A stretch of DNA of 64,000 nucleotides from Solwaraspora sp. WMMD406 (GTDB taxonomy: Bacteria > Actinomycetota > Actinomycetes > Mycobacteriales > Micromonosporaceae), in NCBI RefSeq assembly GCF_029626025.1, contig NZ_JARUBF010000001.1, forward strand, positions 5,736,001 through 5,800,000. The letters run 5' to 3'. The notes under the pieces are model-generated. The model saw only the letters and a program-made list of their open reading frames with translations, ran no database searches and was not told where the DNA came from. A program made the translations under genes and the position numbers. Each line of letters starts with the position of its first letter. The first letter of the stretch is position 1. Positions 1 through 64,000 of this stretch are shown here, one piece after another.

Positions 1-11
1 GCTGGAAACGG

Positions 12-401
12 TCAGAGCGCACGGAGTCCATTGACCACCGCCTTGAGGATGTCGTCGTGGGGGTGATTGGCCGAGGCCGGGGGTTCGTAAAGGGCGATCA
101 GCCCGGCCGAGAGCAGGTCGCCGAGCAGCACTCGGACCACGCCCAGCGCCAGGTCCAGGTCGGCGGCGAGGTCCGCCACCGAGACCGGCTGCTGGGCGAG
201 GCCGAGGATCCGGCGATGTTCCGGCTGCAGGTAGGCGAGTCCGTCGGCCGCCTCCGGCTGACCGGCGACCACGAAGGCCAGCAGATCGAAGGTGGTGCCG
301 GTCGGGCGAACCCGACCACCGGTCACCGTGTACGGGCGGACCACCGGACCGGCGTCGGAGTCCAGCCAGTCGTGGTGCGGCCCGTCCGTGTCACCCCGCA
401 T
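12..401 (-). CDS. cvnC: DUF742 protein (CvnC-like)
   Basis: This 129-residue soluble protein carries the DUF742 hallmark near its N-terminus (PVVRPYTVTGGRVRP, about residues 19-33), followed by a predicted winged-helix-like region (VSVADLAADLDLALGVVRVLL). In actinobacterial conservons DUF742 proteins form a membrane-associated complex with a sensor kinase, a roadblock protein and a Ras-like GTPase, acting in signal relay. Its start overlaps the end of the roadblock gene by 11 bases, so the two are translationally coupled. The stop lies 12 bases from the window edge, so the GTPase gene (cvnD) expected next on the minus strand is outside the window. Family assignment is firm; the signal sensed is unknown. 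Confidence 0.92.
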   Translation of the reverse strand: MRGDTDGPHHDWLDSDAGPVVRPYTVTGGRVRPTGTTFDLLAFVVAGQPEAADGLAYLQPEHRRILGLAQQPVSVADLAADLDLALGVVRVLLGDLLSAGLIALYEPPASANHPHDDILKAVVNGLRAL

Positions 402-810
402 CGGATGACGCCGCGGGCGGGCGGGCGGAGGCGCTGAGGTTCTGACCCACCCGGGTGACCAGCATCGCCATCTCGTACGCGATGAGACCGATGTCCGCGT
501 CGGCGGCGCTGAGCACCGCCAGGCACGCGCCGTGTCCGGCTGCGGTGACGAACAGGTACGCCGACTCCATCTCGACCACGGTCTGCCGGACCGGACCGGA
601 CCCGAAGTGGCGACTGGCGCCCTTGGCCAGACTCTGAAAACCGGCGGCCATCGCCGACATGTGCTCGGCGCCCTCTTTGGTCAGGCCTCGGGACGAGCCC
701 ATCAGCAGACCATCGGCGGAGAGCACCACCGCCTGCTGGGCGGCGGGGACCCGCTCGACGAGGTCGTCGAGCAACCAGTCGAGGTTCATCGCATGCCGTG
801 TCGTGTGCAC
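391..810 (-). CDS. cvnB: Roadblock/LC7 domain protein (CvnB-like)
   Basis: A 139-residue protein with the roadblock/LC7 fold typical of conservon component B: after a short N-terminal tail comes LDWLLDDLVERVPAAQQAVVLSADG, then the central helix-strand region (EGAEHMSAMAAGFQSLAKG) and a C-terminal helix. Such proteins regulate the partner small GTPase. I take the GTG at 810 as the start because a GGGAG sequence lies 8 bases upstream; an ATG seven codons later is possible. The sensor kinase gene ends two bases upstream, so the three genes form one minus-strand operon. Confidence 0.93.
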   Translation of the reverse strand: MHTTRHAMNLDWLLDDLVERVPAAQQAVVLSADGLLMGSSRGLTKEGAEHMSAMAAGFQSLAKGASRHFGSGPVRQTVVEMESAYLFVTAAGHGACLAVLSAADADIGLIAYEMAMLVTRVGQNLSASARPPAASSDAG

Positions 811-812
811 TG

Positions 813-3386
813 CTACAGCTCCCTCTCGGACTCGTCCGTCGCCACCGGGGGCGGTAGCACGGCACTCGGCGGCGGGGTGGCGGTACCACGGGCCGGCGGC
901 ACCTCCCCGGCGGGGGAAACGGGGGTGGTTTCCCCGGTGACCTCGGCTGCGCGGCGCCCACGGGCGGTCCCGGCTTGCAGCGCGGACATCAACGCCCGTA
1001 CCTCCTGTGGTGACCGCTGCGGTGCCTCACGGCCCGGCTGCCGGGCGACAGCGGACTGCTCCGGCGCCTGCCGCAGCTGGGGTGCCAGGCTGGACTGCCG
1101 GACCCGACGCGGTAGCCCGTCCTCGGTGGTCTCCGCCGGCCCGGTCGGTCGCGTCGGCAACGTGGTGGGCCGGCGACGGGCCGGCAGTTGCGCACCGGCG
1201 GGTGCCGCCGGTGCGGCCTGCGTGGCTCGTGCCGGCGGTGCGGTCGGTGCCGCTGGTGCCGCTGAGACCGGGGCCGTCGACATCCCCGGCACCGCAGGGA
1301 CGACCGGTGTGCCTGACGCCGGAGTCGTGGTCACCGTCGAGGGGGCGGCGAACAGCTCGGTACGGGACGGATCGGTGGCGCCAGGATCGCCACCCGGTCC
1401 ATCCGTACGCCCGCTCGGGGTGGGCGCGACGGCGGTCAACGCGGTCGGTGGTCGTCCCGACGGCAGCGCCAGCACCTCGGACTCTGGTGAGATCAGCTCC
1501 GCCGGGATCAGCGCGACGGCGGTGATCCCGCCGTACGGCGACGGCCGCAGGTTGACCCGTACGCCGTGGCGGGCGCCGAGTTGCGCCACGACGAACAGAC
1601 CCAGCCGGGCGCTGTTGTGCGGGTCGAAGTCCGCTGGCTGGGCAAGTCGCTGGTTCGCCTCCTCCACCGCCTCCGGGTTCATCCCGAGGCCACGGTCCTC
1701 CACTTCGATGGCGTACCCGTGCGGCACCGACTGGCCGATGACGGTGACCTTGGTCTGCGGCGGGGAGAACGACGCCGCGTTCTCGATCAGCTCGGCGAGC
1801 AGATGGATCACGTCGCCGACGGCCCGCCCGGCGACCGCCGCCGACTCGACCGTCGTGACGTGCACCCGGGCGTAGTCCTCGATCTCCGAAACCGCTCCCC
1901 GGATGACGTCCACGACCGGTACCGGGTTGCGCCAGCCCCGGCCCGGGGTGGCGCCAGCGAGAATGACGAGGTCCTCGGCGTGGCGACGCATCCGGGTGGC
2001 CATGTGGTCGACCCGGAAGAGGTCTTCCAGCTCCTCCGGGTCGGTGCTGCGCCGTTCCATCCGGTCGAGGACGGCCAGCTGCCGGTGGAGCAGGGCCTGG
2101 CTACGCCGGGCGATGTTGAGGAAGGTCTCGTTGAGCCCGCGCCGCAGGGCCGCTTCCTCGACCGCCGACCGGACCGCCGTCCGCTGCACCTCACTGAAGG
2201 CGTGCCCGACCTGGCCGATCTCGTCGGCGCCGTACTCCAGGGGTGGCGCCTCGGCCGCGACGTCGACGTCCTCGCCTCGACGCAGTCGGGCCACCACGCC
2301 GGGCAGCCGTTCGCCGGCGAGTTCCAGCGCGGTGGCCCGCAGGCCGGTCAGTCGATGGATCAACGACCGACCGACCCGCAGCGAGATGACCAGCGACGCG
2401 ATCACCGCACCGAGACCGATCAGCCCGGCGGCGGCGAGTCTGGCCAGGATGGCGATGGCGGTCGGCATGGTGCGCTCGGCGAGGGCGTCCGCGGCGAGAA
2501 GCTCGAAGTCGCGCAACTGCTGCTGTACGGACTCGTAGTTGGTCCGCCAGCGAGACTCGTCGATCGGCAGACCATCGGTGCCGGCACCGGCGTCGAGCAG
2601 CGTCTCCTGCATCCGGCGCAACGCGGTGAACTCCGCGCCACCGGCCAGCCGGTGAAAGCCGCCGCTGTCGGAAGCCGGCAGTTCCGCTACCGCCCGGTCG
2701 AACAGGAATCGCTGGGTGGCGACGATCTGCGCGAGCTGACGGTGCTGCGTGGTGGTGAACTCCTCCGCCGCGAACGCACCGGCGAGCAGGGCGTCCGACC
2801 GGCCCAGGATCTCCCGGGCCAGACCGATGTCGGTCAGGGCTCGGGCCTGCCGGTTGAGCTCGTTGTCCGGCAGGTCGGCCAGCGCCCCGAACATCCGGAA
2901 CGCGGTGTCGGCCAAGCCGCTGTACATGCCGAGGGCTCCGGCGGCGTCCATCTCACGGCGTTCCACGAAGCCGCGGCCGGTCGGCAGGATCTCCAGTTCG
3001 GCCAGGGTCTGCTCGATCCGGGTGTCGAGTACCGACGGGTCGGTGGCGTCGGGGTCCGGGGCCGCTCGGCGCCGGAACTCCGCGACGGCGGAATCGGTGG
3101 CCTCCCACTGAGTGCGCAGCGCCGCCAGGTCGCCGGCGCGGCTCCCCTGCTCTCGCGCCGGCCGGGAGAGATACACCACAGAGATCCGGCGTTCGCGCTG
3201 GATTTCGGCGATCACGGCTTCGCCTGGCCGGCCGACGTCGTCGAGCAGGGTCTGCGCGCCGAGCAGGCTCAGCGCCGGACCGACGGTCAGCGTGGTGGCG
3301 AAGATCCAGAGGACGAGCAACGCGGCGATCGGCACAGCGACCAGCGCAACGATCTTCGAGCGGATCGACCAGTTGCGGGTATTCAT
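813..3386 (-). CDS. cvnA: Conservon sensor histidine kinase-like protein (CvnA)
   Basis: This 857-residue membrane protein starts with a cytoplasmic stub and a transmembrane helix (about residues 13-35). A long extracytoplasmic helical segment follows (about 40-300, resembling the nitrate/nitrite-sensing NIT domain), then a second membrane helix (about 305-335) and a HAMP-like linker. The cytoplasmic part has a helical dimerisation region and an ATPase domain with N-box LLAELIENAASFSPP and G1 box VEDRGLGM. The last 200 residues are a low-complexity Pro/Ala/Thr tail. Conservon kinases often lack a clear phospho-acceptor His, and I see no canonical H-box. It heads the operon with the roadblock and DUF742 genes. 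Confidence 0.92.
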   Translation of the reverse strand: MNTRNWSIRSKIVALVAVPIAALLVLWIFATTLTVGPALSLLGAQTLLDDVGRPGEAVIAEIQRERRISVVYLSRPAREQGSRAGDLAALRTQWEATDSAVAEFRRRAAPDPDATDPSVLDTRIEQTLAELEILPTGRGFVERREMDAAGALGMYSGLADTAFRMFGALADLPDNELNRQARALTDIGLAREILGRSDALLAGAFAAEEFTTTQHRQLAQIVATQRFLFDRAVAELPASDSGGFHRLAGGAEFTALRRMQETLLDAGAGTDGLPIDESRWRTNYESVQQQLRDFELLAADALAERTMPTAIAILARLAAAGLIGLGAVIASLVISLRVGRSLIHRLTGLRATALELAGERLPGVVARLRRGEDVDVAAEAPPLEYGADEIGQVGHAFSEVQRTAVRSAVEEAALRRGLNETFLNIARRSQALLHRQLAVLDRMERRSTDPEELEDLFRVDHMATRMRRHAEDLVILAGATPGRGWRNPVPVVDVIRGAVSEIEDYARVHVTTVESAAVAGRAVGDVIHLLAELIENAASFSPPQTKVTVIGQSVPHGYAIEVEDRGLGMNPEAVEEANQRLAQPADFDPHNSARLGLFVVAQLGARHGVRVNLRPSPYGGITAVALIPAELISPESEVLALPSGRPPTALTAVAPTPSGRTDGPGGDPGATDPSRTELFAAPSTVTTTPASGTPVVPAVPGMSTAPVSAAPAAPTAPPARATQAAPAAPAGAQLPARRRPTTLPTRPTGPAETTEDGLPRRVRQSSLAPQLRQAPEQSAVARQPGREAPQRSPQEVRALMSALQAGTARGRRAAEVTGETTPVSPAGEVPPARGTATPPPSAVLPPPVATDESEREL

Positions 3387-3598
3387 CAGACCTCGCCGGC
3401 GCGGTATGTGGCAGGACTGACAGCGGCAGCCGGCCCGATCGTCGGCGTGAGCCGACGGTCAGGCGGCGTCCGCGCCTCCGGAAGGATACGTAATTAACGG
3501 CTCAGGCACTACCAGAGATACCCAGCGGTCGATTGTGGGCACACTCCGTACCGGACACCACCAGACAGGTACGGGCGGAGCGGCCCGAGATCTGGAGT

Positions 3599-3633
3599 GG
3601 GTCACGTCTGCCTGCCGATGGGTCAGGTCTGCC
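3599..3633. repeat. Two 14-bp direct repeats 21 bp apart in the divergent intergenic region
   Basis: The 330-base gap between cvnA and the next plus-strand gene (3387-3716) contains no convincing gene. It holds two near-identical copies, GGGTCACGTCTGCC (3599-3612) and GGGTCAGGTCTGCC (3620-3633). The 21-bp period is two helical turns, the usual spacing for binding sites on one DNA face, so a regulatory role for the gene at 3717 is possible. This is inference from spacing only. Confidence 0.4.
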
Positions 3634-3716
3634 GCCCGTCGTCGCCAAGAAGTGTGACGAACCTGGATTGAGGACCACGTCGCGGCGGGAATACCAGGGT
3701 GAGAAGGAGGAACGCC

Positions 3717-4325
3717 ATGTCGCCCACCGAGATCGTCGTCACCATCGTCGTCGTGCTCGTCGTCGTCGCGGCGGCCGTCGTGATCTGGACCCTCGCGCGC
3801 CGCCACAACCTTCGCCGCACGTTCGGTCCCGAATACGACCGCGCCGTAGCCGAACAGGACAATCGAGGCGCAGCCGAACGGGAGTTGCGGGAGCGGGAAC
3901 GCCGCCACGCCGAGCTGACCTTGACCCCGCTCGGTCCGGAGTCCCGGGCCCGGTACTCGGCCGCGTGGGAAGAGGTCCAGGCCCAGTTCGTCGACGCGCC
4001 GTCAGCCGCCGTCGGCAACGCGGACGAACTGCTCACCCGGCTGGTGGCCGAACGCGGCTACCCGACCGGGAACTACGACGAGCAGATTGCCCACCTTTCC
4101 GTCGAGCACGCCCGCACCCTGGGCGCGTACCGCGAGGCCCACGAGATCCACCTGGCCAACGAACGCGGCGAGGCGAGCACCGAACAGTTGCGCCAAGCGG
4201 TCGTTCGCTATCGCGCGCTCTTCGCCGACCTGCTCGGCGAGGATCCGGTCCGCACGGAGCCGACCCCGACCAGCACCGCGGCCGAAGCACGAACCGAGGC
4301 AACCGCTGAGGCATCGACCCGCTGA
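3717..4325 (+). CDS. Single-pass membrane protein with C-terminal helical domain
   Basis: A 202-residue protein with an N-terminal transmembrane helix (about residues 5-27, Val-rich, followed by RRHNLRR, so the bulk should be cytoplasmic), a charged helical stretch (about 40-65) and a C-terminal helical domain (about 75-185) containing YSAAWEEVQAQFVDAP. The ATG at 3717 is chosen because AGGAGG ends 6 bases upstream; an in-frame GTG at 3699 would place that Shine-Dalgarno sequence inside the gene. The next gene follows after 10 bases and shares the C-terminal domain. I recognise the pattern as common in actinobacteria but cannot name a function. Confidence 0.85.
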   Translation: MSPTEIVVTIVVVLVVVAAAVVIWTLARRHNLRRTFGPEYDRAVAEQDNRGAAERELRERERRHAELTLTPLGPESRARYSAAWEEVQAQFVDAPSAAVGNADELLTRLVAERGYPTGNYDEQIAHLSVEHARTLGAYREAHEIHLANERGEASTEQLRQAVVRYRALFADLLGEDPVRTEPTPTSTAAEARTEATAEASTR

Positions 4326-4335
4326 GGAGACCATC

Positions 4336-5094
4336 ATGGCCCGCCCCGACCAGCTGCACGACGACCGGACCGAGGTCGTCACCTACCACCAGCACGATCC
4401 CGACCAGCCCGACCAGCACAATCCCGACCAGCACGATCCCGACCGGCGGAACGGCTACGACGACGAGCACGACCCGGACCGGACGCAGGTCGTGTCGGGC
4501 GTGGTCGAGCCGGATCCGCACCAACCGGTGCATCGTGAGCCGATCGAACAGCCGACGGCGTTCGGCGCGGCCACCGTCGGCGGTGCGGTCGCCGCCTCGG
4601 CGATGGCCGGCCCCGAGCGACTGCACGAGCCGCGCGATCCACGCGACGAGGACACCGTACGAGACGGAGACGGACCGCTGCCGGACGACAGCCGTGCCGT
4701 ACCGGCGGTCGCCGACGCCGACACCAACGCCGACATCGGTGACGAGGAGACAGCCGACGACGGCCGCACCGCTCCGGTGGTCGGCCACCTGCCGACGGAC
4801 ATGCCGACCGACGTCGCGGTCGAGACGCCGGCCAGCTTCCTCGCCAGCGACGAGGCCGACGCCTTCCGGGACCGCTGGCGGGATGTCCAGTTGCGCTTCG
4901 TCGACGATCCCCACGCGGCGGCGGGTGAGGCCCAGGCACTCACGGCCGAGGCGGTCGAGGCGCTCACCGCCGCCCTCACCGCCCACCGCGACGATCTGAA
5001 CGGATGGACCGGCACCAGCCCGGACGACACCGAGCAGCTGCGTCTGGTGGTCCGGCGATACCGAGACCTGCTCGACCGGCTGTTGGCGATCTAG
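4336..5094 (+). CDS. Asp/His-rich protein sharing a C-terminal domain with its neighbour
   Basis: A 252-residue hydrophilic protein. The first 70 residues are an Asp/His/Pro/Gln-rich low-complexity stretch (YHQHDPDQPDQHNPDQHDP) that could bind metal or be disordered. A short Ala/Gly-rich segment follows (about 75-90), then an acidic linker. The C-terminal 90 residues (ADAFRDRWRDVQLRFVDDP through LVVRRYRDLLDRLLA) match the pattern of the C-terminal domain of the upstream protein (YSAAWEEVQAQFVDAP through AVVRYRALFADLL), so the two are probably paralogous partners. GAGGAGA upstream of the ATG supports this start. Function unknown. Confidence 0.8.
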   Translation: MARPDQLHDDRTEVVTYHQHDPDQPDQHNPDQHDPDRRNGYDDEHDPDRTQVVSGVVEPDPHQPVHREPIEQPTAFGAATVGGAVAASAMAGPERLHEPRDPRDEDTVRDGDGPLPDDSRAVPAVADADTNADIGDEETADDGRTAPVVGHLPTDMPTDVAVETPASFLASDEADAFRDRWRDVQLRFVDDPHAAAGEAQALTAEAVEALTAALTAHRDDLNGWTGTSPDDTEQLRLVVRRYRDLLDRLLAI

Positions 5095-5229
5095 CGCCGA
5101 TCGCGCTGCTCGACCTGTCGGACACCCGGCCCTCGACGCACCGGCGTCGAGGGCCGACGGCTGTCCGGCGCATATCCGGATCACCGCCGGGTACGCCGCC
5201 GGGAGCGACCACCGACGGGAGGACCGACG

Positions 5230-5541
5230 ATGACGGACCGGGATAGCGCGCTCGGGCAGCCGCCACTGGAGGAGACGCCCGAGGTGGCGGCGGCGGTTCA
5301 GGACGACACCACGGTGCCGTCGCTGGTGACCACGCCGGACGAGGAACCCGATGCCCCTGCCTTCCGGCAGCCCGCCGAGGCAGGCGGCCCGCCACAGATT
5401 CGCACCGGTGCCGACCAGCCGTGGGATCCGGAGGACCTGTCGATCGCCAAGGGCGGCGACGCCACGGCGGATCAGGTCGACCGGGCGCGCCGAGAACTCG
5501 AACACGACGGTCCAGCGGCGATCGAACGCACCGTTCCCTGA
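5230..5541 (+). CDS. Small hydrophilic protein, unknown function
   Basis: A 103-residue acidic protein with no membrane segment, rich in Pro, Asp and Glu. The C-terminal part (WDPEDLSIAKGGDATADQVDRARRELEHDGPAAIERTVP) is the most ordered-looking region. GGGAGG lies 7 bases before the ATG. It follows the two related genes upstream at 135 bases and is probably transcribed with them. A strong hairpin downstream separates it from the convergent cellulase gene. I do not recognise a family. Confidence 0.65.
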   Translation: MTDRDSALGQPPLEETPEVAAAVQDDTTVPSLVTTPDEEPDAPAFRQPAEAGGPPQIRTGADQPWDPEDLSIAKGGDATADQVDRARRELEHDGPAAIERTVP

Positions 5542-5583
5542 TCGGGGTCCACGCCACCTGCTCCGCTGATCGACGGAACGGCG

Positions 5584-5622
5584 CGGGGCCCGATGCGACT
5601 CGGACGTCGGCATCGGGCCCCG
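5584..5622. terminator. Bidirectional hairpin terminator
   Basis: A perfect 13-bp inverted repeat (CGGGGCCCGATGC at 5584-5596 pairing with 5610-5622, 13-base loop) lies between the convergent genes ending at 5541 (+) and 5675 (-). There is no U-tract, as is usual in high-GC actinobacteria. Position and symmetry suggest it stops transcription from both sides. Confidence 0.75.
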
Positions 5623-5674
5623 CTGGTGGTGCGAATCAGCCTTGGTCAGGCGGCTGTCGCGGACTCAGCCCTGT

Positions 5675-7522
5675 TCAGGACAGCGGTGGGTACGCGTTGG
5701 CCATCAGCTCACGGAACTGCGCCGAGAACCAGTGACCAGAAACCGGCGCGTTCGGCAACGCACCACTCATGTTGTTGTTGTTCCGCGGGTTACCCGTGTA
5801 CGTCGGGTCGCACATCCGGTCGAAGCCCTTACCCTCGTCGTTCGGGATCTCCGAGCTCGAACCATCCGACTCACCCGGCGGCTTGATCCACACGTACGCG
5901 TCGATACCACTGGCCGGCGCGGCGGTCGGCCGCTCACCCAGACCGGCACCGGACTGGTTACACCAGTTGCCCTTCTGGAACCGACGGTCGATCCGCGACT
6001 CGTCCACCCGGGTGTTCACGTCCCCGGCGCTGCTCGGACCGGTCGGCCGGTCCGGCCCACCCCACCCGTTACGCGACGTGTCGATCAACATCCCGATGTT
6101 CGAGTTGAACCCGGCCTGCACCAACCGCTGCCGGAACGCCTGCGCGAACGACAACTCGTCGTTGTACATGTTCCAGTCGATCCACGTCGACGGACGCGTC
6201 GTCGAGTCCACCGTGATGTACGGCTCCCGCAACGCCGAGTAGTTCGCCGTGTTCGTGATGAACCCGTGCACATCCGACGGCGACGCCCCGGACGCGTTGG
6301 CGGCCTGCGCGATGAGCTGCGCCGACGGACCGAAGTTGTCGTCCCAACCGATCCAGCCGTGGTGCCCGGCGTCGATGTAGTTGTACACATTCGGCACATC
6401 ACCGAGCTGAGCGACCGCGTACCCCACACCACTGACGTAGTTACCGTTGGCCAACATCACGTCACACTCAGGAGTAGCCGTCGGCCGACTACCCACATTC
6501 GTCACCAGGTTCGGCAACGAATCGATCTCGATCACCGCGACGATCCGCAGAGCCGCGTACGCCGGCCGCGCCACGATCTCCGCGATCGGATCGATGTACT
6601 CCGTCCGATAGACGTCGATCTCCTCCGGACCGAGCTCACCGTTGGACGCCAACGCCGCACAGTCACGACCCGGCAGGTTGTAGATCACCACCTGGAACAC
6701 CAACGGCCGACCACCGTTCGCCGCGTCCTGCCGCACCGCCTCGTCGAGGTGATCCGCCAGACCCATGTCACCCGTCGTCGGACTGTTGTTGCCATAGATA
6801 GCGCTCGTCCGGTCCAACCACACACCGGTCGGCTCGTCCGCGATCCGGCTACCACCCGGCTCCGCCGCCGCGTTCGCACTCCAGATCGGATTCACGTACA
6901 CATCCGCACCCACATACGGGTTGTCCACCCGCGGACCACCCGTCGGAGGCGGCGACGTCGGAGGCGCCGTCGTCGGCGGCGCCGTCGTCGGCGGCGCCGT
7001 CGTCGGCGGCGCCGTCGTCGGCGGCGCGGTGGTCGGCGGCGCGGTGGTCGGCGGAGCCGTGGTCGCCGGCGGGGTGGTGCCGACGATCTGGCCGGTGCAG
7101 GCGACCCCGTTGAGCCGGAACACCGTCGGGGCGGTGTTGGTACCGGAGTAGCTCGCGTTGAAACCGGGGTTCACGGTGGCGTTGGTGCCGAGCGACCCGT
7201 TCCAGGCCGCGTTCCGCAAGGTCACCCGGGTGCCGCTCTGAGTGAACTCGCTGTTCCAGGCTTGCGTGATGCGCTGGTTGCCGGAGTAGTCCCACTCCAG
7301 GTTCCACCCGTTGAGCGCGTCACCGAGGTTGGTGACCGTGAGGTTGGCGGTGAAGCCGGTGTTCCACTGGTTGACCGTGTAGGTGACGCGACACCCGGCT
7401 GCGGCGCTGGCCTGGGTGGCCGCGACGACTAGCACGCCAGAGCCGAGTACGACCGCGGCGGCGGCGGACAGGCCGCGACGCATCCGCGAGCGCCCAGCGC
7501 CGCGTAGTGGGTTCAGATTCAT
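5675..7522 (-). CDS. Secreted GH6 cellobiohydrolase with N-terminal CBM2
   Basis: A 615-residue secreted cellulase. It has a signal peptide (RR near residues 14-15, hydrophobic core about 18-35, cleavage after ASA near 41), a CBM2 cellulose-binding module (about 43-143, bounded by two Cys), a Pro/Thr linker of repeated PPTTA units (about 150-195), and a GH6 catalytic domain. Catalytic landmarks are NLPGRDCAALASNGE, the general-acid strand VIEIDSLPNLVTN, YIDAGHHGW, and WIKPPGESDG near the C-terminus. The long loops and the C-terminal NAYPPLS fit the bacterial exo-acting (Cel6B-like) subgroup, releasing cellobiose from cellulose chain ends. GAGGAGAAAACTCCGC precedes the ATG. A CebR-like box lies about 195 bases upstream. 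Confidence 0.96.
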   Translation of the reverse strand: MNLNPLRGAGRSRMRRGLSAAAAVVLGSGVLVVAATQASAAAGCRVTYTVNQWNTGFTANLTVTNLGDALNGWNLEWDYSGNQRITQAWNSEFTQSGTRVTLRNAAWNGSLGTNATVNPGFNASYSGTNTAPTVFRLNGVACTGQIVGTTPPATTAPPTTAPPTTAPPTTAPPTTAPPTTAPPTTAPPTSPPPTGGPRVDNPYVGADVYVNPIWSANAAAEPGGSRIADEPTGVWLDRTSAIYGNNSPTTGDMGLADHLDEAVRQDAANGGRPLVFQVVIYNLPGRDCAALASNGELGPEEIDVYRTEYIDPIAEIVARPAYAALRIVAVIEIDSLPNLVTNVGSRPTATPECDVMLANGNYVSGVGYAVAQLGDVPNVYNYIDAGHHGWIGWDDNFGPSAQLIAQAANASGASPSDVHGFITNTANYSALREPYITVDSTTRPSTWIDWNMYNDELSFAQAFRQRLVQAGFNSNIGMLIDTSRNGWGGPDRPTGPSSAGDVNTRVDESRIDRRFQKGNWCNQSGAGLGERPTAAPASGIDAYVWIKPPGESDGSSSEIPNDEGKGFDRMCDPTYTGNPRNNNNMSGALPNAPVSGHWFSAQFRELMANAYPPLS

Positions 7523-7716
7523 GCGGAGTTTTCTCCTCGCGACAATTTCTGGTCACCGACATCAACTGCCGGGACCGTGGTGAGGTCGGTGCGCCACCCG
7601 CCGTCAGGTAACGACGACCGGTGCGACGCGATCGCCGGTCCGGACGTGTCCGGTTGCCCTCGGCGACCTGGTGTGCTTGGCTGGCTCCGCAGCGCCAATC
7701 GATCATCATCATGTCA

Positions 7717-7730
7717 TGGGAACGCTCCCA
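7717..7730. promoter_or_regulatory. CebR-like operator
   Basis: TGGGAACGCTCCCA differs at one position from the 14-bp palindrome TGGGAGCGCTCCCA bound by the LacI-family repressor CebR, which controls cellulase and cellobiose-uptake genes in Streptomyces and Thermobifida. It lies about 195 bases upstream of the cellobiohydrolase start, in a 283-base stretch (7523-7805) where I see no gene. Binding is inferred from motif and context; no cebR gene is in the window. Confidence 0.8.
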
Positions 7731-7805
7731 CCGCAACCATCCGGAAACCTGCCAGTGACCAGGCGGAGTCGACCAGGACGGTCGCGAAGAGCCGAACCGG
7801 GCAGG

Positions 7806-7958
7806 TCAGGGTCGGTAGCGCAGCCGCCATCCGAGAGGCCACCAACCGCGTCGACGAAACCGGGCGCAGCCGTCCGGACCGCACGACGCGCAGTCCGTAC
7901 CGCGCCGGTGATGCAGGTGGGCCGCGCGGGCGTGCCCACAGACGCAGATCGCCCTCAC
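7806..7958 (-). CDS. Small Cys/His-rich putative zinc-binding protein
   Basis: A 50-residue basic protein with the pattern CVCGHARAAHLHHRRGTDC, then CGPDGC and an Arg-rich tail. This spacing of Cys and His is typical of a small zinc-binding protein family that I recall as widespread in actinobacteria. The frame stays open upstream to 8081, so the start is uncertain; I chose the GTG two codons before the conserved AICVCGH segment. No partner gene is obvious. Function unknown. Confidence 0.5.
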   Translation of the reverse strand: MRAICVCGHARAAHLHHRRGTDCASCGPDGCARFRRRGWWPLGWRLRYRP

Positions 7959-8121
7959 CAGCGCCTCACCACCGCGCTCCGGGCCGGGGCATCGCCGTAC
8001 GCCGCCCGCGACCCGCCGCCCGGCGGACGCCGGGCCGGGATCGCCGTCGCACCCCTCCCACACCACGGTGACCCACGCCACTCAATCCGCCTTTGCCCGA
8101 AATAACCGTCATATCTGGTTG

Positions 8122-8149
8122 TTGACGATGCGTGATGGACCGCTAGACC
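8122..8149 (+). promoter_or_regulatory. Possible promoter of the exopolysaccharide operon
   Basis: TTGACG (8122-8127), a 16-base spacer and TAGACC (8144-8149) give a plausible housekeeping-type promoter about 70 bases before the first glycosyltransferase start. Nothing else gene-like was seen between 7959 and 8217. Confidence 0.4.
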
Positions 8150-8217
8150 AGTCCGGCGGCGCGCGAACGGCCCCGTGCCACCATCCGTCCCCGCACCGTC
8201 ACCCCCGGAGGAACGGC

Positions 8218-9087
8218 ATGTCCGTCACCGCCACCCCCCTGTCCGCCGCGCCAGTGGTCGAGACGCCAGCGGCCGAGACCATCCCCGCACGGTCACCCGC
8301 CGTCACCGTGGTGATCCCCGCGCTCAACGAGGAACGGAACCTACCGCACGTCTTCGGCCGGCTGCCCGCCGACATCGCGGAGGTGATCCTCGTCGACGGC
8401 GGCTCCGTCGACCGTACCGTCCAGGTGGCCCGCCGACTCCGACCCGACGTCAGGGTCGTCGAGCAGACCCGTACCGGCAAGGGCAACGCGCTGGCCTGCG
8501 GATTCGCCGCAGCCACCGGGGACATCGTGGTGATGATCGACGCGGACGGGTCCACCGACCCGGCCGAGATCCCCGACTTCGTCGCCGCGCTGCTGGCCGG
8601 GGCGGACTTCGCCAAGGGCTCGCGGTTTCGAGCCGGCGGCGACAGCCACGACATCACCCCGCTGCGGCGACTCGGCAACGAGGGCCTCAACGGAATCGTC
8701 AACCTGCTCTTCGGCACCCGCTTCACCGACCTCTGCTACGGCTACAACGCGTTCTGGCGCCGGGTGCTACCGGCCCTGGACCTGCCTGATCCAGGCGTAC
8801 CGGCACTGTCCGGCGGACGCAAGCACTGGGGCGACGGGTTCGAGATCGAAACGCTGATCAACATCCGGGTCGCCGACCAAGGGCTGCGGATCGCCGAAGT
8901 GCCGAGCGTGGAACACCTGCGCATCCACGGCGAGAGCAACCTCGACACCGTACGAGACGGGACCCGCGTGCTGCGCACCATCCTCAGCGAGTTCGGCCGC
9001 GGCCTCGGGCACCACCGCCTGCGGCCGGGCCGACAGCAGCGGCAGCAGGCCGCCGTACCGACCGCGACCGTGATCAGGGAGGGCTGA
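8218..9087 (+). CDS. GT2 family glycosyltransferase (dolichyl-phosphate mannose synthase type)
   Basis: A 289-residue GT-A fold transferase. The nucleotide-binding start is TVVIPALNEERNLPHVF (about residues 29-45), then VILVDGGSVDRT, GKGNALACGFAAATGD and the metal-binding MIDADGSTDP. A polyprenyl-phosphate acceptor region follows (FRAGGDSHDITPLRRLGNEGLNGIVNLLFGTRFTDLCYGYNAFWR), which resembles DPM1-like enzymes that load sugar onto a lipid carrier. No membrane helix is evident. GGAGG lies 6 bases before the ATG. It is the first gene of a five-gene plus-strand exopolysaccharide operon; the next gene begins 3 bases after its stop. Confidence 0.92.
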   Translation: MSVTATPLSAAPVVETPAAETIPARSPAVTVVIPALNEERNLPHVFGRLPADIAEVILVDGGSVDRTVQVARRLRPDVRVVEQTRTGKGNALACGFAAATGDIVVMIDADGSTDPAEIPDFVAALLAGADFAKGSRFRAGGDSHDITPLRRLGNEGLNGIVNLLFGTRFTDLCYGYNAFWRRVLPALDLPDPGVPALSGGRKHWGDGFEIETLINIRVADQGLRIAEVPSVEHLRIHGESNLDTVRDGTRVLRTILSEFGRGLGHHRLRPGRQQRQQAAVPTATVIREG

Positions 9088-9090
9088 CCG

Positions 9091-10086
9091 ATGCGCCCGC
9101 CCACCGTCAGCGTCGTCCTGCCGACCCACCACCCCGAGCGACTCACCGGCCTGCGCGCCGCCGTCGACTCCGTCCGCCGACAGGACCTCCGGCCGATCGA
9201 GATCATCGTGGTGGTCGACCATCATCCGGAACTGGCCGATCGAATCTCGCGGGAACTACCCGAGGTGACCGTGCTGGCCAACGCGTACCAGCGAGGGGTC
9301 TCCGGCAACCGCAACACCGGCGCGGAGCATGCCCACGGCGAACTCGTCGTCTTCCTCGATGACGACGTCGTGGCCCGTCCCGGCTGGCTCGCCGGACTGG
9401 TCGCCGCCTTCGCCGAGCCGGCGGTGATCGGGGCCGGCGGGGCGATCGAACCCGCCTGGGAACGGCACCAGCCGGACTGGTTCCCCGACGAGTTCCGGTG
9501 GGCCGTCGGCGGCTCCTACGCCGGTCAGCCCGACCGACCCGGCGCGGTGCGCAACGTCTGGTCGGCCAGCATGGCGGTACGCCGCGAGGCGTTCCTCGCC
9601 GCCGGCGGGTTCCGCACCGGTTTCGGCAAGGTCGGCGATCGGGCGCGACCCGAGGACACCGAACTCTGCCTGCGGATGAGCATGGTGACCGGCGGCCAGT
9701 GGTGGTACGTGCCGCACGCCGTGATCTCCCACGGCGTGCCCGCCCGCAACGCCACCTTCCGGTACTTCCTGCGCCGCTGCGTCGCCGAAGGACGCGGCAA
9801 GATCATGATGGCCAGGTTGCTCGACGGCGCGCCCAGCCTCGGTGCCGAGCAGGACTACCTGCGCCGCACCCTGCCCCACGCGCTGCGCCGGGAAACCGTG
9901 GCGGCTTTCGGCCGTGGCAGACGCCGGCACGCTGCCCGCGCCGGCGCGATCCTGGCCGGTACGGGCGGGGCGGCGCTCGGGGCGCTGATCGAACTCGCCA
10001 GCCGCCCCCGCGCCGACGCCGCCGAACCCACCGGATCCATCCGTGTCCCGACTCCGTCCCCCCAATCGATCGGAGCCGTCCGATGA
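9091..10086 (+). CDS. GT2 family glycosyltransferase
   Basis: A 331-residue glycosyltransferase with TVSVVLPTHHPERLTGLRAAVDSV at the N-terminus, RGVSGNRNTGAEHAHGELVVFLDDDV carrying the DDD metal site, the acceptor region WSASMAVRREAFLAAGGF and RPEDTELCLRM containing the likely catalytic ED. A weakly hydrophobic stretch (about 289-305) may touch the membrane. GGGAGGG lies close to the ATG. Its end overlaps the next glycosyltransferase start by 4 bases (ATGA). It probably adds one sugar to the repeat unit of the polysaccharide made here; donor and linkage cannot be read from the sequence. Confidence 0.92.
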   Translation: MRPPTVSVVLPTHHPERLTGLRAAVDSVRRQDLRPIEIIVVVDHHPELADRISRELPEVTVLANAYQRGVSGNRNTGAEHAHGELVVFLDDDVVARPGWLAGLVAAFAEPAVIGAGGAIEPAWERHQPDWFPDEFRWAVGGSYAGQPDRPGAVRNVWSASMAVRREAFLAAGGFRTGFGKVGDRARPEDTELCLRMSMVTGGQWWYVPHAVISHGVPARNATFRYFLRRCVAEGRGKIMMARLLDGAPSLGAEQDYLRRTLPHALRRETVAAFGRGRRRHAARAGAILAGTGGAALGALIELASRPRADAAEPTGSIRVPTPSPQSIGAVR

Positions 10087-11405
10087 ATTCGCGTTTCTCA
10101 GCCGCCGTCCCGTCCGCTACCGCTGGACAGATCCCGTCCGAGCCCGGACGGTCGTCGGCCACCGACCGGATCCCGGCCACCGTCGTCGACCTGGACGTCA
10201 CCGGCACGCTACCCGATATCGCCGGATTCGACCCGGCCGGTCGTCGGGTGGAACGCGCCTGGCTGCTGGTACGCCAGTTCACCCAACCGATCGGCGCGCT
10301 GCTGCTCGACGTACCGCCGCAGGGGCTGACCGGTGCGGAGCTCGCCGCCACGATCGACCAGCGGATCCCACCGGCGTCCCGACCCGAGCCCGGCTACCTG
10401 GCCCGCCGCGCCGACGTCCTCGCCGACGCGCCGCACATCACCGTGGTCGTCTGCACCCGGGAACGACCGGCCGGGCTGGCCCGCACCCTGGACAGCCTGC
10501 TCGCCCAGCGGTACCCCCGGTTCCGGGTGCTGGTGGTGGACAACGCCCCGGTCAGCGACGCCACCGCCCGCGTCGTCGCCGACGTCGCCGGTCGCCCGGT
10601 CTCCGTCGACTACGTGCGGGAACCCCGGCCAGGGCTGTCGCACGCCCGCAACCGGGCGATACGCGCCACCGCTGGCGAGATCGTCGCCTGGATCGACGAC
10701 GACGAGGTGGCCGACCCGGACTGGCTCGCCGAGATCGCCCGCGCGTTGGCCGACCACCCGCACTCCGACGCGGTCACCGGTGCGATCGCGCCGGCCGAGC
10801 TGGTCACGGACGCGCAGCTGTGGTTCGAGCAGTACGGCGGGCACAGCAAGGGTCGGGGCTTCACGCCGGACGTCTTCTCGCCGGCGACCGCGCACCGGCA
10901 GAGTCCGCTGTACCCGCTGCCGCCCTTCGGTGCCGGCGGCAACATGGTCTTCCGGCCCGGCGTGCTGGAGCGCGTCGGCGGCTTCGACACCGCGCTCGGT
11001 GCCGGCACCCCGGCGATGGGCTCCGAGGACACCCTGGCGTTGATGCAGGTGCTGGTCGCCGGCGGTACGGTGGCGTACCAGCCGAGCGCGTTGGTGTGGC
11101 ACCACCATCGCCGCGACCTGGCCGGACTCCGCAAGCAGCTGGTCGGCTACGGCACCGGGCTGACCGCCGCCTACACCAGTCTGCTGCTGCGAGAGCCTCG
11201 CCTGCTCGGACCGCTGCTGCGGTTGGTCCCGACCGCGTTGCGCGACATCCTCGGCGACGGGGACCGGTTGGCCGGACTCCGCGACGACTTTCCTCGTGAC
11301 CTGATCGGCGCCAACCGGCGCGGCCTGCTCACCGGTCCGATCGCCTACCTGCGCAGCCGGCTCGCCGACCGGCGACTGCGCCGTCGCCTGCGGGACGCGG
11401 CATGA
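10083..11405 (+). CDS. GT2 family glycosyltransferase with N-terminal extension
   Basis: A 440-residue protein. The first 115 residues are an extension containing FDPAGRRVERAWLLVRQFTQPIGALLLDVPPQGL, which I recall from actinobacterial GT2 proteins of exopolysaccharide loci. The catalytic domain follows: ITVVVCTRERPAGLARTLDSL, RPGLSHARNRAIRATAGEIVAWIDDDEV (metal site), FGAGGNMVFRP, and GTPAMGSEDTLALMQ with the probable catalytic acidic pair. I chose the ATG at 10083 because it overlaps the previous stop; the frame is open far upstream but that part is a shadow of the preceding gene. The last bases overlap the flippase start (ATGA). Confidence 0.9.
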   Translation: MNSRFSAAVPSATAGQIPSEPGRSSATDRIPATVVDLDVTGTLPDIAGFDPAGRRVERAWLLVRQFTQPIGALLLDVPPQGLTGAELAATIDQRIPPASRPEPGYLARRADVLADAPHITVVVCTRERPAGLARTLDSLLAQRYPRFRVLVVDNAPVSDATARVVADVAGRPVSVDYVREPRPGLSHARNRAIRATAGEIVAWIDDDEVADPDWLAEIARALADHPHSDAVTGAIAPAELVTDAQLWFEQYGGHSKGRGFTPDVFSPATAHRQSPLYPLPPFGAGGNMVFRPGVLERVGGFDTALGAGTPAMGSEDTLALMQVLVAGGTVAYQPSALVWHHHRRDLAGLRKQLVGYGTGLTAAYTSLLLREPRLLGPLLRLVPTALRDILGDGDRLAGLRDDFPRDLIGANRRGLLTGPIAYLRSRLADRRLRRRLRDAA

Positions 11406-12817
11406 CCACCGCCGTCGAGACCGCCGCCGGCACCGCCGCGCCGGACGCGGTGGCTGCGCTCACGCGGTCTGGACAGCGGCGACCGTCGGTCCTGCTGCGC
11501 AGCGCCGCCGCGCTGATGACGTCGACCGTGGCCAGCGCGGCGCTCGGCTTCGTGTTCTGGGTGGTCGCCGCACGATGGTTCCCCCCGGAGACCGTGGGCC
11601 GGGCCTCGGCGGCGGTGTCGGCGATGACCCTGCTGGCCGGACTCGCCCAGCTCAACCTGGTCAACCTGTACGCCCGGTTCCTGCCCGGCGCGGGTCGGCA
11701 CACCCGGCGGCTGGTGCTCACCGGCTACGCCGCGTCGGCCGCGATGTCGCTGCTGCTCAGCGGCGCCTTCCTCGCGTTGGGTAGGGGTACGGGCATCGTC
11801 GGCCCGACGTCGGCGCAGCGACTGTTCTTCGTCGCCGCCGTCCTCGGCACGGCGATCTTCTTCATCACCGACGGCGTGCTGACGGCGCTGCGCCGGGCGG
11901 GCGGCGTACCGGCCAAGAACGTGGTCGCGTCGACCGCCAAGGTGGCGCTGCTGCCGCTGCTCGCCGGCACGGCCGCCGGCGACGGCATGCTCATCGCCTG
12001 GTCCGCGCCGATGCTGCTGACCATGCTCGGCGTCAACTGGTGGATTCTGGGTCGGCTCATTCCGGCGCGGACCCGTACGGCGCCCGCCGTGGCCGCCCCG
12101 GCCCGGCGCGAGCTGCTCGGCTTCGCCTCCGCCGAGTACGTCAACGGGCTGCTCACCAATGCGGTGGCGTTCCTGCCTCCGGTGCTGGTGGCCGGCGTGC
12201 TGGGGTCCACCGCCAGCGCCTACTTCTACATCCCGTGGGTGATCGGGGTGGCCGCCAGCACGCTGCTGTGGAACGTGGTCACCTCCTTCGTGGTGACCGC
12301 GTCCAGCGACGCGAGCGCCGCCCGCGCCCACGTCGACCGGGCGATCGCCCTGGTCGCGGCGGTGGTGCTGCCGGGCGCGCTGGTGCTCGGTACGGCGGCT
12401 GAGCCGCTGCTGCGGTTGCTCGGCGGTGACTACGCCACCGAGGGGGCCGCGACGCTGCGACTGATCGGGCTGTCCCTGCCCTTCACCGGGATGGTGCTGC
12501 TCTACTGCGCCTTCGCGATGATGGAGAAGCGGATGTGGCCGGTGGTGACGGTGCAGTCCGTGGGGATCGTCGCGTTCCTGGCGTTGAGCTGGTACGGGCT
12601 GCCCCGGGTCGGAATCATCGCGCCGGCTGCGGCGCTGGTTATGACACAGGCCGCGGTAGGGCTGACCCTGCTGCCGGGACTGATCCGGCGGTACCGGGCG
12701 ACTGGAAATGCCGCGAACGCCCCTGACTGGGCCGCGCGTACCGCCCTGTCCGGGACCGTCACCGCCGGGGCTGTCACGACCGAGACCGTTACCACCGACA
12801 CCGGGAGTGCCGGATGA
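11402..12817 (+). CDS. Polysaccharide flippase-like membrane protein (MOP superfamily)
   Basis: A 471-residue protein with about 12 transmembrane segments starting near residue 38 (LMTSTVASAALGFVFWVVAARWF), with the early motif PPETVGRASAAVSAMTLLAGLAQLNL typical of Wzx/MATE-like lipid-linked oligosaccharide flippases. It presumably moves the undecaprenyl-linked repeat unit to the outer face. It is coupled on both sides by 4-base overlaps (11402-11405 and 12814-12817). A Thr/Val-rich C-terminal tail is unlike the rest and probably disordered. Confidence 0.88.
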   Translation: MTTAVETAAGTAAPDAVAALTRSGQRRPSVLLRSAAALMTSTVASAALGFVFWVVAARWFPPETVGRASAAVSAMTLLAGLAQLNLVNLYARFLPGAGRHTRRLVLTGYAASAAMSLLLSGAFLALGRGTGIVGPTSAQRLFFVAAVLGTAIFFITDGVLTALRRAGGVPAKNVVASTAKVALLPLLAGTAAGDGMLIAWSAPMLLTMLGVNWWILGRLIPARTRTAPAVAAPARRELLGFASAEYVNGLLTNAVAFLPPVLVAGVLGSTASAYFYIPWVIGVAASTLLWNVVTSFVVTASSDASAARAHVDRAIALVAAVVLPGALVLGTAAEPLLRLLGGDYATEGAATLRLIGLSLPFTGMVLLYCAFAMMEKRMWPVVTVQSVGIVAFLALSWYGLPRVGIIAPAAALVMTQAAVGLTLLPGLIRRYRATGNAANAPDWAARTALSGTVTAGAVTTETVTTDTGSAG

Positions 12818-15249
12818 CCGATCTCGCCCTGCGTCCCCCCCAGGTCGACGCCACACTGCCCGCCGCGACGCCGTCCGCCGCCACACCGCCCGCTGCCCGT
12901 CGCGACGTCATCCGACCCGCTGCCCGTCGCGACGTCATCCGACCCGCTGCCGGTTTCGGCGCCGCCCCGCCCGACGGCATCGTCCCCGGGATCGGATCCG
13001 GCTCGGCGACGCTGGCCTGGACCGGGCTGATCGTGTCCGTGTTCGCCATGATCGGCCTGGCCGTCGGCGGCCCGACGCAGGCACCCGCAGCCGTCGCGTT
13101 CGCCGCTCTCGGCCCCGGTGCCGCCCTGTTCAGCCACCTTTCGGTGGGTCCGGCATCGTTCCGGTGGGCCTCGGCCATGCTGGTCAGTCTGGCCGGATAC
13201 GCCGCTGCCGCGACCGTCTCGGTGTGGGCCGGCTGGTGGCAACCGCGCGCTTTGGTCGGCGCGCTGGCGGTCGGGGTGGCCGTCAGCTGCCTGTCCGCTC
13301 TGCTGCGCGGCCGGCGGCGGGCGCGGACCGACGCCGCACTCCAGGGGCGGACCGACGCCGCACTCCAGGCGCGGACCGACGCCGCACTCCAGGCGCGGAC
13401 CGTACGCCGTACGCGGGCCGGGACGGCGGGACGGCCCGCCGCAGCCGTCCGCACGCTCCTCGCCCACGCGGCGATGATCGGCACCGCCCTGACGCTGTGG
13501 CAGATCGCGGTACGTCGTACCGAGGTGACCGAGGTGGGCGGCTTCGGGCTGCTCGCCACCATCCACCCGGTGTACCTGCTCGCCGTGGCGGTCACCGTCA
13601 CCGGGTTCGTCATCGCCGTCGCCGGCCTGCCGGCACACGCCGACCAGCCGCCCGTACCCGCCGACGGGCCGCTCGCACGGAGTCGTGGGCTGGCGGCGGC
13701 CGGCTACCTGGTGCTGCTGATCGCGCTGCTGCACGGCACCACCCCACTGCTGCTCGACCAACCGCAGTACGCCTGGACATACAAGCACCTCGGGGTGATC
13801 GAATACATCGCCGCCGGCAACCCGGTCGGCGCGGCCCAGGACATCTACCAGCAGTGGCCGGCGCTGTTCGCCGGAGCGGCACAGCTCGGCGCGGCCGGCG
13901 CGGCCGGCCCCGCGACCCTGGCCGACTGGTCCCCGCTCGTGTTCAACCTGGCGGCCGCGCTGGTGCTGTACGCGATCGCGCGGACCCTCTCCGGTGACCG
14001 CCGGGTCGCGTACCTGACCGTCTTCGGCTTCCTCGCGGTCAACTGGGTCGAGGAGGATTACCTTTCCCCGCAGGCGTTCGGCTTCCTGCTCAGTCTCGGG
14101 ATCATGCTGTTCGTGCTGGCTCGGCTCCGTACCCCGGTCGCCGCAGGATCGGCGGAGCGTCCGAGCGGCACCGGCGCGGTTGCGGGTACGTCGGGCCGCC
14201 GGGCCCGGGTCGGGGCGACGGTGGCGGCGCTGGCCCTGCTGGCGGTCCTCACCGCCGCCCACCAACTGTCGCCGTATCTGGTGGTGGCCCAGGTCGCCGT
14301 GCTGGCCGCGCTGCGGCTGATCCGTCCCCGCTGGCTTCCGCTGGCCATGGCGGTGATCGTGCTCGGCTACCTACTGCCCCGGTTCGGTTTCGTGTCGGAG
14401 GCGTTCGGGGTCTTCGACGGGTTCGACGTCTTCGCCAACGCGGCCGGCAACGCCGACGGCTGGGGGTCGACCGGCCAGGCGTACTCGGCGATCGTGGTCC
14501 GGACGTTGGCGCTGACCGTGTGGGCGCTGACCGTGCTCGCGGTGCTGGCCCACCGGCGGCGGTGGCGCACCGTGGTCGTGCCGGCGCTGCTGGCGGCCAC
14601 GCCGTTCGTCCTGATCGCCGGGCAGAGCTACGGCGGCGAGGCGATCTACCGGGTGTTCCTGTTCTCGGCACCGTGGTGTGCGTACCTGATCGCCACGGCC
14701 GTGGTCGACCAGTCGGACCGGCGTCGGGCCGGCCGCCGGGGCTGGTTGGGTCCGGTCGCGGCGGTGACGCTCGCGGTCGCACTCGCCGTGTTCGTCCTGG
14801 GTACGGTGCAGGGCCGGCACGGGCAGCTCGTGGTGGACCGGCAGACCTCCGACGAGGTCGCCGCCGCCCGTGCGTTGTACGCCACCGCCGAGCCCGGGGC
14901 CACGATCGCGGTGGCCACGTCCAACTTCCCGAGCCGGCTGACGTCGGCGTACCCGGGGTTCAACACCGACGTCCCGGCCGGCGAACCGGACCTGGTGGTC
15001 GGCGCGGGCCTGCGGGGTGAGTCCCTCGACGGCGAACACCTGCCGGCGATCGAGGAGTTCCTGCGATCGTTCGCCGGCGAGCCCGCGTACCTGGTGATCA
15101 GCGACGGGATGCGGCGTCAGGCCGACTACTTCGGCTACTTCCCGGCCGGCTCGCTGGACCGCCTCGAACAGCTGCTGGCCGACCGGGACGGCTGGTCGGT
15201 GTTCCAGCGCGGCGAAGACGTGACAGTCTACCGCTACGCCGGGGCGTAG
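12814..15249 (+). CDS. Large polytopic membrane protein, polymerase- or GT-C-like
   Basis: An 811-residue protein. The first 55 residues are Ala/Pro/Arg-rich and partly made of a duplicated AARRDVIRP unit. About 15 membrane segments follow from residue 65 to about 665. A cytoplasmic loop near 170-195 contains three TDAALQAR repeats. A motif-rich loop follows (QYAWTYKHLGVIEYIAAGNPVGAAQDIYQQWPA) and then a membrane segment with NWVEEDYLSPQ. The soluble C-terminal 150 residues look extracytoplasmic. The architecture suggests a Wzy-like polymerase or GT-C glycosyltransferase completing the exopolysaccharide pathway. The last 16 bases overlap the convergent GH16 gene. Confidence 0.8.
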   Translation: MTDLALRPPQVDATLPAATPSAATPPAARRDVIRPAARRDVIRPAAGFGAAPPDGIVPGIGSGSATLAWTGLIVSVFAMIGLAVGGPTQAPAAVAFAALGPGAALFSHLSVGPASFRWASAMLVSLAGYAAAATVSVWAGWWQPRALVGALAVGVAVSCLSALLRGRRRARTDAALQGRTDAALQARTDAALQARTVRRTRAGTAGRPAAAVRTLLAHAAMIGTALTLWQIAVRRTEVTEVGGFGLLATIHPVYLLAVAVTVTGFVIAVAGLPAHADQPPVPADGPLARSRGLAAAGYLVLLIALLHGTTPLLLDQPQYAWTYKHLGVIEYIAAGNPVGAAQDIYQQWPALFAGAAQLGAAGAAGPATLADWSPLVFNLAAALVLYAIARTLSGDRRVAYLTVFGFLAVNWVEEDYLSPQAFGFLLSLGIMLFVLARLRTPVAAGSAERPSGTGAVAGTSGRRARVGATVAALALLAVLTAAHQLSPYLVVAQVAVLAALRLIRPRWLPLAMAVIVLGYLLPRFGFVSEAFGVFDGFDVFANAAGNADGWGSTGQAYSAIVVRTLALTVWALTVLAVLAHRRRWRTVVVPALLAATPFVLIAGQSYGGEAIYRVFLFSAPWCAYLIATAVVDQSDRRRAGRRGWLGPVAAVTLAVALAVFVLGTVQGRHGQLVVDRQTSDEVAAARALYATAEPGATIAVATSNFPSRLTSAYPGFNTDVPAGEPDLVVGAGLRGESLDGEHLPAIEEFLRSFAGEPAYLVISDGMRRQADYFGYFPAGSLDRLEQLLADRDGWSVFQRGEDVTVYRYAGA
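12889..12942 (+). repeat. 27-bp in-frame tandem repeat (two copies plus a partial)
   Basis: Two identical 27-base units (12889-12915 and 12916-12942), followed by an 8-base partial third copy, encode repeated ARRDVIRP at the disordered N-terminus of the 811-residue membrane protein. Length variation between strains is likely. Confidence 0.85.
13323..13394 (+). repeat. 24-bp in-frame tandem repeat, three copies
   Basis: Three near-identical 24-base units starting GCGGACCGACGCCGCACTCC encode RTDAALQ(G/A) in a cytoplasmic loop of the membrane protein. The copies differ at one base, so the expansion is recent. Confidence 0.85.
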
Positions 15250-16211
15250 ACGGCGACCCAGTCGACCTGCAGGTCGACCACGTCCGGGGTGGTCTCGTCC
15301 GGGCAGGCCTCCCAGGTGTGGCCGCAGTACCAGGCCTGGGACTGCAGGGCCAGCGCCATCGGCTCGTCCGGCACCTGGTCGCCGGTGAGCGTCGCCCACG
15401 GCTCGCCGTCGAGGGTGTAGACCAGCTTGTCCGGAGTCCACTCCAGGCCGGCGGTGTGCCAACGGGTGAAGTCACCGGGAACACTGCGCTCGATCGGGTC
15501 GCCGGTGACCGGGTGCAGTACGCCGTACATCCGGTCCCGGCCCTTGCCGTTGTCCTCGGCGATGTCGATCTCCGGCGGGTAGACGTTGTCGCCCGGCCAG
15601 AGCAGCAGGGCGTACGCGATCCCGGTGCCCTGGTCCATCCGGAAGCGGATGTCGTAGCGCCCGTAGGTCAGGGTCAGCGCCCGCCGGTTGGAGACGCCAC
15701 CGGTGACGTAGATGTTGTCCCGCTCGGCTTCCCGCCAGCCGCTGATGGTCAGCATTCCGCCGCCGACCGCGACGTGACCGGGGTCGAACCAGCCGCCCGG
15801 GTCGCCGTCGGGTTGACCGGAGTAGGCGAACCAGTCGTCGCTCAGTTCTGCCCCGGTGAAGTCGTCGACGAAGATTTGCCGCCAGCCCGGCAGGTCACCT
15901 CGCGGCAGCGCGATCCCGGACGGATGCGTCGCGCCCGTTGGCGCGGTGGTCGTCGGCGGCGGGCCGTTGGGCGGTGGACCACCGGGCGGCGGGCCGTTGG
16001 GCGCCGGACCACCGGGCGGCGCGCCGGTGCCACCGTCACCGGGTGGGACCGACGGGTCGGCTGGTCCCGTACCGTGCCGCAGGATCGGTACGGCCACGCC
16101 GATGGCCAGTACCCCCGCCGCCAGGGCGACCGTCACCGCCGCCAGCCCGGCCCGACCGGGCAACCATCCGCTGGGTGGCCGGCGGCCCGGTGAGCGTCCG
16201 CCGCCGGTCAC
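15234..16211 (-). CDS. GH16 family glycoside hydrolase, membrane-anchored or secreted
   Basis: A 325-residue protein. A basic N-terminus and one hydrophobic helix (about residues 19-42, signal anchor) are followed by a Pro/Gly-rich linker with PPNGPPPGG repeats and a GH16 beta-sandwich domain (about 105-325). The catalytic signature is PPEIDIAED, matching ExDxxE; GVSNRRALTLTYGRYDIRFRM and FTRWHTAGLEWTPDKLVYTLDGE are conserved flanking strands. It likely trims or releases the exopolysaccharide made by the convergent operon. I place the start at GTG 16211 because it overlaps the deacetylase stop (GTGA); a GTG at 16259 is the alternative. Its 3' end overlaps the polymerase-like gene by 16 bases. 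Confidence 0.88.
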   Translation of the reverse strand: MTGGGRSPGRRPPSGWLPGRAGLAAVTVALAAGVLAIGVAVPILRHGTGPADPSVPPGDGGTGAPPGGPAPNGPPPGGPPPNGPPPTTTAPTGATHPSGIALPRGDLPGWRQIFVDDFTGAELSDDWFAYSGQPDGDPGGWFDPGHVAVGGGMLTISGWREAERDNIYVTGGVSNRRALTLTYGRYDIRFRMDQGTGIAYALLLWPGDNVYPPEIDIAEDNGKGRDRMYGVLHPVTGDPIERSVPGDFTRWHTAGLEWTPDKLVYTLDGEPWATLTGDQVPDEPMALALQSQAWYCGHTWEACPDETTPDVVDLQVDWVAVYAPA

Positions 16212-17044
16212 GACAGCTGACGACCGGCTCGCCGGACCATTCGTCGGGTCAGCCGCCACGCCGGCTGAGCCAGCCGCTTGGCCTGCGGAATCATCCGCGG
16301 ACCCCCGGTGCGGACCAGGTCGAGCAGAGCGTCGGGGTCGTGGTCGCCGGTGGGCAACAGCCGAGGTACGGCCAGCCGACGATCACTCGGCCGGTAGCGA
16401 CGCCGGCCCACTTCGCAGGCGTTGTCGTGGCCGGCCCGGCGGACCGCTGCCCGGACCCGCCAGTCGTGGTAGCCGTGTGGATAGCAGAACGAGCGGATCG
16501 CGGTGCCCAGGTGTTGTTCGAGACGGTCCCGCGCGATCGTGATCTCGGTGGCGGCGGTCGGCGGTGGCAGTACGTCGAGCGGATGGTGCAGCAGCCCGTG
16601 CGAGCCGATCTCCACCCGGCCGGACGCGGCGACCTCGGTCAGTTGCGACCAGTCCAGCAGCGGACCGAACGCCGTGGCCCACTGCCGGAGCCAGCTCGCC
16701 GGTTGGCCGAGATGGCCGACCGACGGGTAGAGCGTCGCGGCCGCTCCGGCGGCGTCGAGGAGTGGGAGGGCACGGGTGAGGAAATCGGCGTACCCGTCGT
16801 CGAAGGTGAGCGCGACCAGCGGTGGTATCGGGCTCCCGTGCTCGGCGATGGCCGCGTCGAGCAGGTCCAGCGCCTGGCTGAGGCCCACCATCCGGTATCC
16901 GGCGTCGGACAGGACGGCGAGGTGCTCCGCGAAGCGCACCGCCGGCACCGCCAACGGACGCAGCGGTCCCGCTTCGACCGTGGAGATCGAGTGGTACATC
17001 AGCACCGGTAGGGCTGGGCCCGCCGGCGCGACCGGCGCCGTCAC
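16208..17044 (-). CDS. NodB-type polysaccharide deacetylase
   Basis: A 278-residue protein with LPVLMYHSIS near the N-terminus, the metal-binding motif LTFDDGYADF (DD), the second motif IGSHGLLHHPLD (two His), and FCYPHGYHD. These define the polysaccharide deacetylase family, removing acetyl groups from N- or O-acetylated sugars. No signal peptide is visible, so the protein is either cytoplasmic or exported in another way. The C-terminal 35 residues are basic. GTG start with AGGCGG close upstream. It precedes the GH16 gene with a 4-base overlap, so both are made together and probably tailor the exopolysaccharide. Confidence 0.9.
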   Translation of the reverse strand: MTAPVAPAGPALPVLMYHSISTVEAGPLRPLAVPAVRFAEHLAVLSDAGYRMVGLSQALDLLDAAIAEHGSPIPPLVALTFDDGYADFLTRALPLLDAAGAAATLYPSVGHLGQPASWLRQWATAFGPLLDWSQLTEVAASGRVEIGSHGLLHHPLDVLPPPTAATEITIARDRLEQHLGTAIRSFCYPHGYHDWRVRAAVRRAGHDNACEVGRRRYRPSDRRLAVPRLLPTGDHDPDALLDLVRTGGPRMIPQAKRLAQPAWRLTRRMVRRAGRQLS

Positions 17045-17147
17045 ACCGCCTGTCTACCCGGTCTGGGGTCGGCAAACCTCGCCGGCCCGCCCCACGGGGA
17101 ACTCGCCGAGGAAAAACCGGCTACGGGGCGCCCGGACAGGGGTCGGA

Positions 17148-17297
17148 TCAGCCCTGCGGCAGGGTGTTGTAGCCCCGGGCCTGAGCCTGCAGCTTGATGG
17201 TGTCGACCGGCAGTTCCATCCGGACGTCCGCTTCGGTGACCGCCGTCTCCAGCCCGAGCGCCTCGAACCGACGCAGGTTCTCCGCCACCGCCGACGT
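17148..17297 (-). pseudogene. Remnant of a GH10 xylanase
   Basis: About 50 codons read VAENLRRFEALGLETAVTEADV, continuing RMELPV and then to a stop. This matches the GH10 segment around the nucleophile (NLRRFxxLGLxVxITELDxRM), with the usual TELD changed to TEAD. Nothing recognisable of the rest of a roughly 300-residue catalytic domain is present on either side. I read it as a decayed fragment of a secreted xylanase gene, consistent with the surrounding plant-polymer enzymes. Confidence 0.7.
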
Positions 17298-17306
17298 GCC
17301 GAGAGT

Positions 17307-17324
17307 CCGTACCGCGCGGTACGG
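17307..17324. terminator. Palindromic hairpin downstream of the cold-shock gene
   Basis: CCGTACCGCGCGGTACGG is a perfect 18-bp palindrome flanked by an extra GAG/CTC pairing. It lies 25 bases beyond the stop of the minus-strand cold-shock gene, where a terminator is expected. A palindromic binding site is the alternative. Confidence 0.6.
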
Positions 17325-17349
17325 TCTCGACGGCCCGGCGACCGGACGG

Positions 17350-17775
17350 TCAGTCCACCCAGCCGCACTTACGGGAAAAGCGCAGCAAGTGGCCGCGCAA
17401 CTCGACGATCTGCGCACCGGTCAGGTACGGGGCGTCCGTCAGCAGGAGCTCGGTGACGCGCTGCAGGTACTCCGGCTCGGAAAAGATCTCACACAGCTCG
17501 TCGTCCGACCCGTCACCGGAGGCGCTGACGGTACGGCTGCCCTCGCCGGTCACCGGCCCGACCACATCCCGATCCTCCAGGATCTCCACGTCGTACGCCT
17601 TCGGACCACGACCGCCGTCGATCACCTTGAACGAAACCCGGGTGCCGGTGGCTACCCGGATGCCCCGCTGGGTCAACTCACCGGCGTGCACGAACACGTC
17701 GTCGCCGCCATCGTCTGGCGCGATGAACCCGTACCCTCGACCCTCATCGAACCGAACCACCCTGCCGACACCCAT
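17350..17775 (-). CDS. Cold-shock domain protein with C-terminal extension
   Basis: A 141-residue protein. Residues 1-65 form a cold-shock (OB-fold) domain with MGVGRVVRFDEGRGYGFIAPDDGGDDVFVHA, covering the RNP1-like YGFI and RNP2-like VFVH motifs that bind single-stranded RNA or DNA. The C-terminal 60 residues are acidic then helical (SEPEYLQRVTELLLTDAPYLTGAQIVELRGHLL), an extension absent from small CspA-type proteins but common in actinobacterial relatives. AAGGAGG before the ATG at 17775 decides the start; the frame is open further upstream. Confidence 0.93.
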   Translation of the reverse strand: MGVGRVVRFDEGRGYGFIAPDDGGDDVFVHAGELTQRGIRVATGTRVSFKVIDGGRGPKAYDVEILEDRDVVGPVTGEGSRTVSASGDGSDDELCEIFSEPEYLQRVTELLLTDAPYLTGAQIVELRGHLLRFSRKCGWVD

Positions 17776-18028
17776 GCCGTCCTCCTTACCGAACCCATCC
17801 ACTACCGCCACGTCACCGCCATCGGCCGGCAGCCGACACACCAGTACGGCCGGCAGCCCGTACGCTCGACGGTCGCCACCGTAGTACCCGTGGATCACCG
17901 CAGCCGCAGCCTTGCGGGCGCCCGTGCGCCCGGACGACCACTCCGGCAGAGTTCACCACGTGTCGCTGTCGACCATTCACCGCCGGTACGAAACGACGAC
18001 GAGTCGCCCGGCCCGGATGGCAGACTTG

Positions 18029-18080
18029 CTGACGTCACCGTACCAACGAACTGACGTCCTGACGTCACCGTACCAACGAA
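18029..18080. repeat. Direct repeats with 30-bp period
   Basis: The sequence GACGTCACCGTACCAACGAA occurs at 18031-18050 and 18061-18080, each preceded by CT, with a third partial copy CTGACGTC between them. TGACGTCA is palindromic in the first copy. The repeats lie about 255 bases upstream of the cold-shock gene, in a 420-base stretch (17776-18195) where I see no gene. They could be an operator array; the regulator is unknown. Confidence 0.7.
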
Positions 18081-18135
18081 GAGTGCCCAACGCCGACGAC
18101 GACCGCAACCCTCGTCACGGCCGATGACGCCCCTT

Positions 18136-18170
18136 CGGGTCGGCGGCACCCGGCGGGTGCCGCCGACCCG
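18136..18170 (-). terminator. Strong hairpin terminator of the CotH operon
   Basis: A perfect 16-bp stem (18136-18151 with 18155-18170) closed by a three-base GGC loop sits 26 bases beyond the stop codon of the minus-strand CotH gene. It is the most stable hairpin noticed in the window. Confidence 0.85.
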
Positions 18171-18195
18171 AGACGATCAGGGCCGGTACGTCTGA

Positions 18196-20397
18196 TCAGG
18201 TCGCGCTACAACGCAACACCGGACTGCCGTTTGTCCCGTTCCACGAGGCGAGGAAGCCGAAGGTGGTGCTGGCGCCGGCGGCCAGCGACCCGTTGTAGGA
18301 CACGTTGCGGGCGGTCACCGACGATCCCTGACTGGTGATCGTCGCGTTCCATGCCTGACTGACCGACTGCCCGTTGGCGAACGTCCAGGTCACCGTCCAG
18401 CCGCTGATCGCCGCCCCACCGGCGGTCACCCGTACCTCACCTTGGAAGCCGCCCGGCCACTGGCTGGTCACCGCGTACGTCGCCGAGCAACCGCCGCCCG
18501 GTGGTGGCGTGGTCGGGTTCGGTGGCGGCGTCGTGGGATTCGGCGGCGGGGTGGTCGGGTTCGGTGGCGGGGTGGTGGGATTCGGTGGTGGGGTGGTCGG
18601 GTTCGGTGGCGGGGTGGTCGTCGGGCCGCCCCAGCCGGAGGTGGTGTCCAGCCAGGCCGCGCGGCGCAGCATCCAGTCCCGCATGAACTGGACCTGGCCC
18701 TGCCAGGTCGGCGCGGTCGGGGTGAAGAAGAAGCCGATCATCGGGCTGGTCAGGTTGGGCCAGCGCTGGAAGTTGCGCTGTGCCGCGTTGGTCAGTGGCG
18801 TGGCCAGGGCGTTGATCCGGGCCTGCAGCGAGGCGTCCGACAGCAATCCGCGACGCAACGACTGCCAGCGCAGTCGGACGTCGTTGACGAACGCGGGATC
18901 GCGCATCAGCTGGTTGAACCAGTCGTTCGCCACCGGCTGACGGGTCTGCTGGTACTGCCACCCGGCGGTCTGGTCGTTCTGGAAGAAGCCGCCCACCCCG
19001 AAGGTCAGATCGTAGTCCCACAGCGGGCCGGCGAAGATCTTCGTGTCCCGGTCCTTGTAGAAGTACGCGCTGCGGATGTAGGCGTCCATCTCCCGGCTCA
19101 GCTCGTTGAGGATCATCTGGTCCACGAACGAGGCGACATCGATGTACGCCCGGTATCCGGTCTGCGGATCGGCGAAATTCGGCGCCCGCAGTACGTCGTG
19201 GAACTGCTGGAGATGACCGCGCAGCCAGTTCGCCTGCTCCGGTTGCAACGGATCCGGATCAGCGACCTCCAGGTAGTTCCAGCAGCTGGCGGTCGGGCCG
19301 GTGCAGGGCAGGATCGGTTCCTCGGCGGCCATCCATTCGAACTTCCAGATGTAGCCACCGGTGATTTTCGGCAGTGTCCGGTCGTCTTCGTCCAACTGCT
19401 TGAGGTCCAGCCGGTTCTTCGAGTTCTTGATCGTCTCAACGATCATGTAGACGCCCATGTAGTCGTCGTTCCCGACCGGCGTGGCGTCGGTGTTCAGATA
19501 GAACTCGACGAAGCGGTACCGGGGTGCCGGCATGCCCATTTCCCGGCCCAGGTCGTAGACCAGCGCCTCGCGGATCAGCGACTTGTCGGGGAACGGTCCC
19601 CGGAGCACCCAGTCCGAGTCGGCCGGCATGCCCAGCACCGGATAGTCGGCGTCATCGTCGTCGTTGTCCCAGAACTCGATCCGGTACGGGGTCTTCTCGA
19701 ACGTCGAGGACGACTGCCCGCGCAGCCGGAACCCGGCCCGGGTGGCCACCGCCGGGGTGCCACCCAACGTGGTCGTCCCGCTTCCCGGGTCGAAGATCAT
19801 CGCCGCCGCGTCAAAGTACTCCCGATCCGGGCGGCCGGCGCCGTACGAGTCGATGACCATGACCGGGATGTCGTGGCTGGTGGTGACGGTCCGGGCGAGG
19901 TACATGGCGGTGCCCGGGTCCCCGGTGGCCGTACCGCCGACGAACGCCTGGGCACGCAGCTCGGTGGTGGCGGTGAAGCGCAGCGGCGTACCCGGGTAGA
20001 GACTGGACTGTGCGGTCGGCAGCTGGCCGTTGGTGGTGTAGCGGATCTGCGCGCCGGCGATGGCGGTGCTCAGCGTGACCGAGACCGCGTTCTGGAAGGA
20101 ACCGCTGGGCACGGAGAAGACGATGTCGCCGACCAGCTCGTCGGCGGCCTCGGCGGCGGCCAGTTCGTCGGCCGCCGTGAGCCCGGTGGCGGTGAGCCCG
20201 GTGGCGGTGAGCCCGGTGGCGGTGAGCCCGGTGGCGGTGAGCCCGGTGGCGGAGCGGTCGGAGCCGGCGACCGGTTCCGCGTCGGCCGGTGACGTATGGG
20301 ATACCAGTAGTCCGGCGACCAGCGTGGCCGCGGCGGCGAGGGCCACCGCTCGGACCACAGCCGTCGTGGTTCCGGCGCCGTGAACGGTCAGACGCAC
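18196..20397 (-). CDS. Secreted CotH-family protein kinase with C-terminal CBM2
   Basis: A 733-residue secreted protein: signal peptide (hydrophobic core about 13-33, VRAVALAAAATLVAGLLV), five tandem ATGLT repeats, then a beta-sandwich region (about 75-150, FSVPSGSFQNAVSVTLST). The CotH kinase-like domain follows, with FRLRGQSSSTFEKTPYRIEFWD, LLRR-free helical middle, DQMILNELSREMDAYIRS and the metal-binding GPLWDYDLTFG. A (PPPNPTT)n linker and a CBM2 cellulose-binding module (last 100 residues, two Cys) complete it. CotH proteins can phosphorylate secreted proteins. The GTG start at 20397 is set by CAGGAGGC 3-10 bases upstream. It is last in a three-gene operon with VTC and DUF4956. Confidence 0.88.
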   Translation of the reverse strand: MRLTVHGAGTTTAVVRAVALAAAATLVAGLLVSHTSPADAEPVAGSDRSATGLTATGLTATGLTATGLTATGLTAADELAAAEAADELVGDIVFSVPSGSFQNAVSVTLSTAIAGAQIRYTTNGQLPTAQSSLYPGTPLRFTATTELRAQAFVGGTATGDPGTAMYLARTVTTSHDIPVMVIDSYGAGRPDREYFDAAAMIFDPGSGTTTLGGTPAVATRAGFRLRGQSSSTFEKTPYRIEFWDNDDDDADYPVLGMPADSDWVLRGPFPDKSLIREALVYDLGREMGMPAPRYRFVEFYLNTDATPVGNDDYMGVYMIVETIKNSKNRLDLKQLDEDDRTLPKITGGYIWKFEWMAAEEPILPCTGPTASCWNYLEVADPDPLQPEQANWLRGHLQQFHDVLRAPNFADPQTGYRAYIDVASFVDQMILNELSREMDAYIRSAYFYKDRDTKIFAGPLWDYDLTFGVGGFFQNDQTAGWQYQQTRQPVANDWFNQLMRDPAFVNDVRLRWQSLRRGLLSDASLQARINALATPLTNAAQRNFQRWPNLTSPMIGFFFTPTAPTWQGQVQFMRDWMLRRAAWLDTTSGWGGPTTTPPPNPTTPPPNPTTPPPNPTTPPPNPTTPPPNPTTPPPGGGCSATYAVTSQWPGGFQGEVRVTAGGAAISGWTVTWTFANGQSVSQAWNATITSQGSSVTARNVSYNGSLAAGASTTFGFLASWNGTNGSPVLRCSAT

Positions 20398-21236
20398 GAT
20401 GCCTCCTGTTCGATTCGATGGGGCATGGTCGGCACCGGGTGCGGCGTCAGGCCCGACGGCCGACCGGACGGCGCGGTGGTGTCGCAGAAGTGCCGGCGCA
20501 GGGTGCGCCGCCACGGGCCGTCGGGGAGTTCCGGCCGGAGAGCGGCCAGACCGGTGGCGTACTTGGAGATGCGGATCGGACGGATCCCCCGCTGCCACAG
20601 GATGCGATCGACCAGGCAGGCGGCCGAGCTGGTCTTGGTCTCGACGACCGCGACCTGCGGCAGCGCTAGGCTGGCCGACCCGCACTGCCAGCTCAGCCCG
20701 GTGTCGACGGTGACCCGGCTGGCGCTGGCCGGCAGGAGCAGGGTGCAGCGCCGGTAGGTGGTCACCAACGTCGCGTCGAACGCACCGCCGGGTGCGATCG
20801 TCTCCCGGGCCAGTACCTCGTCGACGAAGGCGCGACCGGGTCCGACCGTGCCACGGTCGGAGGGGTGGTACGGCAGCCGGTGCTTGGTGATGCTGTCCCG
20901 GGCACCGTTGATCTTGACTTCGAGCCAGCAGTCGTCGGAGTCGAGGTAGGTGCGGGTACGAATCTTGAATCGCCGTCGACGGCGGTACGCCGCGCCGTGG
21001 TAGCTGGCCAGCCAGGGAGTGTCGAAGTAGACCGACTCGTAACGGAAGGACCGCTCGCCGTCGATGTCCAGCACTTGGGCGTGCGGTGTCAGCTGGCTCA
21101 GCAGCATCGGCAGCGTGGCGAGCGGTACGACGTACTTGCGGTCCACTCTGGTCTGCAGTGCAGCGCGGTCGACGAGCTCGGCCAGGCCGACGGGCTCCAG
21201 TTCGGCCAGGGACGAGGCGACCGGGAGGGTGATCAT
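20388..21236 (-). CDS. VTC-domain protein (polyphosphate polymerase domain)
   Basis: A 282-residue cytoplasmic protein with the VTC tunnel-fold residues in order: TRVDRKYVVPL, FRYESVYFDTP, RRRRRFKIRTRTY, CWLEVKINGARDSITKHRL and VAVVETKTSSAA. The basic and acidic residues in these strands line the catalytic tunnel in the yeast polyphosphate polymerase. In bacteria such proteins occur beside CotH and DUF4956 genes, with the product not established. Start ATG overlaps the DUF4956 stop (ATGA); its end overlaps the CotH start by 10 bases. Confidence 0.88.
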   Translation of the reverse strand: MITLPVASSLAELEPVGLAELVDRAALQTRVDRKYVVPLATLPMLLSQLTPHAQVLDIDGERSFRYESVYFDTPWLASYHGAAYRRRRRFKIRTRTYLDSDDCWLEVKINGARDSITKHRLPYHPSDRGTVGPGRAFVDEVLARETIAPGGAFDATLVTTYRRCTLLLPASASRVTVDTGLSWQCGSASLALPQVAVVETKTSSAACLVDRILWQRGIRPIRISKYATGLAALRPELPDGPWRRTLRRHFCDTTAPSGRPSGLTPHPVPTMPHRIEQEASCV

Positions 21237-21838
21237 CGGTGTGCTCCCGCCGGTGCCGGGGCGCCGGCTGCCACCGGGGCGATCCGCCGCCCGGACAGCG
21301 AGTACCGTACGTCCACGATGGTCGTCTCGTTGACCAGGTCGAGCCGTTGGATGATGGCGGCGTGCACCCGGGCACCGAGTAGTTGCTCCAGCTGGGCGAC
21401 GAGGGCCACCTGGTCGGTGACGGCCGAGTCGAGCACCATGATCTGGTGCCGGTAGTGCTTGAGCAGCCGGGGGTGGTCGCCGAGGAACATCACCGTGACG
21501 ATGAGTGCCATCAGGCCGGCGCTGAGCCAGATGGAGGTGGTGCTCAGCGCGCCGAGGATGCCCAGGGCGAGGGCGGAGAAGTAGTAGGCGACCTCGTGTT
21601 GGTCCAGCTCCGTCGACCGCAGCCGGATGATCGACAGTACGCCGAACAGGGCCAGCCCGAGGCCGAGTCCGGCGCCGACGTTGCTGGCGCTCAGCGCGCT
21701 GGCGACGGCGAGTACGCCGACATTGACGCCGAGGTAGGCGACGACGAGGTCGCGGCGGCGGTGTCGGGGAAAATACAGCCCGAAGACGAGCAGCGCCACC
21801 GCGCCGATGTCGATCGCGAACAGGACGAGCTGCGTCAT
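21233..21838 (-). CDS. DUF4956 membrane protein
   Basis: A 201-residue protein with four or five membrane segments in the first 125 residues (FAIDIGAVALLVFGLYF, LVVAYLGVNVGVLAVASALS, a Gly/Leu segment with GVLSIIRLRSTELDQHEVAYYFSALALGILGALS) and a cytoplasmic C-terminal domain with VNETTIVDVRYSL. The IIRLRSTEL/DQHEVAYYF region is the DUF4956 signature. It is the membrane member of the CotH-VTC-DUF4956 cassette. The ATG at 21838 has AGGAGG upstream, while the longer open frame (to 21976) lacks one. Confidence 0.88.
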   Translation of the reverse strand: MTQLVLFAIDIGAVALLVFGLYFPRHRRRDLVVAYLGVNVGVLAVASALSASNVGAGLGLGLALFGVLSIIRLRSTELDQHEVAYYFSALALGILGALSTTSIWLSAGLMALIVTVMFLGDHPRLLKHYRHQIMVLDSAVTDQVALVAQLEQLLGARVHAAIIQRLDLVNETTIVDVRYSLSGRRIAPVAAGAPAPAGAHR

Positions 21839-21928
21839 CTCGTTCGTTCCTCCTGGGTCGCCGTCGAGAGTGGCGGGGCGGATCCGCGCAGGCGTCAGCG
21901 ACACTGCGTGGACGCCAGCTGAACACTC

Positions 21929-21962
21929 CCGGAACTTCCGGTAAACTTTCGGGAACTCTTCC
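21929..21962. promoter_or_regulatory. Cluster of GGAA/TTCC inverted repeats upstream of the CotH operon
   Basis: Within 34 bases lie CCGGAACTTCCGG (21929-21941, perfect arms around a central C), GTAAACTTTCGGG (imperfect) and GGAACTCTTCC (21952-21962), followed by CCGAAACGG. This resembles tandem operator half-sites of LacI-type sugar regulators. It lies about 90 bases upstream of the operon's first start codon. Confidence 0.5.
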
Positions 21963-22060
21963 GAAACGGTAACCACGACATCGATTCACGTCAATGCCTT
22001 GGGTTGGGTGTGACCCGATCCGCGCTGATTCGACCCGGTGGGTGTGCCGAGCGGACCTGG

Positions 22061-25000
22061 TCAGGAACCGCCGGTGTGCAGGTACGGCGCCCAGCGCAGC
22101 GGGTCAGCTGGGTACGTCACGCGCAGTGCCTCGACCGCCCGGTGCAGCGCGACCCCGACCGGCAGCTGACCCAGCCACGCCGAATAGAACGCCCCGGCGA
22201 CCCGCGCCGCCGTCTCGTCCTGGACCGCCCAGCCGGTCGCCACCACGTCCCGGTAGCCGATCAACGACAGCACACCGGCCAGGTGCAGCGCCTCGTCGGC
22301 GAGCAGGGGGTCGCCGGTCGCCGTCTCACAGGCCGACAGGTACGCCAGCTCGCCGCCGACCGCTGACGACGCGCCGGCCAACTCCGCCACGGTCAACGGT
22401 CCGTCCCACAACCGCAGCGCGCTCCGGGCCGGATCCGTGCGATCCCGCACGGCATGGCAGGCCAGGTGCACCACCGGGTACCGGGCCAGCGCGGGCAGCA
22501 GGCGCGCACGGGTCACCTGGTCACCGGTCCACCGGTCCGACGCGGGTGGCGGCAGCAACCGGGCCAGATCCGCCAGCTCCGCGCGTACCGCCGGCAGGTC
22601 GGCCTGCCCCGGAGTGCGGGCCAGCCCGACGGCGAGCAACCAGGTCGACGGCCGGGCCGCCGGCACCTGCTCGCGCGCGCGCAACAGCGCCGCGACCGTC
22701 GGGGTGTACGAGCTGACCACCCGGCCGGCCACCAGCTCCGCCGCCGGGGTCGGCCGGGCATTGGTCCGCGAGTGCCGGCCGGCGGCATGCAGCGGCAGCA
22801 GCGCCAACGGCCCGGTCGGACACCACCACAGCCGAGCCGTCAACTCCTCGACGGGCACCGTCCCGGTGTGCCCGAGCGCGGCCAGCACCGGCTCGGTGAC
22901 CCGCTCCCACAACCACTGCAGGACGTCGAGCATCGCGTGCCGGTCCGCCTCCCGCTGCGGCAACGGCCGCCGATCGTCGCCACTACCGCGAGCAACCGCC
23001 CCCAGCAGCAGTTCCGCCTGCTCGAGCACCCCGTCGAAGGTCAACGCGGGCAGCGGCACCACCAGCGGTTCGCTGGCGGCGGTGACCAGCAGGGCGTGGC
23101 AGCCGAACCGGCTGACGTTGACGACCGCCACCGGGCCGCGGTCGGCGGCCCGCCGCAACTCGTCGTACGACACCGGCGCGAACAGCTTCTCGAAGCCGGG
23201 AAGCGCGCGGACTTGGGCGATCAGAGCGTCCCACCGGGTGGCGAGCCGACGACGGTCAGCCGCAGTCGGCTCCCCGGCGGACCGATCGTCGGCCGAGCCC
23301 GGCCGCCGGCCCGGCTCGACGCCCGAACCCAGCGGCCGGCTCAGGTCGGCGCGCACCCGGGACAGCTCGTGCCGCAACCCTGGGTCGACAGCGGCGAGCC
23401 GGTCGAAGTCGTCGCGCAGCCGCAACGCCTGGCTCCACAGCAGCGACCGGCCCTGGTCGAGCAGCTCCACAGCCCGCCGAGGCTGCCCGCAGGCGACAGC
23501 GGCGCAGGCCGCGTCGCTGGCCAGACCGGCCCACAACGCCAGCTGCCGCTGCCGGGTGTCATCGGCCAGACCGTGCCAGGCGACCTGCGGCAACAGCTCG
23601 ACAGCGGTGGAGAAAGCGGCAAGCGCCTCAGCGGGATCGCCGACCTCGAACGCCGCCGTCCCCCAGTGCCAGGCGGCCTTCACCCGTACGCCGGTCGGCG
23701 CCGCGCGGGTGCGCGCGGCGGCCCGGTGACTCGCCACGACGGTACGTCGCCGCACCGGAGCCGCGCCGTCATCCGCGCGCCCATCCGCGCGCTCATCCGC
23801 GCGCCCATCCTCGTCCTCGCCGAAGCGCTCCAGCCGCCGCGCGACGGCCATCCCGAGGTTGTCCAGGATCGCGGCCCGGACGGGACGCTCCGCCGCAGTG
23901 GCCGTCACCGCCTCGCTGACCAGCTCGATCGCCCGGTCCAGGTCCGCCGGATCGTCGGCGTACCGGGCCTTCACCCGCAGCACCCCGGCAAGATTTGACA
24001 GGTAGCCGGCCCGATCCGGGTCGTCGGCCGGGGTGCTCGTCACGGCCTCGGTCGCGGTGGCCAGCGCCTCGTCGAGATCGGCGGGCCGACCAGGGAGTGC
24101 GACGCTGCCCTGGCCGGCGGTCGCCTCGAATCGGCTGAGGAGCGCCAGTGCCAGGTTCGTCAGACAGCCGGCCCGGTGCGGATGCCCGTCCGAGGCGATG
24201 CGCAGCGCGGCCCGGCTGGCGTCGACCGCCGCGTCGATGTCCGCCGACACCGGCCCGTCGCCAACGGCAGACGCTGCCCCGTGCTGGTCGAGATCATGAC
24301 GTTCCCGCAGCGTGACGCAGAGCGCAGAGTGGATCAGCACCGCCTTCGGATGCTCCGGTGGGCAGCGGCGGGCGCCCTGCTGGAACAGGTCGATCGCCTC
24401 GGTCAGGTCGGACCGGTCCCCACTGACCTCGAACCGGGCGGCCAACGCCGTACCGGCGGCGTGCAGGGTGTTGAGCTGGTTCGGATGACGATCGGAGACC
24501 ACGGCCAGGCCCGCGCGAGCGGCGTCGACCGCAGCGTCGATGTCCGTGGGCCGCCCCAGCCGGCGAAACCGGTCCTTGTACGCCACCGAGAGGTTGGCCT
24601 GCAGATACGCCCAAGCCGGATGCGCGGCCGGTCGTCCGTCGGCCCCGGCTGTCCGGCACAACGCTGCGGCGTGCCGCAACAACTCGATCGCCTCGTCCAC
24701 GTCGGACAAGTCACCGTCACGTTCGTGCCGGGCGATCAGTGCACCGGCGAGGTTCAGCGCCGCCGTGACCATGCTGGGATGGTCCCGAGGCGTCTGCCGT
24801 ACCGCCCGTCGTCCGGCCTCGATCGCGCCGGCCAGGTCCTCGACCCGGCCGAGATGCTGGTAGCGGTTGGCCAGCGCGCCGCACACGTCCGCCAGCAGCA
24901 TCGCCTGCTCGACCGAGCCAGCCGGTGCCGCCTCGATCGCCAACCGATCCCACTCGATCGAGGCGTCGAGATCGTCGGGGTCGCCGGTCCGCTCGAACCG

Positions 25001-25381
25001 CGTCGCCAGCGCGTCGGCCAGGTGCGCACGGTACTGCGCTCGTGCCGGATCGTCGGACGGGACGACGGCCAACGCGTGTCGGAAAAGCCGTACGGCAAGG
25101 TCTGCGTGCAACGCCCGGCCCGTCGCGGAGAACGCCACCAGCTCGATCATGCCCCGTCGGTCCGCCTCGGCCGCCGATTTCGCCTGGTCCGCCGCACGCG
25201 GTGGAATCCGGCGGAGAGTGAGCAGCCAGCCGAGAAAGGACATGCCGAAGGCGATCACGGCGGAACCGATCGACAGCGGACCGATGGTGAGTTCCAGGAC
25301 GACGACGAGCGCCCCGGCCAGCAGCCCGGCACGCAACACCAGGCCCGGATAGGTGGTCGGCGGGTGCCAGAGCTTCGCCAT
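22061..25381 (-). CDS. Membrane-anchored TPR-CHAT protease-like protein
   Basis: A 1106-residue protein. Two hydrophobic helices near the N-terminus (about residues 15-55) anchor it. Then come about 700 residues of TPR-like helical repeats (recurring LADALATRFERTGDPDDLDASIE-type units), and a C-terminal CHAT domain (about 840-1106). The caspase-like dyad is visible: VVHLACHAV (His976) and LAYLSACETATGD (Cys1018). CHAT proteases act in programmed death and anti-phage effector systems (e.g. Craspase, gasdermin-linked CHAT). Start at ATG 25381 is chosen by conserved MAKLWHPP context; GTG and ATG codons slightly upstream are possible. A divergent two-gene unit begins 137 bases away and may be its partner. 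Confidence 0.9.
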   Translation of the reverse strand: MAKLWHPPTTYPGLVLRAGLLAGALVVVLELTIGPLSIGSAVIAFGMSFLGWLLTLRRIPPRAADQAKSAAEADRRGMIELVAFSATGRALHADLAVRLFRHALAVVPSDDPARAQYRAHLADALATRFERTGDPDDLDASIEWDRLAIEAAPAGSVEQAMLLADVCGALANRYQHLGRVEDLAGAIEAGRRAVRQTPRDHPSMVTAALNLAGALIARHERDGDLSDVDEAIELLRHAAALCRTAGADGRPAAHPAWAYLQANLSVAYKDRFRRLGRPTDIDAAVDAARAGLAVVSDRHPNQLNTLHAAGTALAARFEVSGDRSDLTEAIDLFQQGARRCPPEHPKAVLIHSALCVTLRERHDLDQHGAASAVGDGPVSADIDAAVDASRAALRIASDGHPHRAGCLTNLALALLSRFEATAGQGSVALPGRPADLDEALATATEAVTSTPADDPDRAGYLSNLAGVLRVKARYADDPADLDRAIELVSEAVTATAAERPVRAAILDNLGMAVARRLERFGEDEDGRADERADGRADDGAAPVRRRTVVASHRAAARTRAAPTGVRVKAAWHWGTAAFEVGDPAEALAAFSTAVELLPQVAWHGLADDTRQRQLALWAGLASDAACAAVACGQPRRAVELLDQGRSLLWSQALRLRDDFDRLAAVDPGLRHELSRVRADLSRPLGSGVEPGRRPGSADDRSAGEPTAADRRRLATRWDALIAQVRALPGFEKLFAPVSYDELRRAADRGPVAVVNVSRFGCHALLVTAASEPLVVPLPALTFDGVLEQAELLLGAVARGSGDDRRPLPQREADRHAMLDVLQWLWERVTEPVLAALGHTGTVPVEELTARLWWCPTGPLALLPLHAAGRHSRTNARPTPAAELVAGRVVSSYTPTVAALLRAREQVPAARPSTWLLAVGLARTPGQADLPAVRAELADLARLLPPPASDRWTGDQVTRARLLPALARYPVVHLACHAVRDRTDPARSALRLWDGPLTVAELAGASSAVGGELAYLSACETATGDPLLADEALHLAGVLSLIGYRDVVATGWAVQDETAARVAGAFYSAWLGQLPVGVALHRAVEALRVTYPADPLRWAPYLHTGGS

Positions 25382-25518
25382 CGGGGATGCCGCCTTTCCT
25401 CCAGCGGACACGCCAGCGGCGGGAGCCGCCCCATTGGCGGCGGGCACCTATCGTATTCACCGCAGCCACTGCCGCCGATGCGGACAGTCGGGGATGCGAC
25501 CGACGGAAGGGCGGGCCG

Positions 25519-25917
25519 ATGGCCGTCGAGAGCAGATCACCAGGCGGGGCGGCTCCGGTCGGCGACCTGACTCCGTACGCGTCGACCGCCGCGTACGAGT
25601 GGACCGAACGCGCGTACCGGATGCTGGTCGAGGGGCAGTTGCAGGCCCGCTCGTACGACACCGACCGGGTGCTCTCCTCGCATGTGTGGGGGCCCTGCCC
25701 CCGCTGTGGTCACCTGCTCGACCACCGTCAGGTGCACACCGCCGTCGCCGCCGGTCCCGGCCGGCAGACCGGGGGGCGGATCATCCCGCCCACCACACCG
25801 ACGCTACTGGTGGACGTACCGTGTGGTTGCCGGCACACCCACCCCGACGCCCCGGACGGCACCCTCGGCTGCGGCGTCAGCTTCCGGATCGAGATCATCC
25901 TGGGATCCGCCTCGTGA
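25519..25917 (+). CDS. Small protein with zinc-ribbon-like Cys pairs
   Basis: A 132-residue soluble protein with CPRCGH around residue 58 and CGCRH plus a later Cys around 98-115, spaced like a zinc ribbon. The N-terminal half contains YEWTERAYRMLVEGQLQARSYDTDRVL. AAGGGCGGG lies before the ATG; the open frame continues upstream without a better signal. Its stop overlaps the next start (GTGA), so it is translated with the membrane protein that follows. Family not recognised. Confidence 0.75.
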   Translation: MAVESRSPGGAAPVGDLTPYASTAAYEWTERAYRMLVEGQLQARSYDTDRVLSSHVWGPCPRCGHLLDHRQVHTAVAAGPGRQTGGRIIPPTTPTLLVDVPCGCRHTHPDAPDGTLGCGVSFRIEIILGSAS

Positions 25918-26549
25918 CCACCGACCCGGCACCGGCCGAGCCGGAAGCGTCGGCGGCAGCCAAGCCGGAGGGGTCGGCGGTAGCCAAGCCGGAGGGGTCG
26001 GCGGCGGCGCGGTTCCGGCTGCCGGCGGCCGCGCCCGAGCCGGTCAGCGACGCCGAACGCGCGGCGTTCGCGCAGCTCGCCCGCGAATCACTACCGGCGG
26101 TACGGGCCAGCGCCCAGTCCTGGCGCAACGGGCTGACCGCCCTGGTCAGCCTGGCCGCCGCCGGAGTCTTCGTACAGGGCCGCTCCGCCACCGCCGACCT
26201 GACGACGACTTGGCGCGGGGTGGTCACCGTGCTGATCGGTGGCGGTCTGGTCGCCGCCGGGATCGGCCTCTGGTACGCCCTCGCCGCCGAGGCCGGTGGT
26301 CGGGCGGCCCCGCTGACGCTGGCCGACATCCACAACCGGCACGCCTCGGTCGAGGCGTACCAGGTGGCGCAGGCCAACCGGGCGGCCGGCCGGCTGCACC
26401 GGGCCCGAATCGCCCTCGGGGTGTCGTTGGCGCTGCTGATCGCCGGCGCCCTGGTCACCTGGTGGGCCCCGGCCACCCCGGCGTCGACCCCGCCTGCAAC
26501 GCCCGCCGCCGGGCAAGTCAGCGATCAGGCGCCGCAAACCGCCGGGTAG
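25914..26549 (+). CDS. Membrane protein with three helices, partner of the zinc-ribbon protein
   Basis: A 211-residue protein. The first 45 residues are Ala/Glu/Pro-rich with duplicated AKPEGSA units, followed by VSDAERAAFAQLARESLPAVRASAQSWRNGL and membrane segments at about 68-85, 95-120 and 158-180, then a short Pro/Thr tail. The GTG start overlaps the previous stop. The arrangement opposite the CHAT gene suggests a membrane sensor or effector, but no family was recognised. Confidence 0.75.
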   Translation: MTTDPAPAEPEASAAAKPEGSAVAKPEGSAAARFRLPAAAPEPVSDAERAAFAQLARESLPAVRASAQSWRNGLTALVSLAAAGVFVQGRSATADLTTTWRGVVTVLIGGGLVAAGIGLWYALAAEAGGRAAPLTLADIHNRHASVEAYQVAQANRAAGRLHRARIALGVSLALLIAGALVTWWAPATPASTPPATPAAGQVSDQAPQTAG

Positions 26550-26602
26550 TTGTCAGCACCCGCTGTCCCACGTGACTTGTCTACTCCGCGTAGCAGGGCG
26601 AC

Positions 26603-27628
26603 TCATGCGGCGGCTCCTTTGGGTGTTCCGTACGGTCCGCCGACTTCAGTGAGGATGCGTTCGGCCAGCGCCGCGAAATCGTTAGCCGCGGCTCTGACTG
26701 CCGCTTGATGCCCACCGAATGCGCCATCGGCTGGTTTAAGCGCGAAAACCGGTTTGTGAGCCTCGTACGACAACGGCATCAGACTGCGATAGTGCTTGAG
26801 CTGGGCAAGACAGTACGGATCCCCGTCCACCGAGGGGGCAGGTTCGCTTATGTCGAGAACGGATGTCCGGTACACCTCTGGGATCCGGGCCATCCACCGC
26901 TGATAAGCCTGAACCGGCTGGCCGAGCCGTACGCCGTGGCCCAGCACTACGTAGCCGGCCGGGGTCATCTGACCAGCTGGCAACTTCAGTTCGGCATCCG
27001 GATTGCGCGGGAGACGTGCCCGCCATTCGGCGCGCCAGTTCCGCAGTGCCGGGCCGAGGTTCTGCAGGCCCTGCACGCTGAACAGGTCGGGTGCCAACGG
27101 GATCACGACATGATCGGCCGAGATCAACGCAGCTCGGTTGATCGCACCAAGGTTGGGGCCGACGTCGACGAGCACCACATCGGCTTCGGTCCGTCGGCTG
27201 GCCCGATCGAGCAACCGCCAGAAGGCGGAGATGACCCGAAAGGCCCGCTCCTTGCCGTCCAGGCAGTCCGGCCACTGGTTGGACAGCTCGTCCTCGAACT
27301 TGGACAAGGTCAGATCGCCGGGGAGCAGGTGCAGCCGGTCATCGACGGCTACGAGGGACGGATCAGCGATGTCACCCAGGCCACGAATCAGCGGAGAAAG
27401 GCTGCCGTACACGGTATGGCCGCGTTCGGTGAGTGCCTTGCCGGCGGGCCACAGCTCGACCAACTGTTCCTCGTCCAGGAAGTTGGCCGTCAGGTTCGCC
27501 TGCGGGTCCAAGTCGGCGGCGACCACCCGCAAGCCCTTTCCCGCCATCATCCACGCCAGGTGGTAGACCAGCGACGTCTTACCGACGCCACCCTTGTTGT
27601 TGAAAAAGGCAATCACCGGTGCGGTCAT
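26603..27628 (-). CDS. ParA-family ATPase
   Basis: A 341-residue ATPase with the deviant Walker A motif FFNNKGGVGKTSL at residues 8-20, switch region ADLDPQANLTANFL, Walker B-like VVLVDVGPNLGAINRAAL and the extra helices typical of larger ParA homologues. No ParB gene is next to it; instead it overlaps by 4 bases with the preceding AlbA_2 gene, so both are co-translated. Plasmid-type partition is therefore unlikely; the pair resembles modules in defence islands where ParA-like ATPases are combined with other effectors. Function inferred only at family level. Confidence 0.9.
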   Translation of the reverse strand: MTAPVIAFFNNKGGVGKTSLVYHLAWMMAGKGLRVVAADLDPQANLTANFLDEEQLVELWPAGKALTERGHTVYGSLSPLIRGLGDIADPSLVAVDDRLHLLPGDLTLSKFEDELSNQWPDCLDGKERAFRVISAFWRLLDRASRRTEADVVLVDVGPNLGAINRAALISADHVVIPLAPDLFSVQGLQNLGPALRNWRAEWRARLPRNPDAELKLPAGQMTPAGYVVLGHGVRLGQPVQAYQRWMARIPEVYRTSVLDISEPAPSVDGDPYCLAQLKHYRSLMPLSYEAHKPVFALKPADGAFGGHQAAVRAAANDFAALAERILTEVGGPYGTPKGAAA

Positions 27629-28827
27629 CGCGCCTCCCTGATGATGACGCCAACGTACGAGGGGTCCGGGGTGAACTCAGGTCGGGGGTTTCCGTTGTCC
27701 GACAGTGTGCGCCGGGCGATCTCCAGGCCCGCTCCGAACTTCTGTACGTACCCGAGGCCGGCCGCCGCTTCGGCGAGGATGGGATTACGGTAGTCAGTGA
27801 CGCCCGGCCGGCCGAAGTTCTCCACGGTGACAGCGCCATAGGGGCCGCCCGGCGAGTAAACCTCGACCCGGTCGTCGTACCAGGTGATCCGCACCGGCGA
27901 ATTGGTGCCCTCGTAGTTGCGGTGCAGCACCGCATTTCGGGTGAGCTGCTGCAACGCCGCCAAGGGGTAGTCCGCCCGGCGGGCATCGCGCAGGGTCTCG
28001 CCGATCTGCACAGATATATGAATGTTCAACTTGATCAGCTCGTCGAGTTCGCGCAGCAGGTCCGGCAGTGCGCCGCTGAGCCGGCGTTCGCTGCTGATCG
28101 GAGCGCTCAGGTCGCCGCCCTGCACTCGGAGGAACTGGATGTACGCCCCCGGTAAAAGACGGGTCGGCTCCACGCCAAGGATCAGCAGACCGGCGTTGGT
28201 TGGCACGCCCTCTACAGTCGCCAGCCGCAGTGACGCCAGCCGCTGCTCGATGGTCCGGCCATTGGCCGCAAGCACGTCCTGCGGCAGGACGCTTGGCAGG
28301 TATTCGCGCTCGAACAGCGTCAGATCAAGGTCATCCAGGGCGGCACCGACTGCGGGGCGACTATCGAATGGCAGGTCGGCAGCGCGCTTACGCTCGGCAA
28401 GCCGGCGCTCCTCGTCCGCGGTGGCGATCGCCCGACGCGGTCCCACCCTGATCCACACCTGGCCATTGAACCGCACCGGCGGGCTGGGGCTAGGTTCCAC
28501 CTCGACCACGGCCACCGCCTGACCGTCGACCTCCAGCCTCCGAACGCTCATGATCGGTGGTGGCAGGATTCGGCCCTGTCCCCGCAGGTCTGCGAGCTCC
28601 TGCAGCAGCCGGTCGGTGACGCTCAACCCGGCGGGCCGGCCGGCATCGGTCGCGCCGATGAAAAGCACACCGGAACCACGGTGGTCGGGCAGATCGTTGG
28701 CGAACGCACAGATGGCCTGGCAGGCCCGGTCCTTGGTTTCGGCCGTCCTCAGCGACTCCTTACGCTCGACCTGGTCGCTCTCCAGATCGGCGAGCAGCCG
28801 CAAAAGTTCGTCCGTGCTTCGCGCCAT
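27625..28827 (-). CDS. AlbA_2/Schlafen-like ATP-binding protein
   Basis: A 400-residue protein. The N-terminal AlbA_2 domain (about residues 1-130) has ESDQVERKESL, then FANDLPDHRGSGVLFIGATDAGRPAGL and IWIRVGPRRAIATADEERRLAER. A middle helical region is followed by a GHKL-type ATPase-like C-terminal domain with LQQLTRNAVLHRNYEGTNSPVRITWYDDRVEVYSPGG and NPILAEAAAGLGYVQKFGAGL. Related bacterial proteins (called divergent AAA or RecG-like) are frequent in defence and mobile regions. It overlaps the ParA start by 4 bases. GGCAGG lies 13 bases upstream of the ATG, a weak ribosome site. Nothing gene-like was seen in the 275 bases upstream. Confidence 0.88.
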   Translation of the reverse strand: MARSTDELLRLLADLESDQVERKESLRTAETKDRACQAICAFANDLPDHRGSGVLFIGATDAGRPAGLSVTDRLLQELADLRGQGRILPPPIMSVRRLEVDGQAVAVVEVEPSPSPPVRFNGQVWIRVGPRRAIATADEERRLAERKRAADLPFDSRPAVGAALDDLDLTLFEREYLPSVLPQDVLAANGRTIEQRLASLRLATVEGVPTNAGLLILGVEPTRLLPGAYIQFLRVQGGDLSAPISSERRLSGALPDLLRELDELIKLNIHISVQIGETLRDARRADYPLAALQQLTRNAVLHRNYEGTNSPVRITWYDDRVEVYSPGGPYGAVTVENFGRPGVTDYRNPILAEAAAGLGYVQKFGAGLEIARRTLSDNGNPRPEFTPDPSYVGVIIREAR

Positions 28828-29102
28828 GTCGGTGAGCCTGCCTTACCTAGCGGCCCGGCTGCCACGCCGGACGGGTTGCGGGTGGGCTGGCCCGGCAAGC
28901 CACACGCCAGGCCTCCCCGTTTGGTTGCAGTGCTTCATCTTGCCAAACATCGGCGCAGGTAGTGGTAACGACTCAGCCGGTGCTGACAGCAGGTGACTCT
29001 GCTCGAAGAACGGGTGCCCGCAGGGCATACCTGCGCGGGTCTACCTAGCGACGCGGGCACGGTCAGCGGCGTACAGCTCGGTTGAGCCGCTGACCTGACC
29101 GA

Positions 29103-29300
29103 TCACTCGGTGTCATGCAACTCTGGTCGGTGCTGCTTGATCCACCGCTCGACGTCCTCGGTGCGCCAGATCCGGCCCACTGACAGCACCACCACCGGGT
29201 CCGGGAACGACTTCGAGTTGGTGATCTGGTAGGCGCGGGTACGCGAGACGCCGAGCATCTCCTGCACCTCCTGGCTCGCCATCAGACGAAGCTCTCCCAT
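29103..29300 (-). CDS. AlpA/excisionase-like helix-turn-helix protein
   Basis: A 65-residue DNA-binding protein: MASQEVQEMLGVSRTRAYQI forms the helix-turn-helix and FPDPVVVLSVGRIWRTEDVERWI the wing and C-terminal helix, the layout of AlpA/Xis-type MerR-like proteins. Such genes act as excisionases or as regulators of neighbouring small-gene clusters; no integrase is present here. Start at ATG 29300 (an in-frame ATG seven codons on also fits). The divergent control region is rich in inverted repeats. Confidence 0.8.
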   Translation of the reverse strand: MGELRLMASQEVQEMLGVSRTRAYQITNSKSFPDPVVVLSVGRIWRTEDVERWIKQHRPELHDTE

Positions 29301-29313
29301 ACCGCCACGGTAA

Positions 29314-29380
29314 GAGCATGCGAACTGAACACATGTTCTCTGATCAGATGCACTCTTCAGATGCTCTACGCATGTAGACT
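29314..29380. promoter_or_regulatory. Divergent promoter/operator region with inverted and direct repeats
   Basis: This unusually A/T-containing stretch holds GAACACATGTTC, two CAGATGC copies 13 bases apart (29345 and 29358), GAGCAT...ATGCTC arms, and TAGACT at 29375-29380 as a possible -10 element about 39 bases before the DivIVA-like gene start. It separates the HTH gene (-) from the small-gene operon (+), so autoregulation by the HTH protein is plausible. Confidence 0.5.
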
Positions 29381-29418
29381 CATCATCCGAGTAGCACTCG
29401 ACGTTCGGGGAGGAAGTC

Positions 29419-29742
29419 GTGGAGCAGCGGAGCAGGCGGGGGCGGGTGGTGCCCCGGCAGGGCGTACTCGTGGAGCCGTGGCAGGTCAGGGCGGTGCAGT
29501 TCGAGACGCGGTGGCGTGGGCTGGACCCGGCGGCGGTGTACGCGTACCTGCGGCAGGTCGCCGACGAGCTGGACCGGCTCACCCGGCAGGCCGCCGTCGA
29601 CCGCGCCGAGGCCGACCGATTCCGCGAAGGGTTGCGGCAGTGGCGGCAACGGCACGTCGGCTGCCGCTTCAACGACCCGCCCGCCGGCGTCTACCGCTCG
29701 GAACACCAGCGCCAGACCGGCGGCAACGGAGGTCACTGGTGA
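29419..29742 (+). CDS. Small DivIVA-domain protein
   Basis: A 107-residue protein whose central part, VQFETRWRGLDPAAVYAYLRQVADELDRLTRQ, matches the N-terminal DivIVA/Wag31 lipid-binding and coiled-coil start (the usual form is VxFxxxxRGYDxxxVDxFL). A short coiled coil follows to about residue 82. DivIVA proteins mark curved membranes at hyphal poles; this one is far shorter than the roughly 250-residue Wag31, so it is an accessory homologue. GGGGAGG lies 6 bases before the GTG start. First gene of a chain of six overlapping small genes. Confidence 0.8.
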   Translation: MEQRSRRGRVVPRQGVLVEPWQVRAVQFETRWRGLDPAAVYAYLRQVADELDRLTRQAAVDRAEADRFREGLRQWRQRHVGCRFNDPPAGVYRSEHQRQTGGNGGHW

Positions 29743-29981
29743 GCGACGAGCCGCGCTGGACCATCCACCTGCCGACCCGACTCACCAGCATCGAAGCCGC
29801 CGCCCGGTTCGCCGCCGCGCTGCGGGACTCGCTGGCCCACCTCGACGTCGTCGACTTCGCCGACACCACGCTGTCCGCCACCGACCGCCCGTCGCTGCGT
29901 ACCCGGGTATGGGGTGACCTCGACCCTGACCCGGGCGGCGGCGACCCGGTCAGCGACCGCACCGCGCCGGCCGATGGCTGA
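29739..29981 (+). CDS. Small protein, unknown function
   Basis: An 80-residue protein: WTIHLPTRLTSIEAAARFAAALRDSLAHLDVVDFADTTL suggests a compact alpha/beta fold with an exposed acidic Gly/Pro tail. GTG start overlaps the previous stop (GTGA). Its end overlaps the next gene by 8 bases. Family not recognised, though the operon order looks familiar from Micromonosporaceae genomes. Confidence 0.7.
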   Translation: MSDEPRWTIHLPTRLTSIEAAARFAAALRDSLAHLDVVDFADTTLSATDRPSLRTRVWGDLDPDPGGGDPVSDRTAPADG

Positions 29982-30177
29982 CCCCATCCCCCGCCAGGTC
30001 GAAATCGACCACCTAACGGAGCTGGTCGACCGGCACCCACCGCGCGCCGACGGCTGCGCCTGCGGCGACCCGCTCACCGGCACCGGCCGCTGCTGGCGCA
30101 CCGACGTCGCGCTCACCCGGCTACACAATCTCGGCGTCCACATCGTCGCCGTCGACCAGTCGGAGGATGCCGGATGA
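29974..30177 (+). CDS. Small Cys-containing protein, unknown function
   Basis: A 67-residue protein: EIDHLTELVDRHPPRADGCACGDPLTGTGRCW followed by TDVALTRLHNLGVHIVAVD. Three Cys in CACGDP...RCW could bind a metal. It overlaps genes on both sides (8 and 4 bases), so translation is coupled along the operon. Confidence 0.65.
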   Translation: MADPIPRQVEIDHLTELVDRHPPRADGCACGDPLTGTGRCWRTDVALTRLHNLGVHIVAVDQSEDAG

Positions 30178-30389
30178 GCCTGCACGTCCCGGTCCGCCCC
30201 AGCTGGGTCTGCGCCGGCTGCGGGCACGCCTGGCCGTGCCTGGACAGCCGGCGACAACTCACAATCGAGTACGCCGACGCCCGCGTCTCCCTGTCGATCT
30301 ACCTCGCTACCAACATGTTCGAGGCGATGGCCGACCTGCCCGCCGGGCACGGCGGTGACCTCCGCTCGCGTTTCCTCGGCTGGCTGTGA
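30174..30389 (+). CDS. Small Cys-rich protein, unknown function
   Basis: A 71-residue protein with PSWVCAGCGHAWPC, a four-residue spaced Cys pair plus a third Cys, followed by RRQLTIEYADARVSLSIYLATNMFEAMADL. I recall this C-x2-C...WPC pattern from small actinobacterial proteins encoded next to the preceding type. Coupled by 4-base overlaps on both sides. Confidence 0.7.
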   Translation: MSLHVPVRPSWVCAGCGHAWPCLDSRRQLTIEYADARVSLSIYLATNMFEAMADLPAGHGGDLRSRFLGWL

Positions 30390-30586
30390 TGCCGTTGTCG
30401 ACCCTGCGCCCCGGCGACGAACCGATGCACTACGACGACGGCTCACACCGCTGGATCCCGCCCGACCCTGACTACGACCAAGCGGCCTGGGACGACCGGG
30501 TACGCGAACACCAAAGTGAGCACCGCCGGCACCCGGATCCGCCCCCGCCCCGCTACCGTCTCATCCGGAGAGCCGCCGCCCGGTGA
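30386..30586 (+). CDS. Small hydrophilic protein, unknown function
   Basis: A 66-residue protein beginning at GTG 30386 (overlap with previous stop) or the adjacent ATG. It is rich in Asp, Pro, His and Arg (MHYDDGSHRWIPPDPDYDQAAWDDRV), with a basic C-terminus. Likely the last of the tiny coupled genes. Confidence 0.6.
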   Translation: MMPLSTLRPGDEPMHYDDGSHRWIPPDPDYDQAAWDDRVREHQSEHRRHPDPPPPRYRLIRRAAAR

Positions 30587-30626
30587 GGCGGCCCGGCCGC
30601 ACACCAGCGGAAAGAAGGGGGTCGAC

Positions 30627-31508
30627 GTGGCCCAGGCTGCGATCGTGCGACGAGTGTCCGCCGCCCGCGCTGCGAGCGTCGCTGGAGCATGGCCGGCGGC
30701 AGCGGCCGCTGTCGGCACCCTGGCCGCTGTGCTGGTGCTGGCCCGCCAGGCCCGCCCCGTCGTCGAGGCCGCCGCCTGGTCGTGGCGCTTCGCCGAGCAG
30801 GCACCGACCACCATCATCGGCCCGATCGGCACCGCCCGGCTGGCCGGCTGTGCGCTGCTGGTCGCGGTGCTGGTCGCCGGCTGGCACGCGGCAGCGGCGC
30901 TCGGTGCGGGCACCGCCGTCGCGGCCGAGCTGGCACTGCTGGTCACCGGGGTACGCGACCATGCGGCACCCGGTTGGCACCTCCTGCTCGCCGTGGTCGT
31001 CGCCGTACCGCTGGGCGGGTCACTGCTGCTTGCCGCCCGTGATGGCCGCGAGCAACGACCGCTTCCGGGTCGGTTCTGGGCCGCAGCGGCCGCGATGGGG
31101 CTGTGTGCATCGCTCAGCGCCGCCGGTACGCCGCTGGTAGCGGAGCAGTCCGACGGCCTCGTGCTCATCAGCAACATTCCGGTGGCGCGCATCGGGTTCG
31201 GCGCTCTGGCGTTGATCGCGCTGTTCAGTCTCGCGGCCGTGTCGGCGCTGCCGGCAGCCGTACGCCGCCGGGCAGTGGTGCTGCTGGCGACGGTGGCGGC
31301 CCTGCTGGCCACGACGCAGCTCGGCTACGACAGAGCGTTCGTGTCGGTGATCGACCACCCGGTCCTGGTCAACCAGCCGGTCATGGCGTTGATGCTGGCC
31401 GCCGTGGCAGCGACGGTGGTGCTGGCGCTCGGCGCACTCGCGGTACGCCTGCGAGAGGGACCAACGGACTTCGACCGCAGCCCGGGAGATCACCTCAGAT
31501 CATCTTGA
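30627..31508 (+). CDS. Polytopic membrane protein (DUF2637-like layout)
   Basis: A 293-residue protein with about eight hydrophobic segments and few motifs, e.g. AGAWPAAAAAVGTLAAVLVL, ARLAGCALLVAVLVAGW, HLLLAVVVAVPLGGSLLL and PVMALMLAAVAATVVLAL. GAAGGGGG precedes the GTG at 30627, which I prefer over an upstream in-frame GTG at 30516 buried in the previous gene. It ends the small-gene operon and overlaps the convergent nuclease-like gene by 14 bases. Function unknown. Confidence 0.65.
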   Translation: MAQAAIVRRVSAARAASVAGAWPAAAAAVGTLAAVLVLARQARPVVEAAAWSWRFAEQAPTTIIGPIGTARLAGCALLVAVLVAGWHAAAALGAGTAVAAELALLVTGVRDHAAPGWHLLLAVVVAVPLGGSLLLAARDGREQRPLPGRFWAAAAAMGLCASLSAAGTPLVAEQSDGLVLISNIPVARIGFGALALIALFSLAAVSALPAAVRRRAVVLLATVAALLATTQLGYDRAFVSVIDHPVLVNQPVMALMLAAVAATVVLALGALAVRLREGPTDFDRSPGDHLRSS

Positions 31509-32145
31509 CCTTGTCGAGGAAGACCTGCCAACTCGCGCTGCGGGCGGCCGGTGGCTGGAACAGCAGCCGATGGACAACGATCTCCTCTGCGACCCGTGGG
31601 CTGTCGGAGACCTCGTACGACCGGAAGTTGGCCCTGGCCCCCGCAGGCCGGACCGCTTTCCTCAGTTGTTCCTTCGCGTTCCGGATCTTGCCGACGTCCT
31701 TGCCCGTGTACTGGTCGGGCAGCCGCCAGGACCGGTGAACCGCCCGCACCGCCGTCGGGAAGAGAAACCACCACGCCTCGGTCTCCCAGGCCGGCACCAC
31801 GGCAAGGACCGGCCAGGGCAACGGGCGGAACGCACCCTCGACCTTCTTGATCAAAGCCTGGTGCGCCGGCTCCACGTCATCGGCGTCCTCGTGCATCAGC
31901 ACCGCACGGATCGGAGACCGTACGGCCTGCGCCCGCAGGACCGCGCTGACGCGGGTCGTCTGGCTCGGGATCCGGTCCGGCGGAACCTTGCGCACCAACG
32001 CCATCGGCTTACGTAGCGGCTTCAGGCTGCCTTTCGGCAGGTCAGGACGCAACGCCGAGACGAGGATGCAGACCACCTGGCGGTCGTTGTCATCCTCGCC
32101 CAGCACGACGACAATCGGCTGCTGCTGGCCGCGTGCTCTACTCAC
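31495..32145 (-). CDS. TOPRIM-like putative nuclease partner of the AAA ATPase
   Basis: A 216-residue protein with features resembling DUF4276/TOPRIM-type partners of AAA ATPases: VVVLGEDDND (Glu17, Asp18 and Asp21), LMHEDADD (Asp87 and Asp89, DxD) and VVPAWETEAWWFL (Glu121 and Glu123). In TOPRIM nucleases Glu and DxD coordinate magnesium. The GTG start overlaps the ATPase stop (GTGA), so the two are made together. I infer an OLD-, PARIS- or RloB-like two-protein defence system; family membership needs profile searching. Confidence 0.72.
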   Translation of the reverse strand: MSRARGQQQPIVVVLGEDDNDRQVVCILVSALRPDLPKGSLKPLRKPMALVRKVPPDRIPSQTTRVSAVLRAQAVRSPIRAVLMHEDADDVEPAHQALIKKVEGAFRPLPWPVLAVVPAWETEAWWFLFPTAVRAVHRSWRLPDQYTGKDVGKIRNAKEQLRKAVRPAGARANFRSYEVSDSPRVAEEIVVHRLLFQPPAARSASWQVFLDKVKMI

Positions 32146-33353
32146 TCTGGGCAACCACCCAGCGCACCGGTGAACCACAGCTCGCCGAGCCCGATCTCGC
32201 CATGCAGTTCCCGTTCCATGGCCCGCACCGTGTCCGGGTCGATCGCCGGGATCCGCGACGCGGCGTCCTCGCCACGTTCACAGACGATCAACTCGTCGGG
32301 GGTCAGCCGGTTTACCAGCGGCGGCGAGTGTGTCGCAATCAGGAACTGGGTGCGTTCGGACGCCTCGCGCAGCAACTCGACCAACCGGTCGAGGATGTGG
32401 GGATGCAGGCCGTGGTCGATCTCCTCGATACAAGTGAGACGCGGCGGCGCCGGGTCGTAGAGCAGAGCGAGCAGCGCAAGAGCCCGGATCGAGCCGTACG
32501 ACGCCTCCTGCAAGGTCGTCGCACCCGGCAGCCCACGCTCCACCAGGGTGAGTACGGTCCCCTCACCGGCACCACCGATCGGCCGGAACTGCAGGGCTTC
32601 CAAGCCCGGGATGAAGGCTCGCGCGTCGCGCTGCAGCGCGGCGAACTGGTCGCTGTGCTCATCGGCCAGGTAAGCGAGGAACGACGCCAGGTTGCTGGCG
32701 TCGTTGGCCAGCTGCCGGCTGCGCTGCTCCGTCGATGGCAGGCGGGCCGCAGCCACGTCGATGTCGAACACCCGGAAACTGGCGAACATGTCAGCGAGCG
32801 CTTCGACCTGCTCGCCGCCCTCCTCGGCACTGAGTTTGGGCAACGTCGACAATCCCAGCGAACCCTCGCGCAGACTGGCTTTCCGCTCCCCACCCTCGGG
32901 GCCATGGAAGGTGACCTGGTTGCCGGAGACCGCGATACGCCGGCCCGGGCCAGCGGTCCGCTTGAACGCGAATGTCTCAGAGCGCTGCAGGAAGTAGCGC
33001 TCCGTCTGGCCGCGTAGCTTTCCCCGGGACACACCGAGCTGGTAGTTGTCGGTGGCCCGCAAATTGCTGTTCTTGGTGACAGCGGCCTCCACCTCGATGG
33101 TGATGCTGGGCCGCTGGTCGCCACCGCCCCGGAACAGCACCCGGTCGAATCCACCGCGTCGCTCCAGCGCGGGCCCGAGGTCCTCCCGGGTGGCGTCGCC
33201 GAGGAAGGCGATCACGTCGAGGAGGTTGGACTTACCGGCGCCGTTGGGTCCGACGAGTACGTTGAGCGCGGCGAGCCGCACCTCCACCGCCCGAAGGCTG
33301 CGAAAGTTGCTCACCTTGAGCCTGAGCAGGTACGGGGGATGTCGGACGGCCAC
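32142..33353 (-). CDS. AAA (AAA_21/RecF-like) ATPase
   Basis: A 403-residue ABC-type ATPase: LKVSNFRSLRAVEVRL at the start, Walker A VGPNGAGKSNLL (residues 34-45), a long helical insert (about 130-260), the signature-like ASYGSIRALALLALL, Walker B LTCIEEIDHGLHPHILD with catalytic Glu, and the switch His in FLIATHSPPLVNRL. The size and order fit the OLD-like or PARIS AriA ATPases that pair with a nuclease, and such a partner follows directly with a 4-base overlap. GTG start at 33353; no strong ribosome site is visible. Confidence 0.88.
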   Translation of the reverse strand: MAVRHPPYLLRLKVSNFRSLRAVEVRLAALNVLVGPNGAGKSNLLDVIAFLGDATREDLGPALERRGGFDRVLFRGGGDQRPSITIEVEAAVTKNSNLRATDNYQLGVSRGKLRGQTERYFLQRSETFAFKRTAGPGRRIAVSGNQVTFHGPEGGERKASLREGSLGLSTLPKLSAEEGGEQVEALADMFASFRVFDIDVAAARLPSTEQRSRQLANDASNLASFLAYLADEHSDQFAALQRDARAFIPGLEALQFRPIGGAGEGTVLTLVERGLPGATTLQEASYGSIRALALLALLYDPAPPRLTCIEEIDHGLHPHILDRLVELLREASERTQFLIATHSPPLVNRLTPDELIVCERGEDAASRIPAIDPDTVRAMERELHGEIGLGELWFTGALGGCPE

Positions 33354-33581
33354 GGCAGCAGGCTACCCGCTCGGCGCAGCGCCGCCAGCCAGGCGCAGCA
33401 AGTTGCCCGCTTCGAATTGCCAAGGACACAGCCAGTCGCCCTCCGAGGTGTCCGATAACCGCCTCCGGCGGGCCGAACGAACACCCGACAACTCGTACGC
33501 CTGGCCGTTGTCCATTGACGCGCACTCTGGTTGCATTGCCCGGGTTCGAGGAGTGTGCACACTAGACGGGAGTAGCCGACG

Positions 33582-34648
33582 GTCGCGGCGCAGGAGACGA
33601 CGCTGCAGAAGTTGCTCGAAGGCACCAAGCAGTACCAGGTGCCGCTGTACCAGCGGACGTACTCGTGGTCCGAGCAGCAGTGCAAGGGGCTCTGGGAGGA
33701 CATCAAGAAGCTCGCCGAGGACCGCCGCGCCGACCCGGCCGCCACCCACTTCATCGGCTCGGTGGTGCTGGCACCCAGCCCCGGTCTCGGCCCGGTCGGG
33801 GTGCAGGAGTTCCTGGTCGTCGACGGGCAGCAGCGCCTCACCACCCTGTCGATCCTGCTCTGCGCGATCCGGGACCACCGGGCGAAGACCGAGGATCCGA
33901 AGCACCGGGGGCGCATCGAGCAGCTGTATTTGATCAACCAGTTCGAGTCCGATCCGCACCGGCTCAAACTCGTACCCACCCAGGCTGACCGGGACGCGTA
34001 CCTGGCCTGTGTGGAGTCGACCCCGCAGGTCGGCGGCAGCGACCACGTCGGCTCGGCGTACCGGTTCTTCGCCAGCCGGCTGCGGGAGTACGACGACCCC
34101 GAGGACCCGTTCGACATCGCGCGGATCGAGAACGCCGTCATCACCGGGTTGGCACTGGTGGCGGTCACCGCGCAGGCCGGCGACAACGTCTACCGGATCT
34201 TCGAGTCGCTGAACAACACCGGCCTGCAGTTGACCCAGGCCGACCTGCTGCGCAACTACCTTTTCATGCGGCTGCCGACCCGGGGCGAGACCGTCTACAG
34301 GTCGCTGTGGTTCCCGCTGCAGGAGAGGACCTCGAGCTGCTCTTCTGGCTCGACCTGGTGCAGCGCGACGGCCGCGCCAAGCAGACCGACATCTATGCCG
34401 CGCACCAGAAGCGGCTCAACGGCATGCGCGGCGAGGCGGAGATCGAAGCGGAGGTACGCCGGTTCAGTCACCTCGGCGCGCTGCTGAAGATCATCCTGCA
34501 CCCGCAGAACGAGCCCGACCCCGAGGTCCGGCGGCGGCTGACCCGGCTGCACGCCTGGGGCGCCACCACCGTCTACCCGCTGCTGCAGCAGGTGTCCTGG
34601 ACCGACCAGCCCAGCCCTTTCCTACCGGTGTCATCACCCCTGGGGTAG
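33582..34648 (+). pseudogene. Broken DUF262 (GmrS/GmrD-type) gene
   Basis: The N-terminal DUF262 region is clear: ETTLQKLLEGTKQYQVPLYQ, RTYSWSEQQ, FLVVDGQQRLTTLSILL and IFESLNNTGLQLTQADLLRNYLFM. Three defects point to decay. The usual start codon before AAQETT is missing (GTC, after a TAG). A frameshift near 34318-34330 moves the continuation (EDLELLFWLDLVQRDGRAKQ) to another frame. The C-terminal half is replaced by a short unrelated tail ending at 34648, while relatives run to about 600-700 residues. DUF262 proteins are modification-dependent restriction enzymes; this copy is probably inactive. Confidence 0.8.
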
Positions 34649-34796
34649 CCTGCCCGGCTCGTGCTGCGCTGCTCCGGCGGACTTCCAGCGGCTGGGTGAC
34701 GGCCTAGCTGAGCGAACGGCGTGATCGTTCATTCACAGGTTTCGCCAGGCTTTCAGTGATCGGTCTGATCGCCTCAGTCGCGGACGACAACTGCCA

Positions 34797-34818
34797 GATA
34801 GTGGCGCGCGTCACTATC
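34797..34818. promoter_or_regulatory. Inverted repeat upstream of the 34.9-kb operon
   Basis: GATAGTG and CACTATC form perfect 7-bp arms around an 8-base GC-rich centre. The element lies 24 bases upstream of the -35 hexamer of the SDR promoter, a typical activator position. The LuxR-family protein encoded at the end of this operon is a candidate binder (inference). The rest of 34649-34796 shows no gene. Confidence 0.6.
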
Positions 34819-34841
34819 GATGATCACGTATTGCTGAAGGA

Positions 34842-34871
34842 TTGACCCCAAACAGTGACCATGCCTACAGT
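34842..34871 (+). promoter_or_regulatory. Housekeeping-type promoter of the SDR-SGNH-peptide operon
   Basis: TTGACC (34842-34847), 18-base spacer, TACAGT (34866-34871). The predicted start of transcription is near 34878, leaving a leader of about 38 bases with CGGGGG before the ATG at 34916. Confidence 0.6.
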
Positions 34872-34915
34872 CGCCTCGTTGCATACATCTGTATCAGTCG
34901 ATCTTCGGGGGAACC

Positions 34916-35725
34916 ATGCCTGGCCTCGCGGTGGTAACTGGCGCAAGTAGCGGAATCGGCGCCGCGACGGCGGTCCGGCTCGCCGACGACGGTTACCACG
35001 TGGTCCTGGTGGCTCGCCGGAAAGCCCGGCTGGAGTCGCTCGCCGACAAGATCCAGGGACGGGTGGCCCAGGTCGACGTCACCGATCGGGCCGCCGTCCG
35101 TACGATGACCGACTCGATCCCCTCCTGTGACGTGCTGGTCAACAACGCCGGAGGCGCCTTCGGCGCGGACGAGGTCGCCACCGGCGACCCCGCCGACTGG
35201 GAACGGATGTTCCAGATCAACGTGCTGGGCACCCTGCACCTCACCCAGGCGTTGCTGCCCAAACTCAGCGCGGGAAGTGGCGGCACCATCGTCAACATCA
35301 CCTCCACCGCCGCCTCCGTCAACTACGAAACCGGCGGCGGCTATTCGGCGGCCAAGCACGCCCAGCACGCGTTGACCGAAACCCTCCGGTTGGAATTGTG
35401 CGGACAGCCCGTACGGGTCGTCGAGATCGCGCCCGGCATGGTCCGGACCGACGAATTCGCGCTCAACCGGTTCCGGGGTGACGCCGCGCGGGCCGCCGCC
35501 GTCTACGCAGGAGTCGAGCAGCCGCTGTCCGCCGAGGACGTCGCCGCGTGTGTGTCCTTCGTCGTGGGACTGCCGGGGCACGTCAACGTCGACCGTTTGG
35601 TGGTTCGGCCACTCGCCCAGGCGGCACAGCACAAGGTCCACCGGTCCGCCATCGGCGCGGCCCCGGTCCAGCAGACCGCCACGGCACGGTCCGGTCCGCC
35701 GGGGGTCCCGGGCTGCGCGATCTGA
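34916..35725 (+). CDS. Short-chain dehydrogenase/reductase (SDR)
   Basis: A 269-residue classical SDR: cofactor motif VTGASSGIGAAT (residues 7-18), VNNAGG near 75, catalytic Ser in ITSTAAS, Tyr143 and Lys147 in YSAAKHA, and APGMVRT. An Arg after the first strand (ARRKARL) suggests NADPH. The last 35 residues (from about 235) are a Pro/Gly/Thr-rich tail absent in typical 240-residue members. It is the first gene after a clear promoter and is followed at 169 bases by the SGNH hydrolase gene. Substrate unknown. Confidence 0.93.
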   Translation: MPGLAVVTGASSGIGAATAVRLADDGYHVVLVARRKARLESLADKIQGRVAQVDVTDRAAVRTMTDSIPSCDVLVNNAGGAFGADEVATGDPADWERMFQINVLGTLHLTQALLPKLSAGSGGTIVNITSTAASVNYETGGGYSAAKHAQHALTETLRLELCGQPVRVVEIAPGMVRTDEFALNRFRGDAARAAAVYAGVEQPLSAEDVAACVSFVVGLPGHVNVDRLVVRPLAQAAQHKVHRSAIGAAPVQQTATARSGPPGVPGCAI

Positions 35726-35894
35726 CCATCCGTCCCGTCCATCATCGTCGAGCCTGGCCGGGCTCGTCCGCCTGACCCACCGGCCGCGACAACCCACGCC
35801 CGTCCGACGCCAGTCGCACGTGGCCGCAGAAAGTGCCGTCGAAGCGCCTCATCCGCCCCTGTCCTGACGAGATCCGCAAGGAGCTGCTACCGCC

Positions 35895-36935
35895 ATGTCC
35901 GCACGTGCGGCTTTGACCCCCCAGATGCTCCAGTACGACGACTTCGACGACCGGTCACAGACTCGCTGGTTGCCGTACCTCATGTACTTTCACCGCGCGG
36001 ACTACCGGTCGGACGTGATCACCACCGACCGGCTCGGTTTCCGCCCGTCACAAGGCCCACAAGGACCCGACGGCGCCGGTCATGCCGGGCAGGCGTCGGC
36101 CGGGGCCCGGCTGCCGGACGGATCGGTCCGGTTGCTGGTCGGCAGCTCCAGCGCCTTCGGCATCGGGGTCACCGCCGACGACCAGACGATGGCCACGCTG
36201 CTGTGGTCGCGGTACGCGCCGTCGAAGCCGTGGCTCAACTTCGCCGGCCGTAGCTTCAACTCCACTCAGGAGGCAATGCTGTTCCTACTGTTCCGTCACC
36301 TGCTGCCACCGATCGACGAGATCGTGTTCTTCTCCGGCCTCAACGATCTGGCGTTGAGCCGTCTCCCCGCCGAGCAGCGCGGCGAGCACGGTGCCTTCTT
36401 CAACTGTGGCGAGTACTTCAACGCCATGGAGACGCTCCGTGCCGCGCACCGCAAGCCACAGGGCCGCCTCGGCCGCCGGCTACGGGCCGGCGGCGGCACC
36501 GCTTCCCCGACGGAACCCGAGGTCCGGCCACTGCCCGAACGGGTGTCGGGCGCGGTCGAACTGACCGCCCGCAACCTCGACAGTTGGCGGCTGCTGGCAC
36601 CGGACGCCCGGATCTCGTACGTCCTGCAGCCGCTGGCGACCTGGATCCGCGACGACCCGGCGCCCGAGGAACGGCAGCTCTTCGGCGAGCTGGACGAGAT
36701 TTCGAACTTCTGGCAGTTGTACGGCGACATCGCGACCCGGGAGACCGGCCGGACCTACGCCGCGCAGCTACGGGAGGCCTGCGAGAAGCGCGACATCAGA
36801 TTCGTGGACATCTCACCGGCGTTGGCCGAGACGGTTTCGCCGACCGACTGGATGTTCGTCGATCGGGCGCACTTCACCGACCTGGGCTCGGACATCGTCA
36901 CCCGGGTCCTCGCCGAACAACTGGAACTGTCCTGA
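35895..36935 (+). CDS. SGNH/GDSL-hydrolase-like protein
   Basis: A 346-residue protein. SGNH blocks in order: LLVGSSSAFGIGV (block I Ser), NFAGRSFNSTQE (block II Gly), FFSGLNDLALS (block III Asn) and FVDRAHFTDLGSDI (block V Asp and His). There is no signal peptide, so it acts inside the cell. In sugar and antibiotic loci, cytoplasmic SGNH-like proteins often accompany carbamoyltransferase and SxtJ-type genes, as here. AGGAG lies about 12 bases before the ATG. The substrate may be an ester on the pathway intermediate or the small peptide encoded next; this is inference. Confidence 0.85.
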   Translation: MSARAALTPQMLQYDDFDDRSQTRWLPYLMYFHRADYRSDVITTDRLGFRPSQGPQGPDGAGHAGQASAGARLPDGSVRLLVGSSSAFGIGVTADDQTMATLLWSRYAPSKPWLNFAGRSFNSTQEAMLFLLFRHLLPPIDEIVFFSGLNDLALSRLPAEQRGEHGAFFNCGEYFNAMETLRAAHRKPQGRLGRRLRAGGGTASPTEPEVRPLPERVSGAVELTARNLDSWRLLAPDARISYVLQPLATWIRDDPAPEERQLFGELDEISNFWQLYGDIATRETGRTYAAQLREACEKRDIRFVDISPALAETVSPTDWMFVDRAHFTDLGSDIVTRVLAEQLELS

Positions 36936-36999
36936 CCCCGGCCGCCCCTGACGCCGGCCGTCCTGACGACAACTCGTCTACCGACCGAAAGGTGATCCG

Positions 37000-37086
37000 A
37001 TGTCGCTCATCAAGCGTCTCTTCGCCCGCATCTTCCGCCGCAAGCCGAAGCCTAACTCCGACGCCTCCATCTACCCCATGTTCTAG
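37000..37086 (+). CDS. 28-residue peptide, possible precursor or scaffold
   Basis: A very short gene too small for standard gene finders. The ATG at 37000 follows AAGGTGA at a good distance, and the stop lies 17 bases before the next gene, which has its own ribosome site. The peptide has a cationic amphipathic N-terminal helix (SLIKRLFARIFRR), a KPKPN break, and a C-terminal SDASIYPMF. The ending recalls the FIYT(L/I)F terminus of DUF5989 proteins that neighbour carbamoyltransferase and SxtJ genes. Either it is a miniature DUF5989-like helper, or a RiPP-like precursor or carrier peptide worked on by the following oxygenase-like enzyme. No Cys is present. Confidence 0.7.
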   Translation: MSLIKRLFARIFRRKPKPNSDASIYPMF

Positions 37087-37103
37087 CCGGGAGGAGAAGA
37101 ACC

Positions 37104-39284
37104 ATGGACGGCCTCGACGCCAGGGGTGTCTACGCCTACGTCTTCGACCCCGAGCTGCTGCTACCGCCCCGCTGGGCCGACGAGATCGATCGGGAGGTCA
37201 CCCGGTTGGCCGGACCCGCCCCCGGACCAACCGCCGGACCCGCCCCCGGACCAACCGCCGGACCCGCCGCCGCGCCGGCACCGTCGTGGGACGAGCTGGT
37301 GGCCGAGGCTCGGCAGGAGCTGGACCGGGTCCGGCAGCGCCAGGACGCCCTGTGGCGGCAGCTCGACGAACGGACCGAAGCGGTGCTGGTCCGGCGGGCG
37401 GTCGTCAGCTACGCGCCGATCGCCCTGATCGGCGGGGCGTGGTTGCAGTGGCTCAGCGATCCCAGCAACGCCGACGAGGCGCTGACCATGCAGGTGCTCG
37501 CGCTGTACGCGAACGACGTCGGCGTCGGCCGGCCACGTGCCGCCCGGGGCAGCGCCTACCTCACCTTGCTGCGGCACCTGTCGTGCTCGGAGAACGCGGT
37601 GCCGACCACGCGGCTGACCATCGATCCGAGGGTCCCGGACAGTGCCTTCTATCTGCCCGCGCTGTTGCTGGCGATGAGCCGGATGCCGGACCGGTTCCGG
37701 CCCGAGATCCTCGGCGCCGACCTGTATCTGCGAGCTGTCGGCCTGCCGCCGGCGCTGGCCGAGGTGCGCCGGCTGATGCCGAACGCCACCGACTGGGACC
37801 GGATCGACACCAGTGCGAGCCTGGTCGGGATCCGGGAAGCCGTCGACCTGCTTGGCGTCGACGGCACCGCCGGACCCCGCGTCGCCAGCGGATTCCGTTG
37901 GGCGGCGGCGGCGGACCGGCGGTTCGCCGAGGAGATCCTGGCCGACCTGACGGCGGCGCGGGATCCGGGGTACGAGATGGCGGAGCTGCTGCGCAACCGG
38001 GCCCGCGAAGGGCTGGTCTACCACCAGCAGTTCCAGTTGGCGGGCCGGTCGCTGTCGGACTGGCTCGCCGACGCCCGTACCGACCCGGGTCCGTTGATGG
38101 CCGCGCTGGCCGGCAGCAAGCTCGTCAAGCCGGGCCGCTCGGCGGCCAGTCCCCTGGTGTCCGGGCTGGTCGGCGAACGCGGGCCGATGTTCCGGGTCTT
38201 CTCCCCGGAGGACCTGGCAGTACTCCGCCGCTGGATCGACGCGCTACCGGCGGAGTCCCTGCCGGTCACCACCGCGACGGTGCCCGGACTCAATATCCGC
38301 GTCTCGGCACCGGCCGGCGACGACAGCCCGGTGACCGACGACGACAGCCCGACGACGGGCCGAACGGGGACCGGCCGAACGGGGCCGCGCCGGGGGGCGA
38401 TGGGTCTGCGCGACGCCTATCACCAGCTGGTCCGCCGGGTGGACACCCCGCAGGTACGGCGATTCGCGCAGGACTACGTCGCCGGCTGGCTCGCCCGCTC
38501 CGCGCACGACCTGGCCGGTGCGGTCAACCAGCTGCCCGCCCGATGGGGCCCGGAAGGGCTGCGGCCCTGGCTGCAGGAGCAGCACGACCGCCACGCGGCC
38601 GAGTTCGACAGCGGCGGCACCGTACCGTCGCGGGAGGACCTGGTCGACGCCACGGTGCAGCTCGCCCCGCTGACCTTGATCGACGGCGCGTGGCTGCAGG
38701 GCTTCACCGACTACGAGCTCGCTTCCTCCGAGTACGGGCACTTCCTGTTCGAGACGTACTGGGACGAGCTGGGCAACGGCGAGCTCAAGCTCAACCATCC
38801 GTTGATCTATCGCGAGGTCCTCGACCAGATGGGAGTACGGCTGCCCCCGACAGGTTCGCCGGAGTTCGCCCACTCGCCGGTGTTGCGCGACGAGTCCTTC
38901 GAGTTGCCGGTCTACTGGCTGAGCGTCGGCCGGTTGGCGCGCACCCACGTACCGGAGATCCTGGGTTTGAACGTGGCGATGGAGCTGTCCGGGGTCGGCG
39001 GCAGCTACCGGCGGGCGCGGATCGCCCTGAAGGAGTACGGCTTCTCGACCCGGTTCGTCGACATCCACAACACGATCGACAACGTGGCGACAGGGCATTC
39101 CGCCTGGGCTGCCGACGCGGTGGACACGTACCTCGGGGCGATCGCGACCACCCACGGCGCCGAGGGTCGCGATGCCGCCTGGGCGCGGGTCCGGGTCGGA
39201 TACCGCTCGCTCAACCCGCCCTCGGACTTCTGGGCCCGTCGGGCGCAGCGGCGAGCCCAGCGGGCCAACGCCGGCCGGCGGTAG
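37104..39284 (+). CDS. Duplicated haem-oxygenase-like di-iron protein (iron-containing redox enzyme family)
   Basis: A 726-residue protein. Residues 1-70 contain two GPAPGPTA repeats. Two helical halves follow (about 85-260 and 500-710) that share AVVSYAPIALIGGAWLQW versus ATVQLAPLTLIDGAWLQG and RFRPEILGADL versus THVPEILGLNV. The C-terminal half keeps a plausible di-iron ligand set: Glu550 (FETYWDELGNG), His565 (NHPLIY), Glu627 (AMELSG), His655, Asp659 and His665 (IHNTIDNVATGH). At the matching N-terminal positions these are replaced (e.g. ALYANDVGVG, YLRAVG). Such HDO enzymes perform N-oxygenation, decarboxylation or C-C cleavage. GGGAGGAG precedes the ATG. It follows the small peptide gene immediately. 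Confidence 0.88.
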   Translation: MDGLDARGVYAYVFDPELLLPPRWADEIDREVTRLAGPAPGPTAGPAPGPTAGPAAAPAPSWDELVAEARQELDRVRQRQDALWRQLDERTEAVLVRRAVVSYAPIALIGGAWLQWLSDPSNADEALTMQVLALYANDVGVGRPRAARGSAYLTLLRHLSCSENAVPTTRLTIDPRVPDSAFYLPALLLAMSRMPDRFRPEILGADLYLRAVGLPPALAEVRRLMPNATDWDRIDTSASLVGIREAVDLLGVDGTAGPRVASGFRWAAAADRRFAEEILADLTAARDPGYEMAELLRNRAREGLVYHQQFQLAGRSLSDWLADARTDPGPLMAALAGSKLVKPGRSAASPLVSGLVGERGPMFRVFSPEDLAVLRRWIDALPAESLPVTTATVPGLNIRVSAPAGDDSPVTDDDSPTTGRTGTGRTGPRRGAMGLRDAYHQLVRRVDTPQVRRFAQDYVAGWLARSAHDLAGAVNQLPARWGPEGLRPWLQEQHDRHAAEFDSGGTVPSREDLVDATVQLAPLTLIDGAWLQGFTDYELASSEYGHFLFETYWDELGNGELKLNHPLIYREVLDQMGVRLPPTGSPEFAHSPVLRDESFELPVYWLSVGRLARTHVPEILGLNVAMELSGVGGSYRRARIALKEYGFSTRFVDIHNTIDNVATGHSAWAADAVDTYLGAIATTHGAEGRDAAWARVRVGYRSLNPPSDFWARRAQRRAQRANAGRR

Positions 39285-39352
39285 CCGACACCACCCGTAG
39301 ACAGATAGCCGATGCCAGCCGTAGCAGCAAAGCCTGACCTGGGGAGCATGCC

Positions 39353-41188
39353 ATGCCTGACCTGGTTCTGGGAGTGTCCGCCTACTACCACGACAGCGCC
39401 GCCGCGCTGATCAGCGACGGCGTGCCGGTCGCGGCCGCCCAGGAGGAGCGGTTCAGCCGCCGCCGGCACGATTCGCGGTTCCCGGCCCGGGCCGTGCGCT
39501 ACTGCCTGGAGCACGCCGGGGTCGACCTGGGTGCCGTGTCCACGGTCGCCTACTACGAGGATCCGCGACTGAAGTTCCGCCGGGTGCTGGCCAGCTACCT
39601 GGGTGGGGTACCGGCCGGCTTCGCGTCGTTTCGGCAGACACTGCCCGAGTGGCGGTCGTGGAAGCGGGAAGCGGATCGGACCGTCGCCGACGAACTGCGC
39701 GAACTGGGACTCGGTCCGGTGCCGCCGGTGGTGTGCCGTCGCCACCACGAGTCGCACGCGGCGTCGGCGTTCCTGCCCAGCCCGTACGATTCGGCGGCGG
39801 TGCTCTGCATCGACGGGGTGGGCGAATGGGCCACCACCACGCTGTGGCACGGGCGTGGGGCGACGGTGGAACCACTGGTCGAGATCCAGTTCCCGCACTC
39901 GCTCGGCATGCTGTATTCGGCGTTCACCTACTACTGCGGGTTCAAGGTGGACTCCGGCGAGTACAAGGTGATGGGGCTGGCCCCGTACGGCCGGCCGACC
40001 TACGTCCAGCGGATCCGTGACGAGCTCATCGACGTCAAGCCGGACGGATCGTTCCGGTTGAACATGCGCTACTTCGAGTACCTGCGGGGGCAGGTGATGA
40101 CCGGGCGGGGGTTCGAGCGGCTGTTCGGCGGTCCGCGCCGGCAGCCCGAGGCGGCGCTGACCCAGCGGGAGTTCGACCTCGCCGCGTCGGTGCAGCAGGT
40201 GACCGAGGAGGTGGTGCTGCGGTTGGCGCGGACGGCCCGGACGATGACCGGGGAGTCGCGGCTGTGCCTGGCTGGTGGGGTGGCACTCAACTGCGTGGCC
40301 AACGGCAAGATCGTGCAGGAGGGGATCTTCGACGAGGTCTGGGTGCAGCCGGCGGCCGGTGACGCCGGTGGTTCGCTCGGTGCCGCGATGCTCGTCGCCG
40401 CCGAGCGGGGTGCGGCGCGGCACCGTCCGGGTCCCGGGCGGGACGCGATGTCGGGGTCGCTGCTCGGCCCGGCGTACGGCGACGAGGAGATCGCGGCCTA
40501 CCTGGACGAGCGCTCGGCGCCGTATGTCCGGCTCACCGGGGACGAGTTGGCCCGGAGGGTCGCGGCGCTGCTGGACGCCGGCAAGATCGTCGGCTGGTTC
40601 CAGGGGCGGATGGAGTTCGGTCCGCGGGCGCTCGGGGCGCGGTCCATCCTCGGCGATCCCCGCAATCCGACCATGCAGTCGGCGATGAACGTCAAAATCA
40701 AGTTCAGGGAGTCGTTCCGGCCGTTCGCGCCGTCGGTGCTCGCTCCGGACGCCAAGGAGTACTTCGAACTCACCCAGGACAGCCCGTACATGTTGATCGT
40801 CGCGCCGGTCGCGGCCGCCCAGCGGGTCCAGTCCGACGCCCCGGCGGATCTCTCCGGCCTCGACCTGCTGCGGGTCCGACGGTCGACGATCCCGGCGGTC
40901 ACCCACGTCGATTCCTCGGCCCGGGTGCAGACGGTGACGCCCGAGGACAACCCGACCTATCACCGGCTGCTGGCCGCTTTCAAGGAATTGACCGGCTGCC
41001 CGGTCGTCGTCAACACCTCGTTCAATGTACGGGGCGAGCCGATCGTCAACACTCCGGCCGACGCCTACACCTGCTTCATGCGGACGAACATCGATTATCT
41101 GGCCATCGGAGGATACCTCCTCGACAAGGCGGATCAGCCGCCGTGGCAAGAGAAGGACGACTGGCGCGACGCCATCCCACTCGATTGA
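39353..41188 (+). CDS. O-carbamoyltransferase (NodU/CmcH/TobZ family)
   Basis: A 611-residue enzyme transferring a carbamoyl group from carbamoyl phosphate through a carbamoyl-adenylate to a hydroxyl. The N-terminal Kae1-like domain has LGVSAYYHDSAAALISDG, RRHHESHAASAF (His131, His132, His135), LCIDGVGEWATTTL and YKVMGLAPYG. The C-terminal YrdC-like domain has CLAGGVALNCVANGKI, QPAAGDAGGSLGAA, FQGRMEFGPRALGARSIL and KIKFRESFRPFAPS. Length matches the family. GGGGAG lies before the ATG. It shows that the product of this locus probably bears a carbamate; the acceptor is not evident. Confidence 0.95.
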   Translation: MPDLVLGVSAYYHDSAAALISDGVPVAAAQEERFSRRRHDSRFPARAVRYCLEHAGVDLGAVSTVAYYEDPRLKFRRVLASYLGGVPAGFASFRQTLPEWRSWKREADRTVADELRELGLGPVPPVVCRRHHESHAASAFLPSPYDSAAVLCIDGVGEWATTTLWHGRGATVEPLVEIQFPHSLGMLYSAFTYYCGFKVDSGEYKVMGLAPYGRPTYVQRIRDELIDVKPDGSFRLNMRYFEYLRGQVMTGRGFERLFGGPRRQPEAALTQREFDLAASVQQVTEEVVLRLARTARTMTGESRLCLAGGVALNCVANGKIVQEGIFDEVWVQPAAGDAGGSLGAAMLVAAERGAARHRPGPGRDAMSGSLLGPAYGDEEIAAYLDERSAPYVRLTGDELARRVAALLDAGKIVGWFQGRMEFGPRALGARSILGDPRNPTMQSAMNVKIKFRESFRPFAPSVLAPDAKEYFELTQDSPYMLIVAPVAAAQRVQSDAPADLSGLDLLRVRRSTIPAVTHVDSSARVQTVTPEDNPTYHRLLAAFKELTGCPVVVNTSFNVRGEPIVNTPADAYTCFMRTNIDYLAIGGYLLDKADQPPWQEKDDWRDAIPLD

Positions 41189-41202
41189 CAGGAGATGTCA
41201 TC

Positions 41203-41346
41203 GTGACCGCACTGCTGTTCCTGTTCTATTTTCTCGTCATGACGCCGGTCGGCTGGTTGGCCCGGATCGGCCCGGATCCGATGCGGCGGCGCTGGCGGCG
41301 ACAGGCCGACAGCTACTGGACACCGTCGCGGGTCGACCATGAGTGA
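41203..41346 (+). CDS. Miniature SxtJ-like membrane protein
   Basis: A 47-residue protein starting at GTG 41203 with AGGAG 10 bases upstream. One membrane helix (TALLFLFYFLVMTPVGWLARI) is followed by GPDPMRRRWRRQADSYWTP. This matches the C-terminal part of SxtJ-type proteins, which are about 130 residues, carry TPxGxxxR after the last helix and end in SYW, and lie next to carbamoyltransferase genes. Here only the last helix remains. It overlaps the regulator gene by 8 bases, so the arrangement is maintained as an operon. Role unknown. Confidence 0.72.
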   Translation: MTALLFLFYFLVMTPVGWLARIGPDPMRRRWRRQADSYWTPSRVDHE

Positions 41347-42463
41347 CCAGTCGACGGGTCTGGCCAGCCAGGCCAGGGTCCACACCGGACCGGGTGGTTC
41401 AGCCGCCGGGCCGGACCGCCCGGGAACGACGATGGCCTGGCCCGCCCAGCTGACCGAGACGAGCCTGGCGGTCTACCGGCACGCGGCGGCGACCGGGCAG
41501 GTCAGCGTGGAGTCCGTCGTGTCCACGTTCGCCTGGTCGCGCACGGACGCCGAACGGGCCTGCGCCACGCTCCTGAGCCTGCGGCTGCTGGAGCCCGGCC
41601 GGCAGCCGGGCACCTTCGTTCCGGTGCACCCGGATCGGGCCCGCGCACTGGCCAGCGAACCGCTGGTCGACGAGATCCTGGTCCGCCGCTCCGCCATCGA
41701 GTTCACCAACCGGCAGCTGGAACGAGCCGCTCAGGCCCTGTCGGACACCGTCCGGATCGGGCCGGACGGCGACGGGATCCGGGTGGTGTCCGATCCCGTA
41801 CAGGTCCGCCGGGAGATCAACGAGATGCTGCTGGCCTGCACGGAAGAGGTGCTCGTGACGCAGCCTGGCGGGGCCCGGGGTCCACTGCCGGATCCCATCG
41901 ACCCGGGCCTGCTCCGTCCGGGGGTCCGGTGCCGGATCCTGCGCCAACACACGGTCCGCGCCAACCTCGGCATGCGGACGTACGCCAAGGTGATCGCCGA
42001 CCACGGCGGTCAGGTCCGGACCACCGGCGACGCGTTGGAGCACCTGCTGCTGGTGGACGGATCGGCGGTGCTGCCGCTGGCACCACCGCAGGAACCAGAG
42101 TCCGGCTCGGTGGTGCTGACCCACGCCCCGGTGGTCGAATTCCTCCGCCGTGGCTTCGACCGCGCCTGGTCGTATGCCACGCCGTACGCCGGCGACTGTG
42201 ACGACGACTACAGGCGCATTTCCGCAGAGATCAGGATGTCGGTGCTCCGGCTGATGGCCGCCGGCCTGAAAGACGAGGCGATCGCCCATCGACTCGGATT
42301 GGCGACCCGTACCTGCCGCCGGCACGTCGCCGCGATCATGGAGGAATTGAACGTCACCAGCCGGTTCCAGGCCGGCGTGCGTATTGCCGAACTCGGCCTC
42401 TTGCCGTTGAATGAGGACGTGTCCGTCGCCGGCCGGGGAAGCGACTCCTATCCCTTCTGGTGA
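41339..42463 (+). CDS. LuxR-type regulator with TrmB-like N-terminus
   Basis: A 374-residue regulator. An N-terminal winged-helix-like segment (about 35-85, TETSLAVYRHAAATGQVSVESV) and a central phospholipase-D-like sensor region (about 125-290, with LVTQPGG, RCRILRQHTVR, LLLVDGSAVLPL and FDRAWSYATPY) give the common TrmB/LuxR fusion layout. The C-terminal LuxR HTH is AAGLKDEAIAHRLGLATRTCRRHVAAIMEELNVTSRFQAG. No phosphorylatable receiver domain is present. Being co-transcribed with the pathway genes, it likely controls them, possibly via the inverted repeat at 34797. Confidence 0.88.
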   Translation: MSDQSTGLASQARVHTGPGGSAAGPDRPGTTMAWPAQLTETSLAVYRHAAATGQVSVESVVSTFAWSRTDAERACATLLSLRLLEPGRQPGTFVPVHPDRARALASEPLVDEILVRRSAIEFTNRQLERAAQALSDTVRIGPDGDGIRVVSDPVQVRREINEMLLACTEEVLVTQPGGARGPLPDPIDPGLLRPGVRCRILRQHTVRANLGMRTYAKVIADHGGQVRTTGDALEHLLLVDGSAVLPLAPPQEPESGSVVLTHAPVVEFLRRGFDRAWSYATPYAGDCDDDYRRISAEIRMSVLRLMAAGLKDEAIAHRLGLATRTCRRHVAAIMEELNVTSRFQAGVRIAELGLLPLNEDVSVAGRGSDSYPFW

Positions 42464-42546
42464 CTCGGATTACCCGGCGGGCCAGCGTGCTGGCGGCCCG
42501 TGTTTCCTGCCATACGTGGCCGGGTTTCCCTGCCCACGAAAAGGTG

Positions 42547-42574
42547 AGGTCCGACGATGGAGGTCCGACGATGG
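42547..42574 (+). repeat. 14-bp tandem duplication of the ribosome site and start codon
   Basis: AGGTCCGACGATGG occurs twice in tandem (42547-42560 and 42561-42574). Each copy carries an AGG(T) and an ATG. The first ATG (42557) opens a seven-codon frame reading MEVRRWW that ends at 42580, overlapping the LysE start at 42571. Confidence 0.8.
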
Positions 42575-43200
42575 TGGTGAGCACCGCCGCGGTGATCGGC
42601 ATCGGGACGATCGCGCTCGGCATGGTCCTGACACCCGGCCCGAACATGATCTATCTGGCCTCGCGGTCGATCGTGCAGGGACGTCAGGCGGGGTTGATCT
42701 CGCTGGGTGGCGTGATCGCCGGATTCGTCGTCTACCTGGCGCTCGTCGCCGTCGGCGTGGCGGCCGTACTCGCGATCGTCCCGTGGCTCTACACCGCTAT
42801 CAAGCTGGCGGGGGCGGCCTACCTGCTGTGGCTGGCCTGGAGCGCGTTACGGCCGGGCGGGCACTCGGCGTTCGAGCCGAGGGTGCTGCCACCGGACTCG
42901 CGGCGCAAACTGTTCACCATGGGGTTGGTGACCAATCTGCTCAACCCGAAGATCGCCATCCTGTACATGTCGCTGCTGCCGCAGTTCGTCGACCCGGCGC
43001 GCGGTCACATCATCGAGCAGACCATGATCCTCGGTCTGACGCAGATCGTCGTCGCCGGTACGGTCAACGCGTTGATCGTGCTGTTCGCCAGTTCCATCTC
43101 GCTGTTCCTCAAGCATCGGCCGACCTGGTTGCGCATCCAGCGCTACCTGATGGGTACGGTGTTGGCCGCCTTGGCGGTACGCGTCGCGGTGGCCGAGTGA
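42571..43200 (+). CDS. LysE/RhtB-family amino acid exporter
   Basis: A 209-residue membrane protein with six helices; the family start IGIGTIALGMVLTPGPNMIYLASRSI is clear (TPGPN motif), followed by GLISLGGVIAGF and FTMGLVTNLLNPKIAILYMSLLPQFV. Members export amino acids or small peptides. It sits between the carbamoyltransferase operon and the trpBA/ATP-grasp genes and may export a product of either. The last 58 bases overlap the convergent GntR gene. Confidence 0.92.
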   Translation: MVVSTAAVIGIGTIALGMVLTPGPNMIYLASRSIVQGRQAGLISLGGVIAGFVVYLALVAVGVAAVLAIVPWLYTAIKLAGAAYLLWLAWSALRPGGHSAFEPRVLPPDSRRKLFTMGLVTNLLNPKIAILYMSLLPQFVDPARGHIIEQTMILGLTQIVVAGTVNALIVLFASSISLFLKHRPTWLRIQRYLMGTVLAALAVRVAVAE

Positions 43201-44006
43201 GGGGTGCCCGTCGCGGTGCCCGAACGAGGATCGTGCGGGCTGCCGGACTGGCCCCAGCGCAACATGACCCCCTGGGCCGACCGCTCGGTGTAGATCTCGA
43301 CCAGGTCCCCGACGATGACCGCCCGGTCCACCACCACGTACGCCCCGGTGAAGCTTTCGGTCACCCGCAGGCTCTCCCAGGTGGGGGTGGCGGCGGGCCG
43401 GCCGAGTAGGGCGGCGACCTTGGCGTCCAGCGCGCCGGGCCGGATCCGCTCGGTCGCCCGTTCGACGGCCACCCCGACCCCGGCGAGGGCGTGGTAGAGC
43501 GACTCGTGGCTGAAGTCGCGCTCCCGCAGCGACTCGGCGTAGGGCATCGGGACCCACGACTCCTGTTGGATGGCGGCTTGACCGTCGATACGGCGGAGCC
43601 GTTCCAGCCGCAGCGCCCGGCCGGCACCGAGCCAGCCAGCCACCCAGCTGGGCGGTCGCCGGAGCCCGACATCACAGACCACCGTGGTGACGTCGTGTCC
43701 CTGCTCCCGCAGGTCCTCGGTGAAGCTGCGCAACGTGTCCAACCGGTAGTTGGCCTGTGGCGAGGCGACCAGCGTCATCCGGCCGGCGTGCGACACCACC
43801 AGACCCCGGTCGGTCAACACCTCCAGCGCCTGACGCAGCGTCATCAGCGTGACGCCGTACGCCGCGCTCAGCGCCCGCTGCGCGGGCAGCGCGGATCCGG
43901 CCGGGTACTCCCCCGACCGGATCCGAGCCTCCAGGTCCGCGGCGATGGCGAGATACTTGGGCGTACGGCGGCCCGACGGCTCAGTGCTGTGGCTCCGAGC
44001 GGGCAT
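43143..44006 (-). CDS. GntR-family regulator (HutC/UTRA type)
   Basis: A 287-residue regulator: winged HTH (residues 15-80, KYLAIAADLEARIRSGEYPAGSALPAQRAL and VTLMTLRQALEVLTDRGLV) and a UTRA ligand domain (about 95-250, with LRSFTEDLREQGH, RLERLRRIDGQAAIQQESWVP and ESFTGAYVVVDRAVIVGDLVEIYTER). A Thr/Ala-rich tail overlaps the LysE gene. CAGGAGT precedes the ATG. Its start overlaps the trpA end by 26 bases, so it is co-transcribed with trpBA. GntR proteins of this class bind GT-N-TA-N-AC palindromes, matching the twin site in front of trpB. Confidence 0.92.
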   Translation of the reverse strand: MPARSHSTEPSGRRTPKYLAIAADLEARIRSGEYPAGSALPAQRALSAAYGVTLMTLRQALEVLTDRGLVVSHAGRMTLVASPQANYRLDTLRSFTEDLREQGHDVTTVVCDVGLRRPPSWVAGWLGAGRALRLERLRRIDGQAAIQQESWVPMPYAESLRERDFSHESLYHALAGVGVAVERATERIRPGALDAKVAALLGRPAATPTWESLRVTESFTGAYVVVDRAVIVGDLVEIYTERSAQGVMLRWGQSGSPHDPRSGTATGTPHSATATRTAKAANTVPIR

Positions 44007-44823
44007 GGGGAAACTCCTGATCCACGGCGCGGCGGACGGCTGCCAGCCAGGCTCCCGCAGTCGCCGGATCGGCCCCGTCGAGCACCTGTCGCATCAGGAT
44101 AGAACCGATGACGACGCCGTCGGCCGCTCGGGCGGCGGCGATCGCGTGTCGGGCGGTGGAGATACCCAGCCCGAGCAGCACCGGCAGGTCGGTGCAGGCG
44201 GTCAGGGTGGCGGCCAGGTCGAGTGCCTCGGGGGCCAACTCGTCGCGGACTCCGGTGGTGCCCATCAGACTCACCGCGTACACGAATCCCCGGCTGCGGC
44301 CGGCGATGTCGCGCAGCCGGTCGGGCGGCGTGGACGGGGCGGCCAGCAGGACGAGGTCGACGCCTTCGGCGGCGGCGGCCGGTTCGAGGTCGTCGAGTTC
44401 CTCCAGCGGGACGTCGGGCACGATCAGGCCGCGTACGCCGGCCTGGGCCAGGGCCGCGCAGAACCGTCTCGGGCCGTGCTGTTGTACCAGGTTGTAGTAG
44501 GTCATCACGATCAGTGGGACGTTGGTGGAGACCGTCGCGAGGTCGGCCAGGATCCGGCGGACACCGGCGCCGCCGGCCAGGGCGACGTCGTTGGCCCGCT
44601 GGATGATCGGCCCGTCGAGCATCGGGTCGGAGAACGGCAGGCCGATCTCGATCGCGTCGGCGCCGGCCCGCGCGTACGCGTCGAGGTAGGCGGTCCAGTC
44701 GGTGCTGATGCCGCCGGTGACGAACGGAACGATCAGCTTGCGGTCGCCCCGACGCAACGCCTGGTGTGGGCTCGTCCCGGGCAACGTCTGCTGGGTCCCC
44801 GGCGAGATCTGGTGCGGGCTCAA
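43981..44823 (-). CDS. trpA: Tryptophan synthase alpha subunit
   Basis: A 280-residue TIM-barrel enzyme that cleaves indole-3-glycerol phosphate to indole and glyceraldehyde-3-phosphate. Catalytic Glu and Asp appear in ADAIEIGLPFSDPMLDGPIIQRA, and the phosphate site in VSLMGTTGVRD and GLGISTARH. The apparent start is TTG at 44823 overlapping the trpB stop (TTGA); no ATG or GTG exists before LIVPFVTGG. The N-terminal 23 residues (SPHQISPGTQQTLPG) are atypical. No other trp genes are next to it, so it may serve a pathway consuming tryptophan or an analogue. Confidence 0.93.
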   Translation of the reverse strand: MSPHQISPGTQQTLPGTSPHQALRRGDRKLIVPFVTGGISTDWTAYLDAYARAGADAIEIGLPFSDPMLDGPIIQRANDVALAGGAGVRRILADLATVSTNVPLIVMTYYNLVQQHGPRRFCAALAQAGVRGLIVPDVPLEELDDLEPAAAAEGVDLVLLAAPSTPPDRLRDIAGRSRGFVYAVSLMGTTGVRDELAPEALDLAATLTACTDLPVLLGLGISTARHAIAAARAADGVVIGSILMRQVLDGADPATAGAWLAAVRRAVDQEFPHARSEPQH

Positions 44824-46067
44824 CCGGCCTCCATCATCGCGGGGATGTCCTTGTCGCCGCGACCCGAGAGGGTCATCAGCACGGTGGCTCCGCTGGGGAG
44901 TTCGCCGGACTCGGCTGCCTGGATGATCCAGGCCAGGGCGTGGGCGGATTCCAGGGCGGCGATGATGCCTTCGGTCCGGGCCAGGCGGACCACGGCCGCG
45001 CGGACCGCCTGGTCGTCGACGGCGACGTAGCGGGCCCGGCCGAGGTCGTGCAGGTGGGCGTGTTCCGGCCCGACGCCCGGGTAGTCGAGTCCGGCCGCGA
45101 TCGAGTGGGCCTCGGCGATCTGGCCGTCGTCGTCCTGCAGCACCATCGACCGGAAGCCGTGCACCACGCCGGCCCGGCCGGAGCTGATCGCCGCCCCGCC
45201 GGCGGCTTCGACCCCGACGAGCCGCGCGCTGGTGTCCACGAAACCGGCGAAGGTCCCGGCGGCGTTGGAGCCGCCGCCGACGCAGGCCACCACGTAGTCC
45301 GGCACCGAGGTGGTCAGCTCGGCGGCCACCTGGCGGCGGGCCTCGTCGCCGATGACCCGCTGGAACTCGCGGACCATCCACGGGTAGGGGTGGGGGCCGA
45401 CGACCGAGCCGACGCAGTAGTAGGTGTCGTGCACGGTGGACACCCAGTGCCGCATCGCTTCGGTGCAGGCATCCTTGAGCGTACGGCTGCCGACGTCGAC
45501 CGGCACCACCTCGGCGCCGAGCAGTCGCATCCGGTAGACGTTGGGGGCCTGGCGTTCGATGTCCCGGCTGCCCATGAAGACGGTGGCGCGCAACCCCAGC
45601 AGTGCGGCGGCGGTGGCGGTGGCCACGCCGTGCTGACCGGCGCCGGTCTCGGCGATGATGCGTGGTTTGCCCATCCGGTTGGCGAGCAACGCCTGGCCGA
45701 GGACGTTGTTGATCTTGTGGGAGCCGGTGTTGGCCAGGTCCTCCCGTTTGAACAGCAGGGTGATCCCGAGTTCGGCGGAGAGCCGCCAGGCCGGTGTCAA
45801 CGCGGTCGGCCGGCCGGCGTGCACCCGCAGCAGCCGGTCGAGTTGGCGGTGGAACTCGGCGTCGGCCCATGCCGCCCGGAACTCGCGTTCGAGTTCCTGG
45901 CAGGCCGGGACGAGGGACTCGGGCACGTACCGACCACCGTAGGCACCGAATCGACCGGTGACGCCGGGGTCGGCCGCACCCGGTCCCGTGCGGGACACAG
46001 CTTCCATGCCGGGCGGGCCGGTGTGGAGGGCGCGATCGCGGTGGGGGGCGGGGACGAGTTGGCTCAT
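44820..46067 (-). CDS. trpB: Tryptophan synthase beta subunit
   Basis: A 415-residue PLP enzyme. GRFGAYGGRYVPESL marks the N-terminal domain, KREDLANTGSHKINN has the PLP lysine, ETGAGQHGVATATAAA, GSRTLKDA, VACVGGGSNAAG (phosphate loop) and TLSGRGDKD complete the family set. The 36-residue extension before GRFGAYGG is variable and contains several Pro and Gly. It condenses indole with serine, with TrpA from the next gene. No ribosome site is visible: TACGCT (46080 to 46075) ends 7 bases before the ATG, so the mRNA is probably leaderless. Confidence 0.95.
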   Translation of the reverse strand: MSQLVPAPHRDRALHTGPPGMEAVSRTGPGAADPGVTGRFGAYGGRYVPESLVPACQELEREFRAAWADAEFHRQLDRLLRVHAGRPTALTPAWRLSAELGITLLFKREDLANTGSHKINNVLGQALLANRMGKPRIIAETGAGQHGVATATAAALLGLRATVFMGSRDIERQAPNVYRMRLLGAEVVPVDVGSRTLKDACTEAMRHWVSTVHDTYYCVGSVVGPHPYPWMVREFQRVIGDEARRQVAAELTTSVPDYVVACVGGGSNAAGTFAGFVDTSARLVGVEAAGGAAISSGRAGVVHGFRSMVLQDDDGQIAEAHSIAAGLDYPGVGPEHAHLHDLGRARYVAVDDQAVRAAVVRLARTEGIIAALESAHALAWIIQAAESGELPSGATVLMTLSGRGDKDIPAMMEAG

Positions 46068-46074
46068 GACGGTG

Positions 46075-46107
46075 AGCGTATCGCGTTCTAGAACAGAGTT
46101 CTAGAAC
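46075..46107 (-). promoter_or_regulatory. trpBA-gntR promoter with twin GntR-type operator
   Basis: GTTCTAGAAC, a perfect 10-bp palindrome, occurs at 46085-46094 and 46098-46107, three bases apart. It fits the GT-N-TA-N-AC consensus of HutC-type GntR regulators and resembles the DasR core GGTCTAGACC. A -10 element TACGCT (minus strand, 46080 to 46075) follows; the operators would cover the -35 and spacer, so repression by the co-encoded GntR protein is expected. Confidence 0.8.
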
Positions 46108-46117
46108 AAAACACGAG

Positions 46118-47362
46118 TCACGGGTACGGCGACCCAAGCCGGACCCGCCCACCGAACGAGCCCGGCCGGCACTCCAACCGGAACCGTGCCGCGACGTCGA
46201 GCAGCGCCTTCTCCACGGTCGCGGTGTCCGCGCCGCCGAACCGGAACCGCGCCCCGACGTGCTCGTACCCGCCGATGCGGGGAATGGCCTGACCGGGACG
46301 AGGGACCCGGGACGCGTACAGGCACTCGATGTCGGCCAGCGCCGACGGATCGGTGGCCACGACCACCTCGCACGGCGCCGGGACCGGCGTCGGCACCAGC
46401 AGCCAGCCGCCGGTCCGCCAGGTGGCCGGCGGCGACAGCACCGGAGTCCGGCCCAGCTGCACGTCCACGGCGGCGGTCATCAGGTCGACACCGTGCACCT
46501 CCCGCCACAGGAACGGAATCTCCGCGCCGCCGACCCGGTAGCCCACCTCCAGAAACGTCGGTGCCACGTCGGCGTCGGCGAACGCCTCCATGTGGAACAC
46601 CCACGGCTGATCGCTGAGGGCACCCGCCACCGCCGCCGTGAACCGGCCCAGCTCCGCCAGCAGCAGCGGGTCGTCCACCTCGACCGAGCCGAGCACCGCC
46701 CCGCTGGTGAAGGCGGCCGGCGCGTTGACGTACCGCGACGCCCGCCACGGACCCAGCTCGGCACCGGTCCACAGCCCGTCGATGTGGTAGATCGGCGCGG
46801 GACAGAAGCGCTGGACCAGCCGGGGCTCCGGCGGCAGGTCGGCCAACCGGGACAGGTCGGCCGCCGAGTTCAGCACCTGGATGCCCCGGCTCGCCGTACC
46901 GCGTCGCGGCTTGACCACCACCGGCCAGCCGTGGGACTCGGCGAACACCCGTACCGCGTCGACGTCCGGCGCGTCGGCGAACGCCAACGTCCGGACGCCG
47001 GCGTCGGCGACCAGCCGGGTCATCACCAGCTTGTCGCGGAAGCGGGCGACCGCCGACGGGTGCTGCCCGGGCAGGCCCAGCTCGGCACGTAACCGGGCGG
47101 CGGTGATCAGGTCGCCTTCGTTGAGGGCGACCAACCGCTCGGGGTGCCCCCACCGGTCGATCAACCCGCGCACCGCGCCCCGTACCTGCTCCAGATCCTC
47201 GATGTCGCGCACCACGACCGCCGCCGTCGCCCCGGCCGGGACCGAGTCGCGACCGAGTGCGGTGGTCACGTAACTCACCCGGTGGGCGTCGTGGTCGAGG
47301 TAGTCCGCGTAACGGGCGTAGCGGTCCCGCCACCGGTTCAGCACGATGATCTGTCCGGTCAT
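46118..47362 (-). CDS. ATP-grasp ligase (second of two)
   Basis: A 414-residue ATP-grasp protein: N-terminal Rossmann-like domain (IIVLNRWRDRYARYADYLD), ARFRDKLVMTRLVADAGVRT before the lid, GWPVVVKPRRGTASRGIQVL (ATP-binding Lys), RLVQRFCPAPIYHIDGLW and FLEVGYRVGG (metal-binding acidic and Asn/Arg positions). The layout matches amino acid or peptide ligases of the carnosine synthase and L-amino acid ligase class, forming an amide through an acyl phosphate. ATG at 47362 overlaps the preceding helical protein gene by 4 bases. Confidence 0.88.
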   Translation of the reverse strand: MTGQIIVLNRWRDRYARYADYLDHDAHRVSYVTTALGRDSVPAGATAAVVVRDIEDLEQVRGAVRGLIDRWGHPERLVALNEGDLITAARLRAELGLPGQHPSAVARFRDKLVMTRLVADAGVRTLAFADAPDVDAVRVFAESHGWPVVVKPRRGTASRGIQVLNSAADLSRLADLPPEPRLVQRFCPAPIYHIDGLWTGAELGPWRASRYVNAPAAFTSGAVLGSVEVDDPLLLAELGRFTAAVAGALSDQPWVFHMEAFADADVAPTFLEVGYRVGGAEIPFLWREVHGVDLMTAAVDVQLGRTPVLSPPATWRTGGWLLVPTPVPAPCEVVVATDPSALADIECLYASRVPRPGQAIPRIGGYEHVGARFRFGGADTATVEKALLDVAARFRLECRPGSFGGRVRLGSPYP

Positions 47363-47718
47363 GACGCCCTGCTCCGCGCCTCGTCGTGCACCCGGTGGAC
47401 GGCGTAGCTCGCGGTGGTGACCGCCGCACGGGCATGCGACAACGCCTGGCGGGCCGCGTCCAGGTCGCCGACCGGCAGCATCACCACGAGTTCCGCGGCG
47501 GAACTGATCAGGTGCATCGCCGTCTGTGACAGCGGATCGTCGTCGCCGAACTGGGTGACGACGCACCGGTGGGCCAGCCGCAACAGGGCGTGGATGTCGT
47601 ACCCGGTCTCCTCGGCCACGGACTCGACCACGGACTCGGCCACGGACTCGACCACGCCCCCGGACTCGCCCACGGTGACGGCCTCGACCATGTCCCGCTG
47701 GTCCAGGTCAGACGACAT
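47359..47718 (-). CDS. Small helical protein between two ATP-grasp genes
   Basis: A 119-residue acidic, helical protein. The N-terminal third has repeated VVESVAES units; residues 40-110 (GYDIHALLRLAHRCVVTQFG and ELVVMLPVGDLDAARQALSHA) look like a four-helix bundle. Its start overlaps the first ATP-grasp gene by 11 bases and its end overlaps the second by 4, so it is part of the pathway, perhaps as a complex subunit. No family recognised. Confidence 0.8.
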   Translation of the reverse strand: MSSDLDQRDMVEAVTVGESGGVVESVAESVVESVAEETGYDIHALLRLAHRCVVTQFGDDDPLSQTAMHLISSAAELVVMLPVGDLDAARQALSHARAAVTTASYAVHRVHDEARSRAS

Positions 47719-48955
47719 CGAAGCGGATCCGGTCGTTGACCGCGTCGCAGCGGGCGACGGCGTCGTCGGCGTCCCGGCCCGTCGCGATGACGTAACCGCT
47801 GGTGCAGTCGGCGACGGTCAGCAGCGGCGGAACGGTGTCGCCCGCGCTCTTCTGGATCACGACCCCGACCTCGGCGTCGCGCAGCTCGTCCAGGTAGGGC
47901 AGGAACACCTTGGGCACCACCCCCTTCGGCAGGTACTTCACCGCCGCGTCCAGGTCGTCGGGGACGTGCACGCCGCGTACCGTCCCGGGATCGGGGGTGA
48001 AGAAGCGCACCGCCGCCGCGGCGATCGGTTCCGGCGACGCCGCCGGCAAGGGCTCCAGACCCAGCGGTACGGTCAGCATCATCCGCTGGATGTCGACCCC
48101 GAAGGCCCGGCGGACCAGCTCGGGTGCGCCGCTGCCGGCCAGCCGGGCGTGGGACTCGAGAACCCGGGGCCCGTCGGCGGTCAACACGAACTCGCTGTGC
48201 GACGGCCCTTCGGTCAGCCCGACCGCGTCGAGCAGCTTGGGGGTCAGCTCGCGCAAGGCGGCGAGCTGGGCGGTGGCGAACCGGCTCGGGGTGCTCACCT
48301 CCCATTCCACGAAGCGGTCGTTCATCCGGTACTCGGAGTAGCCGATCGGCACGTGGCGGCCGCCGAACGAGAACGAGTCCACGCTGACCACCGGGCCTTC
48401 GAGGAACTCCTCGGCCAGCGCCGACGTGATCCCGGCGTCGGTGAGCACCTTCCAGGCCAGGGCCGCGTCGTCGGCGCTGCGGACCAGGTTGATGTACATG
48501 CTGGCCACGCCGTCGATCGGCTTGACCACGATCGCGCCACCGATCTGCTCGAAGAACTCGGCGGCCTCGGCAGCGCTGTGCACCACCCGGTTGCGGACCG
48601 GGCTGAGATCATGCTCGGCCAGCAACGCGCGGGTGAGTGCCTTGTTGAGCATCGCCCGCGCGGTCGCCTCGCTCACGCCGGGCAGGCCGAGCGCGTCGAC
48701 CACCGCGCCGGTGGAGACGCCGGCGGGTTCGGTCGTGGTCATCACCCGGTCGAAGGGGCGCTGGCGGTGCAGCGGCAGCAGGACGTCCAGGATCGCGTCG
48801 CTGTCCTCGATCGGGGCGTGGATGATCCGCTCGCAGTGCGCCGCGATGGACTCGTCGTACGCTCCCTCCTGATGTACCAGAACGACGTCGATCCCCAACT
48901 CCTTGGCGCCGACGATGGGCGCGGGCCGGCCGCCGATCATGGCAATCCGGAACAT
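47708..48955 (-). CDS. ATP-grasp ligase (first of two)
   Basis: A 415-residue ATP-grasp enzyme: RIAMIGGRPAPIVGAKELGIDVVLVHQ (N-domain), RAMLNKALTRALLAEHDLSPVRN, GGAIVVKPIDGVASMYINLV with the ATP lysine, ALAEEFLEGPVVSVDSFSFGG, and metal ligands in SHSEFVLTADGPRVLESHARLAGSG. It resembles carbamoyl phosphate synthetase-like amino acid ligases used in dipeptide and modified amino acid pathways. AAGGAGG lies 7 bases before the ATG. The oxygenase gene ends 69 bases upstream, likely the same operon. Confidence 0.9.
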   Translation of the reverse strand: MFRIAMIGGRPAPIVGAKELGIDVVLVHQEGAYDESIAAHCERIIHAPIEDSDAILDVLLPLHRQRPFDRVMTTTEPAGVSTGAVVDALGLPGVSEATARAMLNKALTRALLAEHDLSPVRNRVVHSAAEAAEFFEQIGGAIVVKPIDGVASMYINLVRSADDAALAWKVLTDAGITSALAEEFLEGPVVSVDSFSFGGRHVPIGYSEYRMNDRFVEWEVSTPSRFATAQLAALRELTPKLLDAVGLTEGPSHSEFVLTADGPRVLESHARLAGSGAPELVRRAFGVDIQRMMLTVPLGLEPLPAASPEPIAAAAVRFFTPDPGTVRGVHVPDDLDAAVKYLPKGVVPKVFLPYLDELRDAEVGVVIQKSAGDTVPPLLTVADCTSGYVIATGRDADDAVARCDAVNDRIRFDVV

Positions 48956-49024
48956 GGACTTCCTCCTTGTAGCACAGTGGACTGTTGGGTCGGGCGCATC
49001 CGCGCAGTGTGTGAATCCGAGGGC

Positions 49025-49966
49025 TCAGCTGGCGTAGCAGCGCCGCAACCAGCGCGCGGTCGCGGCGGGCGCGGGCGTGAAGCGGGACCGGCGGTGCAGT
49101 ACCCGGTAGTTGTCGAAGATCAGGAAATCGCCGGCGCCCAGCACCAGTTCCCGGCGGGGCACCCGCGCCAGGGCGCCGATCCACGCCTGCAGCGCCGACG
49201 CGGCGACCGCGTCGCGCGCCCGGGTGGTCCCCCGGTCGAACCGGACCAGGGTCCCGTCCGGCCCTTGATCCAGGATCACCGTGTTGCCGTAGACCGCCTC
49301 GGCGTCGTTGGAGGCCGGCGCGCCGATGTCGTACGCCGGCGACCGCAGCACCCGCCGGGTCGCGTCGTCGACCAGCGGCAGCGCGTCTTCGACCGCCGCG
49401 ATCTCGGTCGGTACGGCTTCTTCGTTACGGATGCCGTAGAACGTCAGATAACGCGGCATGGACAGTCGCGGGTCGCTGCCCGGTTCGCCGAACGGCAGGT
49501 GCGGGTTGTCGGTGTGCCAGAAGAACTCGGAGTCGGCTCCCCACGAGCTCGTCGTCCCGGCCGCGCTCGGGTTCGGAACGACGTTGCGGATCAGCCGTCC
49601 GCCGTTTTCGTAGTCGACGGCGAACGGGGTGATCCCGAGGAGCTGGATCAGGCCGAGCTGCACCGCGTTGGTTTCGGCGAGTGGGGTCTCCTGACCGAAG
49701 CCGGTGACCGGGGTCGGCGGATAGTCGCCGGCCGGCAGGTTGCGCAGCACCAGCGCGTGCCGCCCGGTGTGGGTGAACGTCTGCAGGGCGTGCAGCACCT
49801 CGCCGGGTAGATACCGGCTGAGCGCGTGCGCGCCGATGTGTGCCAGGATCGCCTCGTCCGTGTCCGGGTCGAGCGCGGAGGCGGACACCCGTTCGCCGAT
49901 CTCCTTGTCGAGGAGATCCCGGGTGCCGCCGTCGAGCGTCAGTACAGCCACTCTCAACAAGTTCAT
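49025..49966 (-). CDS. Fe(II)/2-oxoglutarate oxygenase, clavaminate synthase-like
   Basis: A 313-residue TauD-fold enzyme of the clavaminate synthase and asparagine/arginine beta-hydroxylase group. The iron triad is His151 and Asp153 (FFWHTDNPHLPFG) plus His291 (DNYRVLHRRSRF); Arg305 is the probable 2-oxoglutarate ligand. LGAGDFLIFDN precedes the distal His, as in the VioC and AsnO group that hydroxylates free amino acids at the beta carbon. GGCGGAGG lies 5 bases before the ATG. Leading the ATP-grasp operon, it likely makes a hydroxylated amino acid that is then ligated. Confidence 0.92.
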   Translation of the reverse strand: MNLLRVAVLTLDGGTRDLLDKEIGERVSASALDPDTDEAILAHIGAHALSRYLPGEVLHALQTFTHTGRHALVLRNLPAGDYPPTPVTGFGQETPLAETNAVQLGLIQLLGITPFAVDYENGGRLIRNVVPNPSAAGTTSSWGADSEFFWHTDNPHLPFGEPGSDPRLSMPRYLTFYGIRNEEAVPTEIAAVEDALPLVDDATRRVLRSPAYDIGAPASNDAEAVYGNTVILDQGPDGTLVRFDRGTTRARDAVAASALQAWIGALARVPRRELVLGAGDFLIFDNYRVLHRRSRFTPAPAATARWLRRCYAS

Positions 49967-50125
49967 CGATGCCTCCGCCGGGGTGTGTCACCGAGCCGAT
50001 CCCATCGTGTCGATCGGGTCCGGCCGCTGTCAGCGGCCTGGCGGTGGCACGCACCGGCATCGTCCGCAACCGGTCACCGGACGCCGGACCCGCGACGGCG
50101 GACACGCGGACGGCGGACACGCGGA

Positions 50126-50157
50126 CGGCGCCCCGCGCGGGTAGACGCGGGGCGCCG
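50126..50157 (-). terminator. Hairpin terminator downstream of the esterase gene
   Basis: A perfect 12-bp stem (CGGCGCCCCGCG at 50126-50137 with 50146-50157) and 8-base loop lie 23 bases after the minus-strand esterase stop. Just to its left, GCGGACGGCGGACAC-like units repeat between 50095 and 50127. Confidence 0.8.
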
Positions 50158-50180
50158 CAGCGGTACGCGGCCGGGGTGGT

Positions 50181-51596
50181 TCAGCCGATGGCGCAGGTGG
50201 TGCCGTTGAGGGTGAAGGAGGTCGGACTACCGCTGTTGCCGGTGTGGGTGGCCTGGAAGCCGATGCTCTGCGAGCCGTTCGGCGCGATGGTGGGGTTGTA
50301 GGACATGTTGCGGGCGGTCACCACGCCGCTGGTCGGCGAGTACGTCGCGTTCCAGCCGGAGATGATCGTCTGCCCGGACGGCAGCGTGAAGCCGAGGCTC
50401 CAGCCGTTGATCGTGCTGCTGCCGGAGTTGGTGATGATGACCGAGGCGACCAAACCGTTGTTCCACGCGTTCACGCCGTAGCTGACCCGGCACGCTCCGG
50501 ACGGCGGTGGCGTGGTCGGTGGCACCGTCGTGGGTGGCGCGGTGGTCGGCGGAGCGGTCGTGGGTGGTGCCGTGGTCGGCGGTGCGGTGGTCGGCGGAGC
50601 GGTCGTGGGTGGTGCCGTGGTCGGCGGTACGGTCGTCGGCGTGGTGCCGTCCAGGCCGAAGAACCGGATCACCTGGGCGGCGTCGACCGGCAAATTGTGT
50701 CCGGTGCCCTGCATGCTGATCGCCTCGACCGGCGCCATGCCGCCGGAACCGCCGTACCGGGTGCGGGTGTAGTTGGCCTGCGGGCTGTCGGTGTAGGTCG
50801 GGGTCTGGCTCAACCCGTGCACGTTGGTCCACTGCTTGATCTGCTCGTCGAAGTTGGGGTAGCGCAGCGTGTCGTCGTTGGTGCCGTGCCAGATCTGCAT
50901 CCGCGGCCACGGCCCCCGGTAGCTCGGGTTGGCGTTGCGGACCGCGTCGCCCCACTGCTGGGCCGTACGGACGATCTGGCCGTTGGCGCACTGGCTGTTC
51001 CACTCGGAGCCACCGGTGGTGGCGAAACAGGTGAACGGAACGCCGGCGAAGGCCGCCCCGGCGGCGAACACGTCCGGGTAAACCCCGAGCATGACGTTGG
51101 TCATCATCGCGCCGGAGGACGTTCCGGTGGCGAAGACCCGGCCGGGGTCGGCGTTGTAGCGCTGCTGCACGTAGCTGACCATCGAGCGGATGCCCACCGG
51201 GTCGCTGCCGCCGCCCCGGGTCAGTGCCTGCGGGGAGTAGACGTCGAAGCACTGGCTGCTGCGGTTGGCGGTCGGGTAGATCACGATGTAGCCGTACCGG
51301 TCGGCCAGCGAGGCGTATTGGGTGTTGGAGTAGAACACCGGGCCGGTGCCGGTGCAGTAGTGCAGCGCGACCAGGATCGCCGGACGGGTGGCGACGCGGT
51401 CCGGCACGTACAGGTGCATCCGCAGGTTGCTCGGGTTCGTACCGAAGTTGGTGACCTCGGTGAGGGTGGCGGCCGAGGCCGGCGCGGCCATCGTGAGGAT
51501 GGCCGTGGCGGCGGCCGCCGCGGTGACGGCGGTGGCGACGATGGCCGACACCGCACCCCTGAGTCTCTTGTGGCTTGTTTGGTGGGTCAGTCTCAT
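50181..51596 (-). CDS. Secreted CE1-type (PHB depolymerase family) esterase with C-terminal CBM2
   Basis: A 471-residue secreted esterase. Signal peptide about residues 1-42 (hydrophobic VSAIVATAVTAAAAATAILT, ending ASA). The alpha/beta hydrolase domain (about 43-330) has ILVALHYCTGTG for the oxyanion hole, FATGTSSGAMMTNVML (nucleophile Ser in GTSSG), WHGTNDDTLRY (Asp) and MQGTGHNLPVD (His). A PPTTA linker and a CBM2 (last 100 residues) follow. This combination is typical of acetylxylan or feruloyl esterases acting on plant cell walls. CGGAGG sets the ATG at 51596. A LacI regulator is divergent, with a palindrome between them. Confidence 0.93.
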   Translation of the reverse strand: MRLTHQTSHKRLRGAVSAIVATAVTAAAAATAILTMAAPASAATLTEVTNFGTNPSNLRMHLYVPDRVATRPAILVALHYCTGTGPVFYSNTQYASLADRYGYIVIYPTANRSSQCFDVYSPQALTRGGGSDPVGIRSMVSYVQQRYNADPGRVFATGTSSGAMMTNVMLGVYPDVFAAGAAFAGVPFTCFATTGGSEWNSQCANGQIVRTAQQWGDAVRNANPSYRGPWPRMQIWHGTNDDTLRYPNFDEQIKQWTNVHGLSQTPTYTDSPQANYTRTRYGGSGGMAPVEAISMQGTGHNLPVDAAQVIRFFGLDGTTPTTVPPTTAPPTTAPPTTAPPTTAPPTTAPPTTAPPTTVPPTTPPPSGACRVSYGVNAWNNGLVASVIITNSGSSTINGWSLGFTLPSGQTIISGWNATYSPTSGVVTARNMSYNPTIAPNGSQSIGFQATHTGNSGSPTSFTLNGTTCAIG

Positions 51597-51753
51597 GTGG
51601 TGCCTCCGAACACGCGTGGGGAGGTAGGGGTAGGGGTAGCTGACGGGGCTGCCCAGGCACCCGACTCGTTCCCGGCTCGAAACAGTTACTATTATCGATA
51701 GAAACGGTTCCGAAGACAAGGCCGACCCAGATCGACATCGAGCCGCTCCTATG

Positions 51754-51763
51754 GAAGCGCTTC
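51754..51763. promoter_or_regulatory. LacI-type operator candidate
   Basis: GAAGCGCTTC is a perfect 10-bp palindrome with the central CG step favoured by LacI-family proteins, and it lies between the esterase (-) and the LacI-type regulator (+). A second weaker site, GAAACGGTTCCG, lies at 51701-51712 next to the esterase. Both suggest sugar-responsive repression and autoregulation. Confidence 0.65.
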
Positions 51764-51824
51764 GACACTCCGTACGATGGGCCGAACGTGACCCGATGGC
51801 AAGAGGAAGGTTGGCGCGACAGTC

Positions 51825-52910
51825 GTGGACCCAGGCTCCGCGTACCCGTCAGACGAGCCGGCGGCGGACGGCGTACGCGATCGACAGCGCCGCGGCCGCC
51901 GTCGCCGCGAGCTGTCCGTCGCGACGATCGCCGAGCTCGCCGGCGTCTCCAAACCAACGGTCTCCAAGGTGCTCAACGGCCGGTCCGGAGTCGCCCTGGA
52001 CACCCGACGGCGGATCGAGGCGCTGCTACGGGAGCACGGCTACCAGCGCCCCGGCAGCGCCACCCCGGCCGCCGGCATCGAAGTCGTCTTCTACCAACTG
52101 GAAAGCCACCTGGCGATCGAGATCCTGCGCGGGGTCGAACAGGTCGCCAGCGCCCATGAGCTCTCCGTCGGCTTCACCGAAGCGCGGGGACGGACCGTAC
52201 CGGGCCGGTCCTGGGCCGAGCAGCTGCTCGGCCGCCGGCCCGTCGGGGTGATCGCCGTCTACTCGGCCTTCACCCCCGAACAGCACGCGCAACTGGCCGC
52301 CAGCGCCATCCCGCTCGTCGCGCTCGACCCGATCGGCGAGCCGCTGCACCCCACCCCGTCGGTCGGCGCGACCAACTGGAACGGCGGCATCACCGCCACC
52401 CGGCACCTGCTCGAGCTCGGCCACCGGCGGATCGCCGTGATCAGCGGACCAGCCGACTCGCTCGGCGCCCGGGCCCGGCTGGAAGGCTGCCGGGCGGCGA
52501 TGGACGCCAGTGGCCTGCGCCTCGACGAAGCCCTCGTCCGCAGCGGCCGGTTCTTCTTCGAGGACGGCCAGGAGCTGGGTCGCCAACTGCTCGATCGACC
52601 GGAACCGCCGACGGCCGTGGTGTGCGGCAATGACCTGCAGGCGCTCGGCGTGTACACGGCGGCCTGGCGGCTCGGGCTGACCGTCCCGCGTGACCTGAGT
52701 GTGGTCGGCTTCGACGACATCGACAACGCCCGCTGGTGCTGTCCACCACTGACCACGATCCGCCAGCCACTGGCCGAGATGGCCGCCACCGCGGCACGGC
52801 TGATACTGGACCTCGCCGCCGGACGGCCGGCCACCAACACCCGGATCGAGATCGGCACTACGCTGGTCGTCCGGGAGAGCACCGCCGCACCACGGATGGG
52901 ATCCGACTGA
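51825..52910 (+). CDS. LacI-family transcriptional repressor
   Basis: A 361-residue repressor with a 28-residue Arg-rich lead, the HTH and hinge (LSVATIAELAGVSKPTVSKVLNGRSGVALDTRRRIEALL, residues 30-70), and a periplasmic-binding-protein-like sugar domain (VGATNWNGGITATRHLLELGHRRIAVISGP, FDDIDNARWCCPPLTTIRQPLAEM). The GTG at 51825 is the first plausible start. It is divergent from the secreted esterase gene and is likely its regulator. The VOC gene overlaps its stop. Confidence 0.93.
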   Translation: MDPGSAYPSDEPAADGVRDRQRRGRRRRELSVATIAELAGVSKPTVSKVLNGRSGVALDTRRRIEALLREHGYQRPGSATPAAGIEVVFYQLESHLAIEILRGVEQVASAHELSVGFTEARGRTVPGRSWAEQLLGRRPVGVIAVYSAFTPEQHAQLAASAIPLVALDPIGEPLHPTPSVGATNWNGGITATRHLLELGHRRIAVISGPADSLGARARLEGCRAAMDASGLRLDEALVRSGRFFFEDGQELGRQLLDRPEPPTAVVCGNDLQALGVYTAAWRLGLTVPRDLSVVGFDDIDNARWCCPPLTTIRQPLAEMAATAARLILDLAAGRPATNTRIEIGTTLVVRESTAAPRMGSD

Positions 52911-53317
52911 TGAACTGGACGCTGGAAGTGGTCGTGGTCCCGGTTTCGGACCTGGACCGGGCCAAGGAGTTCTACGCCGGGCAACTCGGCTTCGTCGTCG
53001 ACCACGACATGACGGTCAACGACGACGTACGGATCATCCAGCTGACCCCGCCGGGATCGGGGTGTTCGGTGGTGATCGGCAAGGGCGCCGTACCGGACAT
53101 GACACCCGGTTCGCTGCACGGACTGCAGCTGGTGGTCGCCGACATCAAGGCCGCCCACGCCGAGTTGACCGATCGCGGCGTCGCGGTCAGCGACATCCAG
53201 GTACTCGGCGAGAACCCGCACCCCGTACCGGATCCGCTGGACAACGTCGGCTTCTTCTACTTCACCGACCCGGACGGCAACGGGTGGGCCGTGCAGCAGA
53301 TCTCCAGCCGGGCCTGA
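52910..53317 (+). CDS. VOC-superfamily (glyoxalase-like) protein
   Basis: A 135-residue protein with the two beta-alpha-beta-beta-beta repeats of the vicinal oxygen chelate fold: LEVVVVPVSDLDRAKEFYAGQLGF at the start, HGLQLVVADIKAAHAELTDRGVAV, and the final FFYFTDPDGNGWAVQQ. Its ATG overlaps the LacI stop by one base (TGATG). Members include glyoxalases, dioxygenases and resistance proteins; no substrate can be assigned. Confidence 0.9.
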   Translation: MNWTLEVVVVPVSDLDRAKEFYAGQLGFVVDHDMTVNDDVRIIQLTPPGSGCSVVIGKGAVPDMTPGSLHGLQLVVADIKAAHAELTDRGVAVSDIQVLGENPHPVPDPLDNVGFFYFTDPDGNGWAVQQISSRA

Positions 53318-53362
53318 CCCCGACCGAACGCCCCGGCCTGCTCCTCGGCAGACGGATTCCGG

Positions 53363-53379
53363 CAGACGGATTCCGTCTG
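53363..53379 (+). terminator. Possible hairpin after the LacI-VOC operon
   Basis: CAGACGG-ATT-CCGTCTG forms a 7-bp stem with a three-base loop 46 bases after the VOC stop. A duplicated GGCAGACGGATTCC unit (53347 and 53361) precedes it. Nothing gene-like was seen in 53318-53605. Confidence 0.5.
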
Positions 53380-53605
53380 ACGCACGCCGGTCAGACAAAG
53401 CCGCTGCTCAGGATATAGAATCCATTGTCGAGCACCGCTATGATCGCCCGCTCGACCGGTCGGAATCCGCCGGTATCCCCCCATCGCATGCACTGTGGAC
53501 GTCATTGTTCGGCAACGCGTACGACCAGACGGCGTCGCGCGGGCCTAGTAGAGTCCACAGGAATTCCACACGCCGTGAGGTCCGCGCGGATGAGGGGGGT
53601 TCGCC

Positions 53606-54292
53606 ATGCCCGACGGTCGTCTCTCGGCCAGCCCTGCGCCGTCGAGCTGTCCCGACTTCGTGGTCCTGCTCGGCGGCGACTACACCGGCAAGTCATCGGC
53701 GATGAGCCGCCTGGCCGAATCCACCGACCGACTCCGACTCGTCTCCACTGACGACACGTTCCTCGACGCCCGGCACGGAACCGTCGCCGAGCTGCGCCGA
53801 ATCGTGGTCCGCGACGTCCTCCCGCAGCTCGGCCGGGCGTACTCGGCGGATTTCCTCGCCGGGATGCTGCAGACCGCCGTCGTCCACCTGCGGGACCGGA
53901 TCGTCGAGGCGGACGGCGCCGGCGCTACGGTGGACCGCGACGTCCCGACGCTGGTCGACTCGTACTACTACAAGATCCTGGCCAAATGTCGATTGGTCGG
54001 AGTGGCCGACCATCCGATGTTCCACTGGTGGCGGTCGTTTCCCCAACCCGCGCGCGTCATCTACCTCAACGTGTCGCCGCAGACCGCGTGGCAGCGCAGC
54101 GACAGTGGGCGGCTGGCCAATCGGCTCGAACACTATGGACCCAGACCAGATCCGGTCAATTTCGCGCGATTCCAGACTGACCTGGCCACAGCGCTCGCGG
54201 AAGAGATCCGGCACCTACCGGTCACCGTGATCGACGAACAGCCCAGCGTGGCCGACACGGCCCTCGCGATACAGGAGGCCCTCTCCCGATGA
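53606..54292 (+). CDS. P-loop kinase (thymidylate kinase-like)
   Basis: A 228-residue P-loop protein with FVVLLGGDYTGKSSAMSRLAE (Walker A, GGDYTGKS), TVDRDVPTLVDSYYYKILAKCRLV, VIYLNVSPQTAWQRSDSGRLANRLE (lid-like) and a C-terminal helix. The closest visible resemblance is to dTMP kinase-like enzymes, but the DR(Y/F) and lid residues differ, so the substrate is probably not dTMP. It starts a five-gene operon and overlaps the GH3 gene by 4 bases. Confidence 0.82.
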   Translation: MPDGRLSASPAPSSCPDFVVLLGGDYTGKSSAMSRLAESTDRLRLVSTDDTFLDARHGTVAELRRIVVRDVLPQLGRAYSADFLAGMLQTAVVHLRDRIVEADGAGATVDRDVPTLVDSYYYKILAKCRLVGVADHPMFHWWRSFPQPARVIYLNVSPQTAWQRSDSGRLANRLEHYGPRPDPVNFARFQTDLATALAEEIRHLPVTVIDEQPSVADTALAIQEALSR

Positions 54293-56016
54293 CCGGCACA
54301 GATCTCGAACGGTACCGCGAACGTGTCTTCGCCGAACGAGAACGGCTCCGCGCCGCGTTCACCCAGGCCGCCAGATCCCAGCACCGGGTGCTGACGGATC
54401 TGCTGGAATTCAACGCAGACACCGACTTCGGCCGCCGACACGACTTCGCCAAGATACGGGATCTGGACGACTACCGGTCGGCCGTACCGGTGCACGACTA
54501 TTCCGCCCTCGGACCGTGGATCGAACGGATGGCCGCAGGCGAGGAACGGGTGCTGACCGCCGACCGGCCCGCCGTCTACTTCACCAGCAGCGGCACCACC
54601 GGCGCGCACAAGAAGATCCCGGTCACCCCGCGCTTCATGAAGACCACCTTCTTCCCGTTCTACTACGCGGCCTGGGCACCGCTGGCCGAGCACTTCCCGG
54701 ACGTGCTGGCCCGGCCGGACGCGATGCTCAACCTCAAACACGACCCGCTGGTACGGCCACCGACCACCAGCTCCGGCGACCCACACGTGGGCGCCAGCCA
54801 GGTCGACTTCGGCTCCTACTTCGGCGAACCGCTCTCCGCTGAGCCCGGCACCCGCGCACCCTGGGCGACGCTGGCCGTACCGGTCGCCGACGACGACCAC
54901 CTGGAAAAGGCGTACCTGCGGTTGCGGCTGGCCGCGCAGAGCGACGTACGCGGCGTGATCGGGATCAACCCGGCGATGGTGGCCGCAGTGCCGTACCAGC
55001 TCGGGCTCTGGTGGCCACGGATGGTGCGCGAGATCCGCGACGGCACCCTCGGCGGGCACCCGTACGCCGACCCGGATCCGGGCCGGGCGGCCGAGATCGA
55101 GGCACTGGTCGACCGGTACGGCACGCTGCGGCCGGCACACCTGTGGCCGAACCTGCGGGTGATCTTCTGCTGGACCACCGGGCTGGCCTCGCTCTACCTG
55201 CCCCGACTCCGCGAGGAGTACGGCATCGGAGTGACCGTGCTGCCGGCACCGGTGGCCGCCTCCGAAGGACCGGTCGCGGTCGCCCTCGACCGGCACGGCA
55301 GCGCCGGCAGCATGGTCGCCGACGCCTGCGTCTACGAGTTCGTCGACGCCGACACGCCGCTGCGCCCGGACATTCCGACGCTGACCTTCGACCAACTGGA
55401 GACCGGCCGGGAATACCAGGTCGTCTTCAGCCACGTGGGCGGCCTCTACCGGTACGCGGTCGGCGACGTCGTCCGGGTCGTCGACCACCAGGGCGGGGTA
55501 CCCCGACTCTCGTACGCCGGACGCGCCACCCGCTCCGACGCGGCCGGTGAAGCGCTCCGCGACGTCCAGGTGGTCCGCGCGCTGGCCGGGGCGACCGAGT
55601 CGACCGGACTGGAGCTGCGCAACGCCGCCTGCCGGGTGTCCACTCCGACCGGCGGTCCGCCGTCCTACGAGTTCGCGCTGGCCGGCCGGTCACCGTGGAG
55701 CGCCGACGAGACCGACCGCTTCGTCGCCGCCCTGGACACCGGGCTGGGCACCGAGTCGCCCGGCTACCGCGACGCTCGCCGGTCCGGGCGGCTCGGCACG
55801 CCGACGCTGACCCTGCTCGACCCGGACGCGTTCCTGCGGGACTGGCAGCGCTCGGTCGCCGCCGGTGTGCGTCCCACCCAGGTCAAGGACCGGATGTTCC
55901 GGCCGGACGAGGCCGCCTGGCAGCAACTGACCGCGCCGCCCGAGCCGACACCGGACCGTCTCGCGGTCGATGCCGGCGGGCCGCCGGCCGCACGGACTGC
56001 GAGTGTGGCCCGGTGA
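54289..56016 (+). CDS. GH3-family acyl-adenylate-forming enzyme
   Basis: A 575-residue member of the GH3 auxin-responsive promoter family, which adenylates carboxylic acids and conjugates them to amino acids or other amines. Motifs: TDFGRRHDFAKIRDLDDYRSAVPVHDY, the ATP P-loop YFTSSGTTGAHKKIPVT, WPNLRVIFCWTTGL, VLPAPVAASEGPVAVALD (AMP site), YRYAVGDVVRVV and VKDRMF at the C-terminus. Length and order match bacterial GH3 proteins. It overlaps neighbours by 4 bases on both sides. It probably forms an amide or ester in a small natural product. Confidence 0.92.
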   Translation: MTGTDLERYRERVFAERERLRAAFTQAARSQHRVLTDLLEFNADTDFGRRHDFAKIRDLDDYRSAVPVHDYSALGPWIERMAAGEERVLTADRPAVYFTSSGTTGAHKKIPVTPRFMKTTFFPFYYAAWAPLAEHFPDVLARPDAMLNLKHDPLVRPPTTSSGDPHVGASQVDFGSYFGEPLSAEPGTRAPWATLAVPVADDDHLEKAYLRLRLAAQSDVRGVIGINPAMVAAVPYQLGLWWPRMVREIRDGTLGGHPYADPDPGRAAEIEALVDRYGTLRPAHLWPNLRVIFCWTTGLASLYLPRLREEYGIGVTVLPAPVAASEGPVAVALDRHGSAGSMVADACVYEFVDADTPLRPDIPTLTFDQLETGREYQVVFSHVGGLYRYAVGDVVRVVDHQGGVPRLSYAGRATRSDAAGEALRDVQVVRALAGATESTGLELRNAACRVSTPTGGPPSYEFALAGRSPWSADETDRFVAALDTGLGTESPGYRDARRSGRLGTPTLTLLDPDAFLRDWQRSVAAGVRPTQVKDRMFRPDEAAWQQLTAPPEPTPDRLAVDAGGPPAARTASVAR

Positions 56017-56870
56017 CCGCGCCCCTGGCCGCCGTCGAGCGGACCGCGTTGCTCACCGCGGCGTTGCGCGCCGCCGAGACCAGCCGACCGGACCGGCTCT
56101 ACGACGACCCGTACGCCGCCGAACTCGCCGGTCGGATCGGTCCGGAACTGCTCGCCGAAGTGGTCCGGGTGACCTTCCCACCGGACCGGCCCAGCGACCT
56201 GCCGAGCACACCCGACTACAACGCCATCCGGACCCGGTTCCTCGACGACCGGCTGCGGGAGCTGGTCGACGATCCGACGGTCACCCAGCTGGTCCTCGCC
56301 CCGGCCGGCGTCGACTCCCGGGCCTACCGGCTGGACTGGCCCGACCGGCTGCGCTGGTTCGAGATGGACCGGCCGGCGGTGCTGGCCTACAAGGAACAGC
56401 GGCTGGCCGGGCGGAACCCTCGGGTCAGGCGGCTCACCGTACCGGCCGATCTGACCGCCGACGACTGGGAGGAACGCCTGACGGCCGCCGGCTACCAGCC
56501 GGACCAGCCGTCGGTGTGGCTGCTCGAAGGGCTGCTCTACTACCTGCCCGAGGAGCGGGTCAGGCAGCTGCTCGGCCGGATCCGGGCGGTGGCCGCGCCG
56601 GGCAGCCGGGTGCTGGCCGACCTGGTCAACGAGACCGCGCTGACCCTGCCGAGCATGCAGAACCTGCTGCGGGTCTTCGCCGACTGGGGTTGCCCGTGGG
56701 TGTTCGGCACCGACGACCCCGAGGGACTGTTCGCCGCGTACGGCATGACCGCGCGGGCGGTCCAGCCCGGTGACCCGGACGCCCACTACGGGCGCTGGCC
56801 CGACCCGGTCCCGCCCCGGTCGGAGCCCGGGGTCCGACGGGTGTTTTTCGTCGACGCCGAGTGTCGCTGA
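56013..56870 (+). CDS. Class I SAM-dependent methyltransferase (LCMT/PPM family)
   Basis: A 285-residue methyltransferase: AVERTALLTAALRAAETSRPDRLYDDPYAAELAG at the N-terminus, VLAPAGVDSRAYRLDWPD (SAM loop, usually GxGxDxR), FEMDRPAVLAYK, and SVWLLEGLLYYLPEERVRQLL (motif III). The family transfers methyl groups to carboxylates or hydroxyls and is frequent in actinobacterial secondary metabolism. The GTG start overlaps the GH3 stop (GTGA). Confidence 0.92.
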   Translation: MTAPLAAVERTALLTAALRAAETSRPDRLYDDPYAAELAGRIGPELLAEVVRVTFPPDRPSDLPSTPDYNAIRTRFLDDRLRELVDDPTVTQLVLAPAGVDSRAYRLDWPDRLRWFEMDRPAVLAYKEQRLAGRNPRVRRLTVPADLTADDWEERLTAAGYQPDQPSVWLLEGLLYYLPEERVRQLLGRIRAVAAPGSRVLADLVNETALTLPSMQNLLRVFADWGCPWVFGTDDPEGLFAAYGMTARAVQPGDPDAHYGRWPDPVPPRSEPGVRRVFFVDAECR

Positions 56871-56907
56871 TGGGCGCGGGTACGTCGAACCCCGGGTCGG
56901 TGCCGAG

Positions 56908-58278
56908 GTGAACGCGCCGACCGATCTCGGCCCGGTCGGTGCCGAAGCCACCCGGCACCGGCCGACGGACACCGGGGTCGGCGGCGGCCGGCCCCGGGTG
57001 CTGCTGGCCCCGGTCACCGTCACCCCGTCGAAGCCGCTGACGCCCAGCCACCTCAAGGGGCTGTTCTGGACGGACGTGATGTTCCGGGCCACCGCGCAGG
57101 TCGCCGAGGTGACCTACCTGTACCAGCCCGACGCCTACCATCTGACCGAGCAGACCCTCGGATTCTGGGAGTACCTGGACCGCACCTTCGGCGACGCCGA
57201 CTACGCGGGCTGCTCCGAGGAGGAGATCGGCCAGCTGTACGTGCGGTACCGGGCCGACCAGCGCGCCGACCGGCAGGCCGTCTCGGCGGCTGCGCTGCGG
57301 CCGTACGTGGCGGCGGTCGAGGACGGCTGGGTCCATCCGGCCGGGCGGCAGGTGTTGCGCCACTGGACAGGGCACTACGCCCGGCTCGGTCTGCACGACC
57401 CGGGGCTGACCGGCACGCGGCGGCCCGGCCTGTCGCTGGCCGCGACGCTGGACCTGCTTCGTGCACACCGGCTCTGTCTGGACCTGCGACCCGACGGCGG
57501 ACCGGTCTACCTGGACGCGACCCGGTACGGGTTGCCGTTGCGCCGGATCGTCGACGCCGACGGGCGGATCAACTATCTGACCTGCGCGTTGCGCGAACTG
57601 CTGCCGCTGGTCGACCGGTACGACGAGGTGGTCCTGCTCTACGACCGGGAACTGGAGCCGGACTACGTGCTGTTGCAGCGGGTGCTGTCACTGGTCGGGC
57701 CGACGGTACGCCGGGTAGCCATCGGCCGGGTACCGATCGACGGTCGGATCCGCTCCGCCCGGCACGGCGACTGGCACGGCCACACCGCCGCGGATCTACT
57801 GCGTACGGTCGCGGCCGGGTACGACGACGCGGCGCTGCGACTGGGTGCCCGGATGTATTTCGTCGCCACCCTGGGTCCCGGCGATCAGCAGTCGTTTCGC
57901 CCCGACCTGCTGCGGAACTGTCTGTCCCGGGCCGCCGCACTGCTGGACCGGGTCGGCCACAGCGGATCCGGCGGCCACAGCGGATCCGGCGGCCACAGCG
58001 GATCCGGCGGCCACAGCGGATCCGGCGGCCACAGCGGATCCGGCGGGCACAGCGGATCCGGTGGCGGGATCGGCCTCCCCGGTGGGTCGACCGGCACCGC
58101 CCCCGAACTGGCCGGCACCGCCTCCGAACTGGCCGGCACCGCCCCCGAACTGGCCAGCGCGGTCGGACGTCACCGCCGCGACCACGTCTACGTCGACCCG
58201 TACCGGCTCACCTGCGGGCTGACCGCCCGGCACCGGCCCGGACCGATGCCTGAACTCCTGACGGCGGTGTACCTGTGA
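56908..58278 (+). CDS. Unrecognised protein with HSGSGG repeats
   Basis: A 456-residue soluble protein of unknown family. Notable segments: PRVLLAPVTVTPSKPLTPSH, ATAQVAEVTYLYQPDAYHLTEQTLGFWEYLDRTFGD, GPVYLDATRYGLPLRRIVDADG, VVLLYDRELEPDYVLLQRVLSLVG and VYVDPYRLTCGLTA near the end. An insert near residues 350-410 consists of six HSGSGG units and three (A/S)ELAGTA units. GTG at 56908 is the only plausible start after the previous stop; the site is weak. It is coupled to the next gene by a 4-base overlap. Function unknown. Confidence 0.75.
   Translation: MNAPTDLGPVGAEATRHRPTDTGVGGGRPRVLLAPVTVTPSKPLTPSHLKGLFWTDVMFRATAQVAEVTYLYQPDAYHLTEQTLGFWEYLDRTFGDADYAGCSEEEIGQLYVRYRADQRADRQAVSAAALRPYVAAVEDGWVHPAGRQVLRHWTGHYARLGLHDPGLTGTRRPGLSLAATLDLLRAHRLCLDLRPDGGPVYLDATRYGLPLRRIVDADGRINYLTCALRELLPLVDRYDEVVLLYDRELEPDYVLLQRVLSLVGPTVRRVAIGRVPIDGRIRSARHGDWHGHTAADLLRTVAAGYDDAALRLGARMYFVATLGPGDQQSFRPDLLRNCLSRAAALLDRVGHSGSGGHSGSGGHSGSGGHSGSGGHSGSGGHSGSGGGIGLPGGSTGTAPELAGTASELAGTAPELASAVGRHRRDHVYVDPYRLTCGLTARHRPGPMPELLTAVYL
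57955..58062 (+). repeat. 18-bp in-frame minisatellite, six copies
   Basis: Six tandem 18-base units (GGCCACAGCGGATCCGGC, the last with two changes) encode Gly-His-Ser-Gly-Ser-Gly. Near-identity of the copies implies recent expansion; variation changes linker length in multiples of six residues without a frameshift. Confidence 0.95.
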
Positions 58279-59120
58279 CCACGCCAGCGACGACCGTGCC
58301 CGCCGCACCGGGGCCGCTGTCCGGGTCATCCAGTCCGACAGCGGACGACGCGCAGCAGCAGCTGCGCGCCCTGTTGGCCCGGCGGATCGAGGCGGCCCGC
58401 CCGGAGCTGGCCCGACGCCACGACCTCGCCGACCCGTACGCCCTGCGCGCCGTGCGGGAGGAGATCGCGCGCGGCGACAACGACGGCCCACCGGTATCCG
58501 TCGTCGTCGTGCTGGGCACCGTCGACCTGACCGGTTGGATCCGCGACAGCTGTGTCTTCGCCGCCGGGCTCGACGCGACGCGGGCGCGGCTGTGGCGGCG
58601 GTCCTTCACCCGTACCCTGTTCCTGGCCGGCGACCCGGGCAACCTGTGCCACCGCTTCACCTTCGACCAGGTCAGTACGGACGCGACGATGGCCTGGTCC
58701 GGGCCGGCCCCGGACGCCACGAGCGCCGGGCTGCGCCGGCTGCTGCGCACCTACGACGGCAAGCGCCCGGTCGACGGCGCGCACCACGTCGTGCGGCTGC
58801 CGGTCGGAGGTCCCGGCCCGGAGGGTACGCGCCGGCCGCGCCGGTGGCGGGTCGAACTCTGCACCATCGGGCTGACGGTCGCCGACGCGCTGATCCACCT
58901 CAATCACCTGCTGGCCGAAGCGGTGCTGGACGGACTCGTCGGGCCGGGTGACGAGCTGACGGTGCGGCCGGTACCCCGGCTGACCGGGACATGGGAGGCA
59001 TATCCGGCGCTGCGGATCGACGTCGACTCCCGCGACCCGCAACGGCTGCGGGCATACGCCGGCCTGACCGACCAGACGCCACCCGGCGGCGGGCCGTCGT
59101 CGGCACCCACCACAAGGTGA
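58275..59120 (+). CDS. Unrecognised protein ending the GH3 operon
   Basis: A 281-residue soluble protein. The N-terminal region has AQQQLRALLARRIEAARPELARRHDLADPYALRAV, then VSVVVVLGTVDLTGWIRDSCVFAAGLD, LCHRFTFDQV and HLNHLLAEAVLDGLVGPGDELTVRPVPRLTGTWEAYPALRIDVD. The alternating strands and helices suggest an alpha/beta enzyme or partner. GTG start overlaps the previous stop. No confident family; co-occurrence with GH3 and methyltransferase genes implies a role in the same product. Confidence 0.75.
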   Translation: MTTPATTVPAAPGPLSGSSSPTADDAQQQLRALLARRIEAARPELARRHDLADPYALRAVREEIARGDNDGPPVSVVVVLGTVDLTGWIRDSCVFAAGLDATRARLWRRSFTRTLFLAGDPGNLCHRFTFDQVSTDATMAWSGPAPDATSAGLRRLLRTYDGKRPVDGAHHVVRLPVGGPGPEGTRRPRRWRVELCTIGLTVADALIHLNHLLAEAVLDGLVGPGDELTVRPVPRLTGTWEAYPALRIDVDSRDPQRLRAYAGLTDQTPPGGGPSSAPTTR

Positions 59121-59170
59121 CCTGCTGACCGTCGTCGCCACGACGACGACCGAACCGAGCCAACGGCGGT

Positions 59171-59320
59171 TCAGTCGCGACGGTCGCCGAGCGATTCGAG
59201 CAGGCCACGCAGGACGTGCCCGAGGTTCTCCCGATCAGCATCGGACAGCACAGCCAGCAGCCGGCGTTCGGTGGCGACGTGTCTCAAGATGTGAGACGTC
59301 GGTTCGTCATCGACGTTCAC
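59171..59320 (-). pseudogene. C-terminal fragment of a MarR-like regulator
   Basis: The frame reads EPTSHILRHVATERRLLAVL followed by SDADRENLGHVLRGLLESLG to a stop at 59171. This matches the last two helices of MarR-family regulators. No upstream winged-helix part is recognisable, so it is a remnant. Confidence 0.5.
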
Positions 59321-59397
59321 CCGGCTCGCACCGACGCCCGGCCGGCAGCGTTCGCCCGCGCTGAACGCGCCTTCGACCGCGCGGACAACCGAGCAAC

Positions 59398-59762
59398 CCA
59401 CAGTGGATCGGCTACTTCGACGAAGCGTATCTCTCGGCCAAGTTCGGACACTGCTTCGCCGCGCTCAGCCGAGGCAAGCTCGCTGCCCGGTTCGCGGTGC
59501 GGTCATTGGAGATGGACGGCAGCGCATAGCCCGCGGCAAGCAGTTCAACCTGGCATTGTTGGCGCCTGCCCACGTGCAGTCCGGTGCGCCGGAGCAAGCC
59601 GGCGCGGTGGGGGTGCAGGCAGCACAAGCCGCTGAGAGTCTGAGCTCCGAACGGGCGCGCGCATACCTCGCCATTCTCGCGGACCGCCTCACGCCGTACG
59701 CCGGGCTGCCGACGGTGCAGGAGCTCTCCGCGCGGGTACGGCCGCTACTCCAAGCCGCCTAA
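59398..59762 (+). pseudogene. Frameshifted C-terminal remnant of an XRE/TPR regulator
   Basis: One frame reads PQWIGYFDEAYLSAKFGHCF then AALSRGKLAARFAVRSLEMDG to a TAG at 59527; the continuation FNLALLAPAHVQSGAPEQAG, with AQAAESL and RLTPYAGLPTVQEL, appears in another frame to the stop at 59760-59762. Together they match the C-terminal TPR region common in actinobacterial XRE-type regulators. The N-terminal HTH is absent, so this is a decayed gene. Confidence 0.7.
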
Positions 59763-60322
59763 ATTCGCCCTGTCGCTCTGGCCAGCAGCACAGCGAGCAG
59801 ACCGGCGACAGACCCCGCACCGACGATCTCCCCGGCGTGGATCCGTTGCTCTACCTCGGCCAGCGGGACCCAGCCGATTCGCGCGGTCTCGTTGATGTCA
59901 GGCACGACGCCCGTCGGGTCGGCCCCTCGGGACAGGTAGATGATGTTCTGCTGGTCGATGGTGCCGACCATGGGCTGGAAGCCCAGCAGCGGCTCCATGC
60001 TTCTGGGCCGCCAGCCGGTCTCCTCCTCGACCTCCCGCGCCGCACAGACGACGGGGTCCTCGTCGCGGTCAAGATAGCCACCCGGCAACTCCCAGACCCA
60101 CCGGTCGATGATGAACCGGTGCCGCCACATCATCAGCACCCGGTCAGCATCGTCCAGCACGATCACCATCGCGGCGGACGGCACCCTGAGTACGTACTGC
60201 TCGAACCGGACGCCGTCGGGTAGCTCGACATCCGCGACGCTCAGCACGGCACGCCTCGTGTCGTCGATGACCCGCTCGTCGTGGATCATCCACTCACTTG
60301 CCCGCCGAGCACCGGCTCCCAT
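59759..60322 (-). CDS. NUDIX hydrolase
   Basis: A 187-residue NUDIX protein. The Nudix box is GYLDRDEDPVVCAAREVEEETGW (written here as GYLDRDEDPVVCAAREV then EEETGW), the REVEEETG carrying the metal-binding Glu residues. LMMWRHRFIIDRWVWELPGG precedes it, and QQNIIYLSRGADPTG follows; this resembles ADP-ribose/ADP-sugar pyrophosphatases. ATG at 60322 (AGGGTG upstream) is chosen; ATG at 60289 is possible. The HAD gene is divergent. Confidence 0.9.
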   Translation of the reverse strand: MGAGARRASEWMIHDERVIDDTRRAVLSVADVELPDGVRFEQYVLRVPSAAMVIVLDDADRVLMMWRHRFIIDRWVWELPGGYLDRDEDPVVCAAREVEEETGWRPRSMEPLLGFQPMVGTIDQQNIIYLSRGADPTGVVPDINETARIGWVPLAEVEQRIHAGEIVGAGSVAGLLAVLLARATGRI

Positions 60323-60403
60323 GTACCGCACCCTATCGCCGCGTTGCTGGTCCAACTCGCGATGCACGTTGATCCGGCTGGACGCGCCAGGCACAATCGC
60401 CAG

Positions 60404-61060
60404 GTGATCGCGAGCGTGTTCTTCGATGTGGGCGAGACCATCGTCGACGAGTCCCGCGAGTACGGGACCTGGGCGGACTGGCTCGGCGTGCCGCGCCACA
60501 CCTTCTCCGCTGCCTTCGGAGCCGTGATCGCACGCGGCCTCGACTACCGGGCGACCTTCCAGGTGTTCCGGCCGGGGTTCGACCTGGCCGAGGAGCGTCA
60601 ACTCCGGACGGCGGCGGGGCAGCCGGAATCCTTCACCGAGGAGGACCTGTATCCGGATGCCCGACCGTGCCTGGCGGCGCTGCGCGAGTCAGGGCTGCAG
60701 GTCGGCCTGGCCGGTAACCAGACGGCGCGGGCGGAGACGATCCTGCGGGCCCTCGACCTGCCGGTGGACATCATCGGCACCTCGGACGGCTGGGGTGTGG
60801 AGAAACCGTCTGCCGCGTTCTTCGACCGGGTGGTCGCCGAGGCAGGTTGCCCGGCTGACCAGGTGCTCTATGTCGGGGATCGGTTGGACAACGACATCCG
60901 GCCCGCGCAGCAGGCGGGGATCGCGACCGCCCTGATCCGTCGCGGCCCGTGGGGGCACATCCTCGACGACCAGACGGTCATCGACCGTTGCCTGTTCCAG
61001 CTCGACTCGCTGGCAGAGCTGCCCGACCTCGTCCGCAAGCACAACGAGTCAGCTCGCTGA
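60404..61060 (+). CDS. HAD-superfamily hydrolase
   Basis: A 218-residue phosphatase-like protein: VFFDVGETIVDE (motif I, nucleophile Asp), LAGNQTARA (motif II), GVEKPSAAFFDRVV (motif III Lys) and LYVGDRLDNDIRPAQQAG (motif IV acidic). The helical cap lies between residues about 20 and 95. GTG at 60404 is the closest start to motif I. Divergent from the NUDIX gene with 81 bases between starts. Confidence 0.9.
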   Translation: MIASVFFDVGETIVDESREYGTWADWLGVPRHTFSAAFGAVIARGLDYRATFQVFRPGFDLAEERQLRTAAGQPESFTEEDLYPDARPCLAALRESGLQVGLAGNQTARAETILRALDLPVDIIGTSDGWGVEKPSAAFFDRVVAEAGCPADQVLYVGDRLDNDIRPAQQAGIATALIRRGPWGHILDDQTVIDRCLFQLDSLAELPDLVRKHNESAR

Positions 61061-61061
61061 C

Positions 61062-61380
61062 CCGAGAGCGCGGCCCGGCCGGCGGTGAGAGCGGCGACGC
61101 GTTCGTCGAGCAGTGCGCCGTGTCGGCTGTCGCCGAGCGTCGGACGGACGGCTCGGACCCGGTCGAGGCCGGTGCCGTACCAGTCGGTGTGTAGGGCGTC
61201 GACGGCCTGGTTGAGGTAGTCGGCGGCGCGATCGCCGTCACCGCCATGCGCGGTGGCCAGGTCTGCGAGGACAACGCTGCGCTGCTTGGCGCTGGTGCCG
61301 GTGAGCGTGGCGAGCGCCTGGTTGAGCTGGCCGGCGGCTTCGCTGTGGTCGCCGCTGGCGAGGGGCTGTGTACCTGGCGA
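61062..61380 (-). pseudogene. Possible TPR-region remnant of a regulator
   Basis: The minus-strand frame encodes AAGQLNQALATLTGTSAKQR, SVVLADLATAHGGDGDRAA and ADYLNQAVDALHTDWYGTGLDRVRAV, which look like TPR helices of XRE-type regulators. The frame continues past the likely end into unrelated sequence antisense to the HAD gene, and no HTH or start is visible. I interpret it as a fragment. Confidence 0.45.
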
Positions 61381-61495
61381 GGTAGCAACCCGGGTGGCGA
61401 GAGATCCTCGCGCGGCGCGCGGCGCGCAGAGGGCAAAGAGGCATGAACAGCAACTATTCACCCTGCGCGGTCACGGTCGGAGCAAGGTAACTCCT

Positions 61496-61526
61496 TTGCC
61501 AGGCGTGCGACAGCCACCGGTAGCAT
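61496..61526 (+). promoter_or_regulatory. Promoter of valS, probably leaderless
   Basis: TTGCCA (61496-61501), a 19-base spacer and TAGCAT (61521-61526) are followed 8 bases later by the ATG of valS. Transcription starting 7-9 bases after the -10 would begin at or next to the start codon, and no Shine-Dalgarno sequence is present. Confidence 0.6.
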
Positions 61527-61534
61527 GAACAGCT

Positions 61535-64000
61535 ATGACTGACACCTCTGCGGGCTCCGCCGTGCCGTCGGCACCGTCGTTGAACGGGCTGGAAGACAAG
61601 TGGGCGCGTCGCTGGGAGGAGCAGGGCGTATACCGGTTTGACCGGTCCGCCGACCGGGACGGGGTGTATTCCATCGACACGCCGCCGCCCACGGTGAGCG
61701 GGTCGCTACACGTCGGTCACGTTTTCTCGTATACGCACACCGACGTCATCGCCCGGTATCAGAGGATGCGGGGCAAGGCCGTGTTCTACCCGATGGGTTG
61801 GGACGACAACGGCCTGCCCACCGAGCGCCGGGTCCAGAACTTCTTCGGGGTGCGCTGCGACCCGTCCCTGCCGTACGACCCGGATTTCACTCCTCCAGAG
61901 CAGCCGGGCAAGTCGGAGATCCAGGTGTCTCGGCGCAACTTCATCGAGTTGTGCGAGCGGTTGACGGTCGCCGATGAGCAGGTGTTCGAGTTGCTGTGGC
62001 GGCGGCTGGGGCTGTCGGTCGACTGGCAGATGACCTACCAGACCATCAACGCCGACTCACGACGGGTGTCGCAGCGGGCGTTTCTGAGGAACGTCAAGCG
62101 CGGTGAGGCGTACCTATCCGAGGCGCCGACGCTTTGGGACGTCACGTACCGGACCGCGGTCGCGCAGGCGGAGCTGGAGGATCGGGAGCGGCCCGGCGCG
62201 CACCATCGGGTCGCATTCCACCGGCCGGACGGCAGCCCGGTCTACATCATGACCACCCGCCCGGAGTTGCTGCCGGCGTGCGTGGCGCTGGTGGCGCATC
62301 CGGATGACGAGCGGTACCGCGACCTGGTCGGCACGACCGTCCGTTCGCCGCTGTTCGGGGTCGAGGTTCCAGTCACCGCGCACCGGCTCGCGGCTCCCGA
62401 CAAAGGCACCGGCATCGCCATGATCTGCACATTCGGCGACCTGACCGACGTCCTGTGGTGGCGCGAGCTGCAGTTGGCCACTCGGCCGATCATCGGCCGG
62501 GACGGTCGCATATTGGCGGACCCGCCGCCCGGCCTAGACGATCCGCAGGGACGCGCGGCCTACGCCCAACTGGTTGGGGCCACCATGCACACTGCTCGGG
62601 AACGGGTGGTGGGGCTGCTGCGCGCATCCGGGGACCTGGCCGGTGAGCCGGAGAAGATCACGCATCCGGTGAAGTTCTACGAGCGCGGCGACAAGCCGCT
62701 CGAGATTGTCACGACCCGGCAGTGGTACCTACGCAACGGGGGTCGCGACACTGACCTGCGCGAAAAGCTACTGGGGCGGGGCCGGGAGCTGGCTTGGCAG
62801 CCGGAGTACATGCGAGCCCGCTACGAGAGCTGGGTCGGTGGTCTGACTGGAGACTGGCTGGTCAGCCGGCAGCGGTTCTTCGGCGTGCCGATTCCGCTGT
62901 GGTACCCCCTCGACGAGCAGGGTGAGCCGGTCTATGACAAGCCGATCCTGCCCGATGAGGCGGCGCTGCCGGTGGACCCGAGCGTGGACACCCCGCCGGG
63001 CTACCAGGCTGAGCAGCGGGGAACGCCTGGAGGGTTCGTCGGGGACCCGGACGTCATGGACACCTGGGCGACGTCCTCGCTGACCCCGCAGATCGCCGGC
63101 AAGTGGGGCACCGACGATGACCTGTTCCAGCGGGTGTTCCCGATGGATTTGCGTCCTCAGGCGCACGAGATCATTCGGACCTGGCTGTTCTCCAGCGTCG
63201 TGCGGTCGCATCTGGAGCATGGCAGCCTGCCGTGGTCGCACGCCGCGATCTCCGGCTGGGTTCTGGACCCGGACCGTAAGAAGATGTCGAAGTCCAAGGG
63301 CAACGTCGTCACTCCGTTGGCGCTGCTGGAGGAGTACGGATCCGACGCCGCACGCTACTGGGCGGTCAATGGGCGGCCGGGGACGGACACTGCCTTCGAC
63401 ACCGGGCAAATGAAGGTCGGTCGCCGACTGGCGATGAAGATCCTCAACGCCAGTCGGTTCGTGCTCGGTCTGGGTGCTCCGGCCGAATCCGCCATGGTGA
63501 CAGAGGCGTTGGACCGGGCGATGCTGGCGGAGCTGGCCAACGTGGTGGATGAGGCTACTGTTGCACTGGACGGCTACGACTACGCCCGAGCCTTGGAACG
63601 CATTGAGCAGTTTTTTTGGCGGTTCTGCGACGACTACCTTGAGCTGGCCAAGAGCCGAGGGTACGGCGAACGTGGCTCCGAGCCAGCCGAGTCCGCCCGC
63701 GCCGCGCTGACCCTCGCCCTGGCCACGCTGCTACGGCTGTTCGCGCCGTTCCTGCCCTTCGTCGCCGAGGAGGTGTGGTCCTGGTGGCGCACCGGCACGG
63801 TCCACCGGGCTGCCTGGCCGAAGGCTGAGGAGCTGCGCGCGGCGGTCGATGGCGCCGACTCCACCGCGCTGACCGTTGCCAGCCAGGTCATCGCCGCGAT
63901 CCGAAAGGCCAAGTCGGAAGCGAAGCTGTCTATGCGGGCGGACGTGTCCAGGGTCCTGGTCCGCGCCGAGCCAGAGATGCTGGTCGCGCTCGGCAGCGTC
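61535..64000 (+). CDS. valS: Valine--tRNA ligase (partial, runs off the window)
   Basis: The first 822 codons of a class I aminoacyl-tRNA synthetase. The HIGH-like motif is in [20 protein letters not shown], followed by [18 protein letters not shown]; the editing domain has [20 protein letters not shown] and [14 protein letters not shown]; the KMSKS loop is in [13 protein letters not shown]. The PPPTVSG...[12 protein letters not shown] form belongs to the archaeal/eukaryal-like ValRS lineage rather than the common bacterial PPNVTGSLHLGHA type. The anticodon-binding domain begins near residue 660. The reading frame continues open to the last base, so the C-terminus is missing only because of the window edge. 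Confidence 0.96.

Follow-up and report, generated by a model that had tools for sequence, protein, structure and literature searches.

Gvg-like clusters, which are related to gvg, the 4-formylaminooxyvinylglycine (FVG) operon, have been described (PMC8064604, in the sections available), and for gvgA, gvgB, gvgC, gvgF and gvgG of Pseudomonas fluorescens WH6 the accessible part of PMC8067088 lists knock-outs with loss of activity. In saxitoxin clusters, the excerpted text of PMC2679770 assigns SxtI to carbamoylation, gives SxtJ and SxtK as unknown, and treats SxtL as a GDSL-lipase homologue proposed to be a decarbamoylase. In DltX and PatA, the Tyr of a C-terminal FXYXXF motif is the covalent acyl-carrying site of an 'acyl shuttle' (PMC12148441), a term found in that paper only within the open-licence literature.

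The window, meaning the whole 64,000-nucleotide stretch analysed here from Solwaraspora sp. WMMD406, was annotated from a program-made ORF list and a Pfam domain scan. The following features were obtained:

34842..34871, plus strand: weak sigma-70-like promoter match, TTGACC-18-TACAGT (1 found, 0.4 expected)
34916..35725, plus strand: SDR oxidoreductase (Pfam adh_short, E 1.5e-48)
35895..36935, plus strand: SGNH hydrolase of the GvgA/CgnD family (Pfam Lipase_GDSL_2, E 1.4e-8)
36987..36994, plus strand: ribosome-binding-site-like GAAAGGTG, 5' of the peptide ATG, read from the sequence
37000..37086, plus strand: 28-aa GvgB-type peptide, MSLIKRLFARIFRRKPKPNSDASIYPMF, from the ORF list and without Pfam match
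37066..37083, plus strand: C-terminal hexapeptide SIYPMF of that peptide; the codon of Tyr25, the proposed carbamoyl carrier, is at 37072-37074
37104..39284, plus strand: double heme-oxygenase-like (HDO) protein, GvgC-type, 726 aa (Pfam Haem_oxygenas_2, E 6.5e-18)
39353..41188, plus strand: O-carbamoyltransferase (CT), GvgF-type, 611 aa (Pfam Carbam_trans_N/C, 1.2e-88 and 1.5e-74)
41203..41346, plus strand: 47-aa single-TM 'mini-SxtJ', like the C-terminal part of SxtJ, start codon uncertain, without Pfam match
41339..42463, plus strand: LuxR-type regulator, 374 aa (Pfam GerE, E 1.8e-9)
42571..43200, plus strand: LysE-family exporter (Pfam, E 8.8e-31)
43143..44006, minus strand: GntR/UTRA regulator, candidate cluster member (domain scan)
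44820..46067, minus strand: TrpB-type PLP enzyme, candidate cluster member (domain scan)
46118..47566, minus strand: conserved protein of no known family, start codon uncertain, without Pfam match
47708..48955, minus strand: ATP-grasp ligase, L-amino acid ligase type (domain scan)
49025..49966, minus strand: TauD-family dioxygenase, nearest NCBIfam models GntD and clavaminate synthase

The plus-strand order named in the original prediction (SDR, SGNH, 28-residue peptide, HDO, CT, 47-residue protein, LuxR) was confirmed at every position, and the promoter placed in front of it was found, but as a weak match. The spacing of the genes suggests one co-transcribed operon. The LysE exporter and the minus-strand genes to about 49966 had gone unmentioned. 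For the conserved protein of no known family, a 444-aa frame at 46101-47435 was set aside, as codon-position G+C favours 46118-47566; by eye its product is ATP-grasp-like.

This locus is almost certainly a gvg-like cluster or module. Counterparts of gvgA (SGNH), gvgB (the Lys-rich small ORF), gvgC (HDO) and gvgF (CT) occur together in it, and gvgG, a small membrane ORF, probably corresponds to the 47-aa protein, given its size, membrane segment and place. The earlier statement that the combination matched no characterised pathway was thus too strong, at least against the available portions of PMC8064604 and PMC8067088. For comparison, 86 related loci from four phyla, window counted, were collected via the HDO protein; SGNH, HDO, CT and peptide were all kept in 80 of them (the window and 79 of the 85 others), HDO by construction. 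On gene content, the original prediction thus passed its own check against related loci. One locus in the set (L085) comes from FW300-N2E3, a P. fluorescens strain that the available part of PMC8064604 names. Other genes recur less widely, with relatives, window counted, of the SDR in 20/86 loci, the LuxR-type regulator in 10/86, the LysE exporter in 32/86, the 46118..47566 protein in 23/86, the ATP-grasp ligase in 41/86 and the TauD-family dioxygenase in 25/86. The class III aminotransferase and formyltransferase of the Pseudomonas loci gave no match in the 64 kb window by tblastn (best E 0.74 and 0.14; one query protein each, from L104 and L108), so that a complete FVG-making gvg cluster is absent within it. 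As the window carries TauD and ATP-grasp genes instead, FVG itself is not the predicted product.

A single Lys/Arg-rich frame ending [ST]IYP(M/L)x was present in 82/86 loci, whereas five permuted motifs were each found in 0/86 of the same loci; the peptide ORF is therefore real, and this control rules out its being a chance ORF. An ATG, GTG or TTG start giving 18-60 aa was available in 81 of the 82 motif-bearing loci (the exception being L106), the last motif residue was R or N in 3/82, and third codon positions of the peptide gene in the window are 93% G+C, as in the neighbouring genes. The view that the peptide was missing from Agrobacterium vitis (L016) and Acinetobacter baumannii (L017) proved wrong, since a small-ORF scan found SIYPLR-ending peptides downstream of SGNH. 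The N-terminal part of the window peptide is cationic and amphipathic (moment 0.81, reached by 4% of shuffles). The peptide has no hydrophobic stretch and no Pfam match, DUF5989 (PF19451) included, which excludes it from that family. Its likeness to DltX lies in the Tyr register: Tyr25 matches the acyl-carrying Tyr of FXYXXF (PMC12148441), the Y and last F of SIYPMF agreeing and the first F differing. Searches of the open-licence literature found no mention of SIYPMF/IYPMF, DUF5989 or O-carbamoylated tyrosine, and no paper joining HDO, carbamoyl and peptide.

Tyr-tailed microproteins accompany some members of the CT family and not others. A DUF5989 membrane microprotein, the family to which we take SxtK to belong, adjoins related CTs and ends in FIYTLF, FIYPLF or LIYPLF, while 19 of 20 further CT loci had no such microprotein. 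The location of the SGNH enzyme tracks the microprotein, being soluble with the soluble peptide and mostly membrane-anchored with DUF5989. In the window it lacks a hydrophobic N-terminal segment and is similar to CgnD over its full length, which places it in the CgnD family; its presumed triad S85-D323-H326 is conserved in 80-81 of 82 aligned rows, and with these catalytic residues it could serve as the SGNH partner of a Tyr acyl shuttle. No MBOAT donor enzyme was seen among the operon proteins scanned with Pfam, the candidate donor being the Carbam_trans protein. The 47-aa ORF is the portion, from an internal GTG, of a mechanically called 67-aa ORF starting at 41143. It had been called SxtJ-like, and although SxtJ (PF19588) gave no Pfam match at E<=1, the family of the 47-aa protein aligns with SxtJ-family residues 81-129 (hhalign probability 97.9, E 6.3e-13), making it, by alignment, a fragment-type relative of SxtJ. 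A mini-SxtJ-related ORF was detected by tblastn in 45/88 loci. Inspection of 25 loci found a GvgG-like ORF after the CT in L030, L032, L061, L066, L071 and L094, and L094 alone passed the filter among the 18 that were non-actinomycete or of divergent type (L095).

The HDO protein consists of two homologous halves (hhalign probability 98.6, E 7.9e-16), as the original term 'duplicated di-iron' implied, but the full metal site is probably confined to one copy. The Pfam Haem_oxygenas_2 match covers residues 519-700 only, and in the C-terminal half E555, H565, E618, E627, H655, D659 and H665, candidate ligands assumed from conservation, are each present in 33/33 aligned sequences. Their N-terminal counterparts are Asp138 for E555 (32 Asp and 1 Glu among 33), Arg148 for H565 (33/33), Glu201 for E618 (26/33) and Arg210 for E627 (32/33), the half-to-half alignment stopping short of the H655-H665 region. 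Since family match and full ligand pattern are found in the C-terminal half only, just that copy probably binds metal in the usual way, and two full di-iron sites are not supported. The nearest solved folds were SznF, HrmI and RohS (sequence identity 9-16% in those rows, one structural comparison list being filled by the N-terminal half), and N-oxygenases are among them; the HDO alignment, used as a profile against the PDB, returned nothing at a useful E.

Gene content, conservation, Tyr register, CT association and SGNH location are observed; in the mechanism that we propose, every chemical step is conjectural. We lean towards the peptide being a reusable Tyr carrier for the CT/SGNH pair, loaded by the CT and unloaded by the SGNH enzyme, the core of the locus then forming a cytosolic, peptide-tethered carbamoyl-processing module. 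The CT would form a carbamoyl-adenylate and transfer the carbamoyl to the phenol of Tyr25 in SIYPMF, with the cationic N-terminal part of the peptide as docking handle. The C-terminal HDO half may then oxidise the nitrogen of the bound carbamoyl group (Tyr-O-CO-NH2 to Tyr-O-CO-NHOH), although this N-oxidation on the carrier is put forward only tentatively. The SGNH enzyme would pass the group from Tyr to an acceptor or water; release as an N-alkoxy-carbamate and loss of CO2 could give an aminooxy (N-O) group like that of FVG. The mini-SxtJ might help to hold the assembly, and LysE might export the small product. Because the peptide would be regenerated, it would be a carrier like DltX and not a product. 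The full chain of events, in which a soluble micropeptide is recycled, a di-iron enzyme N-oxidises the carbamoyl on its Tyr, and release of the group yields hydroxylamine-type (aminooxy) chemistry, is a rather doubtful whole.

The original prediction of a product both carbamoylated and modified by oxidation, perhaps with a peptide as scaffold, was a fair guess. Its peptide form leads to the main rival, a RiPP precursor of the CgnA kind: a leader rich in Lys/Arg would precede a short core, all or part of IYPMF, to be oxidised by HDO, cut free by SGNH in the manner of CgnD and capped by CT. We consider this unlikely: a carrier is favoured over a peptide product because the C-terminus is nearly invariant across phyla and clusters of differing gene content, a constancy rarely expected of a product core, if not of the precursor of a cofactor, and because a like tail, on DUF5989, accompanies related CTs. 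FVG, moreover, requires gvgB, yet its structure as given by name bears no trace of I-Y-P-M-F, and other crocagin-like clusters have a glycosyltransferase in place of the carbamoyltransferase (crocagin paper, in the passages available).

The amphipathic N-terminal part would equally suit docking by a non-covalent subunit of the CT, with Tyr25 merely a binding residue, and regulatory roles for GvgA and GvgC, whose knock-outs lower gvg transcription, are discussed in the accessible part of PMC8067088. Either role for the peptide, subunit or regulator, is nonetheless improbable, as the same Tyr register marks the covalent site in DltX and PatA, SGNH catalytic residues are conserved alongside the peptide, and the same part of PMC8067088 also offers feedback from a cluster product for the transcription changes. 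The roles may instead be split, the peptide shuttling carbamoyl and the SGNH enzyme O-carbamoylating a small molecule, while HDO separately oxidises an amino-acid precursor; this is possible but less likely than not. The HDO enzymes nearest that of the window presumably take free amino acids, or derivatives of them, as substrates (for HrmI, according to entry titles). In addition, sxtI/J/K/L is a four-gene set without HDO in the excerpted text of PMC2679770. On the other side, gvg-like loci repeatedly combine SGNH, peptide, HDO and CT, which suggests that HDO acts within the carrier cycle, this recurrence being biased by the HDO-based collection of loci.

At the level of sequence, the conserved Tyr tail, the SGNH/HDO/CT/peptide partnership and the DUF5989 parallel are new, partnership and register being observed and the chemistry proposed. 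The Tyr-carrier model, which predicts +43 and then +59 Da on Tyr25, would supply a role for several small gvg genes required for FVG, would cover two proteins beside the CT in sxt-type sets, and could account for N-O bond formation in small amino acids by bacteria. If true, short Tyr-ended microproteins reach from cell-envelope acylation into soluble secondary metabolism. Should the N-oxidation on the carrier hold as well, the peptide would parallel the carrier proteins of tethered biosynthesis, and the small proteins in gvg and sxtIJKL-type sets would have a general explanation.

The window shares with DltX/DltD and PatA/PatB a Tyr third in the C-terminal hexapeptide and an SGNH enzyme, but it has a soluble peptide, a CT-family donor with no MBOAT seen, and an extra HDO. 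With sxtI-J-K-L it has in common a CT, an SxtJ-like protein, a Tyr-tailed microprotein and SGNH, whereas only the C-terminal SxtJ part is present, the microprotein lacks a membrane helix, the SGNH is soluble and HDO is added. The HDO fold is shared with SznF, HrmI and RohS, but the window protein is a double HDO with an N-terminal half lacking the full ligand set. The crocagin cluster (CgnA, CgnD, CgnI) likewise combines a CgnD-family SGNH, a short cationic peptide ending I-Y-x and a carbamoyltransferase, but it works with CgnB/CgnC/CgnE and turns its peptide into the product.

The plus-strand run of genes in the original prediction was found where it had been placed, from the SDR gene (start 34916) to the LuxR regulator gene (end 42463), and the observation was confirmed. 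The run is tightly packed, with intergenic gaps of 169 bases between the SDR and SGNH hydrolase genes, 64 between SGNH and the peptide, 17 between the peptide and the double heme-oxygenase-like protein (HDO), 68 between HDO and the carbamoyltransferase (CT), and 14 between CT and the 47-residue ORF, which overlaps the LuxR gene by 8 bases and whose product resembles the C-terminal part of SxtJ. A LysE exporter gene, previously overlooked, starts 107 bases past the LuxR gene. On the minus strand (43143-49966) lie genes for a GntR regulator, a TrpB-type enzyme, a conserved unknown-family protein, an ATP-grasp ligase and a TauD-family dioxygenase, in that order. Because relatives of the last three recur among 86 related loci (in 23, 41 and 25 respectively, window counted), the cluster probably extends to about 49966, with the GntR and TrpB genes as candidate members.

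Elsewhere in the window, two minus-strand genes upstream of the operon (31495-33353) match PADLOC HEC-01A (E 1.5e-144) and HEC-01B (E 5.4e-37), making the pair a candidate anti-phage system. Also on the minus strand, a 1128-aa protein (22061-25447) has TPR and CHAT domains, and an AlbA_2/RecG-C protein adjoins a ParA/AAA_31-type ATPase (26603-28827). The plus-strand gene at 54289-56016 encodes a GH3-family protein (Pfam); this family is known chiefly for conjugating plant hormones.

The window set matches the 'gvg-like' cluster core of gvgA, gvgB, gvgC and gvgF described in excerpts of PMC8064604. According to excerpts of PMC8067088, P. fluorescens WH6 loses activity when gvgR, A, B, C, F, G or H is knocked out; gvgB is described there as 'lysine rich' with unclear function, and the roles of GvgA and GvgC as unknown. 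The sampled portions of the gvg literature (PMC8064604, PMC8067088 and related listings) give no gvgB mechanism and do not mention its conserved end. The locus belongs to a recognised type that still awaits explanation.

HDO matches occurred in 11 of 298 genomes of the order, 5 of them at at least 49% identity, own genome counted. A profile scan of genome contigs with the HDO alignment gave 125 relatives, of which 80 were retained; these, the window and loci L015, L016, L017, L020 and L021 make up the 86, L019 and L022 being excluded as duplicates of L034 and L100. SGNH, HDO, CT and an IYP(M/L)x frame were all found in 80 of the 86, which were gathered via HDO, so that HDO presence is by construction, which does not hold for the joint presence of the other three. 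The predicted grouping of the peptide with SGNH and CT stood in these 80 homologous loci; that with HDO is built into the sample. An SGNH match accompanies CT in every CT-bearing locus save L047, a 7.6-kb contig beginning just ahead of SDR on which SGNH was not found, and L103, where HDO sits at a contig end and a single putative IYPMF-stop match lies on another contig of the same genome. The SGNH match is more distant or on the opposite strand in L064, L066 and L105. No CT or SGNH match was found within the 21.9 kb of L067, which keeps HDO; its SIYPMF-ending frame seems broken around 9800, and it is perhaps a decaying copy. L074, L080 and L082 hold HDO only, with CT, SGNH and IYP peptide absent from the locus; their double-HDO genes show 45-50% identity, and the same enzyme has perhaps been put to a different use.

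The final hexapeptide, scanned across the 86 loci with no start codon required, was SIYPMF in 76, TIYPMF in 3, SIYPLR in 2 and TIYPMN in 1; a second such frame was seen in none of the loci, and five permuted motifs occurred in 0 of 86. A start codon giving 18-60 residues was present for 81 of the 82 frames, the exception being L106. Lys and Arg make up a median of half (range 0.29-0.64) of the 14 residues preceding the hexapeptide, and the peptide is cationic and amphipathic in its N-terminal part. Genome-wide, the IYPMF-stop pattern had a single site in 5 of 11 genomes or records and none in 6, and the reversed pattern had no sites in the same 11. The two SIYPLR ends are those of these peptides:

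L016:15486-15575, peptide ending SIYPLR, not SIYPMF (A. vitis)
L017:15436-15516, peptide ending SIYPLR, not SIYPMF (A. baumannii)

In both loci LysE is flanked by HDO and CT, and the peptide follows SGNH; ectB, SidA-type and PLP genes lie upstream in L016. A distant double HDO (~25% identity) on a Streptomyces sp. NBC_00158 plasmid neighbours PEP mutase-like, SidA-type, tRNA-ligase-like and adenylation genes.

DUF5989, a microprotein with a single membrane helix, was used as an outside test, in a sample of 38 (8 of 9 matches of one search, omitting the partial match L117, and 30 of 61 from another listing). All 38 end in Y-x-x-F, 27 of them in FIYTLF and others including FIYPLF and LIYPLF; such ends were sought by the scan, yet each coincides with the end of the Pfam match. 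CTs related to that of the window adjoin DUF5989 in 19 of 20 loci. Among ten neighbours picked by eye in ten of these loci, nine match Lipase_GDSL_2 (E <=0.0014), with six of them exceeding Pfam's cut-off, and the tenth is a methyltransferase; a profile match adds a further SGNH in L171. In two loci of the same phylum, L153 and L154, the order is CT-SxtJ-DUF5989 with tails LIYPLF and FIYTLF, the former close to the SIYPMF of the gvg-like peptide. A hydrophobic segment within the first 70 residues of SGNH was found in 0 of 81 gvg-like loci versus 7 of 9 DUF5989 loci, and for this reason the gvg-like set appears, from sequence, to be a soluble variant of the same machinery. The membrane version presents a puzzle, its microprotein tail probably lying outside the membrane and CT inside.

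Twenty further CT loci, chosen non-randomly (mostly best-scoring, then a spread), served as control. A Tyr-tailed microprotein within 2.5 kb on the CT's strand was present in 65 of 82 gvg-like loci, where misses are expected since HDO and other genes intervene, and in 18 of 19 DUF5989 loci; it was absent from 19 of 20 controls (CT identity <=49.4%), the sole exception being L203 (TLYALF; CT 54.5% identical to the window's). Control motifs under this rule occurred in 1 of 82, 0 of 19 and 0 of 20 loci respectively. L203 was also the only control with a clear SGNH match by profile or phmmer, the match being weak in L221 (E 3.4e-4) and borderline in L204 and L205 (E 0.007-0.008). In a CT tree of 69 rows (29 chosen gvg-like, 18 DUF5989, 20 others and 2 SIYPLR; proteins under 350 aa dropped), gvg-like CTs form a single group (100/99) joined by the SIYPLR loci (99/94), and the neighbouring group holds 16 DUF5989 CTs and L203 (92/88, not starred). 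Exceptions are DUF5989 loci L156 and L158, which branch lower, and the microprotein-free L204-L206, which lie inside the wider group (100/96) holding all partnered CTs; several distant rows are long-branched and their placement is unsure. Control and tree therefore tie Tyr-tailed microproteins, HDO or not and with exceptions, to one part of the CT family.

There is good evidence that this part of the CT family has the peptide as a Tyr-tailed partner. The peptide likely holds the carbamoyl group covalently, by analogy with DltX and PatA, and action of HDO on the carrier would be the boldest step of that reading. The main rival is a RiPP precursor like crocagin's, a reading supported mainly by the SGNH enzyme, whose closest relative of solved structure is the crocagin enzyme CgnD. 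Crocagin is a RiPP made from a 21-residue precursor with a cationic leader and an Ile-Tyr-Trp end, in a cluster that includes a carbamoyltransferase; excerpts of PMC10070186 report that CgnD was slow to release the crocagin core, that its labelling with PMSF failed, and that its dimer has apparent channels ending at the active sites. That the peptide only shuttles carbamoyl while HDO acts separately on an amino-acid precursor is possible, though less likely than not.

In DltX and PatA, as described in part of PMC12148441, the acyl group is carried to an SGNH enzyme by the Tyr of a C-terminal FXYXXF hexapeptide, and the Tyr register is identical in the peptide of the window. As speculation, a carrier of this kind may have given rise to the peptide of crocagin.
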